Shown here in pieces: positions 1-64,000 of a DNA stretch of 64,000 nt. The DNA is from an uncultured Prevotellaceae bacterium (GTDB lineage Bacteria > Bacteroidota > Bacteroidia > Bacteroidales > Bacteroidaceae): the NCBI GenBank assembly GCA_902776545.1, contig CACYQO010000007.1, positions 24,683-88,682 of the forward strand. The letters are read 5' to 3'. Below the pieces are notes generated by a model. It did not search any database and was not told the DNA's origin. It was given only the letters and a program-made list of their open reading frames with translations. Position 1 is the stretch's first letter; each line of letters opens with the position of its first letter. The translations under genes and the position numbers were made by a program.

Positions 1-840
1 TTCGACAGCGCCATCACCGTCACCGACTCGTTCTATCTGGGATGTGTCGTTCCGGACATCGATGCCAGCGGTCCCAATGCTTTCACCATCTTCACTTATA
101 TAGCGTCACACATGTGGGACTACTGCTCCTATAGTTCCGCGGAAGCCAACGGAACATATAAGGAATGTGCAATAGACCTACCTGAGTTCACATATTACGA
201 CTCCTCAGCACTCGACAACAACTGGCATCACTTCACACACAAGAGATTCCAACTGATTTTCCCTATCATCGAACTGGATACCTTCTGTGTCACGCCCGAA
301 GAGCCTCAGGTCGCTTACCGGGACAGCCTCACGGTGAGGGTGGAATGGGTGGACAACAGCAATATTAGTTGGGAAGTGTCGCGCACAGCGCCGAACGGCG
401 ACCCGGATGCGGGCTTGATTACCCCGACAACGGTGCCCTACATTGAATACACCGACATCAACAATGACAGCATCTACCACGTCTATGTGCGCGGCTACTG
501 CGAGACGGGTATTTGGTCGGGCTGGAGCGACTGGAGCACACCCTGCGTCATCGACTCCATCCCCACTCCTCCGGCACCCCCAGCAGGTATCACCTCCATC
601 GAGACTGCCGAACTCACGATCTCCCCAAATCCCACCGATGGCACAGTACAGATTCTGGGACTACAGGGCGAACTGACGGATATTGAAGTTTTGGATATGA
701 CAGGACGATTGCTGAAAACTTTTGAAAAAGCCTCCACTTTTAACATCTCCACCCTCTCCTCCGGCATCTACATTGTCCGCGTCAAGACCCATCGCGACAA
801 CACCGAAAAAGTCACATACCTCAAACTCGTCAAAAAATAA
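1..840 (+). CDS. T9SS type A sorting domain protein, C-terminal part
   Basis: The frame is open from base 1, so the start lies before the window and only the last 279 residues are visible. The middle (roughly bases 290-540) looks like a fibronectin III-type beta domain (strands such as LTVRVEWVDN and YHVYVRGYCETG). A proline-rich linker follows. The last 80 residues form a typical T9SS C-terminal domain: ISPNPTDGTVQI, then a DMTGRLLKTF strand, then SSGIYIVRV and a basic end (LKLVKK). Such proteins cross the outer membrane through the type IX system and lose this domain on export. The cargo function is unknown because the N-terminus is missing. Confidence 0.85.
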   Translation, partial: FDSAITVTDSFYLGCVVPDIDASGPNAFTIFTYIASHMWDYCSYSSAEANGTYKECAIDLPEFTYYDSSALDNNWHHFTHKRFQLIFPIIELDTFCVTPEEPQVAYRDSLTVRVEWVDNSNISWEVSRTAPNGDPDAGLITPTTVPYIEYTDINNDSIYHVYVRGYCETGIWSGWSDWSTPCVIDSIPTPPAPPAGITSIETAELTISPNPTDGTVQILGLQGELTDIEVLDMTGRLLKTFEKASTFNISTLSSGIYIVRVKTHRDNTEKVTYLKLVKK

Positions 841-853
841 TCAAAAGCGAAGT

Positions 854-887
854 GGATAGGAATTGCTCTTTCAAACAATTCCTATCC
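854..887 (+). terminator. Hairpin after the T9SS cargo gene
   Basis: A perfect 12-bp inverted repeat (GGATAGGAATTG / CAATTCCTATCC) with a 10-base loop lies 13 bases after the stop codon. Only a weak T-rich stretch follows, so termination is likely but not certain. Confidence 0.6.
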
Positions 888-922
888 ATTCTCATTGTAT
901 TCATTAACAAAAAATACTCCAA

Positions 923-1363
923 ATGAAAAAAACAAGAACAATAAAAGTTTTCCTACCATTCTTTTTGACAGCCTTAGTTTGCTCAATGACAGCCTGTAAT
1001 AAAGAGAAAGAAAATCCATGTGTATGGAAATGTCAAGGGAATGATTATTCAATAACCCTCACTAAAATTAATGATAATACTTTGAAGAGTAATGTAATCA
1101 ATGAGTCTCAGTACCTGCTCTTTTTTCAGAACGGTTATACTTATCACTTTATGCCATGTAATGAAATGGCCTCTTATGATACATCGGAAACATGCATTTT
1201 ATTTGATATGTATTGGAGTATCTATGGCGATACTCTAAAAGATGGGAATAGTCTTTTTTTTGTAAAAGAAATTAATGACTCAACAATCCAATTAACATTT
1301 TGTGGCGCAGAGCCCAATTCGCCCGACCCATTTTTAAACGAATATTTATTTATCAAGCAATAG
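923..1363 (+). CDS. Small lipoprotein, unknown function
   Basis: The 146-residue protein begins with a basic, hydrophobic signal peptide ending in a lipobox (SMTAC, Cys at about residue 25), so it should be lipidated and face the periplasm or cell surface. The mature part is polar and contains no motif I recognise. It ends 7 bases before the subtilisin gene, so the two are probably co-transcribed; a role as partner or immunity protein of that protease is possible but is inference. Base composition is more A+T-rich than in the upstream gene. Confidence 0.7.
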   Translation: MKKTRTIKVFLPFFLTALVCSMTACNKEKENPCVWKCQGNDYSITLTKINDNTLKSNVINESQYLLFFQNGYTYHFMPCNEMASYDTSETCILFDMYWSIYGDTLKDGNSLFFVKEINDSTIQLTFCGAEPNSPDPFLNEYLFIKQ

Positions 1364-1370
1364 AAACTAT

Positions 1371-4300
1371 ATGAAAACGATAAAGTTTTTTATGGTGGTA
1401 GTAATAGTCTTTCAGTCAGCATCTAATATATTCGCGCAAAAAACATTCATTTATGATGAATCAGGAAAGAAGCATTATCTATTTGAAACAAACAAAAAGG
1501 TTGTTTCTCTATACCAAGTAAACGATACTAATATTTCCTTTGACATTTGGAAGGACGTGTCTTATTTGGACAAAAATGCCATTTTATTAACAAATAATAT
1601 GCTAATTGCAGAAGTTGAGGATAAGCAATTGAATACTATTACAGAAAAATATGGTTCTCTATTTGAATATACACCCTTGCTGTTGACTGATGATGGTGAG
1701 ATGTATTGGACAACCAATCAAATTATCATAAAAAGAAAGCCTGGCAATAATGTTAAAGAACTATTGCGAAACATAAATGTTGAATATACTAGTATTGAAC
1801 AGCTTGGTTCCGATTCATTAGTGTCATTAATAGAACTGCCAGATAACACAAACGTTATCGAAGTATCAAATTTACTTTTTGAAAACGGAAATGTCGAGTT
1901 TGCTCAACCAAACTGGGCGATGTATGTTGATGCTCCTAACAATCCTCTTTTTGACTATCAATGGAATCTTTTTGATATAAATAATGGCTATGATATTAAT
2001 GTCGTTAATGCATGGTCAATTTCGTCAGGAGAGAACATCAAAGTTGCAGTTTTGGATGAAGGCGTTGAATTAACACACCCTGATTTGATTAATAATATTA
2101 TCATTGGTTATGATGCAACAGAAGGAGAAACTATTGGTACAAATGGAGGTAACAAGCCCAATGACAATCATGGTACAGGATGTGCGGGAATCATAGCAGC
2201 CACAGATAATAATATTGGCCTGAAAGGAATTGCGTATAATTCTAAGATTTTACCCGTTAGGATAGCATACAAAAACCCCAATAATAACAAATGGGTTTCT
2301 AAAACTTCATGGAAAGTTAAAGGGATTTCGTACGCGTGGGATACCGCTCGTGTTGATGTGTTAAGCAACTCATGGACATACAGCTCCGGATATAATTCCT
2401 CCGTTAACAACGAAATAGAAAAAGCTGCAACATACGGTAGAAATGGGTTGGGGTGTGTTGTGATTTTTTCTACAGGGAATAATGATAGTAATGGTATAAA
2501 ATCGCCCTCAAACCTAAATTCGGTCATTGCAGTTGGGGCAATTTCATATTGTGGTTTGAGGAAGAGTCCTTACTCATGTGATGATGGAGAGAATTGGGGA
2601 AGTAACTATGGCACCGGATTAAGCGTTGTTGCACCAGGTGTCAGAATCCCAACCACAGCGCTCAATGGAGGATATACGGTATCCTTTAATGGTACATCTG
2701 CAGCTTGCCCTCATGTTGCTGGTATTGCAGCACTTATTTTGTCTAAAAAACCGCTCCTCACAGGTCCGCAGGTTAAATCCATTATTGAGTTAACTGCACG
2801 AAAAATCCATGATAATGATCCTTATTATTACTCAAACCATTATCTTCACCCTCATGGTAGATGGAATTTACAAATGGGATATGGGCTTGTTGACGCATAC
2901 CAAGCATTATTGATGGCAGACGTACTATATCCTTCTGCGGATATATACATGCGGGATAATCCCAATGACATAGGTTCAGAACCCAACATCTCGACTTCTG
3001 TGTGGTCAAACACTCCTGATATTTGGATTACGGATATGAATGGGAATGTTGTTACATCCCCCAAATGTGGCAAAAAATACTGGGTGCACTACCTTGTTAC
3101 TAACAAAAACAACATTCCATCCAACAACACCACGCTTAACTTACGTTGGACCATAGCAAGTAGTGCCCCCACATGGAGAAATAATTGGTATTCAGCCGGA
3201 ACATTATGTGGGAAACCTAAATGCGGTACTATTGCGTCATCAATCAATCTTGGGAATATACCTGCGTATGGAACTAAAGAAGATTCTGTCTTATGGACGG
3301 CTCCCCTTTTCGAATCAATGACGTGCCTTGCCATGCCGGGAAAAACCTGGAATCTTGCCATCTGTGGTGTGCTTGATGATGGTAATCTTACATCGGGTTT
3401 AAACAATACCAATTTGAGCATGGATGTTTTTACGAGTCAAAACAATAATGTCGTATGGAAAAACTTTTCATTGATTAATGCTATTGATGAAGTTTATATG
3501 GCAATTGCTGAGGATCCCTTCCTCGGAGGACACCATTTCGACTTTTTATTTGTGCCAAGCAATTCAAAAGATGGAGAATTACTATCTCAACACATAAATA
3601 TATATATTAAATTGTCAGATGAATTTTTTGAAGCGTGGCAAAAAGGTGGCATGAAAGGTGAAGGCATTGAAATAATGGATGAACACACCATAAAAATCAA
3701 TACTCCTAAAGCAAGGTTGGGTAATATATTTTTTGAAAACGAGGTGGATTATCCATTCGCTATTTATGTCGATTATACGAGTTATGCTATGTTAGATGCG
3801 CCCGTAGAATGGAAGATGACTCAATTATGCTATGAAACAGACGAGGTCGATTCTGTCGTTAGTTCGACGGTTCTTTACATTGATTTGAATGAACCCAAAA
3901 GGATTGATGTGAGGGCAAATGAAAACACCATGGCTTTAGCTGGTGACATTGTTGGATTTACAGCAGAGAGTGGAGAAGTGGATGCCGTTTTTATATGGTA
4001 CAATACTGTTGGTGATACTATTGGAATAGATGATGCTGTCTCCATCACTTCGACCGTCAGTCAGCAAATTTACCTTGAAGGATATTCGCCAAGTGTGGGT
4101 GCATATGGCTACGACACCGTGACGGTCACTGTACGCCGTGCTGCCATTACTGCACTCACTCCCAATCCCGCCAATAACCAGACTGTGGTCAGCTACCGTT
4201 TGGCCTCCGATGTTACCAGTGCGTCTATCGTCATTGCCAATGCCACAGGGCAAGTGCTATACTCCGCACCTCTTGATGTAACACAGACAGCCCACACGGT

Positions 4301-4391
4301 TAATCTACAGGCAATCCCAACAGGACAATACACCGTCCGCATCGAGTCCCAAGGCTCACCCCTCGACTCCAAAACTCTCATCGTCTACTGA
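1371..4391 (+). CDS. Secreted S8 subtilisin-family protease with T9SS sorting domain
   Basis: The 1006-residue protein has a signal peptide (cleavage after about residue 22, FAQ) and a propeptide-like region to about 185. A peptidase S8 domain follows with the full catalytic set: Asp229 in VAVLDEGVELTHP, His267 in DNHGTGCAG, oxyanion Asn370 in FSTGNND and Ser443 in FNGTSAACPHVAG. Beta-rich domains run from about 530 to 910. The last 80 residues are a T9SS type A domain (LTPNPANNQTVVSY ... IPTGQYTVRIES). It is probably exported to the surface or medium. The sorting domain has a higher G+C content than the body of the gene, which may reflect domain shuffling. Confidence 0.93.
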   Translation: MKTIKFFMVVVIVFQSASNIFAQKTFIYDESGKKHYLFETNKKVVSLYQVNDTNISFDIWKDVSYLDKNAILLTNNMLIAEVEDKQLNTITEKYGSLFEYTPLLLTDDGEMYWTTNQIIIKRKPGNNVKELLRNINVEYTSIEQLGSDSLVSLIELPDNTNVIEVSNLLFENGNVEFAQPNWAMYVDAPNNPLFDYQWNLFDINNGYDINVVNAWSISSGENIKVAVLDEGVELTHPDLINNIIIGYDATEGETIGTNGGNKPNDNHGTGCAGIIAATDNNIGLKGIAYNSKILPVRIAYKNPNNNKWVSKTSWKVKGISYAWDTARVDVLSNSWTYSSGYNSSVNNEIEKAATYGRNGLGCVVIFSTGNNDSNGIKSPSNLNSVIAVGAISYCGLRKSPYSCDDGENWGSNYGTGLSVVAPGVRIPTTALNGGYTVSFNGTSAACPHVAGIAALILSKKPLLTGPQVKSIIELTARKIHDNDPYYYSNHYLHPHGRWNLQMGYGLVDAYQALLMADVLYPSADIYMRDNPNDIGSEPNISTSVWSNTPDIWITDMNGNVVTSPKCGKKYWVHYLVTNKNNIPSNNTTLNLRWTIASSAPTWRNNWYSAGTLCGKPKCGTIASSINLGNIPAYGTKEDSVLWTAPLFESMTCLAMPGKTWNLAICGVLDDGNLTSGLNNTNLSMDVFTSQNNNVVWKNFSLINAIDEVYMAIAEDPFLGGHHFDFLFVPSNSKDGELLSQHINIYIKLSDEFFEAWQKGGMKGEGIEIMDEHTIKINTPKARLGNIFFENEVDYPFAIYVDYTSYAMLDAPVEWKMTQLCYETDEVDSVVSSTVLYIDLNEPKRIDVRANENTMALAGDIVGFTAESGEVDAVFIWYNTVGDTIGIDDAVSITSTVSQQIYLEGYSPSVGAYGYDTVTVTVRRAAITALTPNPANNQTVVSYRLASDVTSASIVIANATGQVLYSAPLDVTQTAHTVNLQAIPTGQYTVRIESQGSPLDSKTLIVY

Positions 4392-4420
4392 CCCTACAAT
4401 TATTCTTCAATAACACCTAC

Positions 4421-4464
4421 AGCCACGGCAGGCACTCATCGCGCCTGCCGTGGCTTTCTTTTTC
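4421..4464 (+). terminator. Rho-independent terminator after the subtilisin gene
   Basis: A perfect 13-bp stem (AGCCACGGCAGGC / GCCTGCCGTGGCT) with a 9-base loop is followed by TTCTTTTTC. Confidence 0.9.
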
Positions 4465-4557
4465 TGGTCTTGCTGGCGATTCGATGCATAATATGAATTT
4501 TCCCTTGATTCTAATTCCGGCCCTCGGGCCTATTGTTTCATTTAAATTTTCATTATT

Positions 4558-4761
4558 ATGCATTACCAATCAAAACAAGACCTTGCCATGGCCTACTTCC
4601 CCGACAACAGCAAGGAAACCGCAAGCAAACGCTTCGCCCACGAAATCCATTCCAACAAACCCCTCCTCGCCGCCCTCCAAGCCACCGGCTACTCCCGCCC
4701 CCGCAAAATCCTCTCCCCCAAACAACTCCAAATCATCTACTCCTTTTTAGGCGAGCCATAA
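4558..4761 (+). CDS. DUF4248 family protein
   Basis: This 67-residue protein matches the small Bacteroidota family DUF4248: an N-terminal YQSKQDLAMAYFPD motif, a middle LLAALQATGY and a C-terminal LSPKQLQIIYSFLGEP. The function is unknown. Family members are common beside mobile or accessory genes. The gene has its own terminator at 4775-4808 and marks the start of the accessory block. The same stretch is open in two other frames; this one was chosen on the family match. Confidence 0.85.
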   Translation: MHYQSKQDLAMAYFPDNSKETASKRFAHEIHSNKPLLAALQATGYSRPRKILSPKQLQIIYSFLGEP

Positions 4762-4774
4762 ACATTAAAAACAT

Positions 4775-4808
4775 CGAGGGCGAGATTAACCATCTCGCCC
4801 TCGGTTTC
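4775..4808 (+). terminator. Rho-independent terminator after DUF4248
   Basis: An 11-bp perfect stem (CGAGGGCGAGA / TCTCGCCCTCG) with a 7-base loop and a short following T run. The 4809-4994 stretch after it holds only the presumed Detocs promoter region; a TTTTTGC at about 4868 is a poor promoter match. Confidence 0.85.
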
Positions 4809-4994
4809 TAGATCTCACACCCAAACACATACCCTCTAAAATATGTCTATCATTTCATTCTTTCTCGTTTTTGCACAATTAATGACAATTGAAAGTTGAA
4901 CCCAAATGCCCATTAAATCATTTCATTGCACAATTTTTTCTCATTTCCATCGTTATTAAAGAAAATAAAAATAATATCATTAACAGCGGTCATA

Positions 4995-7900
4995 ATGTAT
5001 AAAAAACCCATATACCAATTAAAACAGGATTACTTATCTCTGTTCAAATCCAACTCTTTGGCAAAAGCTATAAATGAATTGAAAAGCTTGGGCAATGTGT
5101 TGGAGATGAGAAATGTCGTTGACTGTATTAAAAGTGTATATGGGAAACTTCCTAAAGATATTGAAGGTGTCTTATATCCGAAGACTTTGAGTGAATTAAG
5201 TCACATTTCGTCAAAATTCTACAAACCGATTTCGTCCATTTCTGAGATTAACTGGTTTATATCATATACTCGTGGTAATTGGCCTCAATTACGTTGGTTT
5301 GCCGAAAAGAAAGTTGAGTACGAACAATCATTTTTACTGGGTCAATTTCATAACTGCCATACGGTATTAGATGAAATAAAAGACAGATTAGGCATTTCAC
5401 TTTGGCTATATGAGCAGAACTGTGTCCTACTGGAATATGAAGGACGGAGTAGAGATAGCATGAATTTAATTTCAGATGTGTTGAAATCCTGTGGTGATAA
5501 TAACAATTATATCCCATGGTTGGCTTATTATTTATTTGAGCGAAGTTCACGCAAATTATCTCCATTTAAGTTTGACGAAGATCTCAATGCGCTATATAAA
5601 AAGAATAAGACAGATCTTCATGAAGATTATTACAAATACATTCTATTTCGACTAAATTACTATAATCGTCCGAACGATATGGACTTCTCGCTTCCTGTCA
5701 TGTTCGAATCAATATCGTCCCTAGTGGATAGATATCTTATAGTAATCTCCGTAATTAAAGCAAGTCTTGTTCATAATATTAACGATGATATAATTGTCTC
5801 AAGAGGGCTGTATTTATATAAAAAAACAAATGACAAATCTCTAATTCCAATAATAGCCTTGAATAAAGAAAAAATGAGCAGCAATTACTATAATGCACAT
5901 TATATGGAAATTGTTGATAGCTTTTATCAAGGATACTATGAGAAATGTAGGGACTTGTCGAAATCATATTTAATGGAAGATGCATCATGTTTTGATGCCT
6001 GTATTTATTACTGTCGCTCACTTATCTATTTATCACAACAATTCGAAATTCCTTATAGAGAAACAAGAGGGGCCCCAATAAATGAATTGGCATTGAAGGT
6101 ATATAATGTTTTGACATATAAAGACGCTCAAGATAGCTTATACTCTCTTTACCAAATCAATAAAAATCTGTCTTCATTTTACATATCGGCAGATCTGGAT
6201 TATTTCTATAAAGTTGAACAAAATGAACCTGTAAATAAGAATCAAAAATTCTTAAACATTAACCATTTTGACCCCGAGTTTAGTGGAATTTGGAGTAACG
6301 AGGAAGATGCTTATGCTTACATAAACAGTTCGTCTGTTTTTTTTAAATCTTCTACAGCTTGTAAGGTTTGGTTAAAAAGCGTTCGCCATGAGTATATTGA
6401 TGACGCTTCTTTGCCAGAACATATTATCGGACCAGTAAATATTGAATATTTTTTTAGAAACAAAACTTACGATAAGTCATATTCCTATTCAGAGAAATTA
6501 TATTTAAGTGCTCCTGACTGTGTTCCCATTCGACAAATAGCTGTTGCAAAAATGGTTGAGTGTTTGGCCTGCCAAAATGAATACCAAAAAGCGATAAGTT
6601 TATATGTGAATTATTTTCTTAAAGATATTCCATCTGTCGTCAAGGTTGATACTCAATGTATAATCCAACATTTGCAAGATAATTTATATGAAGGAGTCCG
6701 GCGTAACATTGATCTTGTTATTTTTGTAGCACTTGCTTGCAAGGAAATCGTCGACAAAAGTTATATTCTTTTAGAATTTTGCGAGTTAAAAGGTGTCAAA
6801 AAGCCTTCAGAATTGATAGATATTTTGGATCCTCAAATATGTGGAATAGATAAACTCGAACTTTTTTATTCGCTTCTTGACGATGATGAGATTCTAAAAA
6901 ACTATTCAATTATCGAAAGCTATGAAGAACGTTTGAATGAACGGAAAAAAATACTCCAGTATATTATTTCCTTCAGTTCTCCACGCAAGGAGACATATCA
7001 AGTAGCATTAAAGAAAATTGAAGATGCTCTTTTGGTATATAATTTTTCTCACAATTTAGATGAAAGTAAGATATATGCAAATGAAGAGGCAATAATTAGC
7101 TATAAATTATCGGAGTTAGGTGGTAAATATGGCAGATACAGGATGCTGGTGGATACAGTTATTCAACACAAAGAGGATATTTATTTTGTAGATGTCGGTA
7201 ATACTTCTCTTTTTGATGACCAAAATTATGAAGAAGAATCAAAAACTGATGTGGCAATAAGTAGTAATGGCTTATATGATATTTTTCATAGCCTTTATCT
7301 TGATATTAAAGAACAATTTCTATATAGTGACTACGGGCTTGTTGCATATCTTAGTACTCGTGTGAGACATGGGGAACTGGAAAGCGCTTTAAGACCAGAA
7401 TTGGCTAAGCGACATTTGATACTTTCAACATTGGATAATATATATCAAGAAGATACTTATTGGAAGAATACATATAGCCTTGGCCCTGATGAAAGTAATG
7501 TTATTCTATCTGCTCTTCAGAAATTCTCTAAAGAATTTGATACCGCTGTAACATCTTTGATAAAGCAGAATCTGCAAATTTATGACAAAGAAAACAAGCC
7601 AAATGGTTTGTTCAATTATGAGGTAAGTGATAAAGAATCGGCATTGAAGGCAGTAGAATTCGGTCTAGAATTAAAAGCGGGAACTGATAGTAAGGATGCA
7701 TTTTGTCATCTAATGATAAACTGGTTATGGGAAAAAACGGAAGAAAGCCTATCTGTTATTCGTTCGATGGTTGATACCGAATTTAAGGCTCATATTTCGC
7801 AATTGATTGAGGAATTAAAAACCGCTTTAAGAGAAGGGTTGCCAGAAGGACATGCAAGAAATGATATGCTTTCTGAATTACGTGCTGCATCAGAAGCTAT

Positions 7901-8438
7901 TAGCACAAAGATTCAGAAGATATCCAAATGGTTTAATGTGTCTCACTCCAAATTGGAGAATGTTGACTTCAGTGCTGTTTCAATGCAGATTTTCAACTCT
8001 GTCAAGCAATCACATACAAACTGCCAAACAAATGATGTTTTGAATATTATCGGCGATAGTTTCCTGATTCGCTCTGACTATGTTATTCATTATGCCGACA
8101 TCCTTAGAAACATTTTAACCAACATTTTCGTTCATGGTGTAGACTCTACTGATGGGTTCCGGCATATGAAACTTGATATTAATATTAATTCTGATGAAGT
8201 AAGAATGTCGTTTGAAAACTTTATCGATTCTGATGCCGATGAATTAAACCATTTGTTTGACGAAAAATTAAATAATTGTGGTTTTGCTTATTTTGAAGGA
8301 GGCAGCGGAATAGCAAAAGTAAATAAAATTCTCAAACAAGATTTGAATTGTAAAGAAAATGAAATATTAATGCATGCCGAAAAAAACATCTGTTATACCA
8401 ATGTTGTGATTAAACTTGCAAATTTCAAGGTGTCATGA
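4995..8438 (+). CDS. dtcA: Detocs sensor histidine kinase DtcA
   Basis: This is a large protein of about 1147 residues. The first 700 or so are alpha-helical and TPR-like, with no membrane segment. A histidine-kinase module follows: a probable phospho-acceptor His at about residue 792 in the motif STRVRHGELES, a helical linker, then a degenerate GHKL ATPase with an N-box (ILTNIFVHG, about 1037) and a glycine box (GGSGIAKVNK, about 1101). In Detocs systems DtcA senses infection and phosphorylates two response regulators. The next gene overlaps by 4 bases (ATGA). An in-frame ATG at 4926 would add 23 hydrophobic residues; ATG 4995 (MYKKPIYQL) is preferred. Base composition is A+T-rich compared with the core genes. 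Confidence 0.85.
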   Translation: MYKKPIYQLKQDYLSLFKSNSLAKAINELKSLGNVLEMRNVVDCIKSVYGKLPKDIEGVLYPKTLSELSHISSKFYKPISSISEINWFISYTRGNWPQLRWFAEKKVEYEQSFLLGQFHNCHTVLDEIKDRLGISLWLYEQNCVLLEYEGRSRDSMNLISDVLKSCGDNNNYIPWLAYYLFERSSRKLSPFKFDEDLNALYKKNKTDLHEDYYKYILFRLNYYNRPNDMDFSLPVMFESISSLVDRYLIVISVIKASLVHNINDDIIVSRGLYLYKKTNDKSLIPIIALNKEKMSSNYYNAHYMEIVDSFYQGYYEKCRDLSKSYLMEDASCFDACIYYCRSLIYLSQQFEIPYRETRGAPINELALKVYNVLTYKDAQDSLYSLYQINKNLSSFYISADLDYFYKVEQNEPVNKNQKFLNINHFDPEFSGIWSNEEDAYAYINSSSVFFKSSTACKVWLKSVRHEYIDDASLPEHIIGPVNIEYFFRNKTYDKSYSYSEKLYLSAPDCVPIRQIAVAKMVECLACQNEYQKAISLYVNYFLKDIPSVVKVDTQCIIQHLQDNLYEGVRRNIDLVIFVALACKEIVDKSYILLEFCELKGVKKPSELIDILDPQICGIDKLELFYSLLDDDEILKNYSIIESYEERLNERKKILQYIISFSSPRKETYQVALKKIEDALLVYNFSHNLDESKIYANEEAIISYKLSELGGKYGRYRMLVDTVIQHKEDIYFVDVGNTSLFDDQNYEEESKTDVAISSNGLYDIFHSLYLDIKEQFLYSDYGLVAYLSTRVRHGELESALRPELAKRHLILSTLDNIYQEDTYWKNTYSLGPDESNVILSALQKFSKEFDTAVTSLIKQNLQIYDKENKPNGLFNYEVSDKESALKAVEFGLELKAGTDSKDAFCHLMINWLWEKTEESLSVIRSMVDTEFKAHISQLIEELKTALREGLPEGHARNDMLSELRAASEAISTKIQKISKWFNVSHSKLENVDFSAVSMQIFNSVKQSHTNCQTNDVLNIIGDSFLIRSDYVIHYADILRNILTNIFVHGVDSTDGFRHMKLDININSDEVRMSFENFIDSDADELNHLFDEKLNNCGFAYFEGGSGIAKVNKILKQDLNCKENEILMHAEKNICYTNVVIKLANFKVS

Positions 8439-8884
8439 GAAAAGTGCTAATAATTGAAGATAATGAAACGAAGCTAGAACGTATTATGGATTTGTGTTCT
8501 ACAGAATTTCCATCGTATAACTTGGTTGATAAACGATCCTATAATTCTGCACAACAAGAAGTCCTATTCCATGGTAATGAATATGACCTTATTTTATTGG
8601 ATGTAAGCATGAATACATATGAAATTTCAATAGATGATAATGGAGAGCAGGAGCCTTTAGCTGGTTCGAAAATTTTGAGATTTATGAAACTACGGAAAAT
8701 AAATACCCCTGTCATTGTTGTCACAATGTATGAAAGTTTCGTTGATGGTGTTAAAATCAAGGCATTAGACAGCAGGTTCAAGACACAATATAACAATATA
8801 TACAAAGGTTACATATATTACAATGTGAAGACAGAAGACTGGAAAGTTAAATTAATTACCATGATAAAATCATTAGGCCTATGA
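8435..8884 (+). CDS. dtcB: Detocs receiver-only response regulator DtcB
   Basis: This 149-residue protein is a single CheY-like receiver domain with no output domain: acidic pocket E8/D9 (LIIEDN), phospho-acceptor Asp56 (DLILLDVSMN), conserved Thr (VIVVTMYES) and a Lys near NIYKGYI. In the described Detocs family the stand-alone receiver acts as a phosphate sink that absorbs spurious signals from the kinase and prevents self-toxicity. It overlaps both neighbours by 4 bases, so the three genes should be translationally coupled. The buffer role here is by analogy. Confidence 0.85.
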   Translation: MRKVLIIEDNETKLERIMDLCSTEFPSYNLVDKRSYNSAQQEVLFHGNEYDLILLDVSMNTYEISIDDNGEQEPLAGSKILRFMKLRKINTPVIVVTMYESFVDGVKIKALDSRFKTQYNNIYKGYIYYNVKTEDWKVKLITMIKSLGL

Positions 8885-10119
8885 TAAGCATACTAATTAT
8901 GGACGATAATGCCGAGAAAATTTCTCGCATTAAAAAAGTCTTGACAGAACGATGTCAGGTGAATGAAGAATCAATTGATATTGCAGGCTCCTTGAATAGT
9001 GGCCGACAAAAACTGACCAAGTTCTTCTATGATCTGCTAATTTTGGATTTGATTCTTCCTGTAAGCGATGGCGATTCCGTTGAACCAGGACGAAGCGAGG
9101 ATTTTATAAACGAACTTCATAGAATTGGAAGATACAAGAGACCTGTATATATTATCGGACTTTCAGAGTATAAAGACAAGGTCGAACAAAATGCTAATAA
9201 ATTCGAGGACAAGCTGTGGAAATTGATTCATTATGATTTAAAAAAGGAGGAATGGGAGGTTGTATTACAGAATGCGGTCGATTCAATTCAGTCCACAAAA
9301 GAACAATTGCTCAATTCAATAAAGAATAAAGATAAGTATGATGTTGGGATAATATGTGCATTGTCTGAAGAATTTGAGAAGATGAAGGAAGCCTCCAATT
9401 TAGAGTGGGGGAAAAAAGACGTAGAAAATGTAAATATAGATTTCTATACGGCTGAATTGAGAACGGAAATGGGTAATACCCTAAAGATTATTGCAGTCCG
9501 AAATAATATTCCTGGCATGCAAGCAGTTTCTTCTACGGCATCTGTTATGTACTCTTTATTTGATATAGAAACAATTTTTATGACAGGAATATGTGCTGGT
9601 TTTAAGAGGAAAGATGATGATATGGACTTTGGTGATATTTTTATTGCTGAGTCAGAATACGATTATGGTAGTGGCAAACTTACCTCCAAAGGCAATGAAA
9701 CAGTATTGATGCCTGAGCCTAAGCAACTCACATGCAATTTTGATCTTCAAGGCAAGATGAACTCTTTTATTGAAGAGTGCCACAAAGAGCAGGAGTTGCC
9801 AAAAGTATTGAAAAGGTATCGGCTTGACCTAATCGACCGAACACCAAAAGTGTACTTCAACTCTGGGGCATGCGGCTCCTATGTGGTCGGAGATTATGGA
9901 TTTATGCAGTCCTTGATGGAAAAACATGACAGAAAACTTCGTGGTTTAGACATGGAAGGGTATGGCCTTTACATGGCAGCACATATTCTTGGGAAAAAAG
10001 CTTTAATGATTAAGTGTGTTTCTGATTATGCCGATTGCGAGAAAGATGATAGATATCATGCGATGTGTGCATTCTCTAGTGCATGGTTTCTTTTTGAATT
10101 TCTCAAGTATACATATTGA
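8881..10119 (+). CDS. dtcC: Detocs effector DtcC: receiver fused to purine nucleoside phosphorylase-like domain
   Basis: Residues 1-135 are a receiver domain (D8/D9, phospho-acceptor D56 in LLILDLILP). Residues from about 153 to 412 are a nucleoside phosphorylase/MTA-SAH nucleosidase fold: DVGIICALSEEF at the start, GICAGF in the nucleotide site, GDIFIAES, and DMEGYGLY followed by KCVSDYAD near the end, holding the usual Glu and Asp. In characterised Detocs systems this domain cleaves ATP once the receiver is phosphorylated, emptying the cell of ATP and aborting phage growth. It is the last gene of the overlapping cluster. A plain salvage enzyme is unlikely because of the fused receiver. Confidence 0.87.
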   Translation: MISILIMDDNAEKISRIKKVLTERCQVNEESIDIAGSLNSGRQKLTKFFYDLLILDLILPVSDGDSVEPGRSEDFINELHRIGRYKRPVYIIGLSEYKDKVEQNANKFEDKLWKLIHYDLKKEEWEVVLQNAVDSIQSTKEQLLNSIKNKDKYDVGIICALSEEFEKMKEASNLEWGKKDVENVNIDFYTAELRTEMGNTLKIIAVRNNIPGMQAVSSTASVMYSLFDIETIFMTGICAGFKRKDDDMDFGDIFIAESEYDYGSGKLTSKGNETVLMPEPKQLTCNFDLQGKMNSFIEECHKEQELPKVLKRYRLDLIDRTPKVYFNSGACGSYVVGDYGFMQSLMEKHDRKLRGLDMEGYGLYMAAHILGKKALMIKCVSDYADCEKDDRYHAMCAFSSAWFLFEFLKYTY

Positions 10120-10164
10120 TTTAAGCTCCCCATACAAATAATCTTCATGTTTTTATAACCTAGT

Positions 10165-12858
10165 ATGACATACAATATTGAAACACTACTATCTACCCAC
10201 GAGGGCCAAACTTTCGATAGAAAGAGTGCTCGCATCGACCCTAAAGGGTTGGCCGTTGTTCTTGTGGCAATGGCCAATGCCGACGGTGGGCGTGTGGCTA
10301 TTGGTATTGAGGACGACGGTACGATAACGGGTATCGACCGTTATATTGAAAATGTTAATGACCTCTTGTGCGTCCCGATGGATTATTGTGTTCCGAGAAT
10401 CAATGTACACCCGGAATATATCAATTGCATAAACAACAACGGAGATGCCGACCATGTTCTGCTTCTCAATGTAGAACATAGTAATCGGCTTCATGCCACA
10501 TCTGCCGACGAAGCCTATCTACGTGTTGGCGACAAATCGCACAAGTTGGGCTTTGAGGAACGCATGCAGCTGATGTTCGCAAAGGGTGTGTGCTATTTTG
10601 AGGACGAGCCTGTCGCCAAAGCAGGAATAGAAGATCTCGACCTGAAATGTGTCGAGGAATATTGTGCGAGGATTGGCTACGGTCGTGACGCTCTGACCTA
10701 CCTGCGTTCCAACAAAAACTTTATCACCGAGAAAGACGGTAAAGAATATGTAAGTGGCGCCGCCATCCTTTTGTTTGGCATAGCACCCCAACGATGGTTT
10801 CCGAGAGCGCGTGTGCGTGTCGTCTGCTATGACGGAACACAAGAGTTGACCGGCGCACAAATGAATGTGGTGAAGGATGAGATGTTTGAAGGACGTATCA
10901 TCGATATGACACGCGACGCACTCGCTTTCGTAAAAACCCAAATCCGCGAACATACATTTTTAGGTGAAGGTGCTGTTTTCCGTACTGTTCCTGACTATCC
11001 AGAGTTTTGTTGGACTGAGCTTGTTGTTAATGCCATCGCCCACCGCGACTACTCTATCTTCGGAACTGACATACAGGTCAAGATTTTCTCCGACCGTCTC
11101 ACCGTCGAGAGTCCAGGCATACTTCCCGGCATGGTGAGGATTGGCAATTTGCGCACCACTCACTTTTCTCGCAACCCAAAGATTGCACAGATGCTTCATG
11201 AGTATGAGTATGTACGAGAGTTCGGAGAAGGAATAGACCGCATCTACAGAGAGATGGCAGAAGTCGGACAACCCGCCCCGGAGTTCAAACAATACGACTT
11301 CATGCTTCGTGCCACCATCAAGAAGGCTGTCGCCCAAGATGTCCTCCAAGGTATCCCTCAAAATGATGCACAAGAAACCACACAGAAAACGCCACAGAAA
11401 ACGTCACAGAAAACGCCACAGAAAACGCCACAGAAAATATTGGAACTAATCGAAGGAAATCCCCAAATAACAACTCAAGAAATGGCTGATTTCATTGGTA
11501 TTGACATACGCAATATCCACAGAAACATCAAGAAACTCCAAGAACAAGGCGTCATTCGTCGAGTTGGTCCAGATAAAGGCATCAATAATACAATGAAAGT
11601 TTTCCAGACTCTCGGCAACAAAGCACTGTGGCAACGCGAGAAGACGTTGTTTCTCACCTCGCGGCAGGCGCCGATAGGGTGTTATGGGAAGGTATTCCAA
11701 TGGGTGGAGAGTTTCGACAGGTTCAATGATTGTGCCGTATGCTTTAATACGTCAGAATTCGAGGAAGAAGTATTGAAGGCTTTGTTGGTATGCCATGTGC
11801 CGACGACGCTGGTGGTAACAGGACGCTTTCACGACACATACAATGTGCAGATTGAGCAAGCATTGAAAGAAAACCGCCTACTTATATTAGTGCTACAGCA
11901 AGAGGAAAACGATAAAGGATATACCGCTCGGCTGCGAAACCAATATATCATTAGTCAAGTACAGCATATTGCCTGCGGGTACATCAACCCCAACGGCAGC
12001 ATCTTCGGCCTGCTGGCCGGACTAAACAACATTACCTACTTGCTTGACAAGGAAGACATCCGCATGGCCGCCGAGCAGGAAGCAAAGCCATACCGCTGGA
12101 CGGTGGCCGAGGATAAGCGCCTGCTTCGCATGTTTTACGAGGATATGGGCATTCACGCCATACATAAGGCCATCAACCGACCATATAGCACCATCTACCT
12201 GCGCATTAAGTCACTCACCATGAATGACGAGGTGCTGAAAGGCAGAGAGTTCGAAGATTATGTGCTGGAGCTCTTTGATATAGCTCACAACGACAAACTC
12301 ATCCTTAAGGAATGGCGAGGGGACAAGTCGCTGCTGGGCGTCTATCCCGAAAGCAACAGCGCCCCGGACTTTGTTTTCGAATACGATGGAAAGCCGTTTG
12401 CCGTGGAATGCAAATGGCGCAACCATCTTCCAAGAGATATCGAGAAAGAGCTGCTCCCTGCAGAGAGAATGGCATCCTTCCAGCAATTCTCTACCGAGCG
12501 ACGCATGCCCATTTATTTACTCCTTGGCATTGGTGGCCTTCCCAACGACCCCGACAACCTATACTTCAGCTGTATTGATAAAGAATTCTCGGTAGAGACA
12601 TTGCACAATATCGATATTCCTTCAAAAGAGTGCTTGATGGAAAAAATAGGCGACCTATTCGTAACCTCCAAACACTCTAATCACATGCAAGAACAAAAGG
12701 CATTGTACTCGAACGCATACAAACCTTGGAGCGAAGCTGACGATGCCCTACTGACGAAGTTATATAAAGAAGGAAAGTCCGTAGAAGAATTGATGACATT
12801 ATTCCAACGCAACCGTGGTGGGATTGCATCACGACTTCGTAAATTGGGACTGACTTGA
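10165..12858 (+). CDS. Schlafen/AlbA-ATPase-wHTH-DprA-like-Myb-nuclease composite protein
   Basis: This 897-residue fusion has these modules in order: AlbA_2/Schlafen-type domain (1-125, EGQTFDRKSARID, ANADGGRVAIGIEDDG); GHKL-type ATPase (about 245-395, TELVVNAIAHRDYS, EFGEGIDRIY); five TPQK-type repeats (about 405-424); winged helix (425-470); a Rossmann-like DprA/SLOG-type region (about 485-625); a Myb/SANT-like helical unit (643-683, RWTVAEDKRLLRMFY); a PD-(D/E)XK nuclease-like domain (about 690-830; D735, E748, K750 in PDFVF ... FAVECKW); and a second Myb-like unit (853-895). The first half matches known putative regulators; the rest is rarely joined to it. It begins 45 bases after dtcC without a terminator, so read-through from the Detocs operon is possible. 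A defence or DNA-surveillance role is inference. Confidence 0.75.
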   Translation: MTYNIETLLSTHEGQTFDRKSARIDPKGLAVVLVAMANADGGRVAIGIEDDGTITGIDRYIENVNDLLCVPMDYCVPRINVHPEYINCINNNGDADHVLLLNVEHSNRLHATSADEAYLRVGDKSHKLGFEERMQLMFAKGVCYFEDEPVAKAGIEDLDLKCVEEYCARIGYGRDALTYLRSNKNFITEKDGKEYVSGAAILLFGIAPQRWFPRARVRVVCYDGTQELTGAQMNVVKDEMFEGRIIDMTRDALAFVKTQIREHTFLGEGAVFRTVPDYPEFCWTELVVNAIAHRDYSIFGTDIQVKIFSDRLTVESPGILPGMVRIGNLRTTHFSRNPKIAQMLHEYEYVREFGEGIDRIYREMAEVGQPAPEFKQYDFMLRATIKKAVAQDVLQGIPQNDAQETTQKTPQKTSQKTPQKTPQKILELIEGNPQITTQEMADFIGIDIRNIHRNIKKLQEQGVIRRVGPDKGINNTMKVFQTLGNKALWQREKTLFLTSRQAPIGCYGKVFQWVESFDRFNDCAVCFNTSEFEEEVLKALLVCHVPTTLVVTGRFHDTYNVQIEQALKENRLLILVLQQEENDKGYTARLRNQYIISQVQHIACGYINPNGSIFGLLAGLNNITYLLDKEDIRMAAEQEAKPYRWTVAEDKRLLRMFYEDMGIHAIHKAINRPYSTIYLRIKSLTMNDEVLKGREFEDYVLELFDIAHNDKLILKEWRGDKSLLGVYPESNSAPDFVFEYDGKPFAVECKWRNHLPRDIEKELLPAERMASFQQFSTERRMPIYLLLGIGGLPNDPDNLYFSCIDKEFSVETLHNIDIPSKECLMEKIGDLFVTSKHSNHMQEQKALYSNAYKPWSEADDALLTKLYKEGKSVEELMTLFQRNRGGIASRLRKLGLT
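11381..11440 (+). repeat. Five 12-bp tandem repeats inside a coding gene
   Basis: Five consecutive copies of CACAGAAAACGC (the second has T for the last C, the fifth ends in ATAT) encode a TPQK/TSQK linker between the ATPase and winged-helix domains. The unit is a multiple of three, so copy changes would alter linker length without a frameshift. Confidence 0.95.
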
Positions 12859-12900
12859 TAAAACTTTCGGAGATGTAAGCCTGCATCGACACACTAACAG

Positions 12901-12938
12901 CAGAAAAGCGAGGCCATTTGGTCTCGCTTTTCTGTCTA
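12901..12938. terminator. Bidirectional terminator
   Basis: A perfect 12-bp stem (CAGAAAAGCGAG / CTCGCTTTTCTG) with a 10-base loop lies between the plus-strand fusion gene and the minus-strand Tat-signal gene. Its A/T-rich stem ends suit both directions. Confidence 0.8.
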
Positions 12939-12999
12939 TTCTTTACGCCGCCGGCAGTGTCTCGACGTATGTCGGCTGTGGTCTGACTTGGTTGCTTGT

Positions 13000-13327
13000 T
13001 TACTTTATTGACGCACCGAGGGTGGTGCGGGCTTCGTCGGTCAATCCACGGCCGAGGACGGTGCCAAGACTGTTCCATCCGAGATACTTCGTGAATATGC
13101 CGTACTGGTCGAGGGCCATCGTGTAGTCGTTGCCCCGTGCCGTCATCAGCAGGACGCAGTCGCGTTTTTTGTTTGACCACGAGTCAAGGTTGAACCAAGG
13201 AGTGTTTTTTTGTGGGGTGTCAATATTATCGTCAATCATCGCCTGCACTTGCGACGGCACCGCGACCGCCACTGCCGTCGCAGCCGTGGCCAAGATTGCT
13301 TTTTTTCAGAAATTCACGTCGTTCCAT
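13000..13327 (-). pseudogene. Tat-signal secreted protein with a frameshift in the signal peptide
   Basis: The minus-strand frame from base 13293 lacks a proper start. Reading from ATG at 13325-13327 gives MERREFLKK, a twin-arginine signal start, but a run of seven A (13300-13306, T on the plus strand) throws it out of frame. With six A the frame joins ILATAATAVAVAV...QVQA, an ideal Tat signal peptide, to give a protein of about 108 residues. The mature part (MTARGNDYTMALDQYGIF, KYLGWNSLGTVLGRGLTDEA) resembles the C-terminal end of NADPH-dependent FMN-reductase/flavodoxin-like proteins and may be a remnant. The cause could be mutation, slippage or an assembly error. Confidence 0.6.
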
Positions 13328-13431
13328 ATCGTTTTAATTTGCTTTTTATTAACGCCATTGTACTGATTTTTATTGCCCACGGGGCGGCGAATGCAATAAA
13401 GAAGATGGGTATGCGTTATAATAAGAAAAAC

Positions 13432-13896
13432 ATGCCACAATTAAAGGTACATATCCACCGAGAAAACAAGCTCACGCCGGAGCAACGGCGTGAGGCGATG
13501 GAATTGGGTCGCCTGGGTGAGCAGATAGCAGCGAAGTATCTGGAAGACAACGGATACACTATCCTCGAACGAAATTACCGAAAGGGGCATCTGGAGATAG
13601 ACATCATCGCTTTAGACCCCAACCCACAGTTTGTCAGGCGATTTCCAACGAGCAACGAAGCAGCGAACGAACTGGTCGTAGTGGAGGTGAAGACGCGTTC
13701 CTACGACACCGTCCTCAGCCCCGAAGATGCCGTAGTGCATAAGAAAAGGCTCAATATGATACGGCTCGGAAACCAGTACATCAAGAGCCACGGGCGCAAG
13801 GAGAACGTGCGGCTCGACGTCATCGCCATCGTCAAAGGCGAAAATGGCGTAGAACTCAAGCATATCAAGAATGCCTTCAATATCATGCAATTCTAA
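13432..13896 (+). CDS. YraN family endonuclease-like protein
   Basis: This protein of about 154 residues matches the YraN/UPF0102 family, which has a Holliday-junction-resolvase-like fold. Visible motifs are ELGRLGEQIAAKYLEDNGY, ILERNYRKGHLEIDIIA and LVVVEVKTRS (the E-x-K of the nuclease core), then KKRLNMIRLGNQYI. The cellular role is not settled; a nucleic-acid nuclease is likely. In-frame ATGs at 13405 and 13411 are alternative starts. An upstream in-frame extension to 13210 has no homology and lies over the opposite Tat-signal gene, so it was rejected. The gene ends at a shared terminator with the convergent dehydrogenase gene. Confidence 0.88.
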   Translation: MPQLKVHIHRENKLTPEQRREAMELGRLGEQIAAKYLEDNGYTILERNYRKGHLEIDIIALDPNPQFVRRFPTSNEAANELVVVEVKTRSYDTVLSPEDAVVHKKRLNMIRLGNQYIKSHGRKENVRLDVIAIVKGENGVELKHIKNAFNIMQF

Positions 13897-13920
13897 CGCA
13901 GGAGGTCGTCTTACAGAATG

Positions 13921-13953
13921 AAAGGCTGCCGATGAATAACATCGGCAGCCTTT
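13921..13953. terminator. Bidirectional terminator between yraN and the SDR gene
   Basis: A perfect 13-bp stem (AAAGGCTGCCGAT / ATCGGCAGCCTTT) with a 7-base loop and A/T tracts at both ends lies between convergent genes. Confidence 0.9.
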
Positions 13954-13984
13954 CTTATGGCAGGGGGAATTCCCCAAGCATTCT

Positions 13985-14932
13985 TTAGAGAAGTTTCTTC
14001 TTCAGATTGAGAATCATGTCGTCGGTCATGCGCTCGAGGTCGAACTGGGGGTTCCAGCCCCATTCGTTGCGGGCGCAGGAGTCGTCCATCTTGTCGGGCC
14101 AACTGTCGGCGATGGCCTGCTTGATGGGTTCGGGCTCATAGACCATCTCGAAGTTGGGGTAGCGTTTCTTGATGGTGTTGTAGATAATCTCCGGGTCGAA
14201 GCTCATGGCGGTGACGTTGAAGCTGTTGCGGTGCACCAGCTTGCTGGGGTCGGCCTCCATGATGTCAATCATAGCCTTCTGGGCGTCGGGCATATACATC
14301 ATATCCATATAGGTGCCTTTCTTCAGCGGGCAGACGAACTTCTCGCCCTTGACGGCGGCATAGTAGATCTCGACGGCGTAGTCGGTGGTGCCGCCGCCGG
14401 GGAGGGTCTGGTAGGAGATGAGGCCCGGGAAGCGGACACTGCGGGTGTCGACGCCGAAGCGGGTGAAGTAGTAGTCGGAGAGGAGTTCGCCGGTGACTTT
14501 GGTGACACCGTAGATGGTGTTGGGGCGCTGGATGGTGTCCTGCGGGGTGTTGTCGTGGGGCGTAGAGGGGCCGAAGGCGCCAATCGACGAAGGCGTGAAG
14601 ACGGCGCAGCCGAAGAGGCGAGCCACCTCGAGGCAGTTGACGAGAGAGCCGATGCCGACGTTCCAACCCAGCATGGGGTTAAGCTCGGCGGTGGCGCTGA
14701 GGATGGCCGCGAGGTTGTAGATGGTGTCGATGTTGTACTGCTTGACGGCAGCAGCAATTTGCATGATCTGCGTGGAGTCGATGCGCTCCACGGGGCCACG
14801 CTCGTAGGGGTCGCCCTTGAGGGGACGGAGGTCACTGCACACGACATTGTTGTCGCCATAGATGTCTCTCAAATTACGTGTCAGCTCAGAGCCAATCTGG
14901 CCGCCGGCACCGACGATTAGTATCTTTTTCAT
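13985..14932 (-). CDS. L-threonine 3-dehydrogenase-like SDR (NAD-dependent epimerase/dehydratase family)
   Basis: This 315-residue extended short-chain dehydrogenase has an NAD-binding GAGGQIGSEL at residues 8-17, the active-site Ser (TPSSIGAFG) and the YxxxK motif (IYGVTKVTGE). The sequence pattern DTIYNLAAILSATAE, FPGLISYQTLPGGGTTDYAVEI and KKGTYMDMMYMPDA is typical of the SDR-type L-threonine 3-dehydrogenase found in Bacteroidota, which oxidises threonine to 2-amino-3-oxobutanoate. A sugar-nucleotide epimerase is the alternative but fits less well. It stands alone, with an A+T-rich leader containing a probable promoter on the minus strand at 15014-15021. Confidence 0.85.
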   Translation of the reverse strand: MKKILIVGAGGQIGSELTRNLRDIYGDNNVVCSDLRPLKGDPYERGPVERIDSTQIMQIAAAVKQYNIDTIYNLAAILSATAELNPMLGWNVGIGSLVNCLEVARLFGCAVFTPSSIGAFGPSTPHDNTPQDTIQRPNTIYGVTKVTGELLSDYYFTRFGVDTRSVRFPGLISYQTLPGGGTTDYAVEIYYAAVKGEKFVCPLKKGTYMDMMYMPDAQKAMIDIMEADPSKLVHRNSFNVTAMSFDPEIIYNTIKKRYPNFEMVYEPEPIKQAIADSWPDKMDDSCARNEWGWNPQFDLERMTDDMILNLKKKLL

Positions 14933-15013
14933 CGTTATCAGGATTTAATTCTTTATTCTTAACTCTTTATTCTTAATCTGTTAGTCCTATTTACCCTGTA
15001 GGTTTCAAAATGA

Positions 15014-15021
15014 CAAAAATA
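15014..15021 (-). promoter_or_regulatory. Probable -7 box upstream of the SDR gene
   Basis: The minus strand reads TATTTTTG, matching the Bacteroidota TAnnTTTG box, about 80 bases before the dehydrogenase start. The surrounding A-rich tract makes the -33 element unreadable. Short word repeats (TCTTTATTCTTAA twice) occupy 14949-14980. Confidence 0.45.
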
Positions 15022-15121
15022 CAAAAAAAAATAAAAAAAGAAAAATGAAAATTGAAAAATGAAAAGAATGCAATATTTTAAGGAAGATTGCGTTGTTAAA
15101 CCATAGCGAAAAAAGGATTTT

Positions 15122-15796
15122 ATGGAACTGAAAGAATCTCTCAAGGACTTGGTTTTCAATAAGAGCGAGTTAAAGCAGAGCGTATACAACGCCACGAAGG
15201 AGACCTTCGAGCTCTTCCGCGAGCAGACGCGCCAACTCATCGAGCTCTTTCGCACACGATGCCACGAAGAGGGCAAGCATGTGGCCTTTGACTTCACCGA
15301 CCGAGGCGACTTTGAGTTCGAGGTGAAGTTCGCCGGCGACATATTGCTGTTTATGATGCATACCAATGTCTTCGAGTTCTCGCGCGACCATCAGGTGATG
15401 AAGACTCCGTATGTGCGCGAGGACACAAAGCGCAGTTACTGCGGCGTGATACACATCTACAATTTTCTGGCCGACAGCTTTGCTTACCAGCGCGACAACG
15501 ACTTGGGATACATGATAGGTCGTGTGTTTGTGAACTATGAGAAGCACTACTTCATCGAGGGCAAGCGCGAACTGGGGATGCTCTACACCAATTTCAACAC
15601 CTCGGAGGTCACTCCCGAGACGGTTCAAAATATCGTTGAATCGGCTATCGAATACACCACCAATTTTGATCTTTTGACCCCCCCGTACGACGAAGTTAAG
15701 CTCGTTTCGGTGGGTGAGATGAGGAGCAATTTTGATAAAAAATCGCTGGTGACAGGCAAACGTTTAGGCTTTCGTTTCCAAGCAGATAACGAATAA
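15122..15796 (+). CDS. Conserved hypothetical protein of Bacteroidota
   Basis: This 224-residue soluble protein has no signal peptide or membrane segment. The first 50 residues are helical and charged (LKQSVYNATKETFELFREQ). The middle is mixed alpha/beta with GKHVAFDFTDRGDFEFEVKFAGDI-like strands, followed by a conserved-looking YCGVIHIYNFLADSFAYQR stretch. I recognise it as a type found near housekeeping genes in this phylum, without a known function. It lies directly upstream of the tRNA-Glu and rpsT promoter region and ends 38 bases before the tRNA promoter. Confidence 0.7.
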   Translation: MELKESLKDLVFNKSELKQSVYNATKETFELFREQTRQLIELFRTRCHEEGKHVAFDFTDRGDFEFEVKFAGDILLFMMHTNVFEFSRDHQVMKTPYVREDTKRSYCGVIHIYNFLADSFAYQRDNDLGYMIGRVFVNYEKHYFIEGKRELGMLYTNFNTSEVTPETVQNIVESAIEYTTNFDLLTPPYDEVKLVSVGEMRSNFDKKSLVTGKRLGFRFQADNE

Positions 15797-15833
15797 AAAG
15801 GCAAAGATATCAACCGAGGGCGTTGAAAAAAAT

Positions 15834-15864
15834 TTTGCCATGTCGGAAAATGTTCGTACTTTTG
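15834..15864 (+). promoter_or_regulatory. Bacteroidota-type promoter of tRNA-Glu
   Basis: TTTG (15834-15837), exactly 19 bases, then TACTTTTG (15857-15864): a full match to the housekeeping consensus TTTG-N19-TAnnTTTG. Transcription should begin near 15871 and produce the tRNA, possibly continuing into rpsT. Confidence 0.85.
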
Positions 15865-15904
15865 CACCCGCTTTTGAGAGAAAAAATGCCTCAAAAAGAG
15901 TGAT

Positions 15905-15979
15905 GCCGCGTTCGTCTAGTAGGCCCAGGACGTGAGATTTTCATTCTCAAAATCGCGGGTTCGAATCCCGCACGCGGTA
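15905..15979 (+). tRNA. tRNA-Glu (anticodon TTC)
   Basis: The 75-base cloverleaf has acceptor arms GCCGCGT / ACGCGGT (first pair G-U), anticodon stem TGAGA / TCTCA with loop TTTTCAT (anticodon TTC), T arm GCGGG-TTCGAAT-CCCGC and discriminator A. CCA is not encoded; the genome shows CTA after the discriminator. Confidence 0.95.
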
Positions 15980-16020
15980 CTAAATAATATAGTATAAAGA
16001 TTAAGAACAACAATTATTTT

Positions 16021-16272
16021 ATGGCACACCACAAGTCTGCAAAAAAGAGAATTCGCTCAAGCGAAAAAAGAAGAGTTGAGAACAGATACTACGCCAAGAC
16101 TATGCGCAATGCTCTGCGCGACTTCCGTGCTCTGGAAGACAAGGCCATGGCTACCGAGCGTCTGCCCAAGATGATTTCCATTATCGACAAGTTGGCTAAG
16201 CGCAGCGTTATTCACAAGAACAAAGCCGCCAACCTCAAGTCGAAATGCATGCGTCAGGTCAACGCTATGTAA
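16021..16272 (+). CDS. rpsT: 30S ribosomal protein S20
   Basis: This 83-residue basic protein is clearly S20: N-terminal MAHHKSAKKRIRSSEKRR, NRYYAKTMRNALRDFRAL, and the terminal helix VIHKNKAANLKSKCMRQV. It binds 16S rRNA early in small-subunit assembly. It lies 41 bases after tRNA-Glu with no terminator in between, so tRNA and mRNA may share a transcript. A strong hairpin ends it. Confidence 0.98.
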   Translation: MAHHKSAKKRIRSSEKRRVENRYYAKTMRNALRDFRALEDKAMATERLPKMISIIDKLAKRSVIHKNKAANLKSKCMRQVNAM

Positions 16273-16294
16273 TTGACACTGCGAATCTAAAAGA

Positions 16295-16326
16295 AAACGC
16301 TCCCGATTGGGAGCGTTTCTTTTTTT
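16295..16326. terminator. Terminator of rpsT, shared with the convergent DUF4954 gene
   Basis: A 10-bp perfect stem (AAACGCTCCC / GGGAGCGTTT) with a 4-base loop, followed by CTTTTTTT on the plus strand. The T run overlaps the stop of the convergent gene. Confidence 0.92.
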
Positions 16327-18100
16327 AGCTTAACACCGCAGCGCGCTCGTCGTCGTCCCAATAGGTCATATTGCGGAAGGCATTCACCTCGTCTTTGTGA
16401 CGCGAGACTACCTTCTGTTCTTCGATGTAAGCCTGGATATCGGCGTAGCGTCTTTGGTATTGTTTCCAAAGCGTCTCGTCGAGATGGTCGACACCTGCGA
16501 GGCGGCAGAGGACACTATAGGCGTGGGCTTCGCGCTGGGCGGGATAGGCCTCCCAGAGGGCATCCATGCGGTCGTGCAGCTGCTGCCAACTGGCAATGGC
16601 GCCGTTCTCCACATCAGCGATGAGCTGTTCCATATCGGCTTTGGCAACCAACTGACCACCAATGTTAACCCACTCCTTGGTATCTAGTTGGTATCTAGTT
16701 GATGGTAGTTGGGGGAGGTACTTCATGGCGTAGAAGACGAGCATGTCCTCATAGGCCTTGAGGCCTTCCGCGGCTTTTAGGACAACCGTGGGACGCTTGC
16801 TCTTCTCCTGGCCCTGGGCATAGACAGTGTCGCCGGTCGAGGCGGCCATCCAGGCGCGCAGCTGCTTCATGCCACGCAGAATTTCCTCGGCGGTGTCGGG
16901 AGCCAGGTTGTCGAACTCGATATGCTGGGCCTTATACTTACGCTTGTCGCGTTTGGCAAATTTCTTGCTGTTGCGGTCCATAGCGTACATGTTGTACATC
17001 CACCAATAGGCGGGCATCAACTCGAGCTGATCCTTGCTGACGTTGTTGTTCACCAAGGCGAAGGGCAGTGTGATGTCCAGCTCGGCGGGATAGTCGCCCT
17101 TGGCCAGGAGGCAGTAGCTCGCGAAGCGGCTCGAGTGCTTGAATGAGCAGCAGAGGCCGGGCCAGAAACCGCGGCCGCCGGCAATCTCGTTGTCGGCAGT
17201 GCGCGAGTTGTGATTGGAGCCTATGGTGCCGCCAGCGGCGATATTGCTCTGTCCCATGATGAGTCCGGCGATAAGGAACGAGTTGTTGTGGTGCTGCTCG
17301 TGAGCGGGGAAGATGATGCTGTTGCCCACCTCGCAGCGCGCTAGGGTACTGTTGTCGCCCACCACAGTGTCGTTGAGGCGGAGGCCGAACTCGAGGTGCA
17401 CGTGTTCACCCAGCAGGAAGCGTTCGGCGATGATGCCGTGCTCCACGGTGCAGCCGTAACCTACGACGCCGTCGTGCAAGGTGATGCAGCTGTCGATGCG
17501 ACTTGGGTCGTCGGACGAAGAGCGGACGATGATATTGTGCAGGCTTTTGGTGTTCTTGACAACGCAGCAGTCGCCCAGTTGTCCGTAGCGTCCTTCGGGG
17601 GAGGCGAGGAGGTCGCGAGTGAACTGCTCAAGTTTCTCCATCAGCTGCTTGCGGCCACGATAGCGTGCCCAGAGGTAGGCATCTCCGATGGTCATGCCGC
17701 CGAAGGGCAGGATGCGACGACCGCCGTTCTCGTTCATGGGCTCGAGCCACACAGGGTCGGTGGGGTCGCAGGTCATTTCGTCGATGTTGAAGAGCAGTAC
17801 GTTATTGCCGATGGTGTAGCCACTAAGCATGCGCACGTTATGTATAGTGGGATGGTCTCCCACGGTGGTATTGCAGAGGCATGAATTGTAGATACCTTCA
17901 CGAAGGGAGAGGGCACCATCGGTGTGACGGTTGTTCTCGAGAGTGCCAAGAGAAACAGCACCCTCGAAGGTGCTGTTTCTCACGTATTCGGCGCTGAAAG
18001 ATTCGGCCACCCGCACGGTGGACCATTCTTCGGCGTAGTTTCCCTGACGTTCCAGCTGTTCAATCTCGGCCGGTGTGAGGTTGCGATAGTGTTGTGTCAT
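16325..18100 (-). CDS. DUF4954 family protein (left-handed beta-helix, hexapeptide repeats)
   Basis: This 591-residue protein carries many hexapeptide-type turns typical of left-handed beta-helix acyl- or nucleotidyltransferases (TVGDHPTIHNVRML, VVGYGCTVEHGIIAERF, LNDTVVGDNSTLARCEVGN). The C-terminal 200 residues are helical. The family DUF4954 is almost confined to Bacteroidota and has no assigned reaction. It lies 6 bases after nagB on the same strand, so a link to amino-sugar or sugar-nucleotide metabolism is plausible. A duplicated TATCTAGTTG word interrupts the coding sequence near 16681-16700. Confidence 0.85.
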   Translation of the reverse strand: MTQHYRNLTPAEIEQLERQGNYAEEWSTVRVAESFSAEYVRNSTFEGAVSLGTLENNRHTDGALSLREGIYNSCLCNTTVGDHPTIHNVRMLSGYTIGNNVLLFNIDEMTCDPTDPVWLEPMNENGGRRILPFGGMTIGDAYLWARYRGRKQLMEKLEQFTRDLLASPEGRYGQLGDCCVVKNTKSLHNIIVRSSSDDPSRIDSCITLHDGVVGYGCTVEHGIIAERFLLGEHVHLEFGLRLNDTVVGDNSTLARCEVGNSIIFPAHEQHHNNSFLIAGLIMGQSNIAAGGTIGSNHNSRTADNEIAGGRGFWPGLCCSFKHSSRFASYCLLAKGDYPAELDITLPFALVNNNVSKDQLELMPAYWWMYNMYAMDRNSKKFAKRDKRKYKAQHIEFDNLAPDTAEEILRGMKQLRAWMAASTGDTVYAQGQEKSKRPTVVLKAAEGLKAYEDMLVFYAMKYLPQLPSTRYQLDTKEWVNIGGQLVAKADMEQLIADVENGAIASWQQLHDRMDALWEAYPAQREAHAYSVLCRLAGVDHLDETLWKQYQRRYADIQAYIEEQKVVSRHKDEVNAFRNMTYWDDDERAAVLS

Positions 18101-18106
18101 GTGCCT

Positions 18107-18928
18107 TTATTTGTAGAGGTTGACAAATTCTGCAATAGAACCTTCGATGCGCTGCTTGTCCTTGAAGTAGTCGTAAGTGCTCATCTTGAGTTCCACGGTA
18201 GCCTCTTCGTCGCACACCACCACAGCGTGGGGGTGCATCTGCAGCATGCTGGAGGTCCACATGTGGTTCACACCGTTTTCAATCATGTGGTGCAGAGCGC
18301 GGGCTTTCTTGGGGCCGTTGCAGAGGATAAGGACCTCGCGGGCATCCATGACGGTGCCCACACCGACGGTGAGAGCTTGTTTGGGCACCTTGCTCTCGTC
18401 GTTGTCGAAGAAGCGACAATTAGCCTGGATGGTGTTGGTGGTGAGGGTCTTGATACGGGTGCGGCTGGCCAGCGAGGAGCCCGGTTCGTTGAAAGCGATG
18501 TGGCCGTCGGGGCCCACGCCGCCCATGAAGAGATCCACGCCACCGGCGGCAGCAATCATCTCCTCATAGTGCTCGCATTCGGCCTTGAGGTCTTTGGCGT
18601 TGCCGTCGAGGATGTGAACATTCTCCTTCTTGATGTCGATGTGGTTGAAGAAGTTGTTCCACATGAAGCTGTGGTAGCTCTCAGGATGGTTCACATCGAG
18701 GCCCACATACTCGTCCATGTTGAACGTGATGACGTTTTGGAAACTGAGCACTCCGCTCTTGTTCAGTTTCACCAGATGCTGATAGAGTCCGAGGGGGGAA
18801 CTACCGGTGGGGCATCCGAGGACGAAAGGATGTTCCGCCGTGGGTTTGAAATCGATGATTCGCTTGGCTACATAGTTGGCAGCCCAGACCGACATTTCGT
18901 CGTAGTCTTTTGTGATAATTACGCGCAT
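18107..18928 (-). CDS. nagB: Glucosamine-6-phosphate deaminase
   Basis: The 273-residue enzyme converts glucosamine-6-phosphate to fructose-6-phosphate and ammonia. Motifs match NagB along its whole length: [15 protein letters not shown] (phosphate loop), [12 protein letters not shown] with the catalytic Asp, [22 protein letters not shown] holding the active-site His, and [14 protein letters not shown]. The length is normal. It precedes the DUF4954 gene by 6 bases in an evident operon. A TATATTTG box lies upstream on the minus strand. Confidence 0.97.
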
Positions 18929-19004
18929 AAATTAATGATTAAATAATTAATATATAGATGTTTATTCTTTTCAAGGGCTGTATATCGATATTCTTTTCAA
19001 GATG

Positions 19005-19012
19005 CAAATATA
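19005..19012 (-). promoter_or_regulatory. Probable -7 box of the nagB operon
   Basis: The minus strand reads TATATTTG about 77 bases before the nagB start. A clear -33 TTTG is not visible at the usual spacing. Confidence 0.5.
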
Positions 19013-19092
19013 CAAAAAAATCTTAATTATGAATCGCTCACAATAAAAAAAGATACTTTCCGTTATAAGAACAACTAGAATAATGAAAGAAT

Positions 19093-20271
19093 ATGGAGTT
19101 GAGCACCTATTTTGAACCTATCGACACTGAGACTGTGGGATTTCGAAGCCAAGAGTTCCGTCCCATGCTGGGCGACGACATCGCGGCCTATACCGATCGT
19201 GGCCGTTTCCCGGAACTTGATGAGGCGCAATTGGTACTGCTAGGTGTGAAAGAAGACCGCGGTTCGATGGACAATCATGGCTGCGCCGCCGCTCCCGACC
19301 CCATACGTCACTACCTCTATCACTTGGCGAAGCCTCATGAGGAGATGCACATTGTGGATTTGGGGAATATCGTTCCCGGAGCCGAGCAGCGCGACACTTA
19401 TTTCGCCCTCATCGAGGCTCTGCACCAATTAATAGAGAAGGGATTGACGGTGGTGATCCTTGGTGGCAGCGATGATTTGGTCTTCCCCATCTACAAGGCC
19501 TATGAAGTGCTGGGGCGGGTAATCAATATCTGCTCTGTCGACTCACATTTCAACCTCGAAGGCGGCGAGGAAATCAATTCGCGCAACTGGCTGCAGCACA
19601 TTATCCTGCAGCAGCCCAACTACCTGTTCGACTTTATGAACGTGGGCTACCAAACCTATTTCGTAGGCCGTGAGATGATACAGTTGATGGAGGAGTTGAA
19701 GTTCAGCACCCGTCGTCTGGGCGAGGTGCAGGTGAAGATGGAGAATGCAGAGCCCCTGATACGCTACAGCGATGTGGTGGCGGTGGACATCAGCGCAGTG
19801 CGCCAAAGCGATGCACCTGCCAATTCCGCCCCATCGCCTCACGGGTTTTATGGTGAGCAATTGTGCCAGCTGGCACGCTTTGCTGGCATGAGCGACAAGA
19901 CGTCTTGCATGGGCTTTTTTGAGATGAACCCCGCCCGCGACCACAACGGACAGACGGCCCACATGCTGGCACATGCCGTGTGGTTCTTCATCGAAGGCTT
20001 CTACTACCGCCAGAACGACTTCCCGCACCGCGATAAACAGTTCTACAAACGTTTCACTGTGGAATTGCGCGAGCATGGGCTGGACATCGTCTTCTACAAG
20101 AGCATGAAGAGCGACCGCTGGTGGATGGAGGTGCCCTGCGACGACACCGAACGCCGCGAACGCTACCTGCGCCACACGCTCATCCCCTGTAGCTACGGCG
20201 ACTATCAGCGGGCCATGGAGAACGAAATACCCGAGCTTTGGTGGCACTACTATAATAGAATCAACGGATAA
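19093..20271 (+). CDS. Ureohydrolase-superfamily protein with degenerate metal site
   Basis: This 392-residue protein has the arginase/agmatinase/formimidoylglutamase fold: LVLLGVKEDRG, VVILGGSDDL, ICSVDSHFNLEG, VVAVDISAVRQSDAP and a C-terminal helical extension. Active ureohydrolases bind two Mn ions through GGxH, DxHxD and SxDxD motifs. Here the first His is Asp (GGSDD), the second motif reads DSHFN, and the third reads VDISAV. One or both metals are probably lost, so it may be inactive or have changed chemistry. Its position before lptE could hint at an envelope role, but that is speculation. Confidence 0.75.
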   Translation: MELSTYFEPIDTETVGFRSQEFRPMLGDDIAAYTDRGRFPELDEAQLVLLGVKEDRGSMDNHGCAAAPDPIRHYLYHLAKPHEEMHIVDLGNIVPGAEQRDTYFALIEALHQLIEKGLTVVILGGSDDLVFPIYKAYEVLGRVINICSVDSHFNLEGGEEINSRNWLQHIILQQPNYLFDFMNVGYQTYFVGREMIQLMEELKFSTRRLGEVQVKMENAEPLIRYSDVVAVDISAVRQSDAPANSAPSPHGFYGEQLCQLARFAGMSDKTSCMGFFEMNPARDHNGQTAHMLAHAVWFFIEGFYYRQNDFPHRDKQFYKRFTVELREHGLDIVFYKSMKSDRWWMEVPCDDTERRERYLRHTLIPCSYGDYQRAMENEIPELWWHYYNRING

Positions 20272-20317
20272 CGAAGATATTACGTAATAACGTGATAACA
20301 AAATAACGAAAAAAGGT

Positions 20318-20488
20318 ATGAATCTAGAATTTAAAGGCAAAATAGACAATCTTATCAGCGAGGTGGCCGCGATACCAGATTTGGAGACCAAAGTCGCCGT
20401 GCTGAACTATATCCAGCAGGAGTCGGGATTCCTGCTGTGGCAACTTGAAGACGAACAGCGCATCGATGAAGACTCGAGAGATTTTTAA
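20318..20488 (+). CDS. Small acidic protein upstream of lptE
   Basis: This is a 56-residue open frame beginning MNLEFKGKIDNLISEVA and ending DEDSRDF. It is acidic, probably helical and soluble. The start has an A/G-rich AAAAAAGGT just upstream. The stop codon lies 11 bases before the lptE start, giving tight spacing between the ureohydrolase and lptE genes and supporting a real gene in one operon. No family is recognised. The 46 bases before it consist of repeated ATAACG-type words. Confidence 0.6.
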   Translation: MNLEFKGKIDNLISEVAAIPDLETKVAVLNYIQQESGFLLWQLEDEQRIDEDSRDF

Positions 20489-20498
20489 AGGTGAAAGG

Positions 20499-20999
20499 AT
20501 GATGCGGTCACTGTGGGTGATTGCCGTTTTCGCCTTGATAGGCTGCACGGGCGGCTATTCGTTCACCGGGGCGTCTATACCGCCAGGGGCGAAGACCCTC
20601 TCGGTGGCCACTTTCCCCAACAACGCCTCCACCGTCAATCCCCAGTTGAGCCAGAAACTCACCGACGAGTTAATGCAGATGTTCTCCAGCCAAACGCCGC
20701 TCACGGTCATGAATAGCGGCGAAGGCGACCTGCATGTGGAAGGCGAGATTACGGGCTACGACACCCGCGCCGCCGCCTTGTCGAGCAACGACGAGGTGTC
20801 TATGAACCGCCTCACCGTGACCGTCAAGGTGCGCTTCACCAACTCCATCGATCCCGAGGCCAACTTCGAGCAATCTTTCTCGCGCTACCGCGACTACCCC
20901 GCCTCGCGCGACTTCTCCTCGGTCGAGAGCAGCCTGGTGAGCGAAATAGTCACTGAACTATGCGAAGATATCTTCAACAAGGCTGTCGTCAACTGGTAG
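20499..20999 (+). CDS. lptE: LPS assembly lipoprotein LptE
   Basis: The start is ATG 20499, just after GTGAAAGG, giving MMRSLWVIAVFALIGCTGGYSF-type N-terminus with lipobox LIGC. The protein is about 166 residues. GYSFTGASIPPGAKTLSVATFPN and the later SEIVTELCEDIFNKAVVNW match Bacteroidota LptE, the outer-membrane lipoprotein that plugs LptD and helps insert LPS. An in-frame ATG at 20445 would put the lipobox too far inside, so it was rejected. The last 40 bases overlap the next gene in another frame, indicating translational coupling. Confidence 0.88.
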   Translation: MMRSLWVIAVFALIGCTGGYSFTGASIPPGAKTLSVATFPNNASTVNPQLSQKLTDELMQMFSSQTPLTVMNSGEGDLHVEGEITGYDTRAAALSSNDEVSMNRLTVTVKVRFTNSIDPEANFEQSFSRYRDYPASRDFSSVESSLVSEIVTELCEDIFNKAVVNW

Positions 21000-22756
21000 C
21001 TGTGTCCAAACGACACGACTCACTCGTTGTGTTCCTTTTCTCCACCTTGGTCTACCTGCTGACGATGGACCACTCGGCCAGTTGGTGGGACTGTGGCGAG
21101 TTCATCACCACAGGGTGGGGTCTACAGATAGGTCATCCTCCCGGAGCACCGTTCTACCAACTTGTCACCCACTGCGCCATGCTGCTCTCTTTCGGCAACC
21201 CCATGTGGGTGGCACCCCTGAGCAATCTTGTCTCTGTTTTATGTGCCTCCTTCACCGTCCTCCTACTCTATAAAACCATCCTCTTGCTGTTGCAGCGAAG
21301 CAATTTTCAATTTACAACTTTCAATTTCCAACTGGCAGCTGCCTGCGGCGCCTTCTGCTACCTCTTCTGCGACACTGCATGGTTCTCCGCTGTCGAGAGC
21401 GAAGTCTACAGCATGGCTATGCTCTTTTGTGCGCTCACCGTTTGGCTCATGCTGCGGTGGGAACGCGACGGCGACAATCGCAAGCTCCTTTTAATAGCAC
21501 TTCTTCTGGGATTGGGCGTTTGCGTACACCTGATGACGCTCCTCACCACGCCGGCACTTTTGTGGTTTTTCGTCAGGAAACTGAGGAAATCCGTCCGCGA
21601 GCCCGATGAAAACAGTTGTCGGAATCGCTGGTGGCTCTGGATAAGAACGGTAGCGCTGGGAATCGTTTTCTTTTTCATAGGCCTCACGCCCTATGCCATC
21701 ATCCCCATCCGCGCCGCATCCAACCCTCCCATCAATACCGGTAACCCTTCAACACCCGAGAGTTTCAAATCCTACTTCAGTCGCGACCAATACGAGAAAG
21801 CCCCTGTCTATCCCCGCATGTGGAGAGATAGGGACGCCGCCAACTGGGAGCACTGGTGTGATGGAGACAGTACAAGCGTGATGGACAACGTGGTCTACTA
21901 TGCTGTCTATCAGTTCGGCTACATGTACTGCCGCTATATCATGTTCAACTTCATCGGGCGCTGGAACTACGACTGGAACATCGTGGTGATTTCTGTGCTG
22001 CCATTCCTGTTCGGCATCTGGGGTCTGTGGCGACACCGCCGGCGACACCGCGGCGACTTCCATCTTGTCCTGCTGGTGTTCCTCTTTGGCGGCATCATCC
22101 TGAATCTCTATCTGAACCACCCCTGCTTCGAACCACGCGAGCGCGACTATGTCTATGTGCTCAGTTTCTATGCTTTCGCTATCTGGATAGCTGTCGGGGC
22201 CGCCGATCTGCTGGCACGTATTCCGCGTCGCTGGATGAGGGTCTTAGTGGTAGCAGTGCCGCTGCTCTTGGCTGTCGGCAACTGGAGCGACCACGACCGA
22301 CACAACTGCCACTCCGTTCACGACATCAGCCTCAACCATCTGCAAAGCTGCGACCACGGCGCCATCCTTTTCACCATGGGCGACAACGACACCTTCCCAC
22401 TTTGGTATCTCCAACATGTCGAACACCGTCGCACCGACATCGACATCCACAATGTGAACCTCATCGGCTACCGGGTATCGTTCGCCATCATCACCAATAA
22501 CCGTTTCCAACGACCTCTTTATTTCACCCAATACGCCTACGACCGCTTCAAGGAATATTATCCAGGCAGGTTCCGCTGCGAAGGTTTCTGCTGGCGTCTG
22601 CTGCCCGACACCGTCGGAATTGACGACCCAGAGCCCTTGCGACGCCACATCGACGACTCCATCCAGTGGAACATCGGCAGCCACGAATATGTGGATCGTG
22701 TCTCCCAGATTTTCCTCAGGATTTGGGACGGTAATACCAGCCAAATTGAAAAATAA
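20960..22756 (+). CDS. DUF2723 family multi-pass membrane protein (glycosyltransferase-like)
   Basis: The 598-residue protein has about nine hydrophobic segments and the DUF2723 signature near the N-terminus: DHSASWWDCGEFITTGWGL and IGHPPGAPFYQLVTH, which resemble the acidic-loop motifs of protein O-mannosyltransferase-type GT-C enzymes. The C-terminal part (MGDNDTFPLWYLQHVE) is also typical. Many Bacteroidota members are longer (about 1000 residues); this one is short but appears complete. At 21300-21335 a repeat-like AATTTTCAATTTACAACTTT stretch encodes NFQFTTFNFQL, apparently an invading word repeat. Overlap with lptE suggests an envelope-glycan role. Confidence 0.82.
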   Translation: MRRYLQQGCRQLVAVSKRHDSLVVFLFSTLVYLLTMDHSASWWDCGEFITTGWGLQIGHPPGAPFYQLVTHCAMLLSFGNPMWVAPLSNLVSVLCASFTVLLLYKTILLLLQRSNFQFTTFNFQLAAACGAFCYLFCDTAWFSAVESEVYSMAMLFCALTVWLMLRWERDGDNRKLLLIALLLGLGVCVHLMTLLTTPALLWFFVRKLRKSVREPDENSCRNRWWLWIRTVALGIVFFFIGLTPYAIIPIRAASNPPINTGNPSTPESFKSYFSRDQYEKAPVYPRMWRDRDAANWEHWCDGDSTSVMDNVVYYAVYQFGYMYCRYIMFNFIGRWNYDWNIVVISVLPFLFGIWGLWRHRRRHRGDFHLVLLVFLFGGIILNLYLNHPCFEPRERDYVYVLSFYAFAIWIAVGAADLLARIPRRWMRVLVVAVPLLLAVGNWSDHDRHNCHSVHDISLNHLQSCDHGAILFTMGDNDTFPLWYLQHVEHRRTDIDIHNVNLIGYRVSFAIITNNRFQRPLYFTQYAYDRFKEYYPGRFRCEGFCWRLLPDTVGIDDPEPLRRHIDDSIQWNIGSHEYVDRVSQIFLRIWDGNTSQIEK

Positions 22757-22757
22757 A

Positions 22758-22789
22758 TTTGCACAAGAAAAGATTTTTTTGTTACTTTG
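22758..22789 (+). promoter_or_regulatory. Probable promoter of the manA operon
   Basis: TTTG (22758-22761), 20 bases, then TTACTTTG (22782-22789), one mismatch to TAnnTTTG. The leader to the small lipoprotein-like gene is about 50 bases. Confidence 0.5.
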
Positions 22790-22843
22790 TACTTTGTGCA
22801 AAAAGGCATATTTATTATATAATTTTGAAAATCAATATACAAC

Positions 22844-23044
22844 ATGAAAAGAATAATAAAAAAAACACTACCCTTGGTGCTCGTCGCCGCCATTTTGGCC
22901 CTCGGTGGCATTCAGGTGTCGTGCAAAAGCTCGGGCGAGCACATGTATCCCCGCAAGACCTCGAGCAAAGGACAAACCGTCAAGTCGAACATCAAAGTGA
23001 AAGGAACTAACAGGTCCAATAGCCATACTACAAGAACCTACTGA
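22844..23044 (+). CDS. Small exported protein, possible lipoprotein
   Basis: This 66-residue protein has a basic start (MKRIIKK), a hydrophobic core (LPLVLVAAILALGG) and a Cys at residue 27 in GIQVSC. The residue at -3 of the presumed lipobox is Gln, which is unusual, so lipidation is uncertain. The mature tail is short, basic and Ser/Thr-rich. The stop overlaps the manA start by one base (TGATG), so the two are coupled. Function is unknown. Confidence 0.6.
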   Translation: MKRIIKKTLPLVLVAAILALGGIQVSCKSSGEHMYPRKTSSKGQTVKSNIKVKGTNRSNSHTTRTY

Positions 23045-24090
23045 TGCAGTCTTCTCTCTACCCCTTGAAATTCCTCCCCCTCTACAAGAACGTCATCTGG
23101 GGAGGCAACAAATTGAAAAACTACGGTTTCGACTATGCCCCGCTGCCCAACTGCGGCGAGTTGTGGGCACTCTCTTCTGTCGAAGGGCGCGAGTCGGTCA
23201 TCGCCAATGGATTCCTAGTGGAGAACACACTGAACGAGGCCATTGAGATTTATATGGGCGACCTGGTGGGCGAAAAGGTCTACAACCGATTCGGTACCGA
23301 GTTCCCCCTGCTATTCAAAGTTATCGACGCCGCCAAGGACCTCTCCATTCAGGTGCACCCCGATGACGACCTTGCGCAACGTCGCGGCATGCCTTGCGGA
23401 AAAACAGAGATGTGGTATGTCATGGAGGCCGATCCTGGCGCCAAGCTCATCAGCGGCTTTCGCCGCGACACCGACCCGGAAGAGTACCGTGCCGCCCTGG
23501 CCGCAGGACACCTTGAAGACCTGCTTCATAGCGAACAGCCCGAAGCCGGCGATGTCTACTTCATCCCTGCCGGACGTGTCCATGCCCTCGGCAAAGGCCT
23601 CATGGTGGCCGAGATACAGCAAACTTCCGACTGCACCTATCGCATCTACGACTACAACCGCCGTGATGCCGACGGCAACCTGCGTCAGCTGCACACCGAA
23701 GAGGCTATGGACGCTATCGACTTCGGTGCCATCCAAGGACATGCCTGCACGCACTACCATGCTCACATGAACGAGACCACCACACTGGCTTCCTGCCCCT
23801 ATTTCATCACCCGTCTCATCCCCTTCGACACACCGATACGTAAAAACCTCGAAGACTTCGACACCTTTGTCATCTACTTCTGTGTCGATGGTATCGCCGC
23901 CGTCAAAAGCATGGACACCATCGTCCCGCTCCACACTGGCGAATGCGTCCTAGTGCCCGCTGTGGCCGATGGAGTGGAACTCTTCTGCGAAGGACCAGCC
24001 AAACTGCTGGAAGTCTATATCGACACCACCGATTGGACCGACCAACCCTCTGGCGAGAATGTATGGATGGCACAATTTATAAATAAATAA
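23044..24090 (+). CDS. manA: Mannose-6-phosphate isomerase, type I
   Basis: This 348-residue zinc enzyme interconverts fructose-6-phosphate and mannose-6-phosphate, feeding GDP-mannose synthesis. Zn-ligand motifs are visible: QVHPDD (Gln and His), KTEMWYVM (Glu) and GRVHALGKG (His); also the N-terminal VIWGGNKLKNYG and GELWALS motifs. The length fits the short bacterial class. It is translationally coupled to the small upstream gene. Confidence 0.95.
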   Translation: MQSSLYPLKFLPLYKNVIWGGNKLKNYGFDYAPLPNCGELWALSSVEGRESVIANGFLVENTLNEAIEIYMGDLVGEKVYNRFGTEFPLLFKVIDAAKDLSIQVHPDDDLAQRRGMPCGKTEMWYVMEADPGAKLISGFRRDTDPEEYRAALAAGHLEDLLHSEQPEAGDVYFIPAGRVHALGKGLMVAEIQQTSDCTYRIYDYNRRDADGNLRQLHTEEAMDAIDFGAIQGHACTHYHAHMNETTTLASCPYFITRLIPFDTPIRKNLEDFDTFVIYFCVDGIAAVKSMDTIVPLHTGECVLVPAVADGVELFCEGPAKLLEVYIDTTDWTDQPSGENVWMAQFINK

Positions 24091-24097
24091 AAATAAA

Positions 24098-24129
24098 TTT
24101 GTGTACATCGGAAAAAAATACTAATTTTG
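24098..24129 (+). promoter_or_regulatory. Promoter of the zapA-rny region
   Basis: TTTG (24098-24101), 20 bases, then TAATTTTG (24122-24129). It lies 34 bases upstream of the coiled-coil gene and fits the Bacteroidota consensus closely. Confidence 0.7.
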
Positions 24130-24163
24130 CACCGCTTTTTTTGTGTAAACGACAGATAAAAAA

Positions 24164-24454
24164 ATGTTTGATTTCGAGACATCAGTAACAGGAATCGAGT
24201 TCAAAGTGAGGCAGTTGGCAGACGAAGTGGCTCACCTGAGAACCTTGGTGTCGGAGAAAGAGGACGAATGTCGCGACCTCAAAGAAGTGCTAAACGATAA
24301 AGAAATATTAATTAATAACCTTAAAGAACAAAACAAATTAATAAAATTAGGGAACAAGTTGACGGAGAAAGGCGATTGTTCTGAGATAAAACTGAAAATC
24401 AATCAGATGATACGCACTATCGACAGGAGCCTTGAAATATTGAAAAATGTGTGA
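24164..24454 (+). CDS. Coiled-coil protein upstream of zapA
   Basis: This 96-residue, highly charged protein is almost entirely helical with heptad-like spacing (KVRQLADEVAHLRTLVSEKE, LKEVLNDKEILINNLKEQN). A small coiled-coil gene directly before zapA is common in Bacteroidota, and a role in division, perhaps partnering ZapA, is inferred from position only. The 90 bases after it are repeat words (CATTAACACGTTAACG and similar). Confidence 0.7.
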   Translation: MFDFETSVTGIEFKVRQLADEVAHLRTLVSEKEDECRDLKEVLNDKEILINNLKEQNKLIKLGNKLTEKGDCSEIKLKINQMIRTIDRSLEILKNV

Positions 24455-24544
24455 ATTTGTAAAAGTGTAAACTCGTAAATCGTTTTGCAGATGCAGACAG
24501 AGACTAGCACATTAACACGTTAACGCATTAACACATTGAACGAA

Positions 24545-24850
24545 ATGGAAACGATATCGGCATCGGTTAACATATTGGGACGCACATACAAGCTTCGCGT
24601 CGCCTCGGAAGACGAGGAGGCATTGCGCAAGGCGGCGGAGGCCATCGATACGCAAGCCAAGAGTTACGGTAAGATGTATGCCTATAACGACCATCAAGAC
24701 TTACTTGCCATGGTGGCTTTGACACAGATCACTCAACTGACCAAGATACAAGACTCGCTGCGGTTCAAGGACACCGACCTCGCCCAGAGGCTCCAGTCTA
24801 TTGACAGCGTGCTCGAACAAATCCTGCATCCGACCCAAAACAGTTTGTAA
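24545..24850 (+). CDS. zapA: Cell division protein ZapA
   Basis: This 101-residue protein begins METISASVNILGRTYKLRV, the usual ZapA N-terminal beta-strand, then EDEEALRKAAEAIDTQAKSY and a long C-terminal helix (DLLAMVALTQITQLTKIQ). ZapA bundles FtsZ filaments at the division ring. A TTG at 24536 is a possible but less likely start. The last 30 bases also form one arm of the structured RNA described next. Confidence 0.88.
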   Translation: METISASVNILGRTYKLRVASEDEEALRKAAEAIDTQAKSYGKMYAYNDHQDLLAMVALTQITQLTKIQDSLRFKDTDLAQRLQSIDSVLEQILHPTQNSL

Positions 24851-24985
24851 ACTCAACACCATTTACGAACCGAGTCGGCTCAGGGGCGGGTAGGTTGTAT
24901 GGCTGATACGCCCGGCGCTCAAATCCTATCAATTTAGAGTTTACCAATACTCTAGGAGGGACTCACCGCGATGCAGGATTTTTTA
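24819..24985 (+). ncRNA. ssrS: Structured RNA, probable 6S RNA
   Basis: A perfect 12-bp closing stem joins AAATCCTGCATC (24819-24830, inside the end of zapA) to GATGCAGGATTT (24970-24981), followed by a T run. The enclosed 139 bases contain further helices, such as TAGAGT / ACTCTA and GGGCG / CGCCC. The size (about 167 bases), the long closed rod shape and the position right after zapA fit 6S RNA, which binds RNA polymerase in stationary phase. zapA-6S linkage is well known in proteobacteria. A covariance-model match has not been tested, so a different ncRNA or an elaborate terminator remains possible. Confidence 0.55.
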
Positions 24986-25042
24986 TACTGACCGTCACCT
25001 TCTCAACGCGACTGCCGTTCCCACAACAAAAACACCAACATT

Positions 25043-26584
25043 ATGCCCGTACTATTTATCATAATCGGAATTGTGGCAGGCGGCGGCATCGCCGTATGGC
25101 TGACCACCACAGTGTTGCGCAACAAGCTGCTCTCCAAGAGCCAGCAGGTGCTCAAAGACGCCGAAGAAAAAGGCGAAGTACTCAAAAAAGAGAAAGAACT
25201 CCAGGCCAAGGAGAAATTCCTCCAGCTGCAGCGTGAGCACGACAAGCGCGTCAACGAACAGAACAACAAGATGCGCGACGCAGAGAACAAACTCAAACAG
25301 CGCGAACAGACCCTCTCCCAGAAAGTCGAGGAGCTGCAGAAGAAGAGCAACGAACTCAAAGGCGTCAGCGAAAACCTCAACAACCAGATTGATGCCCTCA
25401 AGAAACGTCAGGTCGAGGTGGAGAAAATCTACAAGGAAAGCGTCTCCAAGCTCGAGCACATCGCGGGCATGAGCGCAGAAGAAGCCAAGCAGCAACTCGT
25501 CGACGCCATGACCGAAGAGGCACGTGCCGAAGCCAGCACCACTATCATGGACATCGTCGAGGAGGCTAAGATTACCGCCGCCGAGCAGGCCAAAAAAATC
25601 GTCATCCAGAGCATCCAGCGTACCGCCACCGAGACCGCCGTCGAGAACACCGTCTCCGTCTTCAACCTCGAGAACGAAGAGGTCAAAGGCCGCATCATTG
25701 GCCGCGAGGGCCGCAACATCCGTACCCTCGAAAGCCTCACTGGCGTCGAAATCATCATCGACGACTCCCCCGACGCCATCATCATCAGCGGCTTCGACCC
25801 CGTGCGTCGCGAAATTGCCCGACTGTCGCTCCACAAACTCGTCACCGACGGCCGCATCCACCCTGCACGCATCGAAGAAGTCGTTGCCAAGACCCGCCGT
25901 CAAATTGAACAGGAAATCAACGAGGTGGGTAAGCGTACCTGCATCGACCTCGGCATCCTCAACCTCAACCACGAGCTCGTCCGCATGGTGGGTCGCATGA
26001 AATACCGTTCCTCCTACGGACAGAACCTTCTGCAGCACAGCCGCGAGGTAGCCAACCTCGCCGCCACCATGGCCTCCGAACTCGGCCTCAATCCCAAGAT
26101 GGCCAAGCGTGCCGGCCTGCTCCACGATATCGGCAAAGTCCCCGAGACCGACCCCGAGATGCCGCACGCCATCTTCGGTATGAAACTCGCCGAGAAATAC
26201 AAGGAGCATCCTGATATCTGCAATGCCATCGGCGCCCACCACGACGAGATGGAGATGACCAACCTCATCAGCCCCATCATCCAGGTTGCCGACGCCATCA
26301 GTGGCGCCCGTCCTGGTGCCCGCCGCGAGGTGGTCGAAGCCTACATCAACCGCCTCAAGAAGCTCGAAGATATGGCCATGTCCTATCCCGGCGTCGTCAA
26401 GACCTACGCTATCCAGGCCGGCCGCGAGCTCCGCGTCATCGTCGGCGCCGACAAGGTCAGCGATGTCGAGGCCAACAAGCTCAGCTTCGACCTCTCCAAG
26501 CAGATCCAGAGCGAGATGACCTACCCCGGCCAAATCAAGGTCACCGTCATCCGCGAAACCCGCGCCATCAACTATGCTAAGTAG
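25043..26584 (+). CDS. rny: Ribonuclease Y
   Basis: This 513-residue endoribonuclease starts RNA decay at the membrane. It has an N-terminal membrane helix ([17 protein letters not shown]), a long coiled coil (about 30-200), a KH domain with [13 protein letters not shown] (about 220) and an HD domain with LLHDIGK (about 360). The order and length match the family fully. It overlaps lgt by 11 bases. Confidence 0.97.
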
Positions 26585-27434
26585 TTTCATACACTGGAAC
26601 ATGGATCCGGTGATGTTTCACATCGGGTCCTTCGGCCTCCGCTACTATTCGCTGGGCTTCCTCTTCGCTTTCACACTGGGCTACTACATCGTGTGGCGCA
26701 TGTTCAAGCACGAAAGGGTGAATACCGACTATCTCGAGAGCCTGGTCGTCTACATGTTCCTCGCCACCCTCATCGGTGCCCGCCTCGGCCACTGCCTCTT
26801 CTACGACGCCGACAAGTACCTCACCTCGGAACACTGGGTCGAGATTTTCTGGCCCTTCGAGGACGGCAAGTTCACGGGATTCGAGGGTCTTGCCAGCCAC
26901 GGCGCCGCCTTTGGCATCCTGCTGGCTCTCTGGCTCTACTGGCGTCGCTATAAGATGAACGTCTGGTGGATTCTCGACCGCTTGGTCATCGTCGTGGCCC
27001 TCGGCGGTGCCTTCATCCGCCTGGGCAACCTCTTCAACAGCGAAATCTATGGCGGCCCCACCGACCTTCCCTGGGGCTTTGTCTTCGAACGACGCGGCGA
27101 AACCGTCCCCAAGCACCCCACACAAATCTACGAGAGCCTCAGCTACCTCATCATCTTTGTCGTCAGCCTCTGGTACTACCTCCGAAAGAAAGGCCACTTC
27201 AAGAGCGGCTCTATCTTCGGCTGGTGGCTTGTGGCACTCTTTGGTGTCCGCTTCCTCATCGAGTTTGTCAAGAACGACCAGGTCGACTTCGAAGCCGACA
27301 TGGCCCTCAACATGGGGCAACTCCTCAGCATCCCCTTCATCATCGGCGGATTTGTCATCGCCTACCTCGCCCGCAACGAAAAGCTCCTCCAAGGACCTTT
27401 CCCGAAAGGAGAAAGAAAAACAGAAAAGAAATAA
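26574..27434 (+). CDS. lgt: Prolipoprotein diacylglyceryl transferase
   Basis: This 286-residue integral membrane enzyme moves diacylglycerol from phosphatidylglycerol to the lipobox Cys of prolipoproteins, as needed by the lipoproteins in this window. Motifs: [11 protein letters not shown] near the N-terminus, [24 protein letters not shown] (the Bacteroidota form of the HGG loop), [14 protein letters not shown] and [12 protein letters not shown], with seven or so membrane helices. An in-frame ATG at 26601 is an alternative start. Confidence 0.95.
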
Positions 27435-27464
27435 CCTTTAGTCCCCAAAAGACCTTAAAGAATT

Positions 27465-28211
27465 ATGAAAACCCTCATCCTTGTCCGCCACGGCGAAAGC
27501 GCCTGGAATAAACTGAATCTTTTTACCGGCTGGACCGACGTCGACCTCACCGAGGACGGCATCAAGGAAGCCTACGAGGCTGGCAAGCTCCTCAAAGCCG
27601 AGGGCTACCGCCCCGAACTCTGCTTCACCTCCTACCTGAAGCGTGCCGTCAAGACCCTCAACGAAATTCTCGACGCCATGGACATGGACTGGCTGCCCGT
27701 GCAGAAATCCTGGCGTCTCAACGAAAAGAGCTACGGCGCCATCCAGGGCCTCAACAAGGCTGAGACCGCTGAGAAATACGGCGACGAGCAGGTGCTCCTC
27801 TGGCGACGCTCCTTCGACATACAGCCCCCTGCACTTGACCTCCACGACGAGCGCAGCCCCCGCATGGACCCCCGCTACAATGAGATTCCCGACAACCTCA
27901 TCCCCCTCACCGAGGCCCTGAAAGACACCATCGAGCGCCTCATGCCCTACTATCGCGGCACCATCCTCCCAGCCTTCGAGAACCGCAACACCCTCATGGT
28001 TGTCGCCCACGGCAACTCACTCCGTGGCATCGTCAAGGAACTCAAAGGGATGTCCAACGAGGAGATTATTAAATTCAATCTTCCCACCGCCGTGCCCTAC
28101 GTATTCAAGTTCGACGACCAGATGAAACTCATCTCCGATCAGTTCCTCGGCGACCCCGAAGCCATTGCTGCCAAACAAGCCAGCGTCGCCAATCAGGCTA
28201 AACGGAAGTAA
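27465..28211 (+). CDS. gpmA: 2,3-bisphosphoglycerate-dependent phosphoglycerate mutase
   Basis: This 248-residue glycolytic enzyme interconverts 3- and 2-phosphoglycerate. The phosphohistidine motif LVRHGESAWN (residues 6-15), WRLNEKSYGAIQG (usually RLNERHYGALQG) and VVAHGNSLRGIV with the second active-site His are present. The length is normal for the cofactor-dependent family. It follows lgt by 30 bases and precedes the thioesterase gene by 9. Confidence 0.96.
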   Translation: MKTLILVRHGESAWNKLNLFTGWTDVDLTEDGIKEAYEAGKLLKAEGYRPELCFTSYLKRAVKTLNEILDAMDMDWLPVQKSWRLNEKSYGAIQGLNKAETAEKYGDEQVLLWRRSFDIQPPALDLHDERSPRMDPRYNEIPDNLIPLTEALKDTIERLMPYYRGTILPAFENRNTLMVVAHGNSLRGIVKELKGMSNEEIIKFNLPTAVPYVFKFDDQMKLISDQFLGDPEAIAAKQASVANQAKRK

Positions 28212-28220
28212 GATGGAAAA

Positions 28221-28604
28221 ATGGTAGAAATTGGAATCAAAGGCCGTCTGGAAGAGACGGTGACACCCGAGATGAGCGCCGCCCGTGTGGGCAGCGGACT
28301 GGTGGACGTATTTGCCACCCCGATGATGATTGCATTGGTAGAGAAGACCTGCAACGAAAGCGTGCTGCCCTACCTCGACGAGGGTCAGGGTACCGTGGGC
28401 ACACTGGTCAACGTAGCGCATACCGCCGCTACGCCCATCGGCATGCGTGTGTGGTGCGAGAGCGAACTGGTGGAAGTAGACCGTCGCCGGCTGGTTTTCA
28501 AAGTGAAAGCCTTCGACGAATGCGGTCCCATCGGCGAAGGCACCCACGAACGGTTCATTATTGATACAGCGAAATTCATAGAAAAAGTAAGAACTAAGAG
28601 CTAA
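28221..28604 (+). CDS. Hotdog-fold thioesterase, FlK-like
   Basis: This 127-residue protein matches the thioesterase family related to fluoroacetyl-CoA thioesterase: GLVDVFATPMMIALVEKTC (catalytic Thr/Glu region), GTVGTLVNVAHTAATPIGM with the conserved His, and GPIGEGTHERFII. Actual acyl-CoA substrate is unknown. It is the last gene of the rny-lgt-gpmA run. Its stop codon lies within a 13-bp inverted repeat. Confidence 0.85.
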   Translation: MVEIGIKGRLEETVTPEMSAARVGSGLVDVFATPMMIALVEKTCNESVLPYLDEGQGTVGTLVNVAHTAATPIGMRVWCESELVEVDRRRLVFKVKAFDECGPIGEGTHERFIIDTAKFIEKVRTKS

Positions 28605-28642
28605 GAAGTGGGGGCAACCCGCATTTCATAGCTCTTAGTTCT
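28590..28642. terminator. Inverted repeat between the thioesterase gene and fabD
   Basis: Perfect 13-bp arms (AGAACTAAGAGCT / AGCTCTTAGTTCT) enclose a G/C-rich centre (GTGGGGGCAACCCGCA) that can fold further. The left arm encodes the last residues and stop of the thioesterase. It probably ends both convergent transcripts and is made of word-type repeats. Confidence 0.6.
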
Positions 28643-28660
28643 AACCACTTAGCTCAAAAA

Positions 28661-29539
28661 TCACTCGGCCGAGTGAGCGTTGGCGTCGGGGTTGACGCGC
28701 TTCACCATGCCCTGCAGTGCGGTGCCGGGCCCCACCTCGATAAACTCCGTGGCGCCATCCTTGAGCATGTTCTGCACGGTGTAGGTCCAGCGGACGGGCG
28801 AGGTGAGCTGCATGAGCAGGTTCTTCTTGATTTCAGCAGGGTCGCTGTGCGGCAGGGCATCGACGTTCTGGTAGCATGGGCAAACGGGACGGCGGAACTC
28901 GGTACGTTCGATGGCTTCGGCTAGCTCCACGCGGGCAGGCTCCATCAGGGGGCTGTGGAAAGCGCCACCCACCGCCAGTGGCAGGGCCTTGCCCTTGGCC
29001 TCTTTAATCTTCTCGCAGGCAGCAGCCACACCTTCGTTGGTGCCGCTGATAACCAGCTGGCCGGGACAGTTGTAGTTGGCTGGCACCACCACCTGGTCGG
29101 TGATAGATGCGCAGATATCCTCGATGGTCTTGTCGTCGAGCTTCAGGGCAGCAGCCATAGTGGAAGGGGTTTTCTCGCAGCATTTCTGCATAGCGTTGGC
29201 GCGGGCGATGACCAGCTTGAGGCCGTCCTCGAAACTCATGGCACCGGCGGCGACAAGGGCCGAGAACTCGCCCAGCGAGTGACCGCCCACCATATCAGGC
29301 TTGAAGTTTTCGCCCATGTATTTGGCCAGAATGACCGAGTGGAGGAAGATGGCGGGCTGCGTCACCTTGGTCTGCTTCAGGTCCTCCGGCGTACCGGCAA
29401 ACATAAGGTCAGTGATGCGGAAACCAATGATTTCATTGGCTTTCTCAAACATGGCGCGGCATTCTTCGTTGCCATCATAGAGATTCTTACCCATGCCCAC
29501 AAACTGGGCTCCCTGTCCGGGGAAAACGTATGCTTTCAT
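28661..29539 (-). CDS. fabD: Malonyl-CoA:ACP transacylase
   Basis: The start MKAYVFPGQGAQF at 29539 gives 292 residues, the usual FabD size; an in-frame extension to 29662 lacks homology and was rejected. FPGQGAQFVGMG, the nucleophile elbow GGHSLGEFSALVAAG and the active-site His region GGAFHSPLMEPA are all present. It loads malonyl groups on acyl carrier protein for fatty-acid synthesis. Convergent with the thioesterase gene, divergent from the glycosylase gene. Confidence 0.96.
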   Translation of the reverse strand: MKAYVFPGQGAQFVGMGKNLYDGNEECRAMFEKANEIIGFRITDLMFAGTPEDLKQTKVTQPAIFLHSVILAKYMGENFKPDMVGGHSLGEFSALVAAGAMSFEDGLKLVIARANAMQKCCEKTPSTMAAALKLDDKTIEDICASITDQVVVPANYNCPGQLVISGTNEGVAAACEKIKEAKGKALPLAVGGAFHSPLMEPARVELAEAIERTEFRRPVCPCYQNVDALPHSDPAEIKKNLLMQLTSPVRWTYTVQNMLKDGATEFIEVGPGTALQGMVKRVNPDANAHSAE

Positions 29540-29590
29540 ATAGTTTATATTGTTCTTAATTATTAAAAAACGCAGGATTTGCGGTTTTAT

Positions 29591-29621
29591 TTTGTCGGAT
29601 GGGAAAATAGTTGTATTTTTG
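29591..29621 (+). promoter_or_regulatory. Promoter of the DNA glycosylase operon
   Basis: TTTG (29591-29594), exactly 19 bases, then TATTTTTG (29614-29621): a full consensus match. Transcription should start a few bases before ATG 29633, giving a very short leader. Confidence 0.8.
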
Positions 29622-29632
29622 CATTCGGAAAT

Positions 29633-30211
29633 ATGATACAAATTGAAAAACACCCTCTGCAACCTTTCCTGCCGCCGAATGCGCGACTGCTGATGCTTGG
29701 CAGCTTCCCACCGCCGAAGCGTCGCTGGGCAATGGACTTTTTCTATCCCAATTTCTCAAATCAGATGTGGCAGGTGTTTGGTTTGGTGTTCTTCGGCGAT
29801 GCCGACCACCTGATAAACAAAGACACTCGCACATTCAAACAATCAGACATTCAAGCGTTGCTCGAAGAACGCGGCATCGCCATCTATGACACTGCCTGTG
29901 CCGTCCGGCGCCTCTCTGGAAACGCTTCAGACAAAGATCTCCAGATTATCGAGAAGACCGATATCACGGCGTTGCTGGCACGAATTCCCTGCTGCCACGA
30001 TATCGTTTGTACCGGACAGAAAAGTTTCTCCGTCCTCACCGAGGATTACGGCGTTCCAGTGCCCCAAATGGGTACCTACAACGAGTTCACCCTCGCCGAC
30101 CGTCCGATGCGACTCTGGCGCATGCCCTCCTCCTCCCGCGCCTACCCCATGAAGCTGGACGAGAAAGCCAAATATTACCACAAAATGATGAAAACAATCG
30201 GAATATTATGA
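29633..30211 (+). CDS. Uracil-DNA glycosylase superfamily protein (MUG/TDG-like)
   Basis: This 192-residue protein starts at MIQIEKHPLQPF. The motif ARLLMLGSFPPPKRRW matches the GSxPG active-site loop of the mismatch-specific/deoxyinosine glycosylase group, and SSSRAYPM near the C-terminus takes the place of the second catalytic loop. It should remove uracil, hypoxanthine or mismatched T from DNA. The upstream extension to 29579 covers the promoter and is not coding. The stop overlaps the nitroreductase start (ATGA). Confidence 0.85.
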   Translation: MIQIEKHPLQPFLPPNARLLMLGSFPPPKRRWAMDFFYPNFSNQMWQVFGLVFFGDADHLINKDTRTFKQSDIQALLEERGIAIYDTACAVRRLSGNASDKDLQIIEKTDITALLARIPCCHDIVCTGQKSFSVLTEDYGVPVPQMGTYNEFTLADRPMRLWRMPSSSRAYPMKLDEKAKYYHKMMKTIGIL

Positions 30212-30876
30212 CACTACAGGAAGCCATCGCCGCACGGCATTCGGTGCGGCAGTATCAGGAAAAGCCCATTGAGGCGAGCATTATCGAGCGACTCAACGAA
30301 GAAATTGACCTTTGTAATCGGGAGGGTAATTTGCACATACAGTTGGTCGCCAACGAGCCGAAAGCCTTTGCCGGAGGAATGGCCAAGTATGGCAAGTTCA
30401 GGGGTGTGAGCAACTACCTCGCGATGGTGGCCCCCAAAGGGGCCGACGAGTCCATCGGCTACTACGGCGAACGCCTCGTGCTGCTGGCGCAGACGCTGGG
30501 ACTCAACAGTTGCTGGGTAGGCCTCTCGTTCCGCAAACAGCCCGACAAGTACACAATTGCCGACGGAGAAAAACTCCATTGCGTCATCGCCCTCGGCTAC
30601 GGCGCCAACCAAGGGGTGCAGCACCCCATGCGCCCGATGGAAAAATTCGTAATAGCCAATGGCCCGTTGCCCGACTGGTTCCGTCGTGGTATGGAGGCTG
30701 CCCTGTTGGCTCCCACCGCAGTAAATCAACAGAAATTCGAGTTTGAACTTATCAACGACCACACCGTCGCCACCCGTGCCCGCTTCACCATGATAGGTTA
30801 CGGCAAGATGGATCTCGGCATCGCGAAGTACCACTTCGAAGTCGCCGCCGGCAAAGAGAATTTCACATGGAAATAA
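30208..30876 (+). CDS. Nitroreductase family protein
   Basis: This 222-residue flavoprotein has the nitroreductase start EAIAARHSVRQYQEKPI (FMN phosphate-binding Arg/Ser) and GYYGERLVLLAQTLGLNSCWV. A second half with AALLAPTAVNQQKFEFEL suggests it belongs to the longer, internally repeated subgroup. The substrate is unknown. It overlaps the glycosylase gene by 4 bases and DUF1294 by 10. Confidence 0.88.
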   Translation: MTLQEAIAARHSVRQYQEKPIEASIIERLNEEIDLCNREGNLHIQLVANEPKAFAGGMAKYGKFRGVSNYLAMVAPKGADESIGYYGERLVLLAQTLGLNSCWVGLSFRKQPDKYTIADGEKLHCVIALGYGANQGVQHPMRPMEKFVIANGPLPDWFRRGMEAALLAPTAVNQQKFEFELINDHTVATRARFTMIGYGKMDLGIAKYHFEVAAGKENFTWK

Positions 30877-31169
30877 CCTACATCATAGTATATTACCTCA
30901 TTTCCGTTAACGTGCTGACCTTCCTCGCTTTTGGCATCGACAAATGGAAAGCCGTCCATAACGGCCATAAAAACAAGCACCTTCCGCGCCGCATCCCCGA
31001 GGTCTCGCTACTCTTCCTCGCCCTTCTCGGCGGCTCCCCGGCCGCACTTCTCGCCATGCTCCTTTTCCGCCACAAGACACAGCACAAGAAATTCCGTTAC
31101 GGTGTACCAGCCATCCTGCTCGTACAAGTGGCTCTAGCAGTGATTTTATATAGAACGGATAGTTATTAA
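30867..31169 (+). CDS. DUF1294 family membrane protein
   Basis: This 100-residue protein has three hydrophobic segments and the family core FLAFGIDKWKAVH, RRIPEVSLLFLALLGGSPAALLAMLLFRHKTQHKKF. The function is unknown; family members are small inner-membrane proteins. Last gene of the glycosylase-nitroreductase operon. A hairpin ACTGGC / GCCAGT at 31188-31209 follows. Confidence 0.9.
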   Translation: MEITYIIVYYLISVNVLTFLAFGIDKWKAVHNGHKNKHLPRRIPEVSLLFLALLGGSPAALLAMLLFRHKTQHKKFRYGVPAILLVQVALAVILYRTDSY

Positions 31170-31261
31170 ACAAAAGCAACTGAAGCTACTGGCGTTTCAA
31201 AAAAGCCAGTACCTTTGCAAACTGAATAGATATACAGGCACCGCTTTGTTTCTTCCATAAT

Positions 31262-31975
31262 TTAATACCATTCGTTTGGTTCAAAAAACTCAGTAAGGTA
31301 CCATCGTCCATCTACTCTTGTAAACGTGTAACGGCACAAAATATCATTACCTATTGTTTCTACATAAATAGCCTTATTCTCCTGCAATTCCTCCCACGAA
31401 TATATCATTTGTCGATGACCCACTAACTGTTTACCCATATAAATAGGAGTTATATTGAAATAGAATTGAAAATCATAACATTCTATATGTTTAAAATTAT
31501 CCAATTCTATTTTGCTTAAAGAAACTCTACTCTTAAAAAAAGAGTCATCCGAAAGTATATGGCAAATAAAACATCTAAATGGCTCTTTTCCTTGATTACA
31601 GTCTGCCTTTTCAGACAAGAAAAGACGGTAATTATCAATGGCTTTGTATGGGAACGGATTCCTCCAGCCAAATTTTCCATTGATTGATTCGTTGTAATTT
31701 TTATATTTTGCCGGAGATTCAGGGATTTCATCATACAGATAAAGCATTTTTATAGCATCCTCAAAACTCTGCATTTCCGCATAGTTATTTTCATTAATGC
31801 AACCACAATCGTTAGTTGTGTTACTATTCATTTCATTCGTAGAGTCATTGCTTATTTCATTGCTGTATCCCTGTCCATTTTTTGTTGTAAACCATACAAT
31901 GAACAAAACGGCAACAATTGATGCGATAACAATTATCCCTATTTTCAGTCTTTTATTGAATACGCTATTATCCAT
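31262..31975 (-). CDS. Membrane-anchored protein of unknown function
   Basis: This 237-residue protein has one N-terminal membrane helix (IGIIVIASIVAVLFIVWF), a Ser/Asn-rich linker with NDCGC, then a globular alpha/beta part. No family is recognised. It begins 3 bases after the upstream gene on the same strand, so they form an operon. The coding sequence is markedly more A+T-rich than the genes to the left, consistent with recent acquisition. Confidence 0.65.
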   Translation of the reverse strand: MDNSVFNKRLKIGIIVIASIVAVLFIVWFTTKNGQGYSNEISNDSTNEMNSNTTNDCGCINENNYAEMQSFEDAIKMLYLYDEIPESPAKYKNYNESINGKFGWRNPFPYKAIDNYRLFLSEKADCNQGKEPFRCFICHILSDDSFFKSRVSLSKIELDNFKHIECYDFQFYFNITPIYMGKQLVGHRQMIYSWEELQENKAIYVETIGNDILCRYTFTRVDGRWYLTEFFEPNEWY

Positions 31976-31978
31976 GTC

Positions 31979-32689
31979 TTATTTGTTTTTTGGGAAATAT
32001 TTCTTGAGTGCTTCAATAAGAGTATCAACATACTCTTGGCCTTTGCGGGCTGGGTGATAGGCATCGAAGAGATATCGGTTACCTCTTCTATACACATCTA
32101 TCCAACCTGAGAAATTGTAAATCTTCTCAAGACCCAGCTTTTCGAAGTCATTTTTGAAATGTTCAAAAGTGTAACCAAAGATTATGACATCGGGGTTGTA
32201 TGTCTCAATCTGTCTATCAAGAATAGTCTTCCATTGATTATAACATTGCTTAATTCCAGCCTTGCTTGACGTATGATAACCAGGCATCTTACTGACATTC
32301 AAGTAGGCGATGTTTTGCATTACCTTAGCCATGTCTTTTTTGTTGCGAATGTAGTCCATATCATTATACTTCAGACCGTTCTGGTAACCATACATCACAT
32401 AAATAATTTGCTGCCATGAAGGTATCTTGCCAACACCTTCAAAATCGTTTCTGAAAGATTCTTCTACAATAGACCATCCACCTCCTGCCAGTTTCCCATC
32501 TGAACATTGGTCGTTAGGTTCTTTGAGAATCCACATTACTTTGGGATTAGAATTCAAATACCCTTCGAAATTGCATACCCCGTCCGTTATGGGTTGCATC
32601 GTTTTCTCGTTGAATCCAAGTTCTTTAGCACGGGCATAGATGGACTCCGTGATTTCATTCTGTACTTTTTCAAGTTCTTTTGCATCCAT
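31979..32689 (-). CDS. Unknown protein with weak uracil-DNA-glycosylase-like features
   Basis: This 236-residue soluble protein shows KVMWILKEPNDQ near residue 50, a central VIIFGYTFEHF strand and LFDAYHPAR near the C-terminus, an arrangement resembling the uracil-DNA glycosylase fold (motif A strand and terminal HP loop). The match is by eye and weak; it may be a phylum-specific unknown. Operon with the membrane-anchored gene 3 bases downstream. A+T-rich. Confidence 0.55.
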   Translation of the reverse strand: MDAKELEKVQNEITESIYARAKELGFNEKTMQPITDGVCNFEGYLNSNPKVMWILKEPNDQCSDGKLAGGGWSIVEESFRNDFEGVGKIPSWQQIIYVMYGYQNGLKYNDMDYIRNKKDMAKVMQNIAYLNVSKMPGYHTSSKAGIKQCYNQWKTILDRQIETYNPDVIIFGYTFEHFKNDFEKLGLEKIYNFSGWIDVYRRGNRYLFDAYHPARKGQEYVDTLIEALKKYFPKNK

Positions 32690-32791
32690 AAAAAAATGTT
32701 TTTAAAGTGATAATATTTTTATTTGAACAAAAGTAGGACTCGTAATAACTTGTATGACTCAATACCTTATAATTAAATATGTAAATAATCT

Positions 32792-33193
32792 CTAATTAAT
32801 AATACCATCTGCGTCATTACTTTCAGATTCTCCAATAGTGATAATCTCTTCGGGCTCTTCTTCAGCTCCAATTGACTCTGAATTAAGATCAAGCGTTGAG
32901 GTTTGTTCGCTTTCTGCATTGGAGTTTTCTTTATAAGTTTCTTGTTTTATCGCACTAGTGGTTGTTATCCTATCCTTTTTTAATTGTTTTTTTTCTTTTC
33001 TCGAAACTTGTTCTGTTTTAAAATCACTCTTGTTATTATCTTCAGATTCTCCACCTTCTTTTTTGGCTATTCCCACAAAAATGAGAATTGCAATTATCGT
33101 AGTGAGACAACCTCCCCTCCTGTGTTTTTTATATTCATCATCTGTCAACCATGCCCAGTGTCCATCTTCTAGTTTTACAAAATGTTTTGCCAT
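32792..33193 (-). CDS. Small protein with one membrane segment
   Basis: This 133-residue protein starts MAKHFVKLEDGHWAWLTDDEYKK-like, then has a hydrophobic stretch (GGCLTTIIAILIFVGIA) and a long, charged, Ser/Glu-rich, probably disordered tail. No family recognised. It lies 102 bases before the next minus-strand gene. Confidence 0.55.
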   Translation of the reverse strand: MAKHFVKLEDGHWAWLTDDEYKKHRRGGCLTTIIAILIFVGIAKKEGGESEDNNKSDFKTEQVSRKEKKQLKKDRITTTSAIKQETYKENSNAESEQTSTLDLNSESIGAEEEPEEIITIGESESNDADGIIN

Positions 33194-33335
33194 TTCACTT
33201 TTGTAGCGGTTTTATACTGTTGCCCCGTCAGTTTTATAATGATTAAACAATATCGGTTTCCATCCATTAAGCCAGAAGCCGATGTTCCGATAAGGGGCAA
33301 AAAAGGCGTAAATGCATTTCCGATTTCCCCTTATT

Positions 33336-33453
33336 CACATAACAGGTGCTGGTAGAACCTATGGAACAAATAAGGTACGAAATGATTCACGCCACTGCAT
33401 GAACCCTCCGCATCCCATTCCCGTTCCATATAAGTTACCAGCTTTGTTATGTG
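33336..33453. repeat. Long imperfect inverted repeat in a 360-base gene-free stretch
   Basis: The region 33194-33553 holds no convincing gene. It contains arms of about 31 bases, CACATAACAGGTGCTGGTAG... at 33336-33367 and the near-complement ...TTACCAGCTTTGTTATGTG at 33423-33453, around a 55-base centre. It could be an RNA hairpin, a small mobile-element remnant or a regulatory structure. Confidence 0.6.
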
Positions 33454-33553
33454 GGAACAAGAGCGTCAGCTCAATATGATGTCTTTACAATTTTGCTTGC
33501 TACATAAGCATCGGTTTTAAGTTGTTGTATATCGTTTTGAGAATTTGTTCTAT

Positions 33554-33730
33554 TTACAATGCTAGCGACGACATGGCCTGCTTGGCGGGAATGCGCTGGA
33601 TGGTGCCTTCCATGGTTTGTACGACGACACATTCATTATGCAGGGTCTTCTCCTGTAACATACGCTCCTCGGCCAACTGCAGCCCTCGGTCTATCTTATC
33701 TTGCAAATCCAGTATTTCTTTCTCAGACAT
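33554..33730 (-). CDS. Small helical protein, 58 residues
   Basis: The frame starts MSEKEILDLQDKIDRGLQLA and ends IPAKQAMSSLAL. It is charged and probably helical at the N-terminus, with a short beta-like middle (NECVVVQTMEG). A good promoter on the minus strand (TATCTTTG, 33750-33757) lies 20 bases before the ATG, which argues for a real gene. Function is unknown. The overlapping plus-strand frame has no support. Confidence 0.55.
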   Translation of the reverse strand: MSEKEILDLQDKIDRGLQLAEERMLQEKTLHNECVVVQTMEGTIQRIPAKQAMSSLAL

Positions 33731-33749
33731 AATTCATTATTTCAATTTG

Positions 33750-33781
33750 CAAAGATACACACTTATTTTGATTTGACCAAA
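33750..33781 (-). promoter_or_regulatory. Promoter of the 58-residue protein gene
   Basis: On the minus strand, TTTG (33778-33781), 20 bases, then TATCTTTG (33750-33757). Confidence 0.65.
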
Positions 33782-33819
33782 ATTATTTTTCCGAGGCTGT
33801 TGGATTTCAGAAAAAGTCG

Positions 33820-33827
33820 TACTTTTG
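33820..33827 (+). promoter_or_regulatory. -7 box of the 759-residue gene
   Basis: TACTTTTG lies 13 bases before the ATG at 33841; a weak TTGG stands near the -33 position. It is divergent from the previous promoter. Confidence 0.6.
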
Positions 33828-33840
33828 CAATCCGAAAAGT

Positions 33841-36120
33841 ATGAATAAGAAATTCCATAAAACACTCCTCTGGCTGGTTGCCGTTTTGGCAATCATTGGG
33901 GTGGGTGTGTTCGTGCTGTCGCGGACGTCGCTGGGGGAGAGGGTGAAACGGGAGAGTGCGAAGTTGTTCGATTACGAATATATCCCAAATCAGGATGTGG
34001 AGATTGACAGCACGACGGCGGCAGTTACGGTAGATTCGATTTATAAGGACTTCCGGAAGAAGTTCCGGTTTCATTATCAGACCATCGGGATGGCGTCGTT
34101 CGCGGACAGCAGCCGCATGATTCTGCTCTCCGACATCCCGCCGCATTTCGAGACAGACTCCATCGCGCCTATCTTCGCCAAGTTCACACACAGGACGGAA
34201 CTGCGCAAACATCCCATCGGCTACGATGGATATACCTCAGACGTTATCATCTTGCTTGGCAACGCCACGCAGGAGAACTGCGATCGCCTCATAAAACGCT
34301 TAAGCAAAGAGCTCTTCTTTAGCGACTACAAACCCGTGGTGATGGCGCTGCCAGCGGAAGAGAAACGCCAGTATTTCGCCCAGGAGAACATCGACTACCA
34401 AATCACCCTCAACGAGTTCAATACCTGGTTTATGGAGGAGGGCGAAGGGTTCGTCCATTTTGACGACACCAATATGGTACTGACTGTCTCCGACCTCTTT
34501 GCACAGAAAGCACGCGGTGTCTACTTCAGCCAGCAGCCAGGTTTCGTGGCATGGGCCATCGCGAAAGATACCGATATCGCCCCACAGATAAAGGACATCC
34601 GCCAATTCACGCTGGATGCCGACATCATCCTCGGCGCCCTCGCCGACAGCAGCACACTGGCGATTATCGGCCGCGAACGACAAGCGCCGCTCCACGAACT
34701 GCCACCATTGCAGGTAGAAAGCATCCTCTTGCTGGCCTCCACTACCGAAAAAGAGCTGTCGCAGAGCCTTGATATCAACGATCTTATGGCCGGTAAGATG
34801 AACAACGGGCGCGACTGGTGCCCCACTTACCTCAGCCGTGAGCTGGAAAACACCGAGTTTGGCGACCTGATGACCATCACCGACGTGCTACTGAAAGACT
34901 GGTCGGAACGCGGCACCATCCAGGAAAGCTACTACCGCTACCCCGAGCCCGGCTACTACCCCTTCGACCGTCCGCTCTTCCGCAAGCTGGGTCTCAACGA
35001 ACTCGTCTACAACTGGAACACCGCTGGCGCGATGTACGCCATCGACCGTGAAGGATACACAATTTATACACTTGGAAGAACCGGCTCGTTGCCCGTGAGC
35101 TACTTCAACTCGCAGGAGCGCAGCCAGTCGATAGGCTACCGCTACGAGAGCCAGGCCTACCACTACTTCGCCACCCTCGGCTGCACCGACCTCGCCCGCG
35201 TGGTGCAGTACACAGCCCTCTACCAGCTCTTCATCGACAACAATATCAGCTATTCAGGCAACACCTACCCCTCGTTCCCCGCGAACAAGCCCTTCCTGCT
35301 CTACAAGCCCACGACGGAGCTGCTCAACAAAATCAAAGACCTCAGCAGCGAGGAGATTGCCCTACTGGCCGATAGCCTCGCGCAGCGCAGTTTCCGCAGT
35401 TACCAGAGGGAGCAGGTCGACAAGCAACTGCGCGAGAATGAGCAACAGCATAACATAACCTACAGCAATGAGAATATCGACGCTATCTACCAAAATGTGC
35501 ATCGTGATACGCGAGCTAACTTCAGCCGCAACTTTCAGGAGGCGAAGAGTATGCTGGGCGGCCTCAGCGAAGAGCGGTTCAAGCAACTGGCGCGGTACCT
35601 CTCCTACCCCCGAGGAATAAAGATTCATGACCAAGAAAGCTACAACACCTACCTCCGTGCCCGTCGCATCAACCAACTTATGCGCGAGGTGGGCAAGAAT
35701 AACCTCGACCTGCTGGGGATGGACCTCGCCAACGTGAAGAATTGGTATGCCGCCAACCTGTCGGGCAACGCGGGCCGCTACCTGAAGACCTCGTCGCTCA
35801 TCGTCACCTACAACGACCTACTCACCACCGGCGGCCACAACCTTTCCTCTCGCATCAGTCGTGTGAACTCCATGACCAACTACAAGCACACCCGCAACTA
35901 TACCCCCACCGACTACGAGCGCCCCGCCACTACCGAACCTGCCCCAACCACCACGAAACCATCCGCCGACAAGCCCGCCCAGAAGCAGTCGAACACTCAT
36001 AAAACCAGGCAATCAAACAATAACTCAAGCAATCAAACTACCAAACAATCAAGCAATCAAAAAGTTCGCACCCGCACCTCCGTCATCTCCTCCGCTCCAC
36101 GCCGGACAAGAGGCTTGTGA
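33841..36120 (+). CDS. Large membrane-anchored protein of unknown function
   Basis: The 759-residue protein has a single N-terminal membrane helix (LLWLVAVLAIIGVGVFVLS), then about 640 residues of globular periplasmic sequence, and a basic low-complexity tail (from about 690) rich in Thr, Gln, Asn and Ser. The tail is encoded by CAATCAAACAATC-type word repeats at about 36007-36060. No family is recognised. The size and topology resemble periplasmic envelope proteins found as single genes in Bacteroidales. Base composition is like the core genome. Confidence 0.65.
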   Translation: MNKKFHKTLLWLVAVLAIIGVGVFVLSRTSLGERVKRESAKLFDYEYIPNQDVEIDSTTAAVTVDSIYKDFRKKFRFHYQTIGMASFADSSRMILLSDIPPHFETDSIAPIFAKFTHRTELRKHPIGYDGYTSDVIILLGNATQENCDRLIKRLSKELFFSDYKPVVMALPAEEKRQYFAQENIDYQITLNEFNTWFMEEGEGFVHFDDTNMVLTVSDLFAQKARGVYFSQQPGFVAWAIAKDTDIAPQIKDIRQFTLDADIILGALADSSTLAIIGRERQAPLHELPPLQVESILLLASTTEKELSQSLDINDLMAGKMNNGRDWCPTYLSRELENTEFGDLMTITDVLLKDWSERGTIQESYYRYPEPGYYPFDRPLFRKLGLNELVYNWNTAGAMYAIDREGYTIYTLGRTGSLPVSYFNSQERSQSIGYRYESQAYHYFATLGCTDLARVVQYTALYQLFIDNNISYSGNTYPSFPANKPFLLYKPTTELLNKIKDLSSEEIALLADSLAQRSFRSYQREQVDKQLRENEQQHNITYSNENIDAIYQNVHRDTRANFSRNFQEAKSMLGGLSEERFKQLARYLSYPRGIKIHDQESYNTYLRARRINQLMREVGKNNLDLLGMDLANVKNWYAANLSGNAGRYLKTSSLIVTYNDLLTTGGHNLSSRISRVNSMTNYKHTRNYTPTDYERPATTEPAPTTTKPSADKPAQKQSNTHKTRQSNNNSSNQTTKQSSNQKVRTRTSVISSAPRRTRGL

Positions 36121-36165
36121 AAACCTCCTCCACTGGGAACAGTCCACCCTTTTCTGAAAATAAAT

Positions 36166-36196
36166 TTTGTCGGATGGAGAAAAGTTTGTACCTTTG
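36166..36196 (+). promoter_or_regulatory. Promoter of sodB
   Basis: TTTG (36166-36169), exactly 19 bases, then TACCTTTG (36189-36196), a full consensus match, 76 bases before the start codon. Confidence 0.8.
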
Positions 36197-36272
36197 CACT
36201 CTAAAATATAAATATAAAATTATTGGATTATGAACCGAAGGTCGCGAATACCTTCTAAATAAAACAAGTACT

Positions 36273-36869
36273 ATGAGCAAAGACTTGATACCTGTCAACG
36301 GACAATTTGCAATTCCCACGCTGGGCTATGATAATTTAGGAGATGTGATTAGCAAAGAGACCCTCTCGTTCCACCATGGGAAGCACCTGAAGGCCTACGT
36401 CGACAACCTCAACAAATTGCTGCCGGGCAGCGGGTTGGAGAACCTGCCGCTGACCGAAGTGGTAAAAAAGGCCGAAGACGGCATGTTTAACAATGCTGGA
36501 CAGGTACTGAACCACGCCTTGTATTTTGAGCAGTTCAGCAACAGTCCTCGCCCGATGGGAGAAAAACTCGAACAGCTGATAGTAAGAGATTTCGGTAGTG
36601 TGGAAGCCTTCAAAAAGGAGTTCGAGACCAAAGGTGCCACACTCTTTGGCAGCGGCTGGGTGTGGCTCAGCGTCGACAAGGAGGGCAAACTGGTCATCAC
36701 GCAGCAGAAAAACGCCGAAAACCCTGTCACCATGGGCCTTACTCCCCTGCTGACCTTCGACGTCTGGGAGCACGCCTATTACCTCGACTACCAGAACCGC
36801 CGCGCCGACCATCTCGCCGCACTGTGGCAAATCATTGACTGGCCCATCGTTGAAGCTCGCTTATGTTAG
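36273..36869 (+). CDS. sodB: Superoxide dismutase (Fe/Mn family)
   Basis: This 198-residue enzyme dismutates superoxide. Metal-ligand positions are visible: [15 protein letters not shown] (first His), [13 protein letters not shown] (second His), [20 protein letters not shown] (Asp and third His). The GQVLNH form matches Bacteroidales Fe-type enzymes. The length is normal. The last 7 bases overlap the yifB start, suggesting co-transcription. Confidence 0.96.
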
Positions 36870-38050
36870 TTAAGACTTATGGCAGTGCCATCGTGGGCGT
36901 CAATGCGTTGATGGTCACCGTGGAGGTGACCGTAGGTGAAGGCCTAGGCTTCTTCATGGTGGGTCTGCCTGACAATGCCGTGAAGGAGAGCGCCCATCGT
37001 ATTGTGTCGGCCTTCGAGGAGAGCGGCTATCGCATCCCTGGACAGCGTGTCACGGTAAACCTCGCTCCCGCCGACCTGAAGAAGGAGGGTTCGGCTTATG
37101 ACCTCCCCATAGCGGTCGCCACCCTCGGATCAGTGGGCCTTGTGAAGGCCGACGAGTTAGACAAGTACGTCATCATGGGTGAGTTGGGACTCGATGGAAT
37201 CCTTCGCCCCATCAAGGGAGTGCTTCCCATCGCCATCGAGGCGCGTCGCTGCCAGTACAAAGGCATCATCGTGCCCGCCGAGAACGCCCGCGAGGCAGCC
37301 ATCGTCAACAACCTGGAGGTCTACAGCGCCCATACCCTCAAGGAAGTCATCGATTTCTTTAATGGCGAGGGCACCCTCGAGCAGACGATGGTGGACACCC
37401 GTGCCGAGTTCGCACGCTCACTGAACAGCTACGAATACGACTTCGCCGATGTCAAAGGTCAGCAAAGCGTCAAGCGCTGTCTCGAGATTGCTGCCGCCGG
37501 TGGCCACAATGCCATCATGATAGGGCCTCCAGGCTCGGGCAAAACCATGCTTGCGAAACGCATGCCAGGCATCCTGCCGCCGCTGACGCTGAGCGAAAGC
37601 CTCGAGACCACGCAGATACACTCTGTGGCAGGCCTAATGCGAAAGGAGGACTCGCTGATAGCCGTGCGTCCCTTCCGTGCACCTCATCACACCGTGTCGG
37701 ACGTTGCCCTCGTGGGCGGTGGTACCAATCCCAAGCCCGGCGAAATATCGCTGGCTCACAACGGCGTGTTGTTCCTCGACGAGCTGCCTGAGTTCAAGCG
37801 CACAGTGCTGGAGGTTTTGCGGCAACCCATGGAGGAGCGCCACGTAACCATCAGTCGTGCCAAGATGACCATCGACTATCCCGCCGCCTTTATGCTCATC
37901 GCAGCCATGAATCCATGTCCCTGCGGCTACTATAACCATCCTACAATTCCCTGCACCTGCCCTCCAGGTGCCGTTAAGCGCTATCTCAACAAGGTCAGCG
38001 GCCCCCTGATGGATCGCATTGAAACACAAAAATATTTTAAGAGGGCATAA
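36863..38050 (+). pseudogene. yifB: YifB/ComM Mg-chelatase-like ATPase, 5' fragment disrupted by a mobile element
   Basis: The gene reads as YifB/ComM to codon 386 (38018-38020): N-terminal LonC/ChlI-like domain ([17 protein letters not shown]), Walker [14 protein letters not shown] at about 220, Walker [12 protein letters not shown], and CPCGYYNHP. Right after GPLMDRI it runs into foreign sequence and stops 10 codons later (ETQKYFKRA). The missing 128 codons lie at 57099-57485. The remnant keeps the ATP site but lacks the C-terminal Mg-chelatase part, so it is probably inactive. Intact YifB/ComM is linked to branch migration in natural transformation. Confidence 0.93.
38018..38024. other. 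Left attachment junction of the integrative element
   Basis: Chromosomal GATCGCATT meets element sequence GAAACAC. The trinucleotide TGA (38020-38022) is shared with the right junction at 57098-57100; a 2-base core within it fits a serine recombinase. Confidence 0.8.
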
Positions 38051-38071
38051 TACTATATCGAATTATTTTTG

Positions 38072-38079
38072 TATCTTTG
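38072..38079 (+). promoter_or_regulatory. -7 box of the serine recombinase gene
   Basis: TATCTTTG lies inside the element, 50 bases from its left end. Transcription would start near 38086, which favours ATG 38101 over ATG 38089 as the recombinase start. Confidence 0.6.
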
Positions 38080-38100
38080 CACTCATAAATGAATGTAATA

Positions 38101-40119
38101 ATGAGTGCAAAGGCTATACTTTTTATGCGCGTGAGCACTGACGCTCAGATTATTGAGAGTCAGCCGAAGGTTCTACGCGATATGGCACATCAGGATGGAT
38201 TTTCTGATGAAAACATTATTTCAATAGGCGAAAAGGAGAGTGCTATCAAGTTGGATGAGGAAGAACGACGGAGCCTTGAAAAGTTGAAACACTATATCGA
38301 GACTGACAACATAGATACTGTATATGTCTTTGAACTTTCGCGTATAGCGAGAACCGCAAAAGTCCTATATTCTGTCCGTGACTACTTGGTGGAGCATCAG
38401 GTTCAGTTAATATGCAAGGAGCCTCAATTTGTATTGTTGGAGAAAGACAGGTCAAAGGGTATTAGGAGTGATTCAAATCTTGTTTTCAGTATCTTTGGTG
38501 CGCTTGCGGAGCAGGAAATGAAGTTGAAGAAAGAACGCTTTGCAAGAGGGCGCAAATACCAAGCAGAGACAAACAAGTTTAATGGTGGTAGAATACCGTT
38601 TGGATATAGGGTGAACTATGATAAAGATAAACTTATTGAGATTTATGAAGAGGATGCTGAGGTGGTGCGACACATATATAGTCTTTACGAGCAAGGTTAC
38701 TCTCAAACACAGATTGCAAGGTTATTGTTAGGTACATCAATGGAACGTAACTCTACATTGTCTGTGGTACACAATATACTCTCTAATGAAGCCTACACAG
38801 GCAGAAAGATAAAGGCACACGCCTTTGAACGCTCATATCCTCAAATCATCACTCCTGAACAATATGATAGATGCAGACAGATAGCAGCCGAACATAAACA
38901 TACCGTAGACAAGTCCACGCATATCTACTATGGTAGCAAGATTGTACGTTGTCCTGTATGTGAGGGGAGGTGCGGCGCGACTGCATCGAAGGGTTACTAC
39001 TTTTGCTACAATGCCTATAATGCAGTTCGCGATGTAAATGTATATGGGAAACTCCAATGCTCAAATAGGGCGACCATTAGCATCAATATTATGGATTCCC
39101 TTTTGTGGCATATTGCAAGTGCATCGGAGGCACGCCACATATTAGTAGATACTGAGCAAAACAGGAAAGGATATGAAAAGAAGATAAGTGATATAGAACG
39201 ACTTATCGTAAGTAAAACCAAGCAGAAAGAGACCCTGTCTGAAAAACGTGAGCGTCTTTTCGATGGTTGGGTAGAAGGCAGATGTAGTGAAGAGAAATAC
39301 AAAAAGAAAGATGCTGAGTTTGATAATGAAGAGAAGAACCTTGATGGGGAGATTGCAGAATGTAAGTATCAGATAGAACAACTAAAACTCCTTATTGAAG
39401 ACCTTTCAGGCACTTGGAAAAGCGTTAATGGTCAAGGTGCAATTCAAATATCAGACTTTGGAGAGTTGGTAGCCAAAATAAGAGAGACTACTGACGATGC
39501 AATTCGCTCAGAGATTATTCATAAACACATTATGAAAGTGTATCTGTATGATGAAGAGTCAATACAATACACATTTTCAAGAGGACAAAAGGATGCAAGA
39601 GTAAAACGTATAGAAATATTCAAGTATCAAGGCGACCCTGTATCGTACTATTTTTTGCCATTTGCAGGAAAGAAATGTCTCTTTTGGGATAATCCTGCAA
39701 CCAACCCCGATTCCCTTATAGAGTTGCAATATCTTAGCCGATATAAGGACAAGTACAAAAAGAAACAAGCGAGAAAGACTGACGAGTTCAAAGATTACTA
39801 CAAGATTAGTACGTTGTCGAGCAAGATAGGGAAGAGTACCTATCAGATAAGAAAAGCAGTTAGAGGGGGTCGTATTCCAACCGTCTTCAAGTTTGGCACG
39901 TACTACATTTCCCAATCTGATGCAATAGCATATTTTGACAGCCTAAATACCAAAGGTGATTACATTGATGCAAAAGAAGCAGCGCAGGAGTTAGGGGTGA
40001 CTGTTCAAGTTATGTGGGCAATGTTGAGGAGGGGAGAGATTCCTGCCCATAAGGATGGTAACAAATACAATATTCCCATCGACCAATTTGAAGCATATAA
40101 AAAGAGGATGGGTAAGTAA
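38101..40119 (+). CDS. Large serine recombinase (element integrase) with Xis-like C-terminal helices
   Basis: The protein is about 672 residues. It has a resolvase domain with nucleophile Ser12 (ILFMRVSTDAQ) and ELSRIAR; a recombinase domain (GGRIPFGYRVNYD, about 165); a zinc ribbon (VRCPVCEGRCGA ... LQCSNR, about 285); a coiled coil (about 350-440); and, unusually, two excisionase/MerR-type helix-turn-helix units at the end (KIGKSTYQIRKAVRGGRIP and EAAQELGVTVQVMWAMLRRG). It sits at the left end, as expected for the enzyme that inserted the element in yifB. The Xis-like units may control directionality; that is inference. ATG 38089 is an alternative start. Confidence 0.93.
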   Translation: MSAKAILFMRVSTDAQIIESQPKVLRDMAHQDGFSDENIISIGEKESAIKLDEEERRSLEKLKHYIETDNIDTVYVFELSRIARTAKVLYSVRDYLVEHQVQLICKEPQFVLLEKDRSKGIRSDSNLVFSIFGALAEQEMKLKKERFARGRKYQAETNKFNGGRIPFGYRVNYDKDKLIEIYEEDAEVVRHIYSLYEQGYSQTQIARLLLGTSMERNSTLSVVHNILSNEAYTGRKIKAHAFERSYPQIITPEQYDRCRQIAAEHKHTVDKSTHIYYGSKIVRCPVCEGRCGATASKGYYFCYNAYNAVRDVNVYGKLQCSNRATISINIMDSLLWHIASASEARHILVDTEQNRKGYEKKISDIERLIVSKTKQKETLSEKRERLFDGWVEGRCSEEKYKKKDAEFDNEEKNLDGEIAECKYQIEQLKLLIEDLSGTWKSVNGQGAIQISDFGELVAKIRETTDDAIRSEIIHKHIMKVYLYDEESIQYTFSRGQKDARVKRIEIFKYQGDPVSYYFLPFAGKKCLFWDNPATNPDSLIELQYLSRYKDKYKKKQARKTDEFKDYYKISTLSSKIGKSTYQIRKAVRGGRIPTVFKFGTYYISQSDAIAYFDSLNTKGDYIDAKEAAQELGVTVQVMWAMLRRGEIPAHKDGNKYNIPIDQFEAYKKRMGK

Positions 40120-40246
40120 GAACGCTGTATCACTTATATGACGAAACAAACAAAAATGAATATTGGACGCTCCTATGATTAAAAATCAGATAGTTTTAAG
40201 TTCACTTCTCACTATTAGTGAAGGTGTGGCATCAGAAAGAAAAAAA

Positions 40247-40420
40247 CGACACTCTTATTGGTAGAGTGTCGCCACTTTCTGTTTGTGATATGGTAATTTC
40301 CGATATTGTAGTAACACGCTTACCTTAAAAATATTGCCTGAATGAAATAAAAAAAGCGTTGTTCTATTGTTGGGGCATTTGGTGAAGTGTCGAGATATCG
40401 GTCTCCCAATAGAAAAACGC
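40247..40420. repeat. Hairpins in the 401-base intergenic region after the recombinase
   Basis: Region 40120-40520 has no gene. It holds a perfect 9-bp stem CGACACTCT / AGAGTGTCG (40247-40255 / 40263-40271) flanked by A6, and an imperfect repeat GCGTTGTTCTATTGTTGGGG (40356-40375) / CTCCCAATAGAAAAACGC (40403-40420). One is likely a terminator; the second could be a control site. Confidence 0.6.
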
Positions 40421-40475
40421 ATAGTGATAACGAAAGAAGATTGAGTTTATTGTGTGACAATCCAATAAAAAGTCG

Positions 40476-40483
40476 TACCTTTG
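40476..40483 (+). promoter_or_regulatory. -7 box of the 490-residue lipoprotein gene
   Basis: TACCTTTG lies 37 bases before the start codon; TGTG replaces TTTG at the -33 position (40453-40456). Confidence 0.6.
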
Positions 40484-40520
40484 CAAATTAAAAAGTATAA
40501 ATGTCATAAAACATAATGAT

Positions 40521-41993
40521 ATGAAGCGAATATTAACTATTTCGATTGTATTAGTTGGCTTAGTATGCCTTTATGGATGTACAAGCCATCCACCCAAAGG
40601 AAGAACTCAGTTTATGGGGCTTAATGGGAAGGTCAAATCGGTCACAGAAAGAACGTACCGAATCGCCAATATGGATGGTGTACTTATGCAAAGAGAAATG
40701 ACCGAGGATGGCTACAAAATGTGGAGGTTTGATACCATTGGAGATATTGTTGAATCTTACACTTGGGAACACGGTCAGGATTATCATAGAGTTCTAACAA
40801 AGACTATCTGTCAAAAGGACTCCGCAGGAAGGCTGATTAAGAAAAGCCTATATAATAGTAAGGGATTAGTAAGGGAAACGGCTTGGATGTATGATGAGAA
40901 TGGAAATATCTCTATGGTTGATGATAATGATTATGACCTCAGCATTACTAATCACATAACGTGTAACACTACACTTTCAGATAAAGAGAAGATTATCGAA
41001 GAACTATCAATCTCCAAGGATAAAAAAGGGAATGTGTTAGAAGAATACAAACGAGTTACCAATATACAGGATTCGTTGATTATATCGCGTATAAAGTATG
41101 ATAAGAATGGCGAGATTGAAAGTGAAGAACAATATGAGTATGATTCCAAGAATGTAATAAAGAAAGGTAAAACCACCTACAAAGAGGGTAGTTGGATGGA
41201 ATATTCTAATAACAAGTCAATACTACATTCGGAAGACGGTTCCATTACATACAAGGTAGAAAGCCACTATAAAAATAATGTTCAGACTATAACATATACC
41301 AATTACTATAAAAAAGAAGTTTCAGGAAGAACTGTGGCAGAGTATCGGTATTATCCTCAGAGCGAAACTTGGTTGGAGATTGAAAGTGTATCAGATGATT
41401 ATGATGATGGAGAAATAGAAAAGACCATCAAAACAACATACAAATATCAATTTGACAATCAAGGTAATTGGATAGTGTGTATGATTTATACAAACAACAA
41501 ACCCTCACATATCACTTATCGAGACATAGAGTATTATTCACAAGGTACAAATGTACAAATTGAGAATGATGACATTCCTAATGTCACAGGTGCGGGAAGT
41601 CAATTAGAATATCAAATATATGTGGATAAGGGTTTTAATAAGAATAGGACAGCATCTGCCTATGTAAAGAAGACCCCATTACATAAACTAATCTTAGATA
41701 GCAAAGGTGAATTGTCCTATAAGGACAAGCAGGAGTTTATGAGGCTTGTAATGTCCGATGCAAGCACCGCCACATTAAATGACTACTTTGAGCCGATGTG
41801 GAAGAAAGATGTTAGCAACTGTATTGTCGTTGATGCTGAATCAGATTTGGCAAAACTGTACTATCTCTATGATAAGAGAGGCTTTATAGCATACAATAGA
41901 CCATATTATGATGATGCAAAAGCCGAATTAATTGGCACCGAGAAGCGTATAATGCAAACCATTCAGGATATTGAAAACAAACAAAAAAAATAG
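40521..41993 (+). CDS. Lipoprotein with YD-like repeats
   Basis: The 490-residue protein has a signal peptide with lipobox LYGC (Cys20). The body contains many short beta-hairpin units of the form YDENGNIS, KDKKGNVLEEY, YDKNGEIESEEQY and FDNQGNWI, resembling the YD/RHS-like or MORN-like repeats of cell-surface proteins. The last 100 residues are helical. It is probably anchored at the outer membrane. As an element-borne surface lipoprotein it could act in surface exclusion or adhesion; that is inference. A second, small lipoprotein gene starts 7 bases after its stop. Confidence 0.75.
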   Translation: MKRILTISIVLVGLVCLYGCTSHPPKGRTQFMGLNGKVKSVTERTYRIANMDGVLMQREMTEDGYKMWRFDTIGDIVESYTWEHGQDYHRVLTKTICQKDSAGRLIKKSLYNSKGLVRETAWMYDENGNISMVDDNDYDLSITNHITCNTTLSDKEKIIEELSISKDKKGNVLEEYKRVTNIQDSLIISRIKYDKNGEIESEEQYEYDSKNVIKKGKTTYKEGSWMEYSNNKSILHSEDGSITYKVESHYKNNVQTITYTNYYKKEVSGRTVAEYRYYPQSETWLEIESVSDDYDDGEIEKTIKTTYKYQFDNQGNWIVCMIYTNNKPSHITYRDIEYYSQGTNVQIENDDIPNVTGAGSQLEYQIYVDKGFNKNRTASAYVKKTPLHKLILDSKGELSYKDKQEFMRLVMSDASTATLNDYFEPMWKKDVSNCIVVDAESDLAKLYYLYDKRGFIAYNRPYYDDAKAELIGTEKRIMQTIQDIENKQKK

Positions 41994-42000
41994 TATTGAT

Positions 42001-42297
42001 ATGAAAAAGTCTCACCTTATTACTGTTTTCTCGTTGCTTCTGTTAGTAACGTGTTTTGGCTGTAAACATAAGGAATCTGTTGATGAAAGAATCGCTCGAC
42101 AAGAGAGGGAAGAACAGTCAAAAGAAGATATTAAAAACCTTTACCGTAATCAGATAGAAGCAACAAGAGCCACTCTTGATTCACTTGAAATTGCTCACAG
42201 AAAAGGTACTATTTCCGAAAGAGACTATCAGATAGGAACCGAGGTTAATAAGAGGGTGTTAGAAGAATGGGAAAATAGGTATCGTTCTGTTGATTAG
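42001..42297 (+). CDS. Small lipoprotein, helical
   Basis: The start ATG 42001 (MKKSHLITVFSLLLLVTCFGC) places the lipobox CFGC at residue 21; a longer in-frame start at 41971 overlaps the previous gene and hides the signal peptide. The 98-residue product is mostly charged helix (ERIARQEREEQSKEDIKNLY). It lies 7 bases after the 490-residue lipoprotein gene, so the pair probably works together. Function is unknown. Confidence 0.7.
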   Translation: MKKSHLITVFSLLLLVTCFGCKHKESVDERIARQEREEQSKEDIKNLYRNQIEATRATLDSLEIAHRKGTISERDYQIGTEVNKRVLEEWENRYRSVD

Positions 42298-42318
42298 GAA
42301 TAAACCGCGAAACAAAAA

Positions 42319-43443
42319 ATGTCTGACCAATCGACTATACAACCCTACACTCCATCGGAACTACTGACGTTGTTCTCAAACTTCCTCAATCGACAGGAGG
42401 AGTTTACTCAGATTATATATCTGCAAGGCATCTACCAACAGAAACCATACAATCCGAGGTGGGCTGCGTGTTATGACAGCATTAGGGATGAGAAAACATC
42501 AGCAGAAATGACTGTCAGGATGACCAAGGAGCAGCACGATAGTCTCAGCAATGGGAACCTGATTGTGGTTGGCGGTGTTCTTGGAAAGCAGATGCGCGAG
42601 AATGGTAACATTCAAGTATTCCTGAGCGTGACCCGTGTAGACAAACTGAAAGAACAGGTGGTGGATGAGGCTGAGGTGAAGAGAGCAGCCATCAGACAAC
42701 AGAAAGCACAGACAGGGTACAAGAATGTGGATGGAGTCTTTGAACGGATGCTGTTTGCAGATGAGCAGCCACAGGTGGCGTTGGTCTTTGCTGAAAGCAG
42801 CATAACAATGACCGATTTCAGGGCAGGACTTAACTCAGCAATGGCAACCATCAGTTTCAAGGAGTTTAGAGCAAACTTTGCAAATCCCCGTGAGGTTTGC
42901 AGTTTGCTCAGTACATTAGATGATGGTGGCTTCAATGCCATTGCCATTGTTCGCGGTGGTGGAAGCGGTATAGAGAAGTTGGATGAGATACCCATATTAG
43001 AGACTGTTTCCAACCTTAGAACCCCTACTATTGCAGCGGTGGGGCATCCCGAAGAACGCCTATTCATTAAGAGTGTAGTAGATAAAGAGATTTCAACCCC
43101 CAATGGGCTTGGTCAATACTTTTCGGAACTCACAGAGCGCATTGCCGATACAAAAGCCAAATCCAAGGCTGCATTGGTGGCTCAGGTCGAAAAGGTGTAT
43201 AAAGACCGCCTGACAGCAGCCGAAAAGCAAGCACAGACCCTGCAACAGCAGATGACAGCACAGATGAAGCAGAGTCAAACCATCCTTGAACAGGCTGATA
43301 AGAAAGAAGAGGAGAGGAAACAGTTATATGGTCAGATTTCCACACTAAGGAAACAGATGAGAAGTGCAAAGATAAAAAGTACCATCATCTACGTGGTTTT
43401 GGTTGGGTTGATAATCCTACTTCTATACTTTCAAGGCAAATAA
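42319..43443 (+). CDS. Exonuclease VII large subunit-like protein with C-terminal membrane anchor
   Basis: The 374-residue protein has an N-terminal OB-fold-like part (about 25-115) and an XseA-type central domain with AIAIVRGGGSGIEKLDE (about 210-228) and TPTIAAVGHPEE (about 237-248), the conserved glycine-rich and AVGH motifs of exodeoxyribonuclease VII large subunit. A long coiled coil (about 270-345) and a terminal membrane helix (IIYVVLVGLIILLLYF) follow. The usual TPTxAA motif is replaced by TPNGLGQY. No small subunit (XseB) gene is present. It may be a membrane-tethered nuclease used in defence or element DNA processing; that is inference. Confidence 0.75.
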   Translation: MSDQSTIQPYTPSELLTLFSNFLNRQEEFTQIIYLQGIYQQKPYNPRWAACYDSIRDEKTSAEMTVRMTKEQHDSLSNGNLIVVGGVLGKQMRENGNIQVFLSVTRVDKLKEQVVDEAEVKRAAIRQQKAQTGYKNVDGVFERMLFADEQPQVALVFAESSITMTDFRAGLNSAMATISFKEFRANFANPREVCSLLSTLDDGGFNAIAIVRGGGSGIEKLDEIPILETVSNLRTPTIAAVGHPEERLFIKSVVDKEISTPNGLGQYFSELTERIADTKAKSKAALVAQVEKVYKDRLTAAEKQAQTLQQQMTAQMKQSQTILEQADKKEEERKQLYGQISTLRKQMRSAKIKSTIIYVVLVGLIILLLYFQGK

Positions 43444-43474
43444 CAAGGGTATCAATTATTAAACAGCAGACGCG

Positions 43475-44647
43475 ATGCAAGATTATATAAAACAAGCATA
43501 TTTCTCAGCAGGGTTCTTCAAAGACCTTGTTTTCGACAAAAACTTTAAGTTGGTCGAAGATGACAAGGACTGTGATGAGGTTGATTTATACATAATGAAA
43601 CGCTTTGACAACCTGTTTGGGAATATTGATGCACCTTCCATTTTCAGGGTGTATGTCCTTAATCTTTACAGAGCGTATTGTGTAATGTCTAATTGGGGGA
43701 ATGCGGAGGCAAGGCAGGTTCTGTTTGATGAAATCAAAGAAGACCGAATGGTGTTGGAGGATACTGAGGTTCTTCATCGGTTAGATTGTTTTATAAGATA
43801 TGCTTATTATTTTAGATACTCTGTATATAAGAGTCAGTATCGCAGTTGTATAGAATTGCGTAATCAATGCAAAGATACCCCTGCTGACATTAAAGATGCT
43901 TTCGACAATCCACACGATTATTGGTATTATGCAGGGAAAATGTTACTTAACTACTCAAAGTTACTTGAAGAGAAACTATGTCAGATTGAAAAAGAGAAGG
44001 GGAAGGAGCGGTGTTATCAATACTGCAAGGATATAATAGAAGACTATCAAGATTTGTATCGCATCGCACCAACTTGGCAGGAAGAAAAAGAGTATGATAT
44101 CATTTTTGAAGACACTTCCTATCTTACAAGTGATGACAAAGAAGAACTTGATATTATTGTCTCAATAATTCAGGGCTATATCTCCAACTATGAAGAAAGC
44201 GAGAGACAGAAAGCGTTGCAACACCTCTCCTTAGAAGCCATCTTGAAAGACTGCCCTAAATTAAACAGAATAAAGAATAGTATTCAAAAAGCAATCGATT
44301 ACGGGTGTATTGCATACCGTAAAGGTGGGTTGTTAGGAGAAGATGGGTTGCTTGTTCCCATTGTAAAACAAGGTGAGAATACATTTCCTTCTGATTCCGC
44401 TTTCGCTTACTTTATTGGTGTGGCACTTGACTTAAACGAGAGGGGAGAGAAGTTTCCCGAACTTGAAGTTAAAAGAGTGTTCAAGGGTGAAACGAAGAAC
44501 GGCAATCAGCCTGATTGGGCTGCATATTGGCGACAGCAAAACAGACCGAGAACAGATGCTACCAAGTTTAAGAGTCGGTCGCAGTCTGCCGTGTATATGG
44601 TTTCCCCCAAGACAGTAGACTTCGTCACCCGTGTACTTGAAGGGTAA
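43475..44647 (+). CDS. Unknown protein downstream of the XseA-like gene
   Basis: The 390-residue soluble protein is helical and acidic (about 1-260). Its C-terminal 130 residues are mixed, with AIDYGCIAYRKGGLLGEDG, DSAFAYFIGVALDLNERGEKFP and RSQSAVYMVS. No family is recognised. It follows the XseA-like gene by 31 bases and is followed by a strong terminator, so the run 40521-44647 may be one transcript. The pairing suggests a functional link with the XseA-like protein. Confidence 0.6.
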   Translation: MQDYIKQAYFSAGFFKDLVFDKNFKLVEDDKDCDEVDLYIMKRFDNLFGNIDAPSIFRVYVLNLYRAYCVMSNWGNAEARQVLFDEIKEDRMVLEDTEVLHRLDCFIRYAYYFRYSVYKSQYRSCIELRNQCKDTPADIKDAFDNPHDYWYYAGKMLLNYSKLLEEKLCQIEKEKGKERCYQYCKDIIEDYQDLYRIAPTWQEEKEYDIIFEDTSYLTSDDKEELDIIVSIIQGYISNYEESERQKALQHLSLEAILKDCPKLNRIKNSIQKAIDYGCIAYRKGGLLGEDGLLVPIVKQGENTFPSDSAFAYFIGVALDLNERGEKFPELEVKRVFKGETKNGNQPDWAAYWRQQNRPRTDATKFKSRSQSAVYMVSPKTVDFVTRVLEG

Positions 44648-44667
44648 TAGATAACGCTTATCTTACA

Positions 44668-44702
44668 AAGCCTGAGTCGTAAATGATTCAGGCTTTTTTT
44701 TA
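44668..44702 (+). terminator. Rho-independent terminator
   Basis: AAGCCTGAGTC / GATTCAGGCTT stem (11 pairs, one wobble) with a 6-base loop and an eight-T tract. Confidence 0.92.
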
Positions 44703-44868
44703 TGCCCATTTGTGACGTAGTTTTGCATTTAATCCATTCATTAACTGCAAGATGCAGTGATTTTCGTGTTTTTTTTGACATTTTGAGAGAAAAATGGTCA
44801 AAATTACGAAAAACAGGTGTGTAATATGACTGATTTTCTGCCATTTCTGCACATATTCTCAAAAAATA

Positions 44869-44998
44869 TTTTATACGCTGCACTTTTCTCCCAAACCCAT
44901 TTTTATACGCTGAGTATTGGGTGATATATGGTCTATTGCACTTCCCGACACCGAGTCTTTACACGCTGATTTTTATACGCAAACTATTTTTTATACGC
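44869..44998 (+). repeat. Iteron-like direct repeats TTTTATACGC(TG)
   Basis: Exact TTTTATACGC copies begin at 44869, 44901, 44971 and 44989, the first two followed by TG. A variant TTTACACGCTG begins at 44958. They lie in a 570-base gene-free stretch (44648-45217) upstream of the replication-type genes. They could be binding sites for a Rep or regulator protein (origin iterons or operators). Confidence 0.75.
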
Positions 44999-45033
44999 CC
45001 GTTTATCGTATTAAATTGATGCTCAATAATTTG

Positions 45034-45041
45034 TATATTTG
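45034..45041 (+). promoter_or_regulatory. -7 box downstream of the iteron-like array
   Basis: TATATTTG, 36 bases after the last repeat. It probably drives the 45218-48514 genes; nearby repeat-binding protein could control it. Confidence 0.55.
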
Positions 45042-45044
45042 CAA

Positions 45045-45131
45045 GTGAAAAGCAAGGGTGAAAAGGCTGATTTGACTATCAAGTCGAGAGGCAAACGAGG
45101 TAAGCGAAGCAGCACCCCTTATATAGAATAG
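45045..45131 (+). CDS. Possible 28-residue basic leader peptide
   Basis: A GTG-started frame of 28 codons begins 4 bases after the -7 box, so it would be leaderless or start at the very 5' end. The product is basic (KSRGKRGKRSS). It could be chance; the transcript leader to 45218 otherwise shows nothing clear. Confidence 0.25.
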   Translation: MKSKGEKADLTIKSRGKRGKRSSTPYIE

Positions 45132-45217
45132 TAATACAATAATAATAAGCAATTAAATATCAAATATTTGCGGAAAAAACAGGCATTTTTTGGTTTCTAA
45201 TATAAAGGAGTTTGGAT

Positions 45218-45526
45218 ATGAAATACATCGACAAGGACATTCAGTTAGACGAACAGAGAGGTGGTGTTAAGGCTGCATCTTGCATCTGTGACAATGGTTT
45301 TGAGTATGCTTATAACACGATGAGTAGGGGTGGCATCCTGACTGTGATAGACAGCAGTCGTGCCGAGACAGACCCTGTGGCGGTCATCTGTAACTATACC
45401 GCCACGACCATTGACGACATCGAGGCAACTGTGAGCAAGGTGATACGACTTTATAAGGCACATCAGGTCATCAGCATTGCTCGTAACATCGAGGAGTTTG
45501 ACGAGACTTTTAGAAAGATTGCATAA
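45218..45526 (+). CDS. Small unknown protein of the element
   Basis: This 102-residue protein (MKYIDKDIQLDEQRGGVKA-type start) has mixed alpha/beta features: FEYAYNTMSRGG, ILTVIDSSRAETDPVAVICNY and a terminal helix. The start is set by a rare strong Shine-Dalgarno for this phylum, AAAGGAG at 45205-45210, 7 bases before ATG 45218; a TTG at 45212 was rejected. Function is unknown. Confidence 0.65.
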   Translation: MKYIDKDIQLDEQRGGVKAASCICDNGFEYAYNTMSRGGILTVIDSSRAETDPVAVICNYTATTIDDIEATVSKVIRLYKAHQVISIARNIEEFDETFRKIA

Positions 45527-45553
45527 ACATTTAATTTATAATAATTTACAACG

Positions 45554-45994
45554 ATGAATCGACATCAAAACAAGTCCAAGCAGGTGAAGGACAGTAGCCT
45601 CGGACGCAGAAACTTTGAAAATGCAGAAGTCGGTAATCTTAAAAAGCGTGTGGCTCTTAGCGAAGAAGAGGCAATCAGGATTATCGAGGAGGAGGTAAAA
45701 GAAGGAGAAGAGGATAAGTGGGGGGTATGTCTCGTAGATATCGATGGTATCAACGACATCTACTATGAACTCTGCTATTCTCGTAAGTTTATTGGAAGTG
45801 CGAATCTCAATACAGCATTGAGAATAGCAAGAAACGAAGCATTGGTTCTGACGGATGGAGATAAGTTTGCTATTGCCTTTGCATTGGTGGTTGGTGTAGA
45901 CCAAGGATTGTTCGCAAGGAACTTTGTTATCGAAGCCATTAAAAGCATTGGTCTCTCTGCGGAGGAAGAGAAAGAAGCACTTTCCAATTTGTAG
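45554..45994 (+). CDS. Small unknown protein of the element
   Basis: This 146-residue soluble protein has a basic, Asn/Lys-rich start (MNRHQNKSKQVKDSS) followed by an acidic helix (SEEEAIRIIEEEVKEGEED) and a mixed alpha/beta body. It follows the previous gene by 27 bases. No family recognised. The basic head and acidic tail resemble DNA-associated accessory proteins, which is only an impression. Confidence 0.6.
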   Translation: MNRHQNKSKQVKDSSLGRRNFENAEVGNLKKRVALSEEEAIRIIEEEVKEGEEDKWGVCLVDIDGINDIYYELCYSRKFIGSANLNTALRIARNEALVLTDGDKFAIAFALVVGVDQGLFARNFVIEAIKSIGLSAEEEKEALSNL

Positions 45995-46040
45995 AACGTT
46001 TTTAATGGTATCAAAAATTGAACAGTATGTATCATAACCT

Positions 46041-46137
46041 GCAAAATGCGGCTTATGCAATCCGCAAAATGCGGATGCTATTAAGAATAATTAGAGTTTT
46101 AGGGGTAGGACGCTTTGAGCGTCCACCCCCCTAAAAC
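46041..46137. repeat. Direct repeats and a large palindrome upstream of the wHTH gene
   Basis: GCAAAATGCGG occurs at 46041-46051 and 46064-46074, the second inside hairpin TCCGCA-AAA-TGCGGA. A 42-base near-perfect palindrome spans 46096-46137 (GTTTTAGGGGTAGGACGCT on the left, complement on the right, 3-base loop). It lacks a T tract, so an origin, operator or single-strand signal is more likely than a terminator. The stretch 45995-46229 has no gene. Confidence 0.7.
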
Positions 46138-46229
46138 AGAGACGGTGGATGATTGTGTGTGATTGTCCTACTGAGTAGAGGGTTAAGTGAGCGTGTCACA
46201 CACCGCGCCTAAACAAAAGGAAATCAAGT

Positions 46230-46700
46230 ATGTCTAACTATTATTTTCGATTATACGAGAACCTCCTGAAGGAGGTAGATAACCTAACGCAAACTGTTGT
46301 CCTGTGCAAGATTCTCAACTATGCCGAATCGACCAAGACCACACGTCCGACATTTCAACAGACGTATCTGTCGAGCATCCTGAACCTCTCAACCGATACC
46401 GTTGGCAAAGCGTTAAAAGGACTGAAAGAGAAAGGCTTTATCGACTTCAAGGCAAAGGGATATGGTGCGGACAGGACAACCACGTACTACATAACCGACA
46501 AGACTTATTCCTTGACCAAAGGGCGCGACACTCACAAACCCGAAGCATCCTTATCCGAAGAACCAAGTGAAGAAGTGTTGAAGTTGATAGCATCGGCAGA
46601 GGATAGGGAATCGGCAAAGAGGATAGCAGATGAGCACGGTGTGAAACTGACACCTCAGATTGTCGAAACAATTAACAAATTAAAAATCAATTATATATAA
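46230..46700 (+). CDS. Winged-helix protein, possible replication initiator or regulator
   Basis: The 156-residue protein has a winged-helix core (about 15-80: TVVLCKILNYAEST, TYLSSILNLSTDTVGKALKGL, KEKGFIDFKAKGYG, then TTTYYITDKTYSL) similar to the helix-turn-helix used by phage- and plasmid-type initiators. The C-terminal 50 residues are helical. It lies 11 bases before the helicase-primase gene and just after a palindrome cluster, so it may recognise those sites. The element-replication role is inference. Confidence 0.65.
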   Translation: MSNYYFRLYENLLKEVDNLTQTVVLCKILNYAESTKTTRPTFQQTYLSSILNLSTDTVGKALKGLKEKGFIDFKAKGYGADRTTTYYITDKTYSLTKGRDTHKPEASLSEEPSEEVLKLIASAEDRESAKRIADEHGVKLTPQIVETINKLKINYI

Positions 46701-46711
46701 AATAATAATTA

Positions 46712-48514
46712 ATGATAGAAAATCCTATATCGTTTATGAACGATTACGAAAAGTGGCGAGTTACAGACCACAAAGGGGTTTACTCAGGAACCCCGTTAGA
46801 CAACATAGCAAGGGTACAGAAGGGCGACTTTGTAGCGATTGTAGGTGCTGCAAAAGGTGGCAAATCAACCTTCATTCATTGGTACATTGCTCAAATGACA
46901 ATGGTAGCCGATTGGCATATAGCGTTGGTGGACTTTGAAAGTGAGTCGGGTGAGGTGTTTGACCAAATATCTGCCCTCACCAATCCACACCACACTGCCA
47001 CACACATACACCCCATCACCAATGTTGCTTCGGTCGAAGAGGTCATTTATGACGTTGAGCAGGCTAAGGAACTCTACGACATTGACTGTGTAGTCATCGA
47101 CCCTTATAGTAACCTGATGGGTAGAGAGGTGAACACGTACACCATCAATGCGGATTTGGCATTGCTGCAAGCAATGGCTAAACGCTTGGATGTGGTTGTA
47201 ATCCTGATGTGCCATCCTACAAAGAGTACAGGCAAGGGCGAGGATAAGTTAAGCCTGTATAGTGTTACGGGTAGTGCAGCCTTTGCACAGCGAGTAGACC
47301 TTGGATTGACCATCAAGTCGGACTATGACAACTACACAACCACCATAACAGCCGAAATGGTGAGGCATAGCCAACGCGGTAAGATGGGTGGAGTGATAGA
47401 ACTGTCATACAATCCCAAGGCACACAACTTCACCCTGTCCGATACTGACAATGCGTTGGATATGATGTTTCCTACTGAGCAGACTGTCAAGCCTCAGCCA
47501 AAGGTGGATGTGGAGAGGAAGGTAAACTTCACCGAACTCCAAGAACTGCAAGTGAACTACTATCCAAAGGCGACTTCTAACGATGGCGGCAACCGTAGGA
47601 CTGTGAGACTTTTGGAGAGTGTAAACACAACAGACCCTGAGATTGTCGAGTTTTGCAAGTATCTCAGGGAACACGTGGGTGAGTTTACCGACAAAGAGAA
47701 GCAGGACTACAAGCGTATTCACTTCCCTGTTGTAACACCATCCGCGATATTCCTTCCTGACGCGGACAATCGCAAAGTGGAGAGTATTCAAAACTTTACC
47801 AATGTTATAGCCATTGATATTGACTTGAAGGACAACAGGGGCAAAAGCCTTGCGGAGTTACGCACGATTACCAACAAGACCCCTTATGTCTTTTACAGCG
47901 CGGTCAGTGTGTCAGGTCAGGGATTGTTTGCCTTGATAAGGTTGGATAGTGTTGATTCTCCTGACACATTCAGGGAATACTTCTCCGCCTTGGAGGAATA
48001 CTTCAAGTGTAGAGGTGTTGTAATAGATGGTGCGTGTAAAGACCCCACACGTCTCAGATACGTCACCAATGACCCCAACCCATACACCAACGAGAACGCC
48101 TTGGTGTGGACTTATAGAACGCCTGTGTACATACCTATGAAGTATGGTAAGAACTTCAACGTGTCCGATGTGCCTAAGAAGCGTTTTGTGACCACAAGCA
48201 CCCTGACTGATGCTCAGAAGATGGACTTCATCATATCTGACGTAACCAACAACGGCATCATCATCAATCCAACTCACTCCGATACCTTAACGATGAGTGC
48301 TGCCATTGCTAACACTTTCGGTGCTGATGGGTGGGATTACTTTACAGCCCTCAACACCCCGAAACACGGGTACGATGCAGCGGATGTGAAGTATCAGGAC
48401 ATCTACCAACAGGACGTTTCTTCTCCAAAGAGAGAGGCTGCTTTCGGGAGCATTGTAGACCTCTACAAGAGGGCAAAGAACATTGATACGGTGGATTGGA
48501 CTTCAAAGTCCTAA
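46712..48514 (+). CDS. RepA-type helicase fused to a BT4734-like primase domain
   Basis: The 600-residue protein begins with a RecA-fold ATPase: Walker A VGAAKGGKST (about 44-53), Walker B CVVIDPYSNL (about 129), and MCHPTKSTGKGED with TGSAAFAQRVD, as in RepA/DnaB-like helicases. The second half (about 315-490) matches the BT4734/VirE-N primase-like family: VIAIDIDLKDNRGK, YVFYSAVSVSGQGLFALI and DGACKDPTRLRYVTNDPNPY. In most Bacteroidota elements the primase comes first, so the order here is reversed. It should unwind and prime element DNA. Followed by a strong terminator. Confidence 0.85.
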   Translation: MIENPISFMNDYEKWRVTDHKGVYSGTPLDNIARVQKGDFVAIVGAAKGGKSTFIHWYIAQMTMVADWHIALVDFESESGEVFDQISALTNPHHTATHIHPITNVASVEEVIYDVEQAKELYDIDCVVIDPYSNLMGREVNTYTINADLALLQAMAKRLDVVVILMCHPTKSTGKGEDKLSLYSVTGSAAFAQRVDLGLTIKSDYDNYTTTITAEMVRHSQRGKMGGVIELSYNPKAHNFTLSDTDNALDMMFPTEQTVKPQPKVDVERKVNFTELQELQVNYYPKATSNDGGNRRTVRLLESVNTTDPEIVEFCKYLREHVGEFTDKEKQDYKRIHFPVVTPSAIFLPDADNRKVESIQNFTNVIAIDIDLKDNRGKSLAELRTITNKTPYVFYSAVSVSGQGLFALIRLDSVDSPDTFREYFSALEEYFKCRGVVIDGACKDPTRLRYVTNDPNPYTNENALVWTYRTPVYIPMKYGKNFNVSDVPKKRFVTTSTLTDAQKMDFIISDVTNNGIIINPTHSDTLTMSAAIANTFGADGWDYFTALNTPKHGYDAADVKYQDIYQQDVSSPKREAAFGSIVDLYKRAKNIDTVDWTSKS

Positions 48515-48539
48515 TCCACCATCAATGGACTCTCTATGA

Positions 48540-48577
48540 AATGAGTGATATTCCAAAGATATCACTCATTTTTTTTA
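48540..48577. terminator. Bidirectional terminator
   Basis: A 12-bp perfect stem (AATGAGTGATAT / ATATCACTCATT) with a 7-base loop and a nine-base T run. It lies between the helicase gene and the convergent NADAR gene. A second hairpin (GGTGGATT / AATCCACC, 48490-48520) covers the helicase stop codon. Confidence 0.92.
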
Positions 48578-51082
48578 TTAAGAAAATGTATAGTGTCGGG
48601 GGGTAGCCTCATCCACTCTCTTTACTATCTCATTGAAAGCCTTGTATGTTTTAGACAACTTATTGTTTGCTATCTTTATCATCCAACTTGGAATGTCTTT
48701 ATAATACGCTACTGCGATTGCACCACACATACAGGCGATGGTATCGGAATCACCACCCATTGAAATAGCAAGCCTAATGGCATCCTCATAATCTTTGCTT
48801 TCGAGAAATGCTTGAATGGCGTTGGGTACTGAATCGATACATTTTACAGGAATATGTTTATGTTTCTCGACATACTCCTTTGTTTCTTCCCTAAGTGTAT
48901 CACAGTCTTTTTCCAATTTATATGGTATCAATTTCTGAACGGCTTTTTTGATTTCCTGTTTTGACTTCCCTGTTCTCGCCAAATAAACGCATAGTGCTAT
49001 TGCCTGTGCGCCCTTTTCCCCTTCCGTAGAGTTGTGGCTTATGTCGGCAGTAAACTTTGCGACTTCCATAACTTGTTCAATGGAATCACACAGCCATCCG
49101 ACAGCAGATACACGCATAGCACAACCATTAGTATCACCCTTGTATGGCTTGGGTGTTTCAATCCATTTCTGAAAACTCTTACCATACATTGATGTTTCCC
49201 CACCATTCCAATTAAGTTTCACCTTTAATGGATAGTCTTTTGTATATTGATGCACTAACTTGGTTAGACCTTCCAAAGTCAATTTGTCGTTGTCTAACAA
49301 ATAATGCGCCACAGCAATAGTCAATACGCTATCATCCGTCAGTTTGTTGTTCTTCCCATTTTCGGGAAACAATTTTATATTGTCATAGACATACACGTTC
49401 TTCCCTGCTTGTTCGTATATGGAACCTGCTATATCACCAATTATAGCCCCCAATAGTTTGTTCTTTGTATTGGATGACTTCACCACATTCTGATTACTTA
49501 TCTCGGAACGCAGTTCCATCAATAGTTTTCCCAAGATGTTTGCCCCTGAGCATTTATGCACAGCCCATATATCTTTCTTGCTATAAGTTTGGTCTTTCTC
49601 TGCAATGATTTTTTCGCCTGTATTAAGTAGTGCTTCCTTGAAACCTTTGCAGTATCTTACCTTGTATCGCAATGCCTCTCGCATATACCCAAAGCGTATC
49701 TCATAATCTTTTTCAATGGCATCCTTTACGGACTTTTCTAATCGTATTCTTGGCTTCTTTTTTCCTCGGATATAGTAGTAACTATCCCAAGCATTTCTTT
49801 CGCCTGTAAATGACAGCAATTCTTCTTGGTATTCATCATAACCTTGTAGTCTTCGCCAATGGTAGTATTGTTCTGCGCTATGGAATGTCTTTCCATTGAC
49901 AGTAAAGTCGAATGGATAGAAGTTGCTCAGGATTGATTTGTTGTCAAAAGGTCTCTCCATATCCTCTTTATGGTATGAGCAGACTTCAAACAACTCATCC
50001 TTTGTCAGGTTTCTAAATGATTGATTATTAGAAAGTACCGCAGCGCTGCGGTGGATGTTGAAAGTCAACAACTTACCAAATAAGTAAATCTTGGCATCGT
50101 TCAAAACGTCATAATCAATGTATGGCTCAGCCCCATCTCTTAAAGCCTTTCTACACGCCATTAGGATTTTGCCTTGATGGTTCATTCCTTCCCATACCCC
50201 TGTGTTCATCGAGAGGATAGTGGCTTTCTCCTCACGTCTCTTTACTTTCTTTCGCTCTAACTCATCCAACTTCTTATAGTAGGCTTTTCTCGCTGCATTG
50301 TTCTTGCACCCCCAATCACCTACCAACACTTTGTTCATACGGCTTTGATTCTCTATGATGGCTACGTTATCAGGGATTGCCAACAGCATTTCGCAGAACT
50401 CAGGGTGTTGTTTGCACTTCTCCCATACGAGATATAACATCAGATGGAAATGCCACATACTTTGATGAAAGTCCTTTCTGCCGTGTTGTTCGTCTATTTC
50501 GTTATTCCTATACAGTTTCTTGCAATCCCAACCGTTATCTAATGCTTGGATTTCCTTTTGTATTTGGATGCAGTCTTTGTTATTCTTACCGTAGTTGCAC
50601 GCCACGTAAGCAGCCTCAACAGATTGGAACCTATGACCCATAAAGTCGAAAGGGTATTTTAGCATATTACTGAATCCAATACTATACCCGTTATGGCAGA
50701 ATGTACCTTTGGAGAACGCCACAACCTTAATCAAGGAGCAGTCATATCGTTCCATCCGTAGGAAGTCAATCGGTTTGTCGGTATCAAATATTAAACATTC
50801 GTTTGCCTGACGTGCCGACTTCTTTTCGGGTAGGGTATCTGTATTCGTTCCATTGATATACGAACAAACTGTGGCAGGTGCTATTTTAAGTTCCTTTGCA
50901 ATGGCTCTCGCTGACCATTCGGGATGCTCCTCGCGTAGTTTCTGAATCAAGGCATATTTTTTCGCTTTTTCATCGTGTCTACGGTCTATCTTATGGACTT
51001 TGATATATTTTCTTACAGCAGCCTCGGAAACATTGTTATTACGGGCGTTTTCGCTGACAGATATGTCGGGATTGTACTGCAT
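48578..51082 (-). CDS. HTH-NADAR-NADAR-ADP-ribosylglycohydrolase fusion
   Basis: The 834-residue protein has four parts. Residues 1-80 hold one or two helix-turn-helix units (SVSENARNNNVSEAAVRKYIK; ARAIAKELKIAPATVCSYI). NADAR/YbiA domain 1 (about 125-315) is divergent (FMGHRFQSVEAAY, E156). NADAR domain 2 (about 383-525) is canonical: LSNFYPFDFTVNGKTFHSAE (E403) and HKCSGANILGKLLMELR. A DraG-type ADP-ribosylglycohydrolase occupies 541-825, with GAIIGDIAGSIYE, LTDDSVLTIAVA and the metal site GGDSDTIACM. NADAR enzymes act on N-linked ADP-ribose, including ADP-ribosyl-guanine in DNA; DraG enzymes remove ADP-ribose from proteins. A protective role against ADP-ribosylating toxins or defences is likely but unproven. 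Confidence 0.85.
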   Translation of the reverse strand: MQYNPDISVSENARNNNVSEAAVRKYIKVHKIDRRHDEKAKKYALIQKLREEHPEWSARAIAKELKIAPATVCSYINGTNTDTLPEKKSARQANECLIFDTDKPIDFLRMERYDCSLIKVVAFSKGTFCHNGYSIGFSNMLKYPFDFMGHRFQSVEAAYVACNYGKNNKDCIQIQKEIQALDNGWDCKKLYRNNEIDEQHGRKDFHQSMWHFHLMLYLVWEKCKQHPEFCEMLLAIPDNVAIIENQSRMNKVLVGDWGCKNNAARKAYYKKLDELERKKVKRREEKATILSMNTGVWEGMNHQGKILMACRKALRDGAEPYIDYDVLNDAKIYLFGKLLTFNIHRSAAVLSNNQSFRNLTKDELFEVCSYHKEDMERPFDNKSILSNFYPFDFTVNGKTFHSAEQYYHWRRLQGYDEYQEELLSFTGERNAWDSYYYIRGKKKPRIRLEKSVKDAIEKDYEIRFGYMREALRYKVRYCKGFKEALLNTGEKIIAEKDQTYSKKDIWAVHKCSGANILGKLLMELRSEISNQNVVKSSNTKNKLLGAIIGDIAGSIYEQAGKNVYVYDNIKLFPENGKNNKLTDDSVLTIAVAHYLLDNDKLTLEGLTKLVHQYTKDYPLKVKLNWNGGETSMYGKSFQKWIETPKPYKGDTNGCAMRVSAVGWLCDSIEQVMEVAKFTADISHNSTEGEKGAQAIALCVYLARTGKSKQEIKKAVQKLIPYKLEKDCDTLREETKEYVEKHKHIPVKCIDSVPNAIQAFLESKDYEDAIRLAISMGGDSDTIACMCGAIAVAYYKDIPSWMIKIANNKLSKTYKAFNEIVKRVDEATPRHYTFS

Positions 51083-51104
51083 TTTGATTGACTATTTCAA
51101 AGTG

Positions 51105-51112
51105 CAAATATA
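51105..51112 (-). promoter_or_regulatory. -7 box of the NADAR fusion gene
   Basis: The minus strand reads TATATTTG, 22 bases before the ATG at 51082. A TTTG occurs 16 bases further upstream, shorter than the usual spacing. Confidence 0.55.
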
Positions 51113-51145
51113 CAAAATAATTTGGTATCAAAAAGTAAACAGACA

Positions 51146-51180
51146 CCCCTACCACCCCACCCCCTACCTCAGGTATCCCC
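51146..51180 (-). other. Potential G-quadruplex upstream of the NADAR gene
   Basis: On the minus strand four G runs of at least four bases (51177-51180, 51160-51164, 51155-51158, 51146-51149) are separated by loops of 12, 1 and 5 bases. A fifth run (51196-51200) lies nearby. Unusual in this A+T-rich element. Confidence 0.55.
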
Positions 51181-51317
51181 TCTAACAGACCTTGACCCCC
51201 TTTATTGAACTGCTTTGAACTATCCGTGCTGTACCCACCCCCTCTGAAAAAAAAATTATAAAAAATTGGGGCAAAAAAAAGAGGTTCAATATATTTATAA
51301 TTAAACTATAATGAACT

Positions 51318-51509
51318 ATGACAAGAAGATATAGAAGAAAGGCATCGGAAGCCACAAGATTCAAAATGAAAATCGCCCATCAGGGCAGGCGCAACGGAAT
51401 GTTTGGGAAGCATCATACCCAAACTACCAAGGACAAAATCAGTAAGTCAATGCACGACTATTGGAATTGGATTCACACTTATCAGGAAGACGATTACCCA
51501 CTAAAATAG
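51318..51509 (+). CDS. NUMOD3-type DNA-binding microprotein
   Basis: This 63-residue basic protein contains the NUMOD3 motif NGMFGKHHTQTTKDKISKSM (about 27-46), the small DNA-binding unit normally found next to GIY-YIG or HNH nuclease domains in homing endonucleases. Here it stands alone. It may be a remnant of a homing endonuclease or a free DNA-binding regulator. The promoter is unclear; ATTGAAC-type repeats lie on both sides. Confidence 0.65.
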   Translation: MTRRYRRKASEATRFKMKIAHQGRRNGMFGKHHTQTTKDKISKSMHDYWNWIHTYQEDDYPLK

Positions 51510-51563
51510 CCATTCTGACGTTAAGACCGTTTTTTGCGCTTAAATTGAACCATTTAAGTAGGG

Positions 51564-51571
51564 TATCTTTG
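51564..51571 (+). promoter_or_regulatory. Orphan -7 box before a small hairpin
   Basis: TATCTTTG on the plus strand is followed by a palindrome TATTGAAC-TTAT-GGTTCAATA (51599-51619) and no plus-strand gene. It could produce a small RNA running into the convergent gene at 51702-51944. Confidence 0.35.
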
Positions 51572-51701
51572 TATAAATCAGTTTTATACAGGATTCCTAT
51601 ATTGAACTTATGGTTCAATAGGTAGTTCGATATAAAGCCCTAAAATACCGTGTCGCGTGTCGGATGGCTTTCGATTTTTATTTTTCCAAACTTATATTGA
51701 A

Positions 51702-51944
51702 CTACTTTTCCTTGACAGTATCATCCGACTTCTTAGGTGCTGTGATAAGTATGCCTTGACGAATCACGCACTTGGGGTTCCTGTATTCCTTGGTTTCTGA
51801 AAGATTTACAGCACGTAATGAGGAATATACGATGCCTATATCATCTTTCTTGTAGGTATCGCAGAGTGCCTTCAATGACCCAAAATAATGATGGGAATTA
51901 TCCTTGAATAACTCTAAGTGTATGACTTTTAGTTCTTTATTCAT
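51702..51944 (-). CDS. Small unknown protein of the element
   Basis: This 80-residue protein (MNKELKVIHLELFKDNSHHY, YKKDDIGIVYSSLRAVNLSE, CVIRQGILITAPKK) looks like a type common in Bacteroidota mobile DNA, with a conserved GSLKALCDTYKKDDIG segment. Mixed alpha/beta, soluble, no known function. A TACCTTTG box lies just upstream on the same strand. Confidence 0.7.
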   Translation of the reverse strand: MNKELKVIHLELFKDNSHHYFGSLKALCDTYKKDDIGIVYSSLRAVNLSETKEYRNPKCVIRQGILITAPKKSDDTVKEK

Positions 51945-51967
51945 AAAGTAACATTTTTTACCATCTG

Positions 51968-51975
51968 CAAAGGTA
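51968..51975 (-). promoter_or_regulatory. -7 box of the 80-residue protein gene
   Basis: The minus strand reads TACCTTTG, 24 bases before the start codon. No clear -33 box. Confidence 0.6.
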
Positions 51976-52167
51976 CAAAATTATCTTAATATTGTCATAC
52001 AATGTTGTAAAAAACATACATTTTATGTCAAGTTTTTCTGTTTGTAAGAAATTGATTTTATCTGAATTAAGTATATAACTGATTGGTATGGTGAGTGTTG
52101 TATATTCACAACATTTTATTTAAGATTATTTAACAAATTAAATGCAACATATATCGGATATTTGTCG

Positions 52168-52175
52168 TATCTTTG
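52168..52175 (+). promoter_or_regulatory. -7 box of the small-gene cluster
   Basis: TATCTTTG, 50 bases before the DUF2693 gene; it may drive the run of small plus-strand genes up to the methyltransferase. Confidence 0.6.
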
Positions 52176-52225
52176 CAACAGAAACAAGGAACAAAGAATA
52201 AGTCAAACAATAAAAAAATACAGTT

Positions 52226-52588
52226 ATGAATACAATGATGACCACCGCTTGCAAAGAACTTAGCCAAATCGCTGTCCTTGATGGTATGACCGCTATCCGC
52301 GCTAATGTAATCGCCAACCGTACCGACAATGCCCTGTGCGGTATTACCAAGGCTATGATGATTCAGGTATTGAAGACCAAACTTAGTGAGGGTGTTGCCT
52401 CCTTCGTATTTGCTAAGAAGGATGGTACTTTGAGACACGCCTACGGCACAACCAAGAAAGAACTCGCCTCTGCACACATAAACGGTCGTGGAGAGAGTAG
52501 AGAAAACTATGCTTGCTGTGCATATTGGGATGTCGAGAAGGGTGCTTGGAGAAGTTTCAGATGGGAAACCTTGGTTCAGGTGCTTTAA
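52226..52588 (+). CDS. DUF2693-like SH3 beta-barrel protein
   Basis: This 120-residue protein fits the Bacteroidota family of SH3-barrel proteins often found in mobile elements: ASFVFAKKDGTLRHAYGTTK, then ACCAYWDVEKGAWRSFRWETL, with the K-x-DG-T-x-R and AWRSFR motifs. The N-terminal 50 residues form a helical extension. Function is unknown; nucleic-acid or protein binding is possible. A hairpin (52576-52599) covers its stop codon. Confidence 0.75.
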   Translation: MNTMMTTACKELSQIAVLDGMTAIRANVIANRTDNALCGITKAMMIQVLKTKLSEGVASFVFAKKDGTLRHAYGTTKKELASAHINGRGESRENYACCAYWDVEKGAWRSFRWETLVQVL

Positions 52589-52599
52589 GTAGCACCTGA
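52576..52599 (+). terminator. Hairpin over the stop of the DUF2693-like gene
   Basis: TCAGGTGCT / AGCACCTGA stem with a 6-base loop (TTAAGT) and no T run. It is more likely an attenuator or mRNA-end stabiliser than a strong terminator. Confidence 0.5.
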
Positions 52600-52650
52600 C
52601 CATCGGGGTAAGTAAAGATGTAATTAACTTAAACAATAGGAGATATAGCA

Positions 52651-52854
52651 ATGAGAACTCGCAAACTTGGTGAATATTTTTTCGGTCGGCATTACTTTCA
52701 ATGGGGTATATGGCAAGTTGATTATGTCGGTGAGAATGGCGCAACAAGTGGTCGTCATATTATGGACGTTCCCTCATACCCCGAAGCCCTTAAAACCACT
52801 TGGAAACTCAATGGTTGGGGTGAACCCAAATATATCAATCCAAACATCTATTAA
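52651..52854 (+). CDS. Small unknown protein of the element
   Basis: This 67-residue protein is rich in aromatic residues (EYFFGRHYFQWGIWQVDYVG) and ends KLNGWGEPKYINPNIY. It looks like a small beta-rich fold. The translation start region AATAGGAGATATAGCAATGA is nearly identical to that of the next gene, suggesting shared translational control or duplication. No family recognised. Confidence 0.6.
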   Translation: MRTRKLGEYFFGRHYFQWGIWQVDYVGENGATSGRHIMDVPSYPEALKTTWKLNGWGEPKYINPNIY

Positions 52855-52876
52855 CCCAACATAGGAGATTGTAGCA

Positions 52877-53239
52877 ATGACACAACAGATTGACAACTTT
52901 GATAGGGATATGGCTCGTTATATCTTGAATATCCTGAGAACTCAGCCCAATGTTATGATGAGTTGGGGTTTCCATTCGGCAATGATTATTAAGAACGGTC
53001 TGCGTTTCTTCGTTCACGGTTTCCAACACAAAGGATGGTGTAGCGTTGTGTATGATGAGGGAAAAGACACCTTCACCTTCTGTACCTATGGAATAAGGGG
53101 GAACATTAAGTATCAAGTCGAGGATGTCTATTTTGACAATTTGGTTGAGATTATTGACTCGGCAGTCGAGACAGGAAAGATGAACGATGAACAGTACAAA
53201 CAGAAGGTTTCGGAATGGTTGAAGAAGGGTGTAGCATAG
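52877..53239 (+). CDS. Small unknown protein of the element
   Basis: This 120-residue protein has an N-terminal helix (RDMARYILNILRTQP), beta strands (GLRFFVHGFQHKGWCSVVYD, TFTFCTYGIRG) and a C-terminal helical part (SAVETGKMNDEQYKQKVSEW). No family recognised. It shares its ribosome-binding context (ATAGGAGATTGTAGCAATGA) with the previous gene. Followed by about 110 A+T-rich bases with no visible signal. Confidence 0.6.
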   Translation: MTQQIDNFDRDMARYILNILRTQPNVMMSWGFHSAMIIKNGLRFFVHGFQHKGWCSVVYDEGKDTFTFCTYGIRGNIKYQVEDVYFDNLVEIIDSAVETGKMNDEQYKQKVSEWLKKGVA

Positions 53240-53353
53240 CACCCTTCACTTATCACCAAAGTGAAAACGCAATAAATTAAAAATCAGATAAAATTAAAAA
53301 TCGAGCAAAAAACAGATTCACTTATAGGTCAAACCGCCATAAAACTGAATATT

Positions 53354-53944
53354 ATGAGTACCAAAAACAGCAACACAACATCAGATTACATCCCTTGGGA
53401 TTCTGCAATGAACCTTGTACACCGCCTCTTCAAGGATGGCGAATACCGAATGAGCCTTCTTGTCGGATGTGGTTGTTTTTTCGGTTTACGTATCTCAGAC
53501 CTGTTATCCTTAACGTGGAAGCAGGTTCTAAACGAGGATGGAACCTTTACCCTCAACGAAAAGAAGACAGGTAAGAGGAGAACCATTAAGGTCAATGCCA
53601 ATTTCAAAAAGCACATCGAGGACTGCCATCAGGCACTTGGTATAACAGATGACAATGAGCATTGCTTTTTATCCCGTAAGGGCTGCGTTTACACCACTCA
53701 GCGCATCAATGTTAAGTTGAAGTTTATTAAGGCGCGATACGGGCTAAAAATAGAGCATTTCAGCACACATAGCCTCAGAAAGACTTTCGGGAGAAAGGTG
53801 TTTGAATCCGCAGGGGAACAAGCAGAGGTGGCATTAGTCAGGTTAATGGAACTATTTAATCAATCATCGGTATCAATAACTAAACGCTATCTTGGACTGA
53901 GACAGGAAGAGTTGTTAGGAACCTATGACCTGTTGGAGTTTTAA
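53354..53944 (+). CDS. Minimal tyrosine recombinase
   Basis: The 196-residue protein is essentially the catalytic domain of a phage-type integrase. It has the first Arg in FFGLRISDLLSLTW (about residue 46), the box HSLRKTFG (His and second Arg, about 140) and the nucleophile Tyr in KRYLGL (about 178). The usual N-terminal arm- and core-binding domains are absent. Since the element already has a serine integrase, this enzyme may resolve dimers, invert a segment or help phase variation; I see no clear inverted target nearby. It could also be a remnant of a separate element. Confidence 0.82.
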   Translation: MSTKNSNTTSDYIPWDSAMNLVHRLFKDGEYRMSLLVGCGCFFGLRISDLLSLTWKQVLNEDGTFTLNEKKTGKRRTIKVNANFKKHIEDCHQALGITDDNEHCFLSRKGCVYTTQRINVKLKFIKARYGLKIEHFSTHSLRKTFGRKVFESAGEQAEVALVRLMELFNQSSVSITKRYLGLRQEELLGTYDLLEF

Positions 53945-53955
53945 TGTGAATTGAT

Positions 53956-54309
53956 ATGAATATCTTTGAATTACAGGATATCTTCACCAAGAAAATGTTG
54001 GATGACCATAGAAACGGAATGTTGGTGGATGGAATGTTGGAACCTTATTTCGCTTGGAAATCGGGTTCCAACCCATTACCAACCCTGAATGAGGCTATGG
54101 ATATAGTCAATGTGGCAGTGGGTATGTTGGATGAGTTCTATGACCGCTATCCTAATGCGGTGGGTGAACAGGGGAATAATGAGAATGACCCTTGGAATGA
54201 TTATGTTGGATATGGTAAGGACAAGTACATCGTATCTTACCTTGAAGCCATAGATGGTGAGGTTTCAAATTGGATAATCTCAGGCATACTACGCAATAAA
54301 AGTGAATAA
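53956..54309 (+). CDS. Small unknown protein of the element
   Basis: This 117-residue acidic protein (MNIFELQDIFTKKMLDDHRN, LNEAMDIVNVAVGMLDEFYD) is mostly helical and has no recognised family. It follows the tyrosine recombinase by 11 bases and is probably co-transcribed with it. Its acidic character and position resemble small partner or anti-restriction-type proteins, but no motif supports this. Confidence 0.55.
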   Translation: MNIFELQDIFTKKMLDDHRNGMLVDGMLEPYFAWKSGSNPLPTLNEAMDIVNVAVGMLDEFYDRYPNAVGEQGNNENDPWNDYVGYGKDKYIVSYLEAIDGEVSNWIISGILRNKSE

Positions 54310-54338
54310 TATACGTTATTGTAAAAAATAGAAAAAAA

Positions 54339-54638
54339 ATGAGCAGTCTATTCCCTGATGATGGATGCGTAGACATCCAAGACCTATATAAGTGGCAGCA
54401 GGAGATTATGGATGTACTCCAAGAGTACGCAGATAACCCCTCTGACTTTGACGGGTATGTCTTTGCCATTTACCCATCTTTGAAAGTGGCAATAGAACGT
54501 GCAGAGGATGTTACAGATGCAGAGATTGAGACCTTCAATCTCGCTGACTTTGTTTGCAAGAATGAGAAAGGAGAGATAGAGGTAGACTTCGACAAGGTGG
54601 ATGAAATATCCAATCAATTTATGTTTGTAGCAAGATAG
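54339..54638 (+). CDS. Small unknown protein of the element
   Basis: This 99-residue, strongly acidic protein (MSSLFPDDGCVDIQDLYKWQ, AIERAEDVTDAEIETFNLAD) is helical and soluble. It lies 29 bases after the previous gene and 4 bases before the next. The charge pattern recalls DNA-mimic anti-restriction proteins; there is no sequence motif to confirm that. Confidence 0.55.
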   Translation: MSSLFPDDGCVDIQDLYKWQQEIMDVLQEYADNPSDFDGYVFAIYPSLKVAIERAEDVTDAEIETFNLADFVCKNEKGEIEVDFDKVDEISNQFMFVAR

Positions 54639-54642
54639 AGCA

Positions 54643-54918
54643 ATGGAACAGAAAGAATACTTTGAGTGTTGGGTGGCATACCGTAACAATACAGATGCTA
54701 AGGAGAATTGGGTGGAACAGTTCAACACCCGTAAACAGGCGACATCGTACATCAACGAACACTTTTCCAATGGAAAGGTGATGTGCTGTCTGTCTGTTGA
54801 TGCCAACCTTTCAGGCAATGAATATGGGTATGGTGAGAACAAATCCGAGGCATTAAAGAACTTGAAAGAACAACTAAAAAACTATGGTTATACACCGTAT
54901 AACCCATATACTGATTAA
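54643..54918 (+). CDS. Small unknown protein of the element
   Basis: This 91-residue protein (FECWVAYRNNTDAKENWVEQ, RKQATSYINEHFSNGKVMCC, LKNLKEQLKNYGYTPYNPYT) has alternating strands and helices. It lies 26 bases before the cytosine methyltransferase gene on the same strand and is probably in the same transcript. Could be a controller or accessory protein; no helix-turn-helix motif is obvious. Confidence 0.55.
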   Translation: MEQKEYFECWVAYRNNTDAKENWVEQFNTRKQATSYINEHFSNGKVMCCLSVDANLSGNEYGYGENKSEALKNLKEQLKNYGYTPYNPYTD

Positions 54919-54944
54919 ACTACAAGAAAAGACAGCACAAATAG

Positions 54945-56213
54945 ATGAAAGACCTTAAAGTCATAGAATTATTTGCAGGTGTGGGCGGTTTTAGAATTGG
55001 CTTGGATAGAGTTAATGATGAAATCGGAAAAGAGTTCTTTAAAACTATATGGAGCAATCAGTTTGAACCTGCAACGAAGATACAACACGCATCAAGAACA
55101 TACGTTGCCCGATTTGGTGCAGAAGGACACGTAAATAAAGATATCGCCTTGGTTCCTGCCTCAGAAATCCCCGAACACGATATGTTGGTAGGTGGTTTCC
55201 CCTGTCAGGATTATAGCGTTGCAAGGACTCTTAGTCAAGCAGCAGGTATAGAAGGTAAGAAAGGTGTGTTATGGTGGGAGATATACCGCATCTTGCACGA
55301 TAAAGAAAAGAAAAGTGCAAAGTATCTTTTCCTTGAAAATGTAGATAGATTAGTCCAATCTCCTGCAAAGCAAAGAGGGCGTGATTTTGCCCTAATGCTT
55401 CAATCCCTTTCTGATTTGGGCTATTATGTGGAATGGAGAATTGTAAATGCAGCCGAATACGGTATGCCTCAGAGGAGAAGACGTACATACATTTTGGCTT
55501 ATAGAAAGGACACTAAGATTGCTAAAAGCATTAAAGACCCAACAGAATGGCTGTTTACGCAGGGTGTGTTTGCTAACGCTTTTCCCATTAAGGACTATAC
55601 TCTTGAATACCCCCTTCACCCCAATTCATTAAAATCATCCCCTGAGAGTGATTTAGCAGACCTCAGCAATGAGTTTAACAAATCCAACAAGATAAAACCA
55701 TTTGAGAACGCAGGTGTAATGATTGATGGTGAGTATTGGACTTTCAAGACAGAGCCAAACTATCACGGTGATTACACTACGCTTGGTGATATTATTGTCA
55801 AGGGTAATGATAGAAAATACATTACCGAAGACTTCTACGTGTCAGACAAAGACCTTCCTCAATGGCAGTATCTCAAAGGTGCAAAACACGAAGAGAGAAA
55901 GGGAAAAGATGGGTTTACATTCTTCTACAATGAAGGTGGAATGGCTTTTCCTGACAGTTTAGATAAACCATCAAGAACTATTATCACGTCAGAGGGAGGT
56001 AAGACCCCATCAAGATTCAAACACGTTATCTTAGACCCCGTAACAAAAAGGTATCGTAGATTAGTTCCTATCGAATTGGAACGACTTGATATGTTCCCCG
56101 ACAATCACACAATAGGTGAGAATGACACAAAACGAGCCTTTTTTATGGGTAATGCCCTTGTATGTGGCATTATCACCAAGGTTGGAGAAGAGTTGTACAA
56201 CAGGATAAAATAA
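54945..56213 (+). CDS. DNA (cytosine-5) methyltransferase
   Basis: The 422-residue enzyme has the ordered C5-methylase motifs: I (VIELFAGVGGFRIGL, about 6-20), IV (VGGFPCQDYSVA, catalytic Cys about 88), VI (FLENVDRL), VIII (GMPQRRRRTYILA) and the final IX-X region (SRTIITSEGG, IELERLDMFPDNHT, FFMGNALVCGII). The target-recognition region (about 195-330) is of medium length. The recognition sequence cannot be read from the protein. It may protect the element or be half of a type II restriction system with the next gene, 8 bases downstream. Confidence 0.93.
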   Translation: MKDLKVIELFAGVGGFRIGLDRVNDEIGKEFFKTIWSNQFEPATKIQHASRTYVARFGAEGHVNKDIALVPASEIPEHDMLVGGFPCQDYSVARTLSQAAGIEGKKGVLWWEIYRILHDKEKKSAKYLFLENVDRLVQSPAKQRGRDFALMLQSLSDLGYYVEWRIVNAAEYGMPQRRRRTYILAYRKDTKIAKSIKDPTEWLFTQGVFANAFPIKDYTLEYPLHPNSLKSSPESDLADLSNEFNKSNKIKPFENAGVMIDGEYWTFKTEPNYHGDYTTLGDIIVKGNDRKYITEDFYVSDKDLPQWQYLKGAKHEERKGKDGFTFFYNEGGMAFPDSLDKPSRTIITSEGGKTPSRFKHVILDPVTKRYRRLVPIELERLDMFPDNHTIGENDTKRAFFMGNALVCGIITKVGEELYNRIK

Positions 56214-56221
56214 AAGCATCT

Positions 56222-56989
56222 ATGAAACCCATTACGGAATACGACTCATTGCATATTGGGATGTCACAAAGAGACTTGAAGAATCAATGTGCAATAAAAA
56301 AAGACAACCTGATTCAGACAGCGATAAGTTGGAACGGATGTAATCAGAGAGGGCAGTTTGAATATCATTGGATATGGGAATCTCCTGATGGAAGATACCA
56401 AGTAGGAGTGGGTAAATATGGAAAGGAATACTATGCCGATACCATCAAACATAAGGACGGACACAGGGGCAATAATCCCAATGATATGAACCCAAGTATA
56501 AAGAAAGATGGGGTTTTGTTGGATTTTGACAGTAGTTTCGGGCATATTTTTAAGTTCCTTGAAGATATGTATGCTGTATCGCCACAGGCATCCGAACTTA
56601 TGGGGTACTTAATGGTTCGTAATGGTTATTTGTGCGACCATCAAATTATTGATGGGGAGTACAAATATGTACCCCCACAAGATGTTATCCAAGATATACT
56701 TGAAGTGATGCCTGAATATGATGGCATTTCATCCGAGGCGTATCTTCACTATATTGATACTATTGCTTGGAATGAGGATGTAAAATATCACACATTGGGT
56801 TATGATGTTTTGAAGTCAGGGTACGGTAGATTAAACAATGTCCTAACGTATGCACACTTCATAGCCGTTTTATTGCGTAGAAGTTCCCTCTATAAGATTT
56901 GTAGTAATTTTGCAAGAATCCCTGTGGGTGTATCTCCATTATTGAGGGCAGAAATCAATGATGTATATCCCGTGTTGGATATTAGATAA
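56222..56989 (+). CDS. Unknown protein paired with the methyltransferase, candidate restriction endonuclease
   Basis: This 255-residue protein starts at ATG 56222, 8 bases after the methylase stop. It has a beta-rich first half (RGQFEYHWIWESPDGRYQVG, VLLDFDSSFGHIFKFLEDMY) and a helical second half. I do not recognise a PD-(D/E)XK, HNH or GIY-YIG motif. Position alone suggests a type II endonuclease partner; it could equally be an unrelated cargo gene. It is the last gene before the right junction. Confidence 0.55.
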   Translation: MKPITEYDSLHIGMSQRDLKNQCAIKKDNLIQTAISWNGCNQRGQFEYHWIWESPDGRYQVGVGKYGKEYYADTIKHKDGHRGNNPNDMNPSIKKDGVLLDFDSSFGHIFKFLEDMYAVSPQASELMGYLMVRNGYLCDHQIIDGEYKYVPPQDVIQDILEVMPEYDGISSEAYLHYIDTIAWNEDVKYHTLGYDVLKSGYGRLNNVLTYAHFIAVLLRRSSLYKICSNFARIPVGVSPLLRAEINDVYPVLDIR

Positions 56990-57097
56990 ATGTTATTACT
57001 AATACGAACGATTAAACTATTATATGTCAGGAAGTTGCGGTGAAATGATGAAAAGTATATCAACAAGATATCTGCCCCTCTTTTTCCATCTTTGGAA

Positions 57098-57100
57098 TGA
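57098..57100. other. Right attachment junction of the integrative element
   Basis: Element sequence TTTGGAA meets TGA, then chromosomal CATCCACATCGAGG. The shared TGA matches the left junction at 38020-38022. Confidence 0.8.
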
Positions 57101-57485
57101 CATCCACATCGAGGTGACACCCGTTCCTGTCAGTCAGCTGAATAAAGAAGAGAAAGCCGAGAGCAGCACCACCATCCGAGAGCGTGTCGTCGCCGCCCGT
57201 GCCATCCAGACCGAACGCTTCAAGAATACCCCCGGGGTCCACTGCAACGCTCAAATGGGCAGCAAACTCACCCGTCAATACTGCGTCCTCACCGACGAGT
57301 GCCGCAATATCATGGAGATGGCAATGAACCGCCTCGGCCTCAGCGCCCGCGCCTACGATAGAATATTAAGGGTGTCCCGCACCATCGCTGACCTCGAAGC
57401 AGCATCCGACATCAATCCCGACCACCTCCGCGAAGCCATCACTTACCGCTCTCTCGACCGAGATAATTGGGGTAGTAATTTCTAG
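57099..57485 (+). pseudogene. yifB: YifB/ComM, 3' fragment
   Basis: The fragment continues the interrupted gene in frame from codon 387: DIHIEVTPVPVSQL, RERVVAARAIQTERF, CNAQMGSKLTRQYC and RAYDRILRVSRTIADLE, the C-terminal Mg-chelatase-type domain of YifB/ComM. An apparent start at 57024 (MSGSCGEMM) lies inside the element and reads through the junction; it is probably accidental, though a fusion product could be made. Third-position G+C is high, unlike the element. Confidence 0.93.
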
Positions 57486-57488
57486 GTT

Positions 57489-60400
57489 TTATTGCTTTAT
57501 GATGCGATAGGTCACGGTGCCTTGGGGAGTGATGAGGCGGAGGAGATAGGTGCCGGAAGCGAATCGACTAAGGTCGATTGTGAATGCCATGGTGCCTGAC
57601 AGCGTTGATGCGCCAGAGTGGACAAGACGGCCAGAGAGGTCGTAGAGTTCCACGATGGCATCGTCGGGGAGGCAGGAGAGGGTGATATGGTCAGTAGCAG
57701 GGTTGGGGTAAATCAATAATTGATTATTGATACTTGAAAAATCGTCGATGCCCTCGGTGTCGAAGGTAATGATGAGGGTGACGGTGCTGTCGCAGCCTTC
57801 CCTGTTGGTGAAGGTCTGCTGGTAGGTGCCTGAAGCCTCATACACCGTTCCGTTCCACTCGTAGCTGTCTTCCTGGGTGTTGACAACAACGGTGTCTTCT
57901 GAGGAGTGATGGATGGTGATGGTGAGTCCCACGATGCTGTCGCAGCCATAGACTGTCTGCAAGGTCTGGACGGCAACGGTCGTGGAGGTGTACTCCACGC
58001 CCTCCCAGAGGTAGCTGTCGCAAGCCACAATCCGGTCAGTGACGGTATAGGAGGGATGAGGGGTATAGTCGATGATGGTTACTGCGTCATTGCCTGATTG
58101 CGTTATTGCAGTAGGGATGAGAGTGGTGTCATCGGTGCAGGTATCCTGATGGACAAAGGTGACGTTGAGTGTCTGATGGGGGAGCGTCACGTTGTCAATC
58201 CAAGCGCAGTCGCTGCCGTTGCTGACACTATAGTCTTTCGAATAGCGGAAGGTGAGGGTATGGGCGCCGGCGGTGAGGGGCACGGCAACGCGTGTCCAGT
58301 CGACATCGCCTGAGGCAACAACCTGCTCATTGCCGTCGACGAGAAAGAAGAATTTGTCGTAGTTGCCTTCCGAGGAGACGCGATAGAAGAAACTCACGCT
58401 GTCGGCATCGGCAATAGTGACATTGAGGTTCATGTCCGACTGCTGGTTGTGGTTCAAATTCTGTGCCGAACGCAGGCAGTAGGAGCCTTCATAAGGCTGA
58501 CTATTGGTGAAGACCCAGGGGTTGGTTGTGGGAGGGTTCCAACCACTGAGGTGGGTGGTACCACCCTCGAAAGTCTCACAAAAAAGCTGTCCGATGAAAG
58601 CCTCCGTTTGGAAATCGAAGACTGAGAAATGGGCGGAGAGAGGCACGCTTATGCCCTGCGGTAACTGGGAGTCGGCCTGCAAAGTGAGCGCGAAAGACTG
58701 AGTGGACGAAGGACTAAGCGACTGGGTTGTGGAGCCTTCGACTCCAAGAGCGAGGAGAGATGTCGGGGAGGAGAAGGTGAGGGTGCCGGGACGTGTGGCG
58801 GCGTGACCGCTGTTGCTGAGTACGGCTGTCACCGTGGTGGAAGAGCCGGGCATCAGGCTCAGGGATTCGGGAGTGAATGTCAGCGTGAGCACCGGCGCAT
58901 AGAGCCAGCGGCGGATGGTGCTTGCGGCAGCCATAGCGCCACCTGGCCAGGTGGCGCTGGTGGCCAAATCGACAAAGGTGTTGTCGGGGGCGTTTCCTGC
59001 TACATAGGCACTGACGGCCGCCGTGAGGTCGACAGAGGCACCGGCAGCCAGGCTGTCGAGAGAGATTGAGAATTGAGAATTAAGCGTTGCAAATTGGGTG
59101 TCGACGAAAGAGAGGTTCGGAGTGCTGCTCTCCAGCTGGATGGTGATATTGCGAGCCATCGTGTTGCCGATGTTCTCCACATGCAGCGTCAAAGCCACAG
59201 TGTCGCCGGCATTGAGGGGGTCCGAGGTAATGTCGGTGACCATGGGGAAAGCTCCGGCAGGCTGAATGACGCTGAGGGTGCGGAAAGCGGTGCGATACTG
59301 CTGGGCCGAGGCGGCCAGCAGGTAACTGCCCACCTGCAAGGTGGCGGGCAACGACAAAGTGGCGTTGCCACTGGCATCGGCATAGGCCGCCGCTATCAAA
59401 GAGCCACTGACAGTGTCGACAAGAGCGACATAAGCGTGAGGCACCGCCGACACCGACAACGTTCCAGTTCCGTAACTGACTATCGAGCTCACGCTGACCG
59501 GCATCACGCTGGCCTGTGTCATATAGGGCATCACCGACGGGTCACCCATCAGGTGGTAGATTTCCCAGTAGTACCATTTCATGCCCGAACTGGAGGAGGA
59601 ACTTTCCACCGCCATATCACCCTGCATCACCATGGAGCCTTGCGTGGTGCACCATTGGGAGTAGTTCTCGCCGTGGGTGTGGAAGGTGCGGTCGTAAACG
59701 CCGAGGTTGCTGGCATTATAGGCCATGGACATGGAGGCCGAGATGGAACTGCGGACACCCACGGCCCAATAGACATCCTGACCCCAGTAGGTGCTGTTGC
59801 TGCCGCCGATGTAGCCCACAGCACCGGCATATTCGTTCTTGCGGAGGAGGGCCTCGCCGAAGCAAGTGCCTGTCTCGAACTTATTGGTGAGACAGCAGTT
59901 GCCTATCATCAGGCCGAACTTCTGGTTGTTGGTCATCTGGTTGACGTGGGTGTTGCTGAAGGAAGGGGTGCCCCATCCCGTGGAGCCGCCGTGTGCGGAA
60001 TAGTTGATGAAGCCCGCGCCCTGGTTATAGTAGTTGCGGATGTTGGCAGCGTTGGAGGAGGCGCTGCTGCCGATGGTAACGTTGGTGGTGCAGGCAGGGA
60101 TGATGGTGACATCGTTTTTGAAGTACATCACTTGGCTCCATCCGTGGGTGCCGTTGACATAGTTGGTGACGGCATAGTCCATGGTGGGGTCGGCGTGGGT
60201 GTAGCCGTAGTCGCCGCTGCTGCCGCCATCGACGCCGGCCACCATGACGGCGCGGTCGAGGAACGACGGGTCGGCAAAGGTGTACTGCTCATACATGAGG
60301 GTTTTCTGCACCTGTGGCGTCAGCTGTGCCACCGTCTGCGCCGAGAAGCGGCCGTAGTGGCAGTCGGGCAGGTGGTCGCCGGTGGTCCAAGTCATGTAGT

Positions 60401-61379
60401 AGAGGTCGGTGACGTGATCGGAGGCGGGCGAGTCGTTGTGTGCATTGAAGGGGGGGAGCTGAGCCACATCGCCCACCAGCAGCACGTATGTCGGCGCCGG
60501 ATTGGCCAAAGTGGCATTCGTGTACTGGCTTTTGATGTAAGCCGCGATGGAGGTGGTGTCGCTGCCCACGCCGGGGTCATTGGTATAGACGATGTCGGAG
60601 AGGAATCCTTTGCGACGCTTCCACTGGACGAAATCGTCCATATAGCCGCGGAACATGCTGTTGGCCACAATGAGGTAGCGCACGGGGGCGGTGGTGCGGA
60701 CGGCTTTGGGATAGAGGTTGTTGAGGGGGTTGGCACCGCTGTTGAAGGCGGGGGAGTAGTAGCGGTTGAAGAGTTCCATGCTGGCCTCTTCGTCGCCACC
60801 GAGGTAGTTGACGGTAATGGTGGCCTTGCGGCAGACGATGACCTCGCCGGTGACGGGGTTGTAGCGCACGGGCGAGAACTGGAGGCGTGCCAGACGGCGG
60901 TCGCGGGCGATGCCCACAGCCTCCACCAAGGCCTTAGGCTGGCCGACAAAGGCGTTCCACGAATAAACCTCTTGGCTGATAACCAGTTTCTGAGCCGTGG
61001 TGTCGCTCTTGCTACGCGGCACCTGAACCGGCACCAGCCGGTGAGGCAGCGGCTTGAGCGTGTCGTACACAGCATCAGTCACCGTCACTTCGAACTCAGC
61101 TCCCAGAGGCACCTCTATCAACCGTGAGAACGTGGGCAGCGACGGTGAGCCATAGTTGGCCAAAGACTGCTGATAGCCCTCGATGGCGAGGGTGCTGAAA
61201 GTCTCGCCGCAGAGCGTGGTCTCTCCTACTCTCACATCACCCACGCTGAACTCCACCTGCAGGTGCTGCCAATCGTCGGCAACCACACGCTGAGCGTGAG
61301 AAATTGAAAATTGAAAATTGAAAATTATGCTGACGCAAATAATTTTGCGCAAACAATTGACAACTGACAACTTTTTCAT
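57489..61379 (-). CDS. Gingipain-like C25 cysteine protease with T9SS sorting domain
   Basis: The 1296-residue secreted protein has a signal peptide ending near SHAQ (residue 30) and a propeptide-like region to about 230. The C25 peptidase domain has catalytic His463 (INYSAHGGSTGWG) and Cys496 (LMIGNCCLTNKFETGTCFGE), with the same 33-residue spacing and GNCC motif as gingipain R. Ig-like and adhesin-type domains follow (including a jelly-roll-like FCETFEGG...GW region near 930). The end is a T9SS type A domain (IYPNPATDHITLSC, LVHSGASTLSG, SGTYLLRL). The signal peptide contains a word-repeat insertion encoding NFQFSIS. Cleavage specificity is unknown. Confidence 0.92.
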   Translation of the reverse strand: MKKLSVVNCLRKIICVSIIFNFQFSISHAQRVVADDWQHLQVEFSVGDVRVGETTLCGETFSTLAIEGYQQSLANYGSPSLPTFSRLIEVPLGAEFEVTVTDAVYDTLKPLPHRLVPVQVPRSKSDTTAQKLVISQEVYSWNAFVGQPKALVEAVGIARDRRLARLQFSPVRYNPVTGEVIVCRKATITVNYLGGDEEASMELFNRYYSPAFNSGANPLNNLYPKAVRTTAPVRYLIVANSMFRGYMDDFVQWKRRKGFLSDIVYTNDPGVGSDTTSIAAYIKSQYTNATLANPAPTYVLLVGDVAQLPPFNAHNDSPASDHVTDLYYMTWTTGDHLPDCHYGRFSAQTVAQLTPQVQKTLMYEQYTFADPSFLDRAVMVAGVDGGSSGDYGYTHADPTMDYAVTNYVNGTHGWSQVMYFKNDVTIIPACTTNVTIGSSASSNAANIRNYYNQGAGFINYSAHGGSTGWGTPSFSNTHVNQMTNNQKFGLMIGNCCLTNKFETGTCFGEALLRKNEYAGAVGYIGGSNSTYWGQDVYWAVGVRSSISASMSMAYNASNLGVYDRTFHTHGENYSQWCTTQGSMVMQGDMAVESSSSSSGMKWYYWEIYHLMGDPSVMPYMTQASVMPVSVSSIVSYGTGTLSVSAVPHAYVALVDTVSGSLIAAAYADASGNATLSLPATLQVGSYLLAASAQQYRTAFRTLSVIQPAGAFPMVTDITSDPLNAGDTVALTLHVENIGNTMARNITIQLESSTPNLSFVDTQFATLNSQFSISLDSLAAGASVDLTAAVSAYVAGNAPDNTFVDLATSATWPGGAMAAASTIRRWLYAPVLTLTFTPESLSLMPGSSTTVTAVLSNSGHAATRPGTLTFSSPTSLLALGVEGSTTQSLSPSSTQSFALTLQADSQLPQGISVPLSAHFSVFDFQTEAFIGQLFCETFEGGTTHLSGWNPPTTNPWVFTNSQPYEGSYCLRSAQNLNHNQQSDMNLNVTIADADSVSFFYRVSSEGNYDKFFFLVDGNEQVVASGDVDWTRVAVPLTAGAHTLTFRYSKDYSVSNGSDCAWIDNVTLPHQTLNVTFVHQDTCTDDTTLIPTAITQSGNDAVTIIDYTPHPSYTVTDRIVACDSYLWEGVEYTSTTVAVQTLQTVYGCDSIVGLTITIHHSSEDTVVVNTQEDSYEWNGTVYEASGTYQQTFTNREGCDSTVTLIITFDTEGIDDFSSINNQLLIYPNPATDHITLSCLPDDAIVELYDLSGRLVHSGASTLSGTMAFTIDLSRFASGTYLLRLITPQGTVTYRIIKQ

Positions 61380-61409
61380 TCTTAACTCTGAATTCTGAAT
61401 TCTTAACTC

Positions 61410-63527
61410 TTAATTGACCAGCGTCATCTCATCCACCAAGTGGCGGGCGCCGGCGAACTTGTCGATGATGAAGAGGCAGTAGCGGATGTCGAGGGAGATG
61501 TTGCGGCAGTAGGCGGGGTCGAACAGCAGGTCGCTCATGGTGCCTTCCCAGCAGCGGTCGAAGTTGATGCCCACAAGCTGGCCGTCGGCATTGAGGACGG
61601 GCGAGCCGGAATTGCCGCCGGTGGTATGGTTGGTGGCGATGAAAGCCACGGGAAGTTCTCCGTTCTTGTTGGCATACTGGCCGTAGTCTTTCTTCTGCCA
61701 GAGTTCCTTGAGCTTAGGCTCCACACGGTAGTCATAGACATTGGGGTTTTCCTTCTCCATGATACCCTCGATGGTGCTATAGGGAGTGTAGTAGACGGCA
61801 TCCTTGGGTTTGAAGCCCTGCACATGGCCGTAGGCCACGCGGAGTGTCAGGTTGGCGTCGGGGAAGAAGTTGCTGTCGGGATACTGCTCCATCATGCCTT
61901 TGATGTAGGTGCGCATGAGGCGCTGGATGTTGTCGTCGGCCTCGGTGTAGGTGGCTTTTTTCTTGGCGTTGTAGCAGAATTCATAGGCTCTGCCAAAAAT
62001 TTCGAGAGCAGGATCCTCGCGGGCTGCCTCACGGAGTTTGGAAGGTTTCTTCTCGAGGAGCTTGCGGAGCTTCTTGGGGTTGTTCAGCACCGACTTCTCA
62101 TACACTTTCTCCAGCATTTTCGACACCGACTCTCCGTCGTTCTCCTTCACATAGGGCGCGAACCCATGTTCCCACATGTAGGTGAAGGTTTCTACGAAGA
62201 TGGCCTCGTCGACGGGCGAGTGGAGGTCGAAGTCCTCGAAGTATTTCTCGCTGCTGGCGAGGAAAGCCTCGGCCATAGCGGCGGCGGTGCTGTCGTCGGG
62301 GGTGTAAGCGATTTTCCAGAGGCGGTAGGCGCGGTTCATGAAGTCGCTGGCCATCAGGGCCTCGTTGAAGTAGGTCCATTCGAGCTCCACCTCGCGGAGG
62401 GTGGCGTAGTTCTGCTCGAGCTGGTTGAGGACGTCGCGATACTGGGGCTTGTCCTGCGCCCAGCGCTGGAAGGCCTCTTCCTGCTCGATTTTCTGCTCGA
62501 CGCCACGAAGACGCTCGATGCCGAGGGTCTCGCCCTGCCATTTCTTCCAGCCATTGGCGATGGAAGCCACGCGCGAGGCATATTTCAGGCGCTGGGCGGG
62601 CGATTTCTGCATGGCGGCATTGTAGTGGGCCAGGCGGATGTCGCGCAGCGCGATGCGCACGGGGTTCTCGACGTTGGCGGCGAGGTCGACGGCGTCGTGG
62701 GTCACATAGCGGCGGGTGGTGCCGGGATAGCCGAAAACAAAGGTGAAGTCACCTTCATCAACGCCCTTAAGGCTTATTTCCAGATGCTTAATCGGAGTAT
62801 ACGGAATATTGTCATCGCTATAGGCGGCAGGCTTGTTGTCCTTGCCCACGTAGACGCGGAACATGGAGAAGTCGCCCGTGTGGCGGGGCCACATCCAGTT
62901 GTCGGTGTCGCCACCGAATTTGCCTATGTTGCTCGGCGGAGCACCCACGAGGCGCACATCGGTGAAGACCTCGTTGACATACATGAAATACTGGTTGCCG
63001 TAGTAGAAAGGTTTAATGACGGCCTTGTAGTGAGTATCTTTGACGGCCTGGGCACAGAGGCGCGTGATATTCTTATCGACAATCTTCTCGCGGTCCTGCT
63101 CGGAGGTCTGGTCGGTAACACCCTCGAGGACTTGGTCGGTGACATCCTCCATGCGGACGAGGCGCGTCACCGTGAGACCCGGGCAGGGAATCTCCTGCTG
63201 GCGGTTCATGGCCCAGAAGCCGTTGGTGAGGTAGTCGTGCGCCACAGTGGAGTGCTGCACAATGTAGGAGTAGCCACAGTGGTGGTTCGTAAGCAGGAGA
63301 CCTTCGTTGCTGACGAACTCGCCTGTACATCCGCCACCAAAGAGGAGCACGGCATCCTTGAGCGAAGCATGATTGATGTCGTAGATGTCCTTGGCAGAAA
63401 TGTGCATGCCGGCCTTCTGCATAGCGGCCTCGTTGCGTTGGAGGAGCATGGGAATCCACATGCCTTCGTCGGCACGGGCAGGCATGGCGAGCATTGCTAC
63501 AGCGATGATTACAAATATTTTCTTCAT
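61410..63527 (-). CDS. S46 dipeptidyl-peptidase, DPP11-like
   Basis: The 705-residue periplasmic serine peptidase has a signal peptide (cleavage near residue 19, ARAD), the His motif LTNHHCGY (82-83), Asp in GGDTDNWMWPRHTGDF and nucleophile Ser640 in TTGGNSGSPV. Eighteen residues after the Ser lies Arg658 (INFDRCWEGTMSD). In the family this position is Arg in DPP11 (Asp/Glu-specific) and Gly in DPP7, so acidic dipeptide release is predicted. It complements the secreted endoproteases by trimming peptides. It lies 30 bases upstream of the gingipain-like gene; the gap is made of word repeats. Confidence 0.93.
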   Translation of the reverse strand: MKKIFVIIAVAMLAMPARADEGMWIPMLLQRNEAAMQKAGMHISAKDIYDINHASLKDAVLLFGGGCTGEFVSNEGLLLTNHHCGYSYIVQHSTVAHDYLTNGFWAMNRQQEIPCPGLTVTRLVRMEDVTDQVLEGVTDQTSEQDREKIVDKNITRLCAQAVKDTHYKAVIKPFYYGNQYFMYVNEVFTDVRLVGAPPSNIGKFGGDTDNWMWPRHTGDFSMFRVYVGKDNKPAAYSDDNIPYTPIKHLEISLKGVDEGDFTFVFGYPGTTRRYVTHDAVDLAANVENPVRIALRDIRLAHYNAAMQKSPAQRLKYASRVASIANGWKKWQGETLGIERLRGVEQKIEQEEAFQRWAQDKPQYRDVLNQLEQNYATLREVELEWTYFNEALMASDFMNRAYRLWKIAYTPDDSTAAAMAEAFLASSEKYFEDFDLHSPVDEAIFVETFTYMWEHGFAPYVKENDGESVSKMLEKVYEKSVLNNPKKLRKLLEKKPSKLREAAREDPALEIFGRAYEFCYNAKKKATYTEADDNIQRLMRTYIKGMMEQYPDSNFFPDANLTLRVAYGHVQGFKPKDAVYYTPYSTIEGIMEKENPNVYDYRVEPKLKELWQKKDYGQYANKNGELPVAFIATNHTTGGNSGSPVLNADGQLVGINFDRCWEGTMSDLLFDPAYCRNISLDIRYCLFIIDKFAGARHLVDEMTLVN

Positions 63528-63551
63528 GTTAAAACTTTTTTATTTAAAATG

Positions 63552-63559
63552 CAAAGATA
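63552..63559 (-). promoter_or_regulatory. -7 box of the S46 peptidase gene
   Basis: The minus strand reads TATCTTTG, 25 bases before the start codon. No perfect -33 box at the usual spacing. Confidence 0.6.
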
Positions 63560-63598
63560 CGACTTTTTTTTTAATCAGCGAAAAACAAGTGCCCAAGT

Positions 63599-63700
63599 AG
63601 TGCATTTGTACGTTAGTTGTACGATAGTTGTCCGATACTTGTCCGATTATTTATCGTACAACTATCGGACAAATAACGGACAACAATCGTACAACGAGTT
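63599..63700. repeat. Cluster of GTTGTACGAT / GTTGTCCGAT words in both orientations
   Basis: About nine variants of the decamer TTGTACGATA / TTGTCCGATA occur head-to-tail and then inverted (GTACGTTAG, GTACGATAG, GTCCGATAC, GTCCGATTA, then ATCGTACAAC, ATCGGACAA, ACGGACAAC, ATCGTACAAC). They can fold into a large hairpin. No gene is present. Confidence 0.8.
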
Positions 63701-63714
63701 TATTATGGGCATAG

Positions 63715-63743
63715 AAAAAGCCCGCCGGATGAGCGGGCTTTTT
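63715..63743. terminator. Bidirectional terminator
   Basis: An 11-bp stem (AAAAAGCCCGC / GCGGGCTTTTT) with a 7-base loop between the S46 gene leader and the end of the next minus-strand gene; it should end the latter's transcript. Confidence 0.9.
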
Positions 63744-63753
63744 CGGGAGGGTT

Positions 63754-63789
63754 ACTAGGAGGGCCTAGGTAGTCCTAGGTTTTCCTAGG
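63754..63789. repeat. CCTAGG palindromes at exact 10-base intervals
   Basis: ACTAGG at 63754 and CCTAGG at 63764, 63774 and 63784 have a strict 10-base period, just after the stop codon of the minus-strand T9SS gene. Confidence 0.85.
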
Positions 63790-63792
63790 GAT

Positions 63793-64000
63793 TTAGCGGA
63801 CTATCAGTTTGCGGATGGCGTTGACGCTCTCGCCCGTGATGCGGACGAAGTAGGCGCCCTGGGCCATGCCGCTGACGTCGATCGTCAGGCTGCCGTTGGC
63901 TGTGTTGCCGGTGTAGACCTGGCGGCCGTTCATGTCGACTACCGTCACCATGGCTTCGCCTTCGATGCCCGTCAGGGTCACCGTGCTGCTGGCCGGGTTC
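63793..64000 (-). CDS. T9SS type A sorting domain protein, C-terminal end
   Basis: The minus-strand frame is open to the window edge, so only the last 68 residues are visible. They form a T9SS C-terminal domain: NPASSTVTLTGIEGEAMV, VVDMNGRQVYTGN, LTIDVSGMAQGAYFVRITG and a basic end (RKLIVR). The cargo domain lies outside the window. High G+C and conserved, unlike the A+T-rich element genes. Confidence 0.85.
   Translation of the reverse strand, partial: NPASSTVTLTGIEGEAMVTVVDMNGRQVYTGNTANGSLTIDVSGMAQGAYFVRITGESVNAIRKLIVR

What the first reader, a model, noticed from the sequence alone, without database searches (positions are those of the whole stretch)
48578..51082. HTH-NADAR-NADAR-ADP-ribosylglycohydrolase fusion on a mobile element
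A single 834-residue protein contains a DNA-binding head, a divergent NADAR domain, a canonical NADAR domain and a metal-dependent ADP-ribosylglycohydrolase. NADAR can remove ADP-ribose from guanine in DNA and DraG-type enzymes remove it from proteins, so this protein could erase both nucleic-acid and protein ADP-ribosylation. With an HTH head it may be targeted to DNA or self-regulating. It could be an antitoxin without a toxin, an anti-defence protein against DarT-type enzymes, or a NAD/ADP-ribose scavenging enzyme. I know of no description of this combination.
Basis: partly seen in the sequence, partly recalled or inferred. Interest (0 to 1): 0.87.

Follow-up and report, generated by a model that had tools for sequence, protein, structure and literature searches.

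The report
HTH–NADAR–NADAR–ARH fusion on an island
A Bacteroidales-type bacterium carries, on a mobile DNA island, one long protein that joins a DNA-binding head to three parts of the kind that bind or cut off ADP-ribose tags; the parts are known, no second copy of the whole chain turned up, and it may be a one-piece defence against enzymes that tag DNA or proteins.

Summary
An intact 834-residue ORF lies on the minus strand at 48578-51082: two-HTH head, divergent NADAR, canonical NADAR, ARH/DraG-type ADP-ribosylglycohydrolase (ARG). Models of both NADARs hit only YbiA (2b3w) and NADAR 8bau at E<=0.001. The ARG metal/catalytic positions and both NADAR glutamates are kept. The key NADAR lysine is Arg in the canonical copy; the divergent copy has none, nor do 50 of 50 aligned relatives, so that copy may be a binder/sensor or have other chemistry. 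The gene sits on a ~19-kb serine-recombinase island that splits comM and carries a type II DNA methyltransferase. No ADP-ribosyltransferase (ART) was found in the window with the profile used. My searches, all sample- or pattern-limited, found no second NADAR+ARG fusion. Separate-gene equivalents exist in the family: NADAR/NADAR/ARG, NADAR/NrtR/ARG, Cro-HTH+divergent NADAR, ART-NADAR pairs. The closest described concept is the predicted ART-less 'ARG-centric' host systems against viral ARTs (Iyer 2022). I call it a new variant: a one-gene ADP-ribose eraser with its own DNA-binding sensor. All function is inferred; nothing was assayed.

The parts
48578..51082 (-). 834-aa fusion gene (HTH head + divergent NADAR + NADAR + ARG)
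50837..51082 (-). two-HTH DNA-binding head, residues 1-82
   Evidence: Pfam HTH_11 E 1.5e-4 below cut-off; phrog_14131 'DNA binding protein' on 3-82, E 3.2e-7; five helices in the model; similar head on other proteins
50057..50770 (-). divergent NADAR domain, residues 105-342; E156, E244, W257 kept, position of the catalytic Lys (E+7) is N163
   Evidence: the Lys position is assigned by spacing from E156
49493..49948 (-). canonical NADAR domain, residues 379-530; E404, R411 (Lys position), K474, E495, W506
48614..49465 (-). ADP-ribosylglycohydrolase (ARH/DraG), residues 540-823; E557, T582-D583-D584, H683, D778, D780, T781
   Evidence: no structure model was made of this part
51204..51702 (.). 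array of six ATTGAAC heptamers (both orientations) upstream of the fusion gene
   Evidence: function (operator or iteron) not tested
38022..57093 (.). ~19-kb island inserted in comM/yifB
   Evidence: comM parts on both sides, approximate breakpoints by comparison with intact homologues; GC 0.402 against 0.473 in window 1-36000
36863..38021 (+). left part of comM/yifB, interrupted by the island
   Evidence: Pfam Mg_chelatase E 3.5e-94 in ORF 36863-38050
57094..57485 (+). right part of comM/yifB
   Evidence: Mg_chelatase_C E 1.2e-34 in ORF 57024-57485
38089..40119 (+). large serine recombinase, presumed integrase of the island
   Evidence: Resolvase E 5.4e-17, Recombinase E 1e-9
46712..48514 (+). 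AAA/primase-like protein of the island
   Evidence: BT4734-like_N E 1.7e-10, AAA_25 E 2.2e-7; PADLOC PrimPol E 2e-12
52226..52588 (+). small WYL_2 protein on the same island
   Evidence: PF10902 E 5.6e-24
53354..53944 (+). short tyrosine recombinase
   Evidence: Phage_integrase E 3.5e-17
54945..56213 (+). type II 5-methylcytosine DNA methyltransferase
   Evidence: PF00145 E 2.3e-61; PADLOC MTase_II E 3.8e-162
56162..56989 (+). ORF overlapping the methyltransferase; possible cognate nuclease (inference only)
   Evidence: no hit in Pfam or PADLOC

Best explanation
The protein is a one-piece ADP-ribose eraser carried as island cargo. NADAR-C hydrolyses N-glycosidic ADP-ribose on guanine in DNA or RNA. 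The ARG domain (two metal ions) removes ADP-ribose from proteins or ends. The two-HTH head plus the divergent NADAR form a DNA-bound ADP-ribose reader that controls the gene's own expression or holds the enzyme on DNA. With no ART found beside it, it most likely acts on ADP-ribosylation made by someone else (phage or plasmid ARTs, or a rival's toxin), i.e. it is a compact form of the predicted ART-less ARG-centric conflict systems. Shown: domains, folds of both NADARs, residue conservation, island, no ART hit in the window with the profile used. Inferred: every activity, the sensing role, the target and the benefit.
For: Domains and folds. ARG positions E557, T582-D584, H683, D778, D780, T781 invariant in 20 of 20 aligned ARGs, query included. 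NADAR-C: E404 equivalent in 54 of 54 relatives; Lys-position residue K in 49, R in 4, E in 1 of 54, Arg in the query; E495 equivalent in 48 of 54. Arg there still hydrolyses in vitro in E. coli C7 NADAR. Divergent NADAR: both Glu, R202, D204 and W257 in 50 of 50, Lys in 0 of 50; it occurs behind Cro/CI-type HTH in L041, L044 and viral L102, as a sensor would. Separate-gene operons with the same kinds of part: L144 gp30.3-type NADAR / gp30.3-type NADAR+5'-nucleotidase / ARG, same order as in the fusion; L032 nucleotidylyltransferase-NADAR / NADAR / NrtR / ARG-phosphatase-ARG. No ART-profile hit below E 2 in 438 window ORFs and none in G000. Island with a DNA methyltransferase. PADLOC lists the NADAR match as candidate defence family PDC-M42C, E 4.3e-6 (meaning of PDC recalled). 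Iyer 2022 section 3.8: ART-less ARG systems with HTH sensor regulators and occasional NADAR.
Against: No assay. Only one copy of the architecture is known, so conservation of the whole chain cannot be shown. The ART search used one ART family; other ARTs and sirtuins were not searched in the genome. The window contig is probably misbinned (its comM is 59-64% to four comM of that genus, which share 74-78% among themselves), so the host's other genes are unknown. YbiA-type and phage NADARs did not rescue DarT1 toxicity in cells; K95R in E. coli C7 NADAR loses rescue. Neither the phosphatases nor the chaperones of the Iyer systems were hit in the 17 other island ORFs scanned. Iyer 2022 argues that phage NADARs mostly act on small ADP-ribose derivatives rather than macromolecules.
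Confidence: 0.45

Rival explanations
1. NAD+/ADP-ribose salvage or damage control: the protein clears toxic ADP-ribose derivatives, and the HTH-NADAR half regulates it in response to ADP-ribose, as NrtR does in NAD operons.
For: L032 operon: CTP_transf_like-NADAR (NMNAT by eye), NADAR, NrtR and ARG-phosphatase-ARG; GTP cyclohydrolase II-NADAR fusion L179; NADARs proposed to act on riboflavin intermediates; Iyer's view that phage NADARs act on small derivatives.
Against: It sits on a mobile island with a DNA methyltransferase, not in a NAD operon; no NAD-synthesis family among the 17 other island ORFs scanned with Pfam.
Confidence: 0.2
2. Element self-protection (anti-defence): the island erases ADP-ribose put on its DNA or proteins by host ART defences such as DarTG or CmdTAC.
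For: Mobile element. [quoted passage not shown] 227 confirmed ARG-encoding stretches in viral contigs. A phage antitoxin mimic against DarTG is in print (PMC11481870, search listing only).
Against: ARG is rare in phages by Iyer's count (about 5% of jumbo phages). No anti-defence family and no phage structural gene hit in the 17 other island ORFs scanned. Related parts are common in the family's genomes (88 of 201 match, most rows by ARG alone).
Confidence: 0.2
3. Orphan antitoxin: the protein descends from an ART-NADAR toxin-antitoxin pair and neutralises an ART encoded elsewhere.
Against: No ART in the window or G000 with this profile; ARG is not part of those pairs. The ART profile was built from ARTs found beside NADAR or divergent NADAR genes, so the count is ascertained. 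Two other ART genes have no NADAR within 300 bases: L094 6874-7602 and viral L293.
Confidence: 0.1
4. Assembly artefact or decayed gene.
For: Single occurrence; bin of 166 contigs with 7.57% contamination.
Against: One uninterrupted frame of 834 codons; conserved active-site positions.
Confidence: 0.05

Closest known systems
ARG-centric ART-less host systems (Iyer et al. 2022, PMC9503650, section 3.8 read)
   Same: ARG without an ART, DNA-binding sensor proteins, occasional NADAR, variable conflict genes nearby
   Different: There the parts are separate genes or ARG-phosphatase proteins with Nudix or WYL regulators; here HTH, two NADARs and ARG are one chain, no phosphatase or chaperone was hit, and the candidate sensor is a divergent NADAR
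PvCTn conjugative transposon of Phocaeicola vulgatus (PMC11005914, passages)
   Same: A Bacteroidota mobile element with a putative ADP-ribosylglycohydrolase and restriction-modification genes
   Different: About 75 kb with a T4SS; the paper's text has no mention of NADAR; not compared by sequence here
DarT1-NADAR (DarTG1), Schuller et al. 2023, PMC11543638
   Same: NADAR-C has the NADAR fold and the catalytic Glu
   Different: No DarT partner found; Glu in the last strand as in the YbiA family, not Asp; fused to HTH and ARG
YarT-YbiA pair, Cihlova et al. 2024, PMC11125620
   Same: YbiA-type NADAR next to a non-DarT ART, as in the ART-NADAR pairs seen here
   Different: The query has no ART; the ARTs here match ART-PolyVal/DUF3990 below Pfam's cut-off
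ARH3 / DraG ADP-ribosylglycohydrolases
   Same: Sequence match (2qty E 1.8e-13) and metal-site motifs
   Different: C-terminal part of a larger chain
NrtR (Nudix-winged helix regulator of NAD genes)
   Same: Regulator concept: DNA-binding part joined to a domain that binds ADP-ribose
   Different: HTH head and NADAR are other domains than the NrtR winged helix and Nudix

Membership tests
NADAR superfamily (C-terminal copy) | YbiA/NADAR fold | tested here: met
   2b3w E 3.2e-6, 8bau E 1.3e-5, the only PDB hits at E<=0.001; Pfam E 5.7e-19
NADAR superfamily (C-terminal copy) | catalytic Glu, basic residue 7 later, acidic residue in the last strand | tested here: met
   E404, R411, E495; Arg instead of the usual Lys
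NADAR superfamily (N-terminal copy) | YbiA/NADAR fold | tested here: met
   2b3w E 2.8e-4, 8bau E 6.0e-4, the only PDB hits at E<=0.001; profile E 2.2e-15; Pfam E 1.7e-6 but below its cut-off
NADAR superfamily (N-terminal copy) | catalytic Lys (K50 in P. nicotianae, K95 in E. coli C7) | tested here: not met
   N163 in the query; E 38, L 5, A 3, Q 2, I 1, T 1 in 50 relatives; no K or R at E+5 to E+9 in 50 of 50; position assigned by spacing from the Glu
NADAR superfamily (both copies) | hydrolysis of guanine-linked ADP-ribose | not testable with these tools
   needs an enzyme assay
ARH/DraG ADP-ribosylglycohydrolase | domain and dinuclear metal-site residues | tested here: met
   roles of the residues recalled from ARH3, positions from the alignments
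DarTG1 toxin-antitoxin | adjacent DarT1 toxin | tested here: not met
   no DarT or other ART family among the 17 other island ORFs scanned with Pfam; one ART profile on all 438 window ORFs of 40 aa or more
ARG-centric host conflict system (Iyer 2022) | ARG domain with no coupled ART or sirtuin | tested here: met
   island ORF 41971-42297 and ORFs antisense to the genes were not scanned with Pfam
ARG-centric host conflict system (Iyer 2022) | HTH regulator with Nudix or WYL sensor | tested here: inconclusive
   HTH head is on the same chain with a NADAR, not Nudix/WYL; a small WYL_2 protein lies at 52226-52588 without an HTH hit. Iyer report such regulators in just over 42% of systems
ARG-centric host conflict system (Iyer 2022) | phosphatase and peptide-binding chaperone partners | tested here: not met
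   none among the 17 other island ORFs scanned with Pfam; in Iyer's set phosphatases occur in a little over 55%, so not universal

The most novel reading that the evidence does not exclude
The chain is an ADP-ribose-responsive repressor and eraser in one molecule: the two-HTH head binds the ATTGAAC array upstream of its own gene, the lysine-less NADAR reads an ADP-ribose ligand and releases the DNA, and the freed NADAR-C and ARG then clear ADP-ribose from nucleic acid and from protein. That would be a first self-contained sense-and-erase system acting on both classes of substrate.
Probability: 0.15. Interest if true: 0.82.

Novelty: new variant of a known kind. Interest (0 to 1): 0.58.

Why it matters
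If the inference is right, nucleic-acid and protein de-ADP-ribosylation sit on one polypeptide with a DNA-binding reader, so one expression construct could test whether bacteria use dual erasers against ARTs. The search also brought up a lysine-less NADAR family in Bacteroidales, some members of which are joined to HTH regulators (a candidate new ADP-ribose sensor), and recurrent ART-NADAR gene pairs that look like untested toxin-antitoxin or conflict systems.

Tried and rejected
Whole-protein searches found no second copy of the chain: genome contigs 11 pattern stretches, none confirmed; viral contigs 4 stretches, none; 16 of 50,697 phage records match, none over 80% of the query, 15 by the ARG part and 1 (H16) by the NADAR-C part; 20 of 72,556 plasmid records, all by the ARG part; 201 family genomes, only its own. 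These scans are limited by pattern, sample or collection. The island had no megablast match in phages.

Internal duplication of the two NADARs was set aside: against the profile of the divergent family the N copy scores 9.9e-98 and the C copy 0.001.

The ATTGAAC array was not found near the other genes with a similar head (7 genes in 6 loci), so its link to the head rests on position alone.

A joint structure of residues 360-834 was not run because the aligner placed the NADAR rows on the ARG part; the ARG domain therefore has no model here. Rows left out of the 50-relative count: identical sequences, stretches under 190 residues, and L086. M215, L216, W220 and K222 of the divergent family are partly fixed by the search pattern and are not used as evidence. 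In one search the ARG profile did not report the second ARG of the large ARG-phosphatase-ARG proteins that Pfam finds, so that scan can miss diverged domains.

Full report
What is there. The ORF at 48578-51082 is real, 834 codons, on the minus strand. Pfam finds ADP_ribosyl_GH at 543-795 (E 1.3e-36), NADAR at 380-528 (E 5.7e-19, two stretches) and a sub-threshold HTH_11 at 44-76. PHROGs agrees: ADP-ribosylglycohydrolase phrog_6572 E 2.4e-44; the unnamed phrog_1017, which NADARs match, E 5.7e-31 with two stretches; and DNA-binding phrog_14131 on residues 3-82, E 3.2e-7. phmmer against PDB sequences finds ARH3 (2qty E 1.8e-13), DraG entries, and weakly NADAR 8bau (4.6e-4) and YbiA (0.012) on the C copy. 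PADLOC's candidate family PDC-M42C hits 378-528, E 4.3e-6.

The divergent N-terminal NADAR. Pfam NADAR hits residues about 136-315 with E 1.7e-6 but below its cut-off. Of six relatives scanned with Pfam, four hit NADAR at E<1e-4 (one of them, L042, at the cut-off), L058 at 0.011, and L044 not at all; five of five scanned with PHROGs hit phrog_1017. A scan of genome contigs with a seven-member alignment gave 51 loci and viral contigs gave one, L102. Fifty of the 51 record titles name groups of the Bacteroidales (Prevotella, Bacteroides, Phocaeicola, Muribaculaceae and others; order assigned from the names) and one, L058, only the class Bacteroidia. Most encode stand-alone proteins of about 210-270 aa, with overlapping tandem pairs in L052 and L060. 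L086 is a 440-aa canonical-NADAR+divergent-NADAR protein directly after an ART gene. L041 (identical to L061), L044 (identical to L070) and viral L102 carry a Cro/CI HTH in front; L077 is 351 of 410 positions the same as L070 but was not scanned itself. The model of residues 1-348 (mean pLDDT 88.6) hits only 2b3w and 8bau at E<=0.001. In 50 aligned relatives E156, Y159, R202, D204, E244, W257, N301 and G304 are invariant, while the position 7 after the Glu, where characterised NADARs have Lys, is E 38, L 5, A 3, Q 2, I 1, T 1; no gap falls in between, and no K or R lies at E+5 to E+9 in any. In E. coli C7 NADAR that Lys is essential; Arg suffices in vitro but not for rescue in cells; [quoted passage not shown] I infer a ligand-binding pocket with altered or no guanine-ADP-ribose hydrolysis.

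The canonical NADAR. The model of residues 363-536 (pLDDT 84.4) again hits only 2b3w and 8bau at E<=0.001. E404, R411, K474, E495 and W506 line up with the family. The Glu in the last strand places it with the YbiA rather than the DarT1-linked (Asp) or phage (His) type, by the rule quoted in PMC11125620.

The ARG domain. E557, T582, D583, D584, H683, D778, D780 and T781 are invariant over 20 aligned ARGs, query included. Their roles are recalled from ARH3/DraG work. No model was made of this part.

The head. A similar head occurs on about 300-aa proteins with a 'DLPF' motif (methyltransferase-like by eye; Pfam finds no enzyme family in L083) in L046, L053 (two), L056, L081 and L083, and a fragment in L080. 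Five of the 51 divergent-NADAR loci carry such a gene within the fetched flanks, whereas 3 of 201 family genomes have any head match, its own included. These loci are not all independent. Weak matches also lie in two Bacillus phages.

The island. A large serine recombinase (38089-40119) opens a region of about 19 kb that interrupts comM/yifB: the left part ends near 38,021 and the right part resumes near 57,094 (Mg_chelatase_C E 1.2e-34). Of the 19 other relatives searched, 18 have a match, each in a frame of 513-563 aa, and G594 has none. GC is 0.402 on the island and 0.473 in window 1-36000. Pfam was run on 17 other island ORFs: among them an AAA/primase-like protein, a short tyrosine recombinase, a WYL_2 protein and a type II cytosine methyltransferase with an overlapping ORF of no family; ORF 41971-42297 and antisense ORFs were not scanned. 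No ART: the ART profile gives nothing below E 2 in 438 window ORFs, and no match in G000. The contig is probably misbinned: G000 has another comM on C118, 77% identical to a genus member, while the window's is 59% to that copy and 60-64% to three genus members. The host beyond 'order Bacteroidales' is therefore uncertain.

Upstream DNA. Between the fusion gene and the next ORF (51083-51702) ATTGAAC occurs six times and TTGAAC seven; none of 2000 dinucleotide shuffles reaches either, and in none of 500 shuffles does any 6-mer with all four bases occur seven times. Over the whole window ATTGAAC is not enriched (15 against 12.7 expected). The region and motif were chosen after looking. It could be an operator or replication iterons.

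Wider setting. Related parts are widespread: 88 of 201 family genomes match the query, most rows by ARG alone; 22 of 201 family genomes and 34 of 395 class genomes hit Pfam NADAR, its own included in both. Gene clusters: L032 CTP_transf_like-NADAR (NMNAT by eye) / NADAR / NrtR / ARG-phosphatase-ARG; L144 gp30.3-type NADAR / gp30.3-type NADAR+5'-nucleotidase / ARG, the last two overlapping; L145 gp30.3-type NADAR next to an ARG-phosphatase protein, and L036 gp30.3-type+hydrolase next to an 837-aa ARG protein. In the 201 genomes nine near-full-length ART matches (E<1e-60, eight genomes; the one in G066 has a stop inside the matched stretch) each have a canonical NADAR next door (eight) or fused (G190, L135, confirmed by Pfam); the weaker ART hits were fragments, short frames or parts of very large ORFs. 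Seven of the 51 divergent-NADAR loci hold an ART next to a NADAR, two of them (L064, L065) nearly the same sequence; a second ART in L094 and the ART of viral L293 have no NADAR within 300 bases. Viral contig L292 has the pair. The ART profile was built from ARTs near NADAR genes, so these counts are ascertained. Among the 294 loci held, an ORF with both NADAR and ARG profiles occurs only in copies of the query; none of the 80 viral-contig ARG ORFs has it.

Literature. Seen: PMC9503650 (passages, section 3.8), PMC11543638 (passages, section 12), PMC11125620 (outline, sections 3 and 7, section 4 part 1 of 2), PMC11833690 (abstract and outline), PMC11618068, PMC13092281, PMC11888443 and PMC11005914 (passages); PMC11481870 in search listings only. 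Iyer 2022 proposes ART-less ARG systems as host answers to viral ARTs, regulated by HTH sensors and sometimes coupled to NADAR; the same paper finds ARG rare in phages and thinks phage NADARs mostly act on small molecules. PMC11005914 reports an ADP-ribosylglycohydrolase gene with restriction-modification genes on a Bacteroidota conjugative transposon. No paper on an HTH-NADAR-ARG chain appeared in my searches (several listings were capped). De Souza and Aravind 2012, the founding NADAR paper, is known to me from citations and recall only.

Judgement. The chain is best read as a one-gene, mobile version of a known kind of system, with a new element: a lysine-less NADAR in the sensor position next to a DNA-binding head. 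That it erases both nucleic-acid and protein ADP-ribosylation is plausible from the residues but untested.

Noticed in passing
G063:C43, G128:C235, G116:C70, G189:C23, G139:C42, G161:C24 (two), G066:C212, G190:C1; L292 5992-7184: ART-PolyVal-like ADP-ribosyltransferase genes directly followed by, or fused to, a canonical NADAR: 9 of 9 near-full-length ART matches in 201 family genomes (ascertained profile) and one viral contig. Candidate toxin-antitoxin or conflict pair distinct from DarT1-NADAR.
   Followed up: partly
L274 4001-6418 (also L255, L264, L276): 805-aa proteins in viral contigs with ARG fused to HsdM (L274: N6_Mtase E 4.6e-97, HsdM_N E 2.9e-24; the other three by equal length and by eye). 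In L274 a second HsdM-like and an HsdS-like gene follow, by eye.
   Followed up: partly
window 36863-38050 and 57024-57485: comM/yifB split by a serine-recombinase island.
   Followed up: yes
whole window contig (G000:C7): Probably misbinned: its comM is 59-64% to four comM of the bin's genus, which share 74-78%, and the bin holds another comM on C118.
   Followed up: partly
51204-51702: Cluster of six ATTGAAC heptamers upstream of the fusion gene.
   Followed up: partly
L046 7010-7909; L053 73-996 and 10350-11261; L056 13527-14456; L083 1215-2132: A similar two-HTH head on ~300-aa proteins with a methyltransferase-like DLPF motif (by eye); five of 51 divergent-NADAR loci carry one nearby.
   Followed up: partly
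L179 901-2529: GTP cyclohydrolase II-NADAR fusion (542 aa), fits a link of NADAR to riboflavin synthesis.
   Followed up: no
L094 4262-9591; L093 8935-14098; L101 3821-9591: Clusters of ADP-ribose genes: ART, NADAR, microbial PARG and divergent NADAR in each, with a nucleoside deoxyribosyltransferase-like gene in L094 and L101 and an ARG in L093.
   Followed up: partly
L288 3932-5635: ARG fused to DUF6508 in a viral contig.
   Followed up: no
window 57489-61379: 1296-aa secreted-looking protein with a gingipain-like look and a C-terminal sorting-type tail, by eye, not scanned.
   Followed up: no
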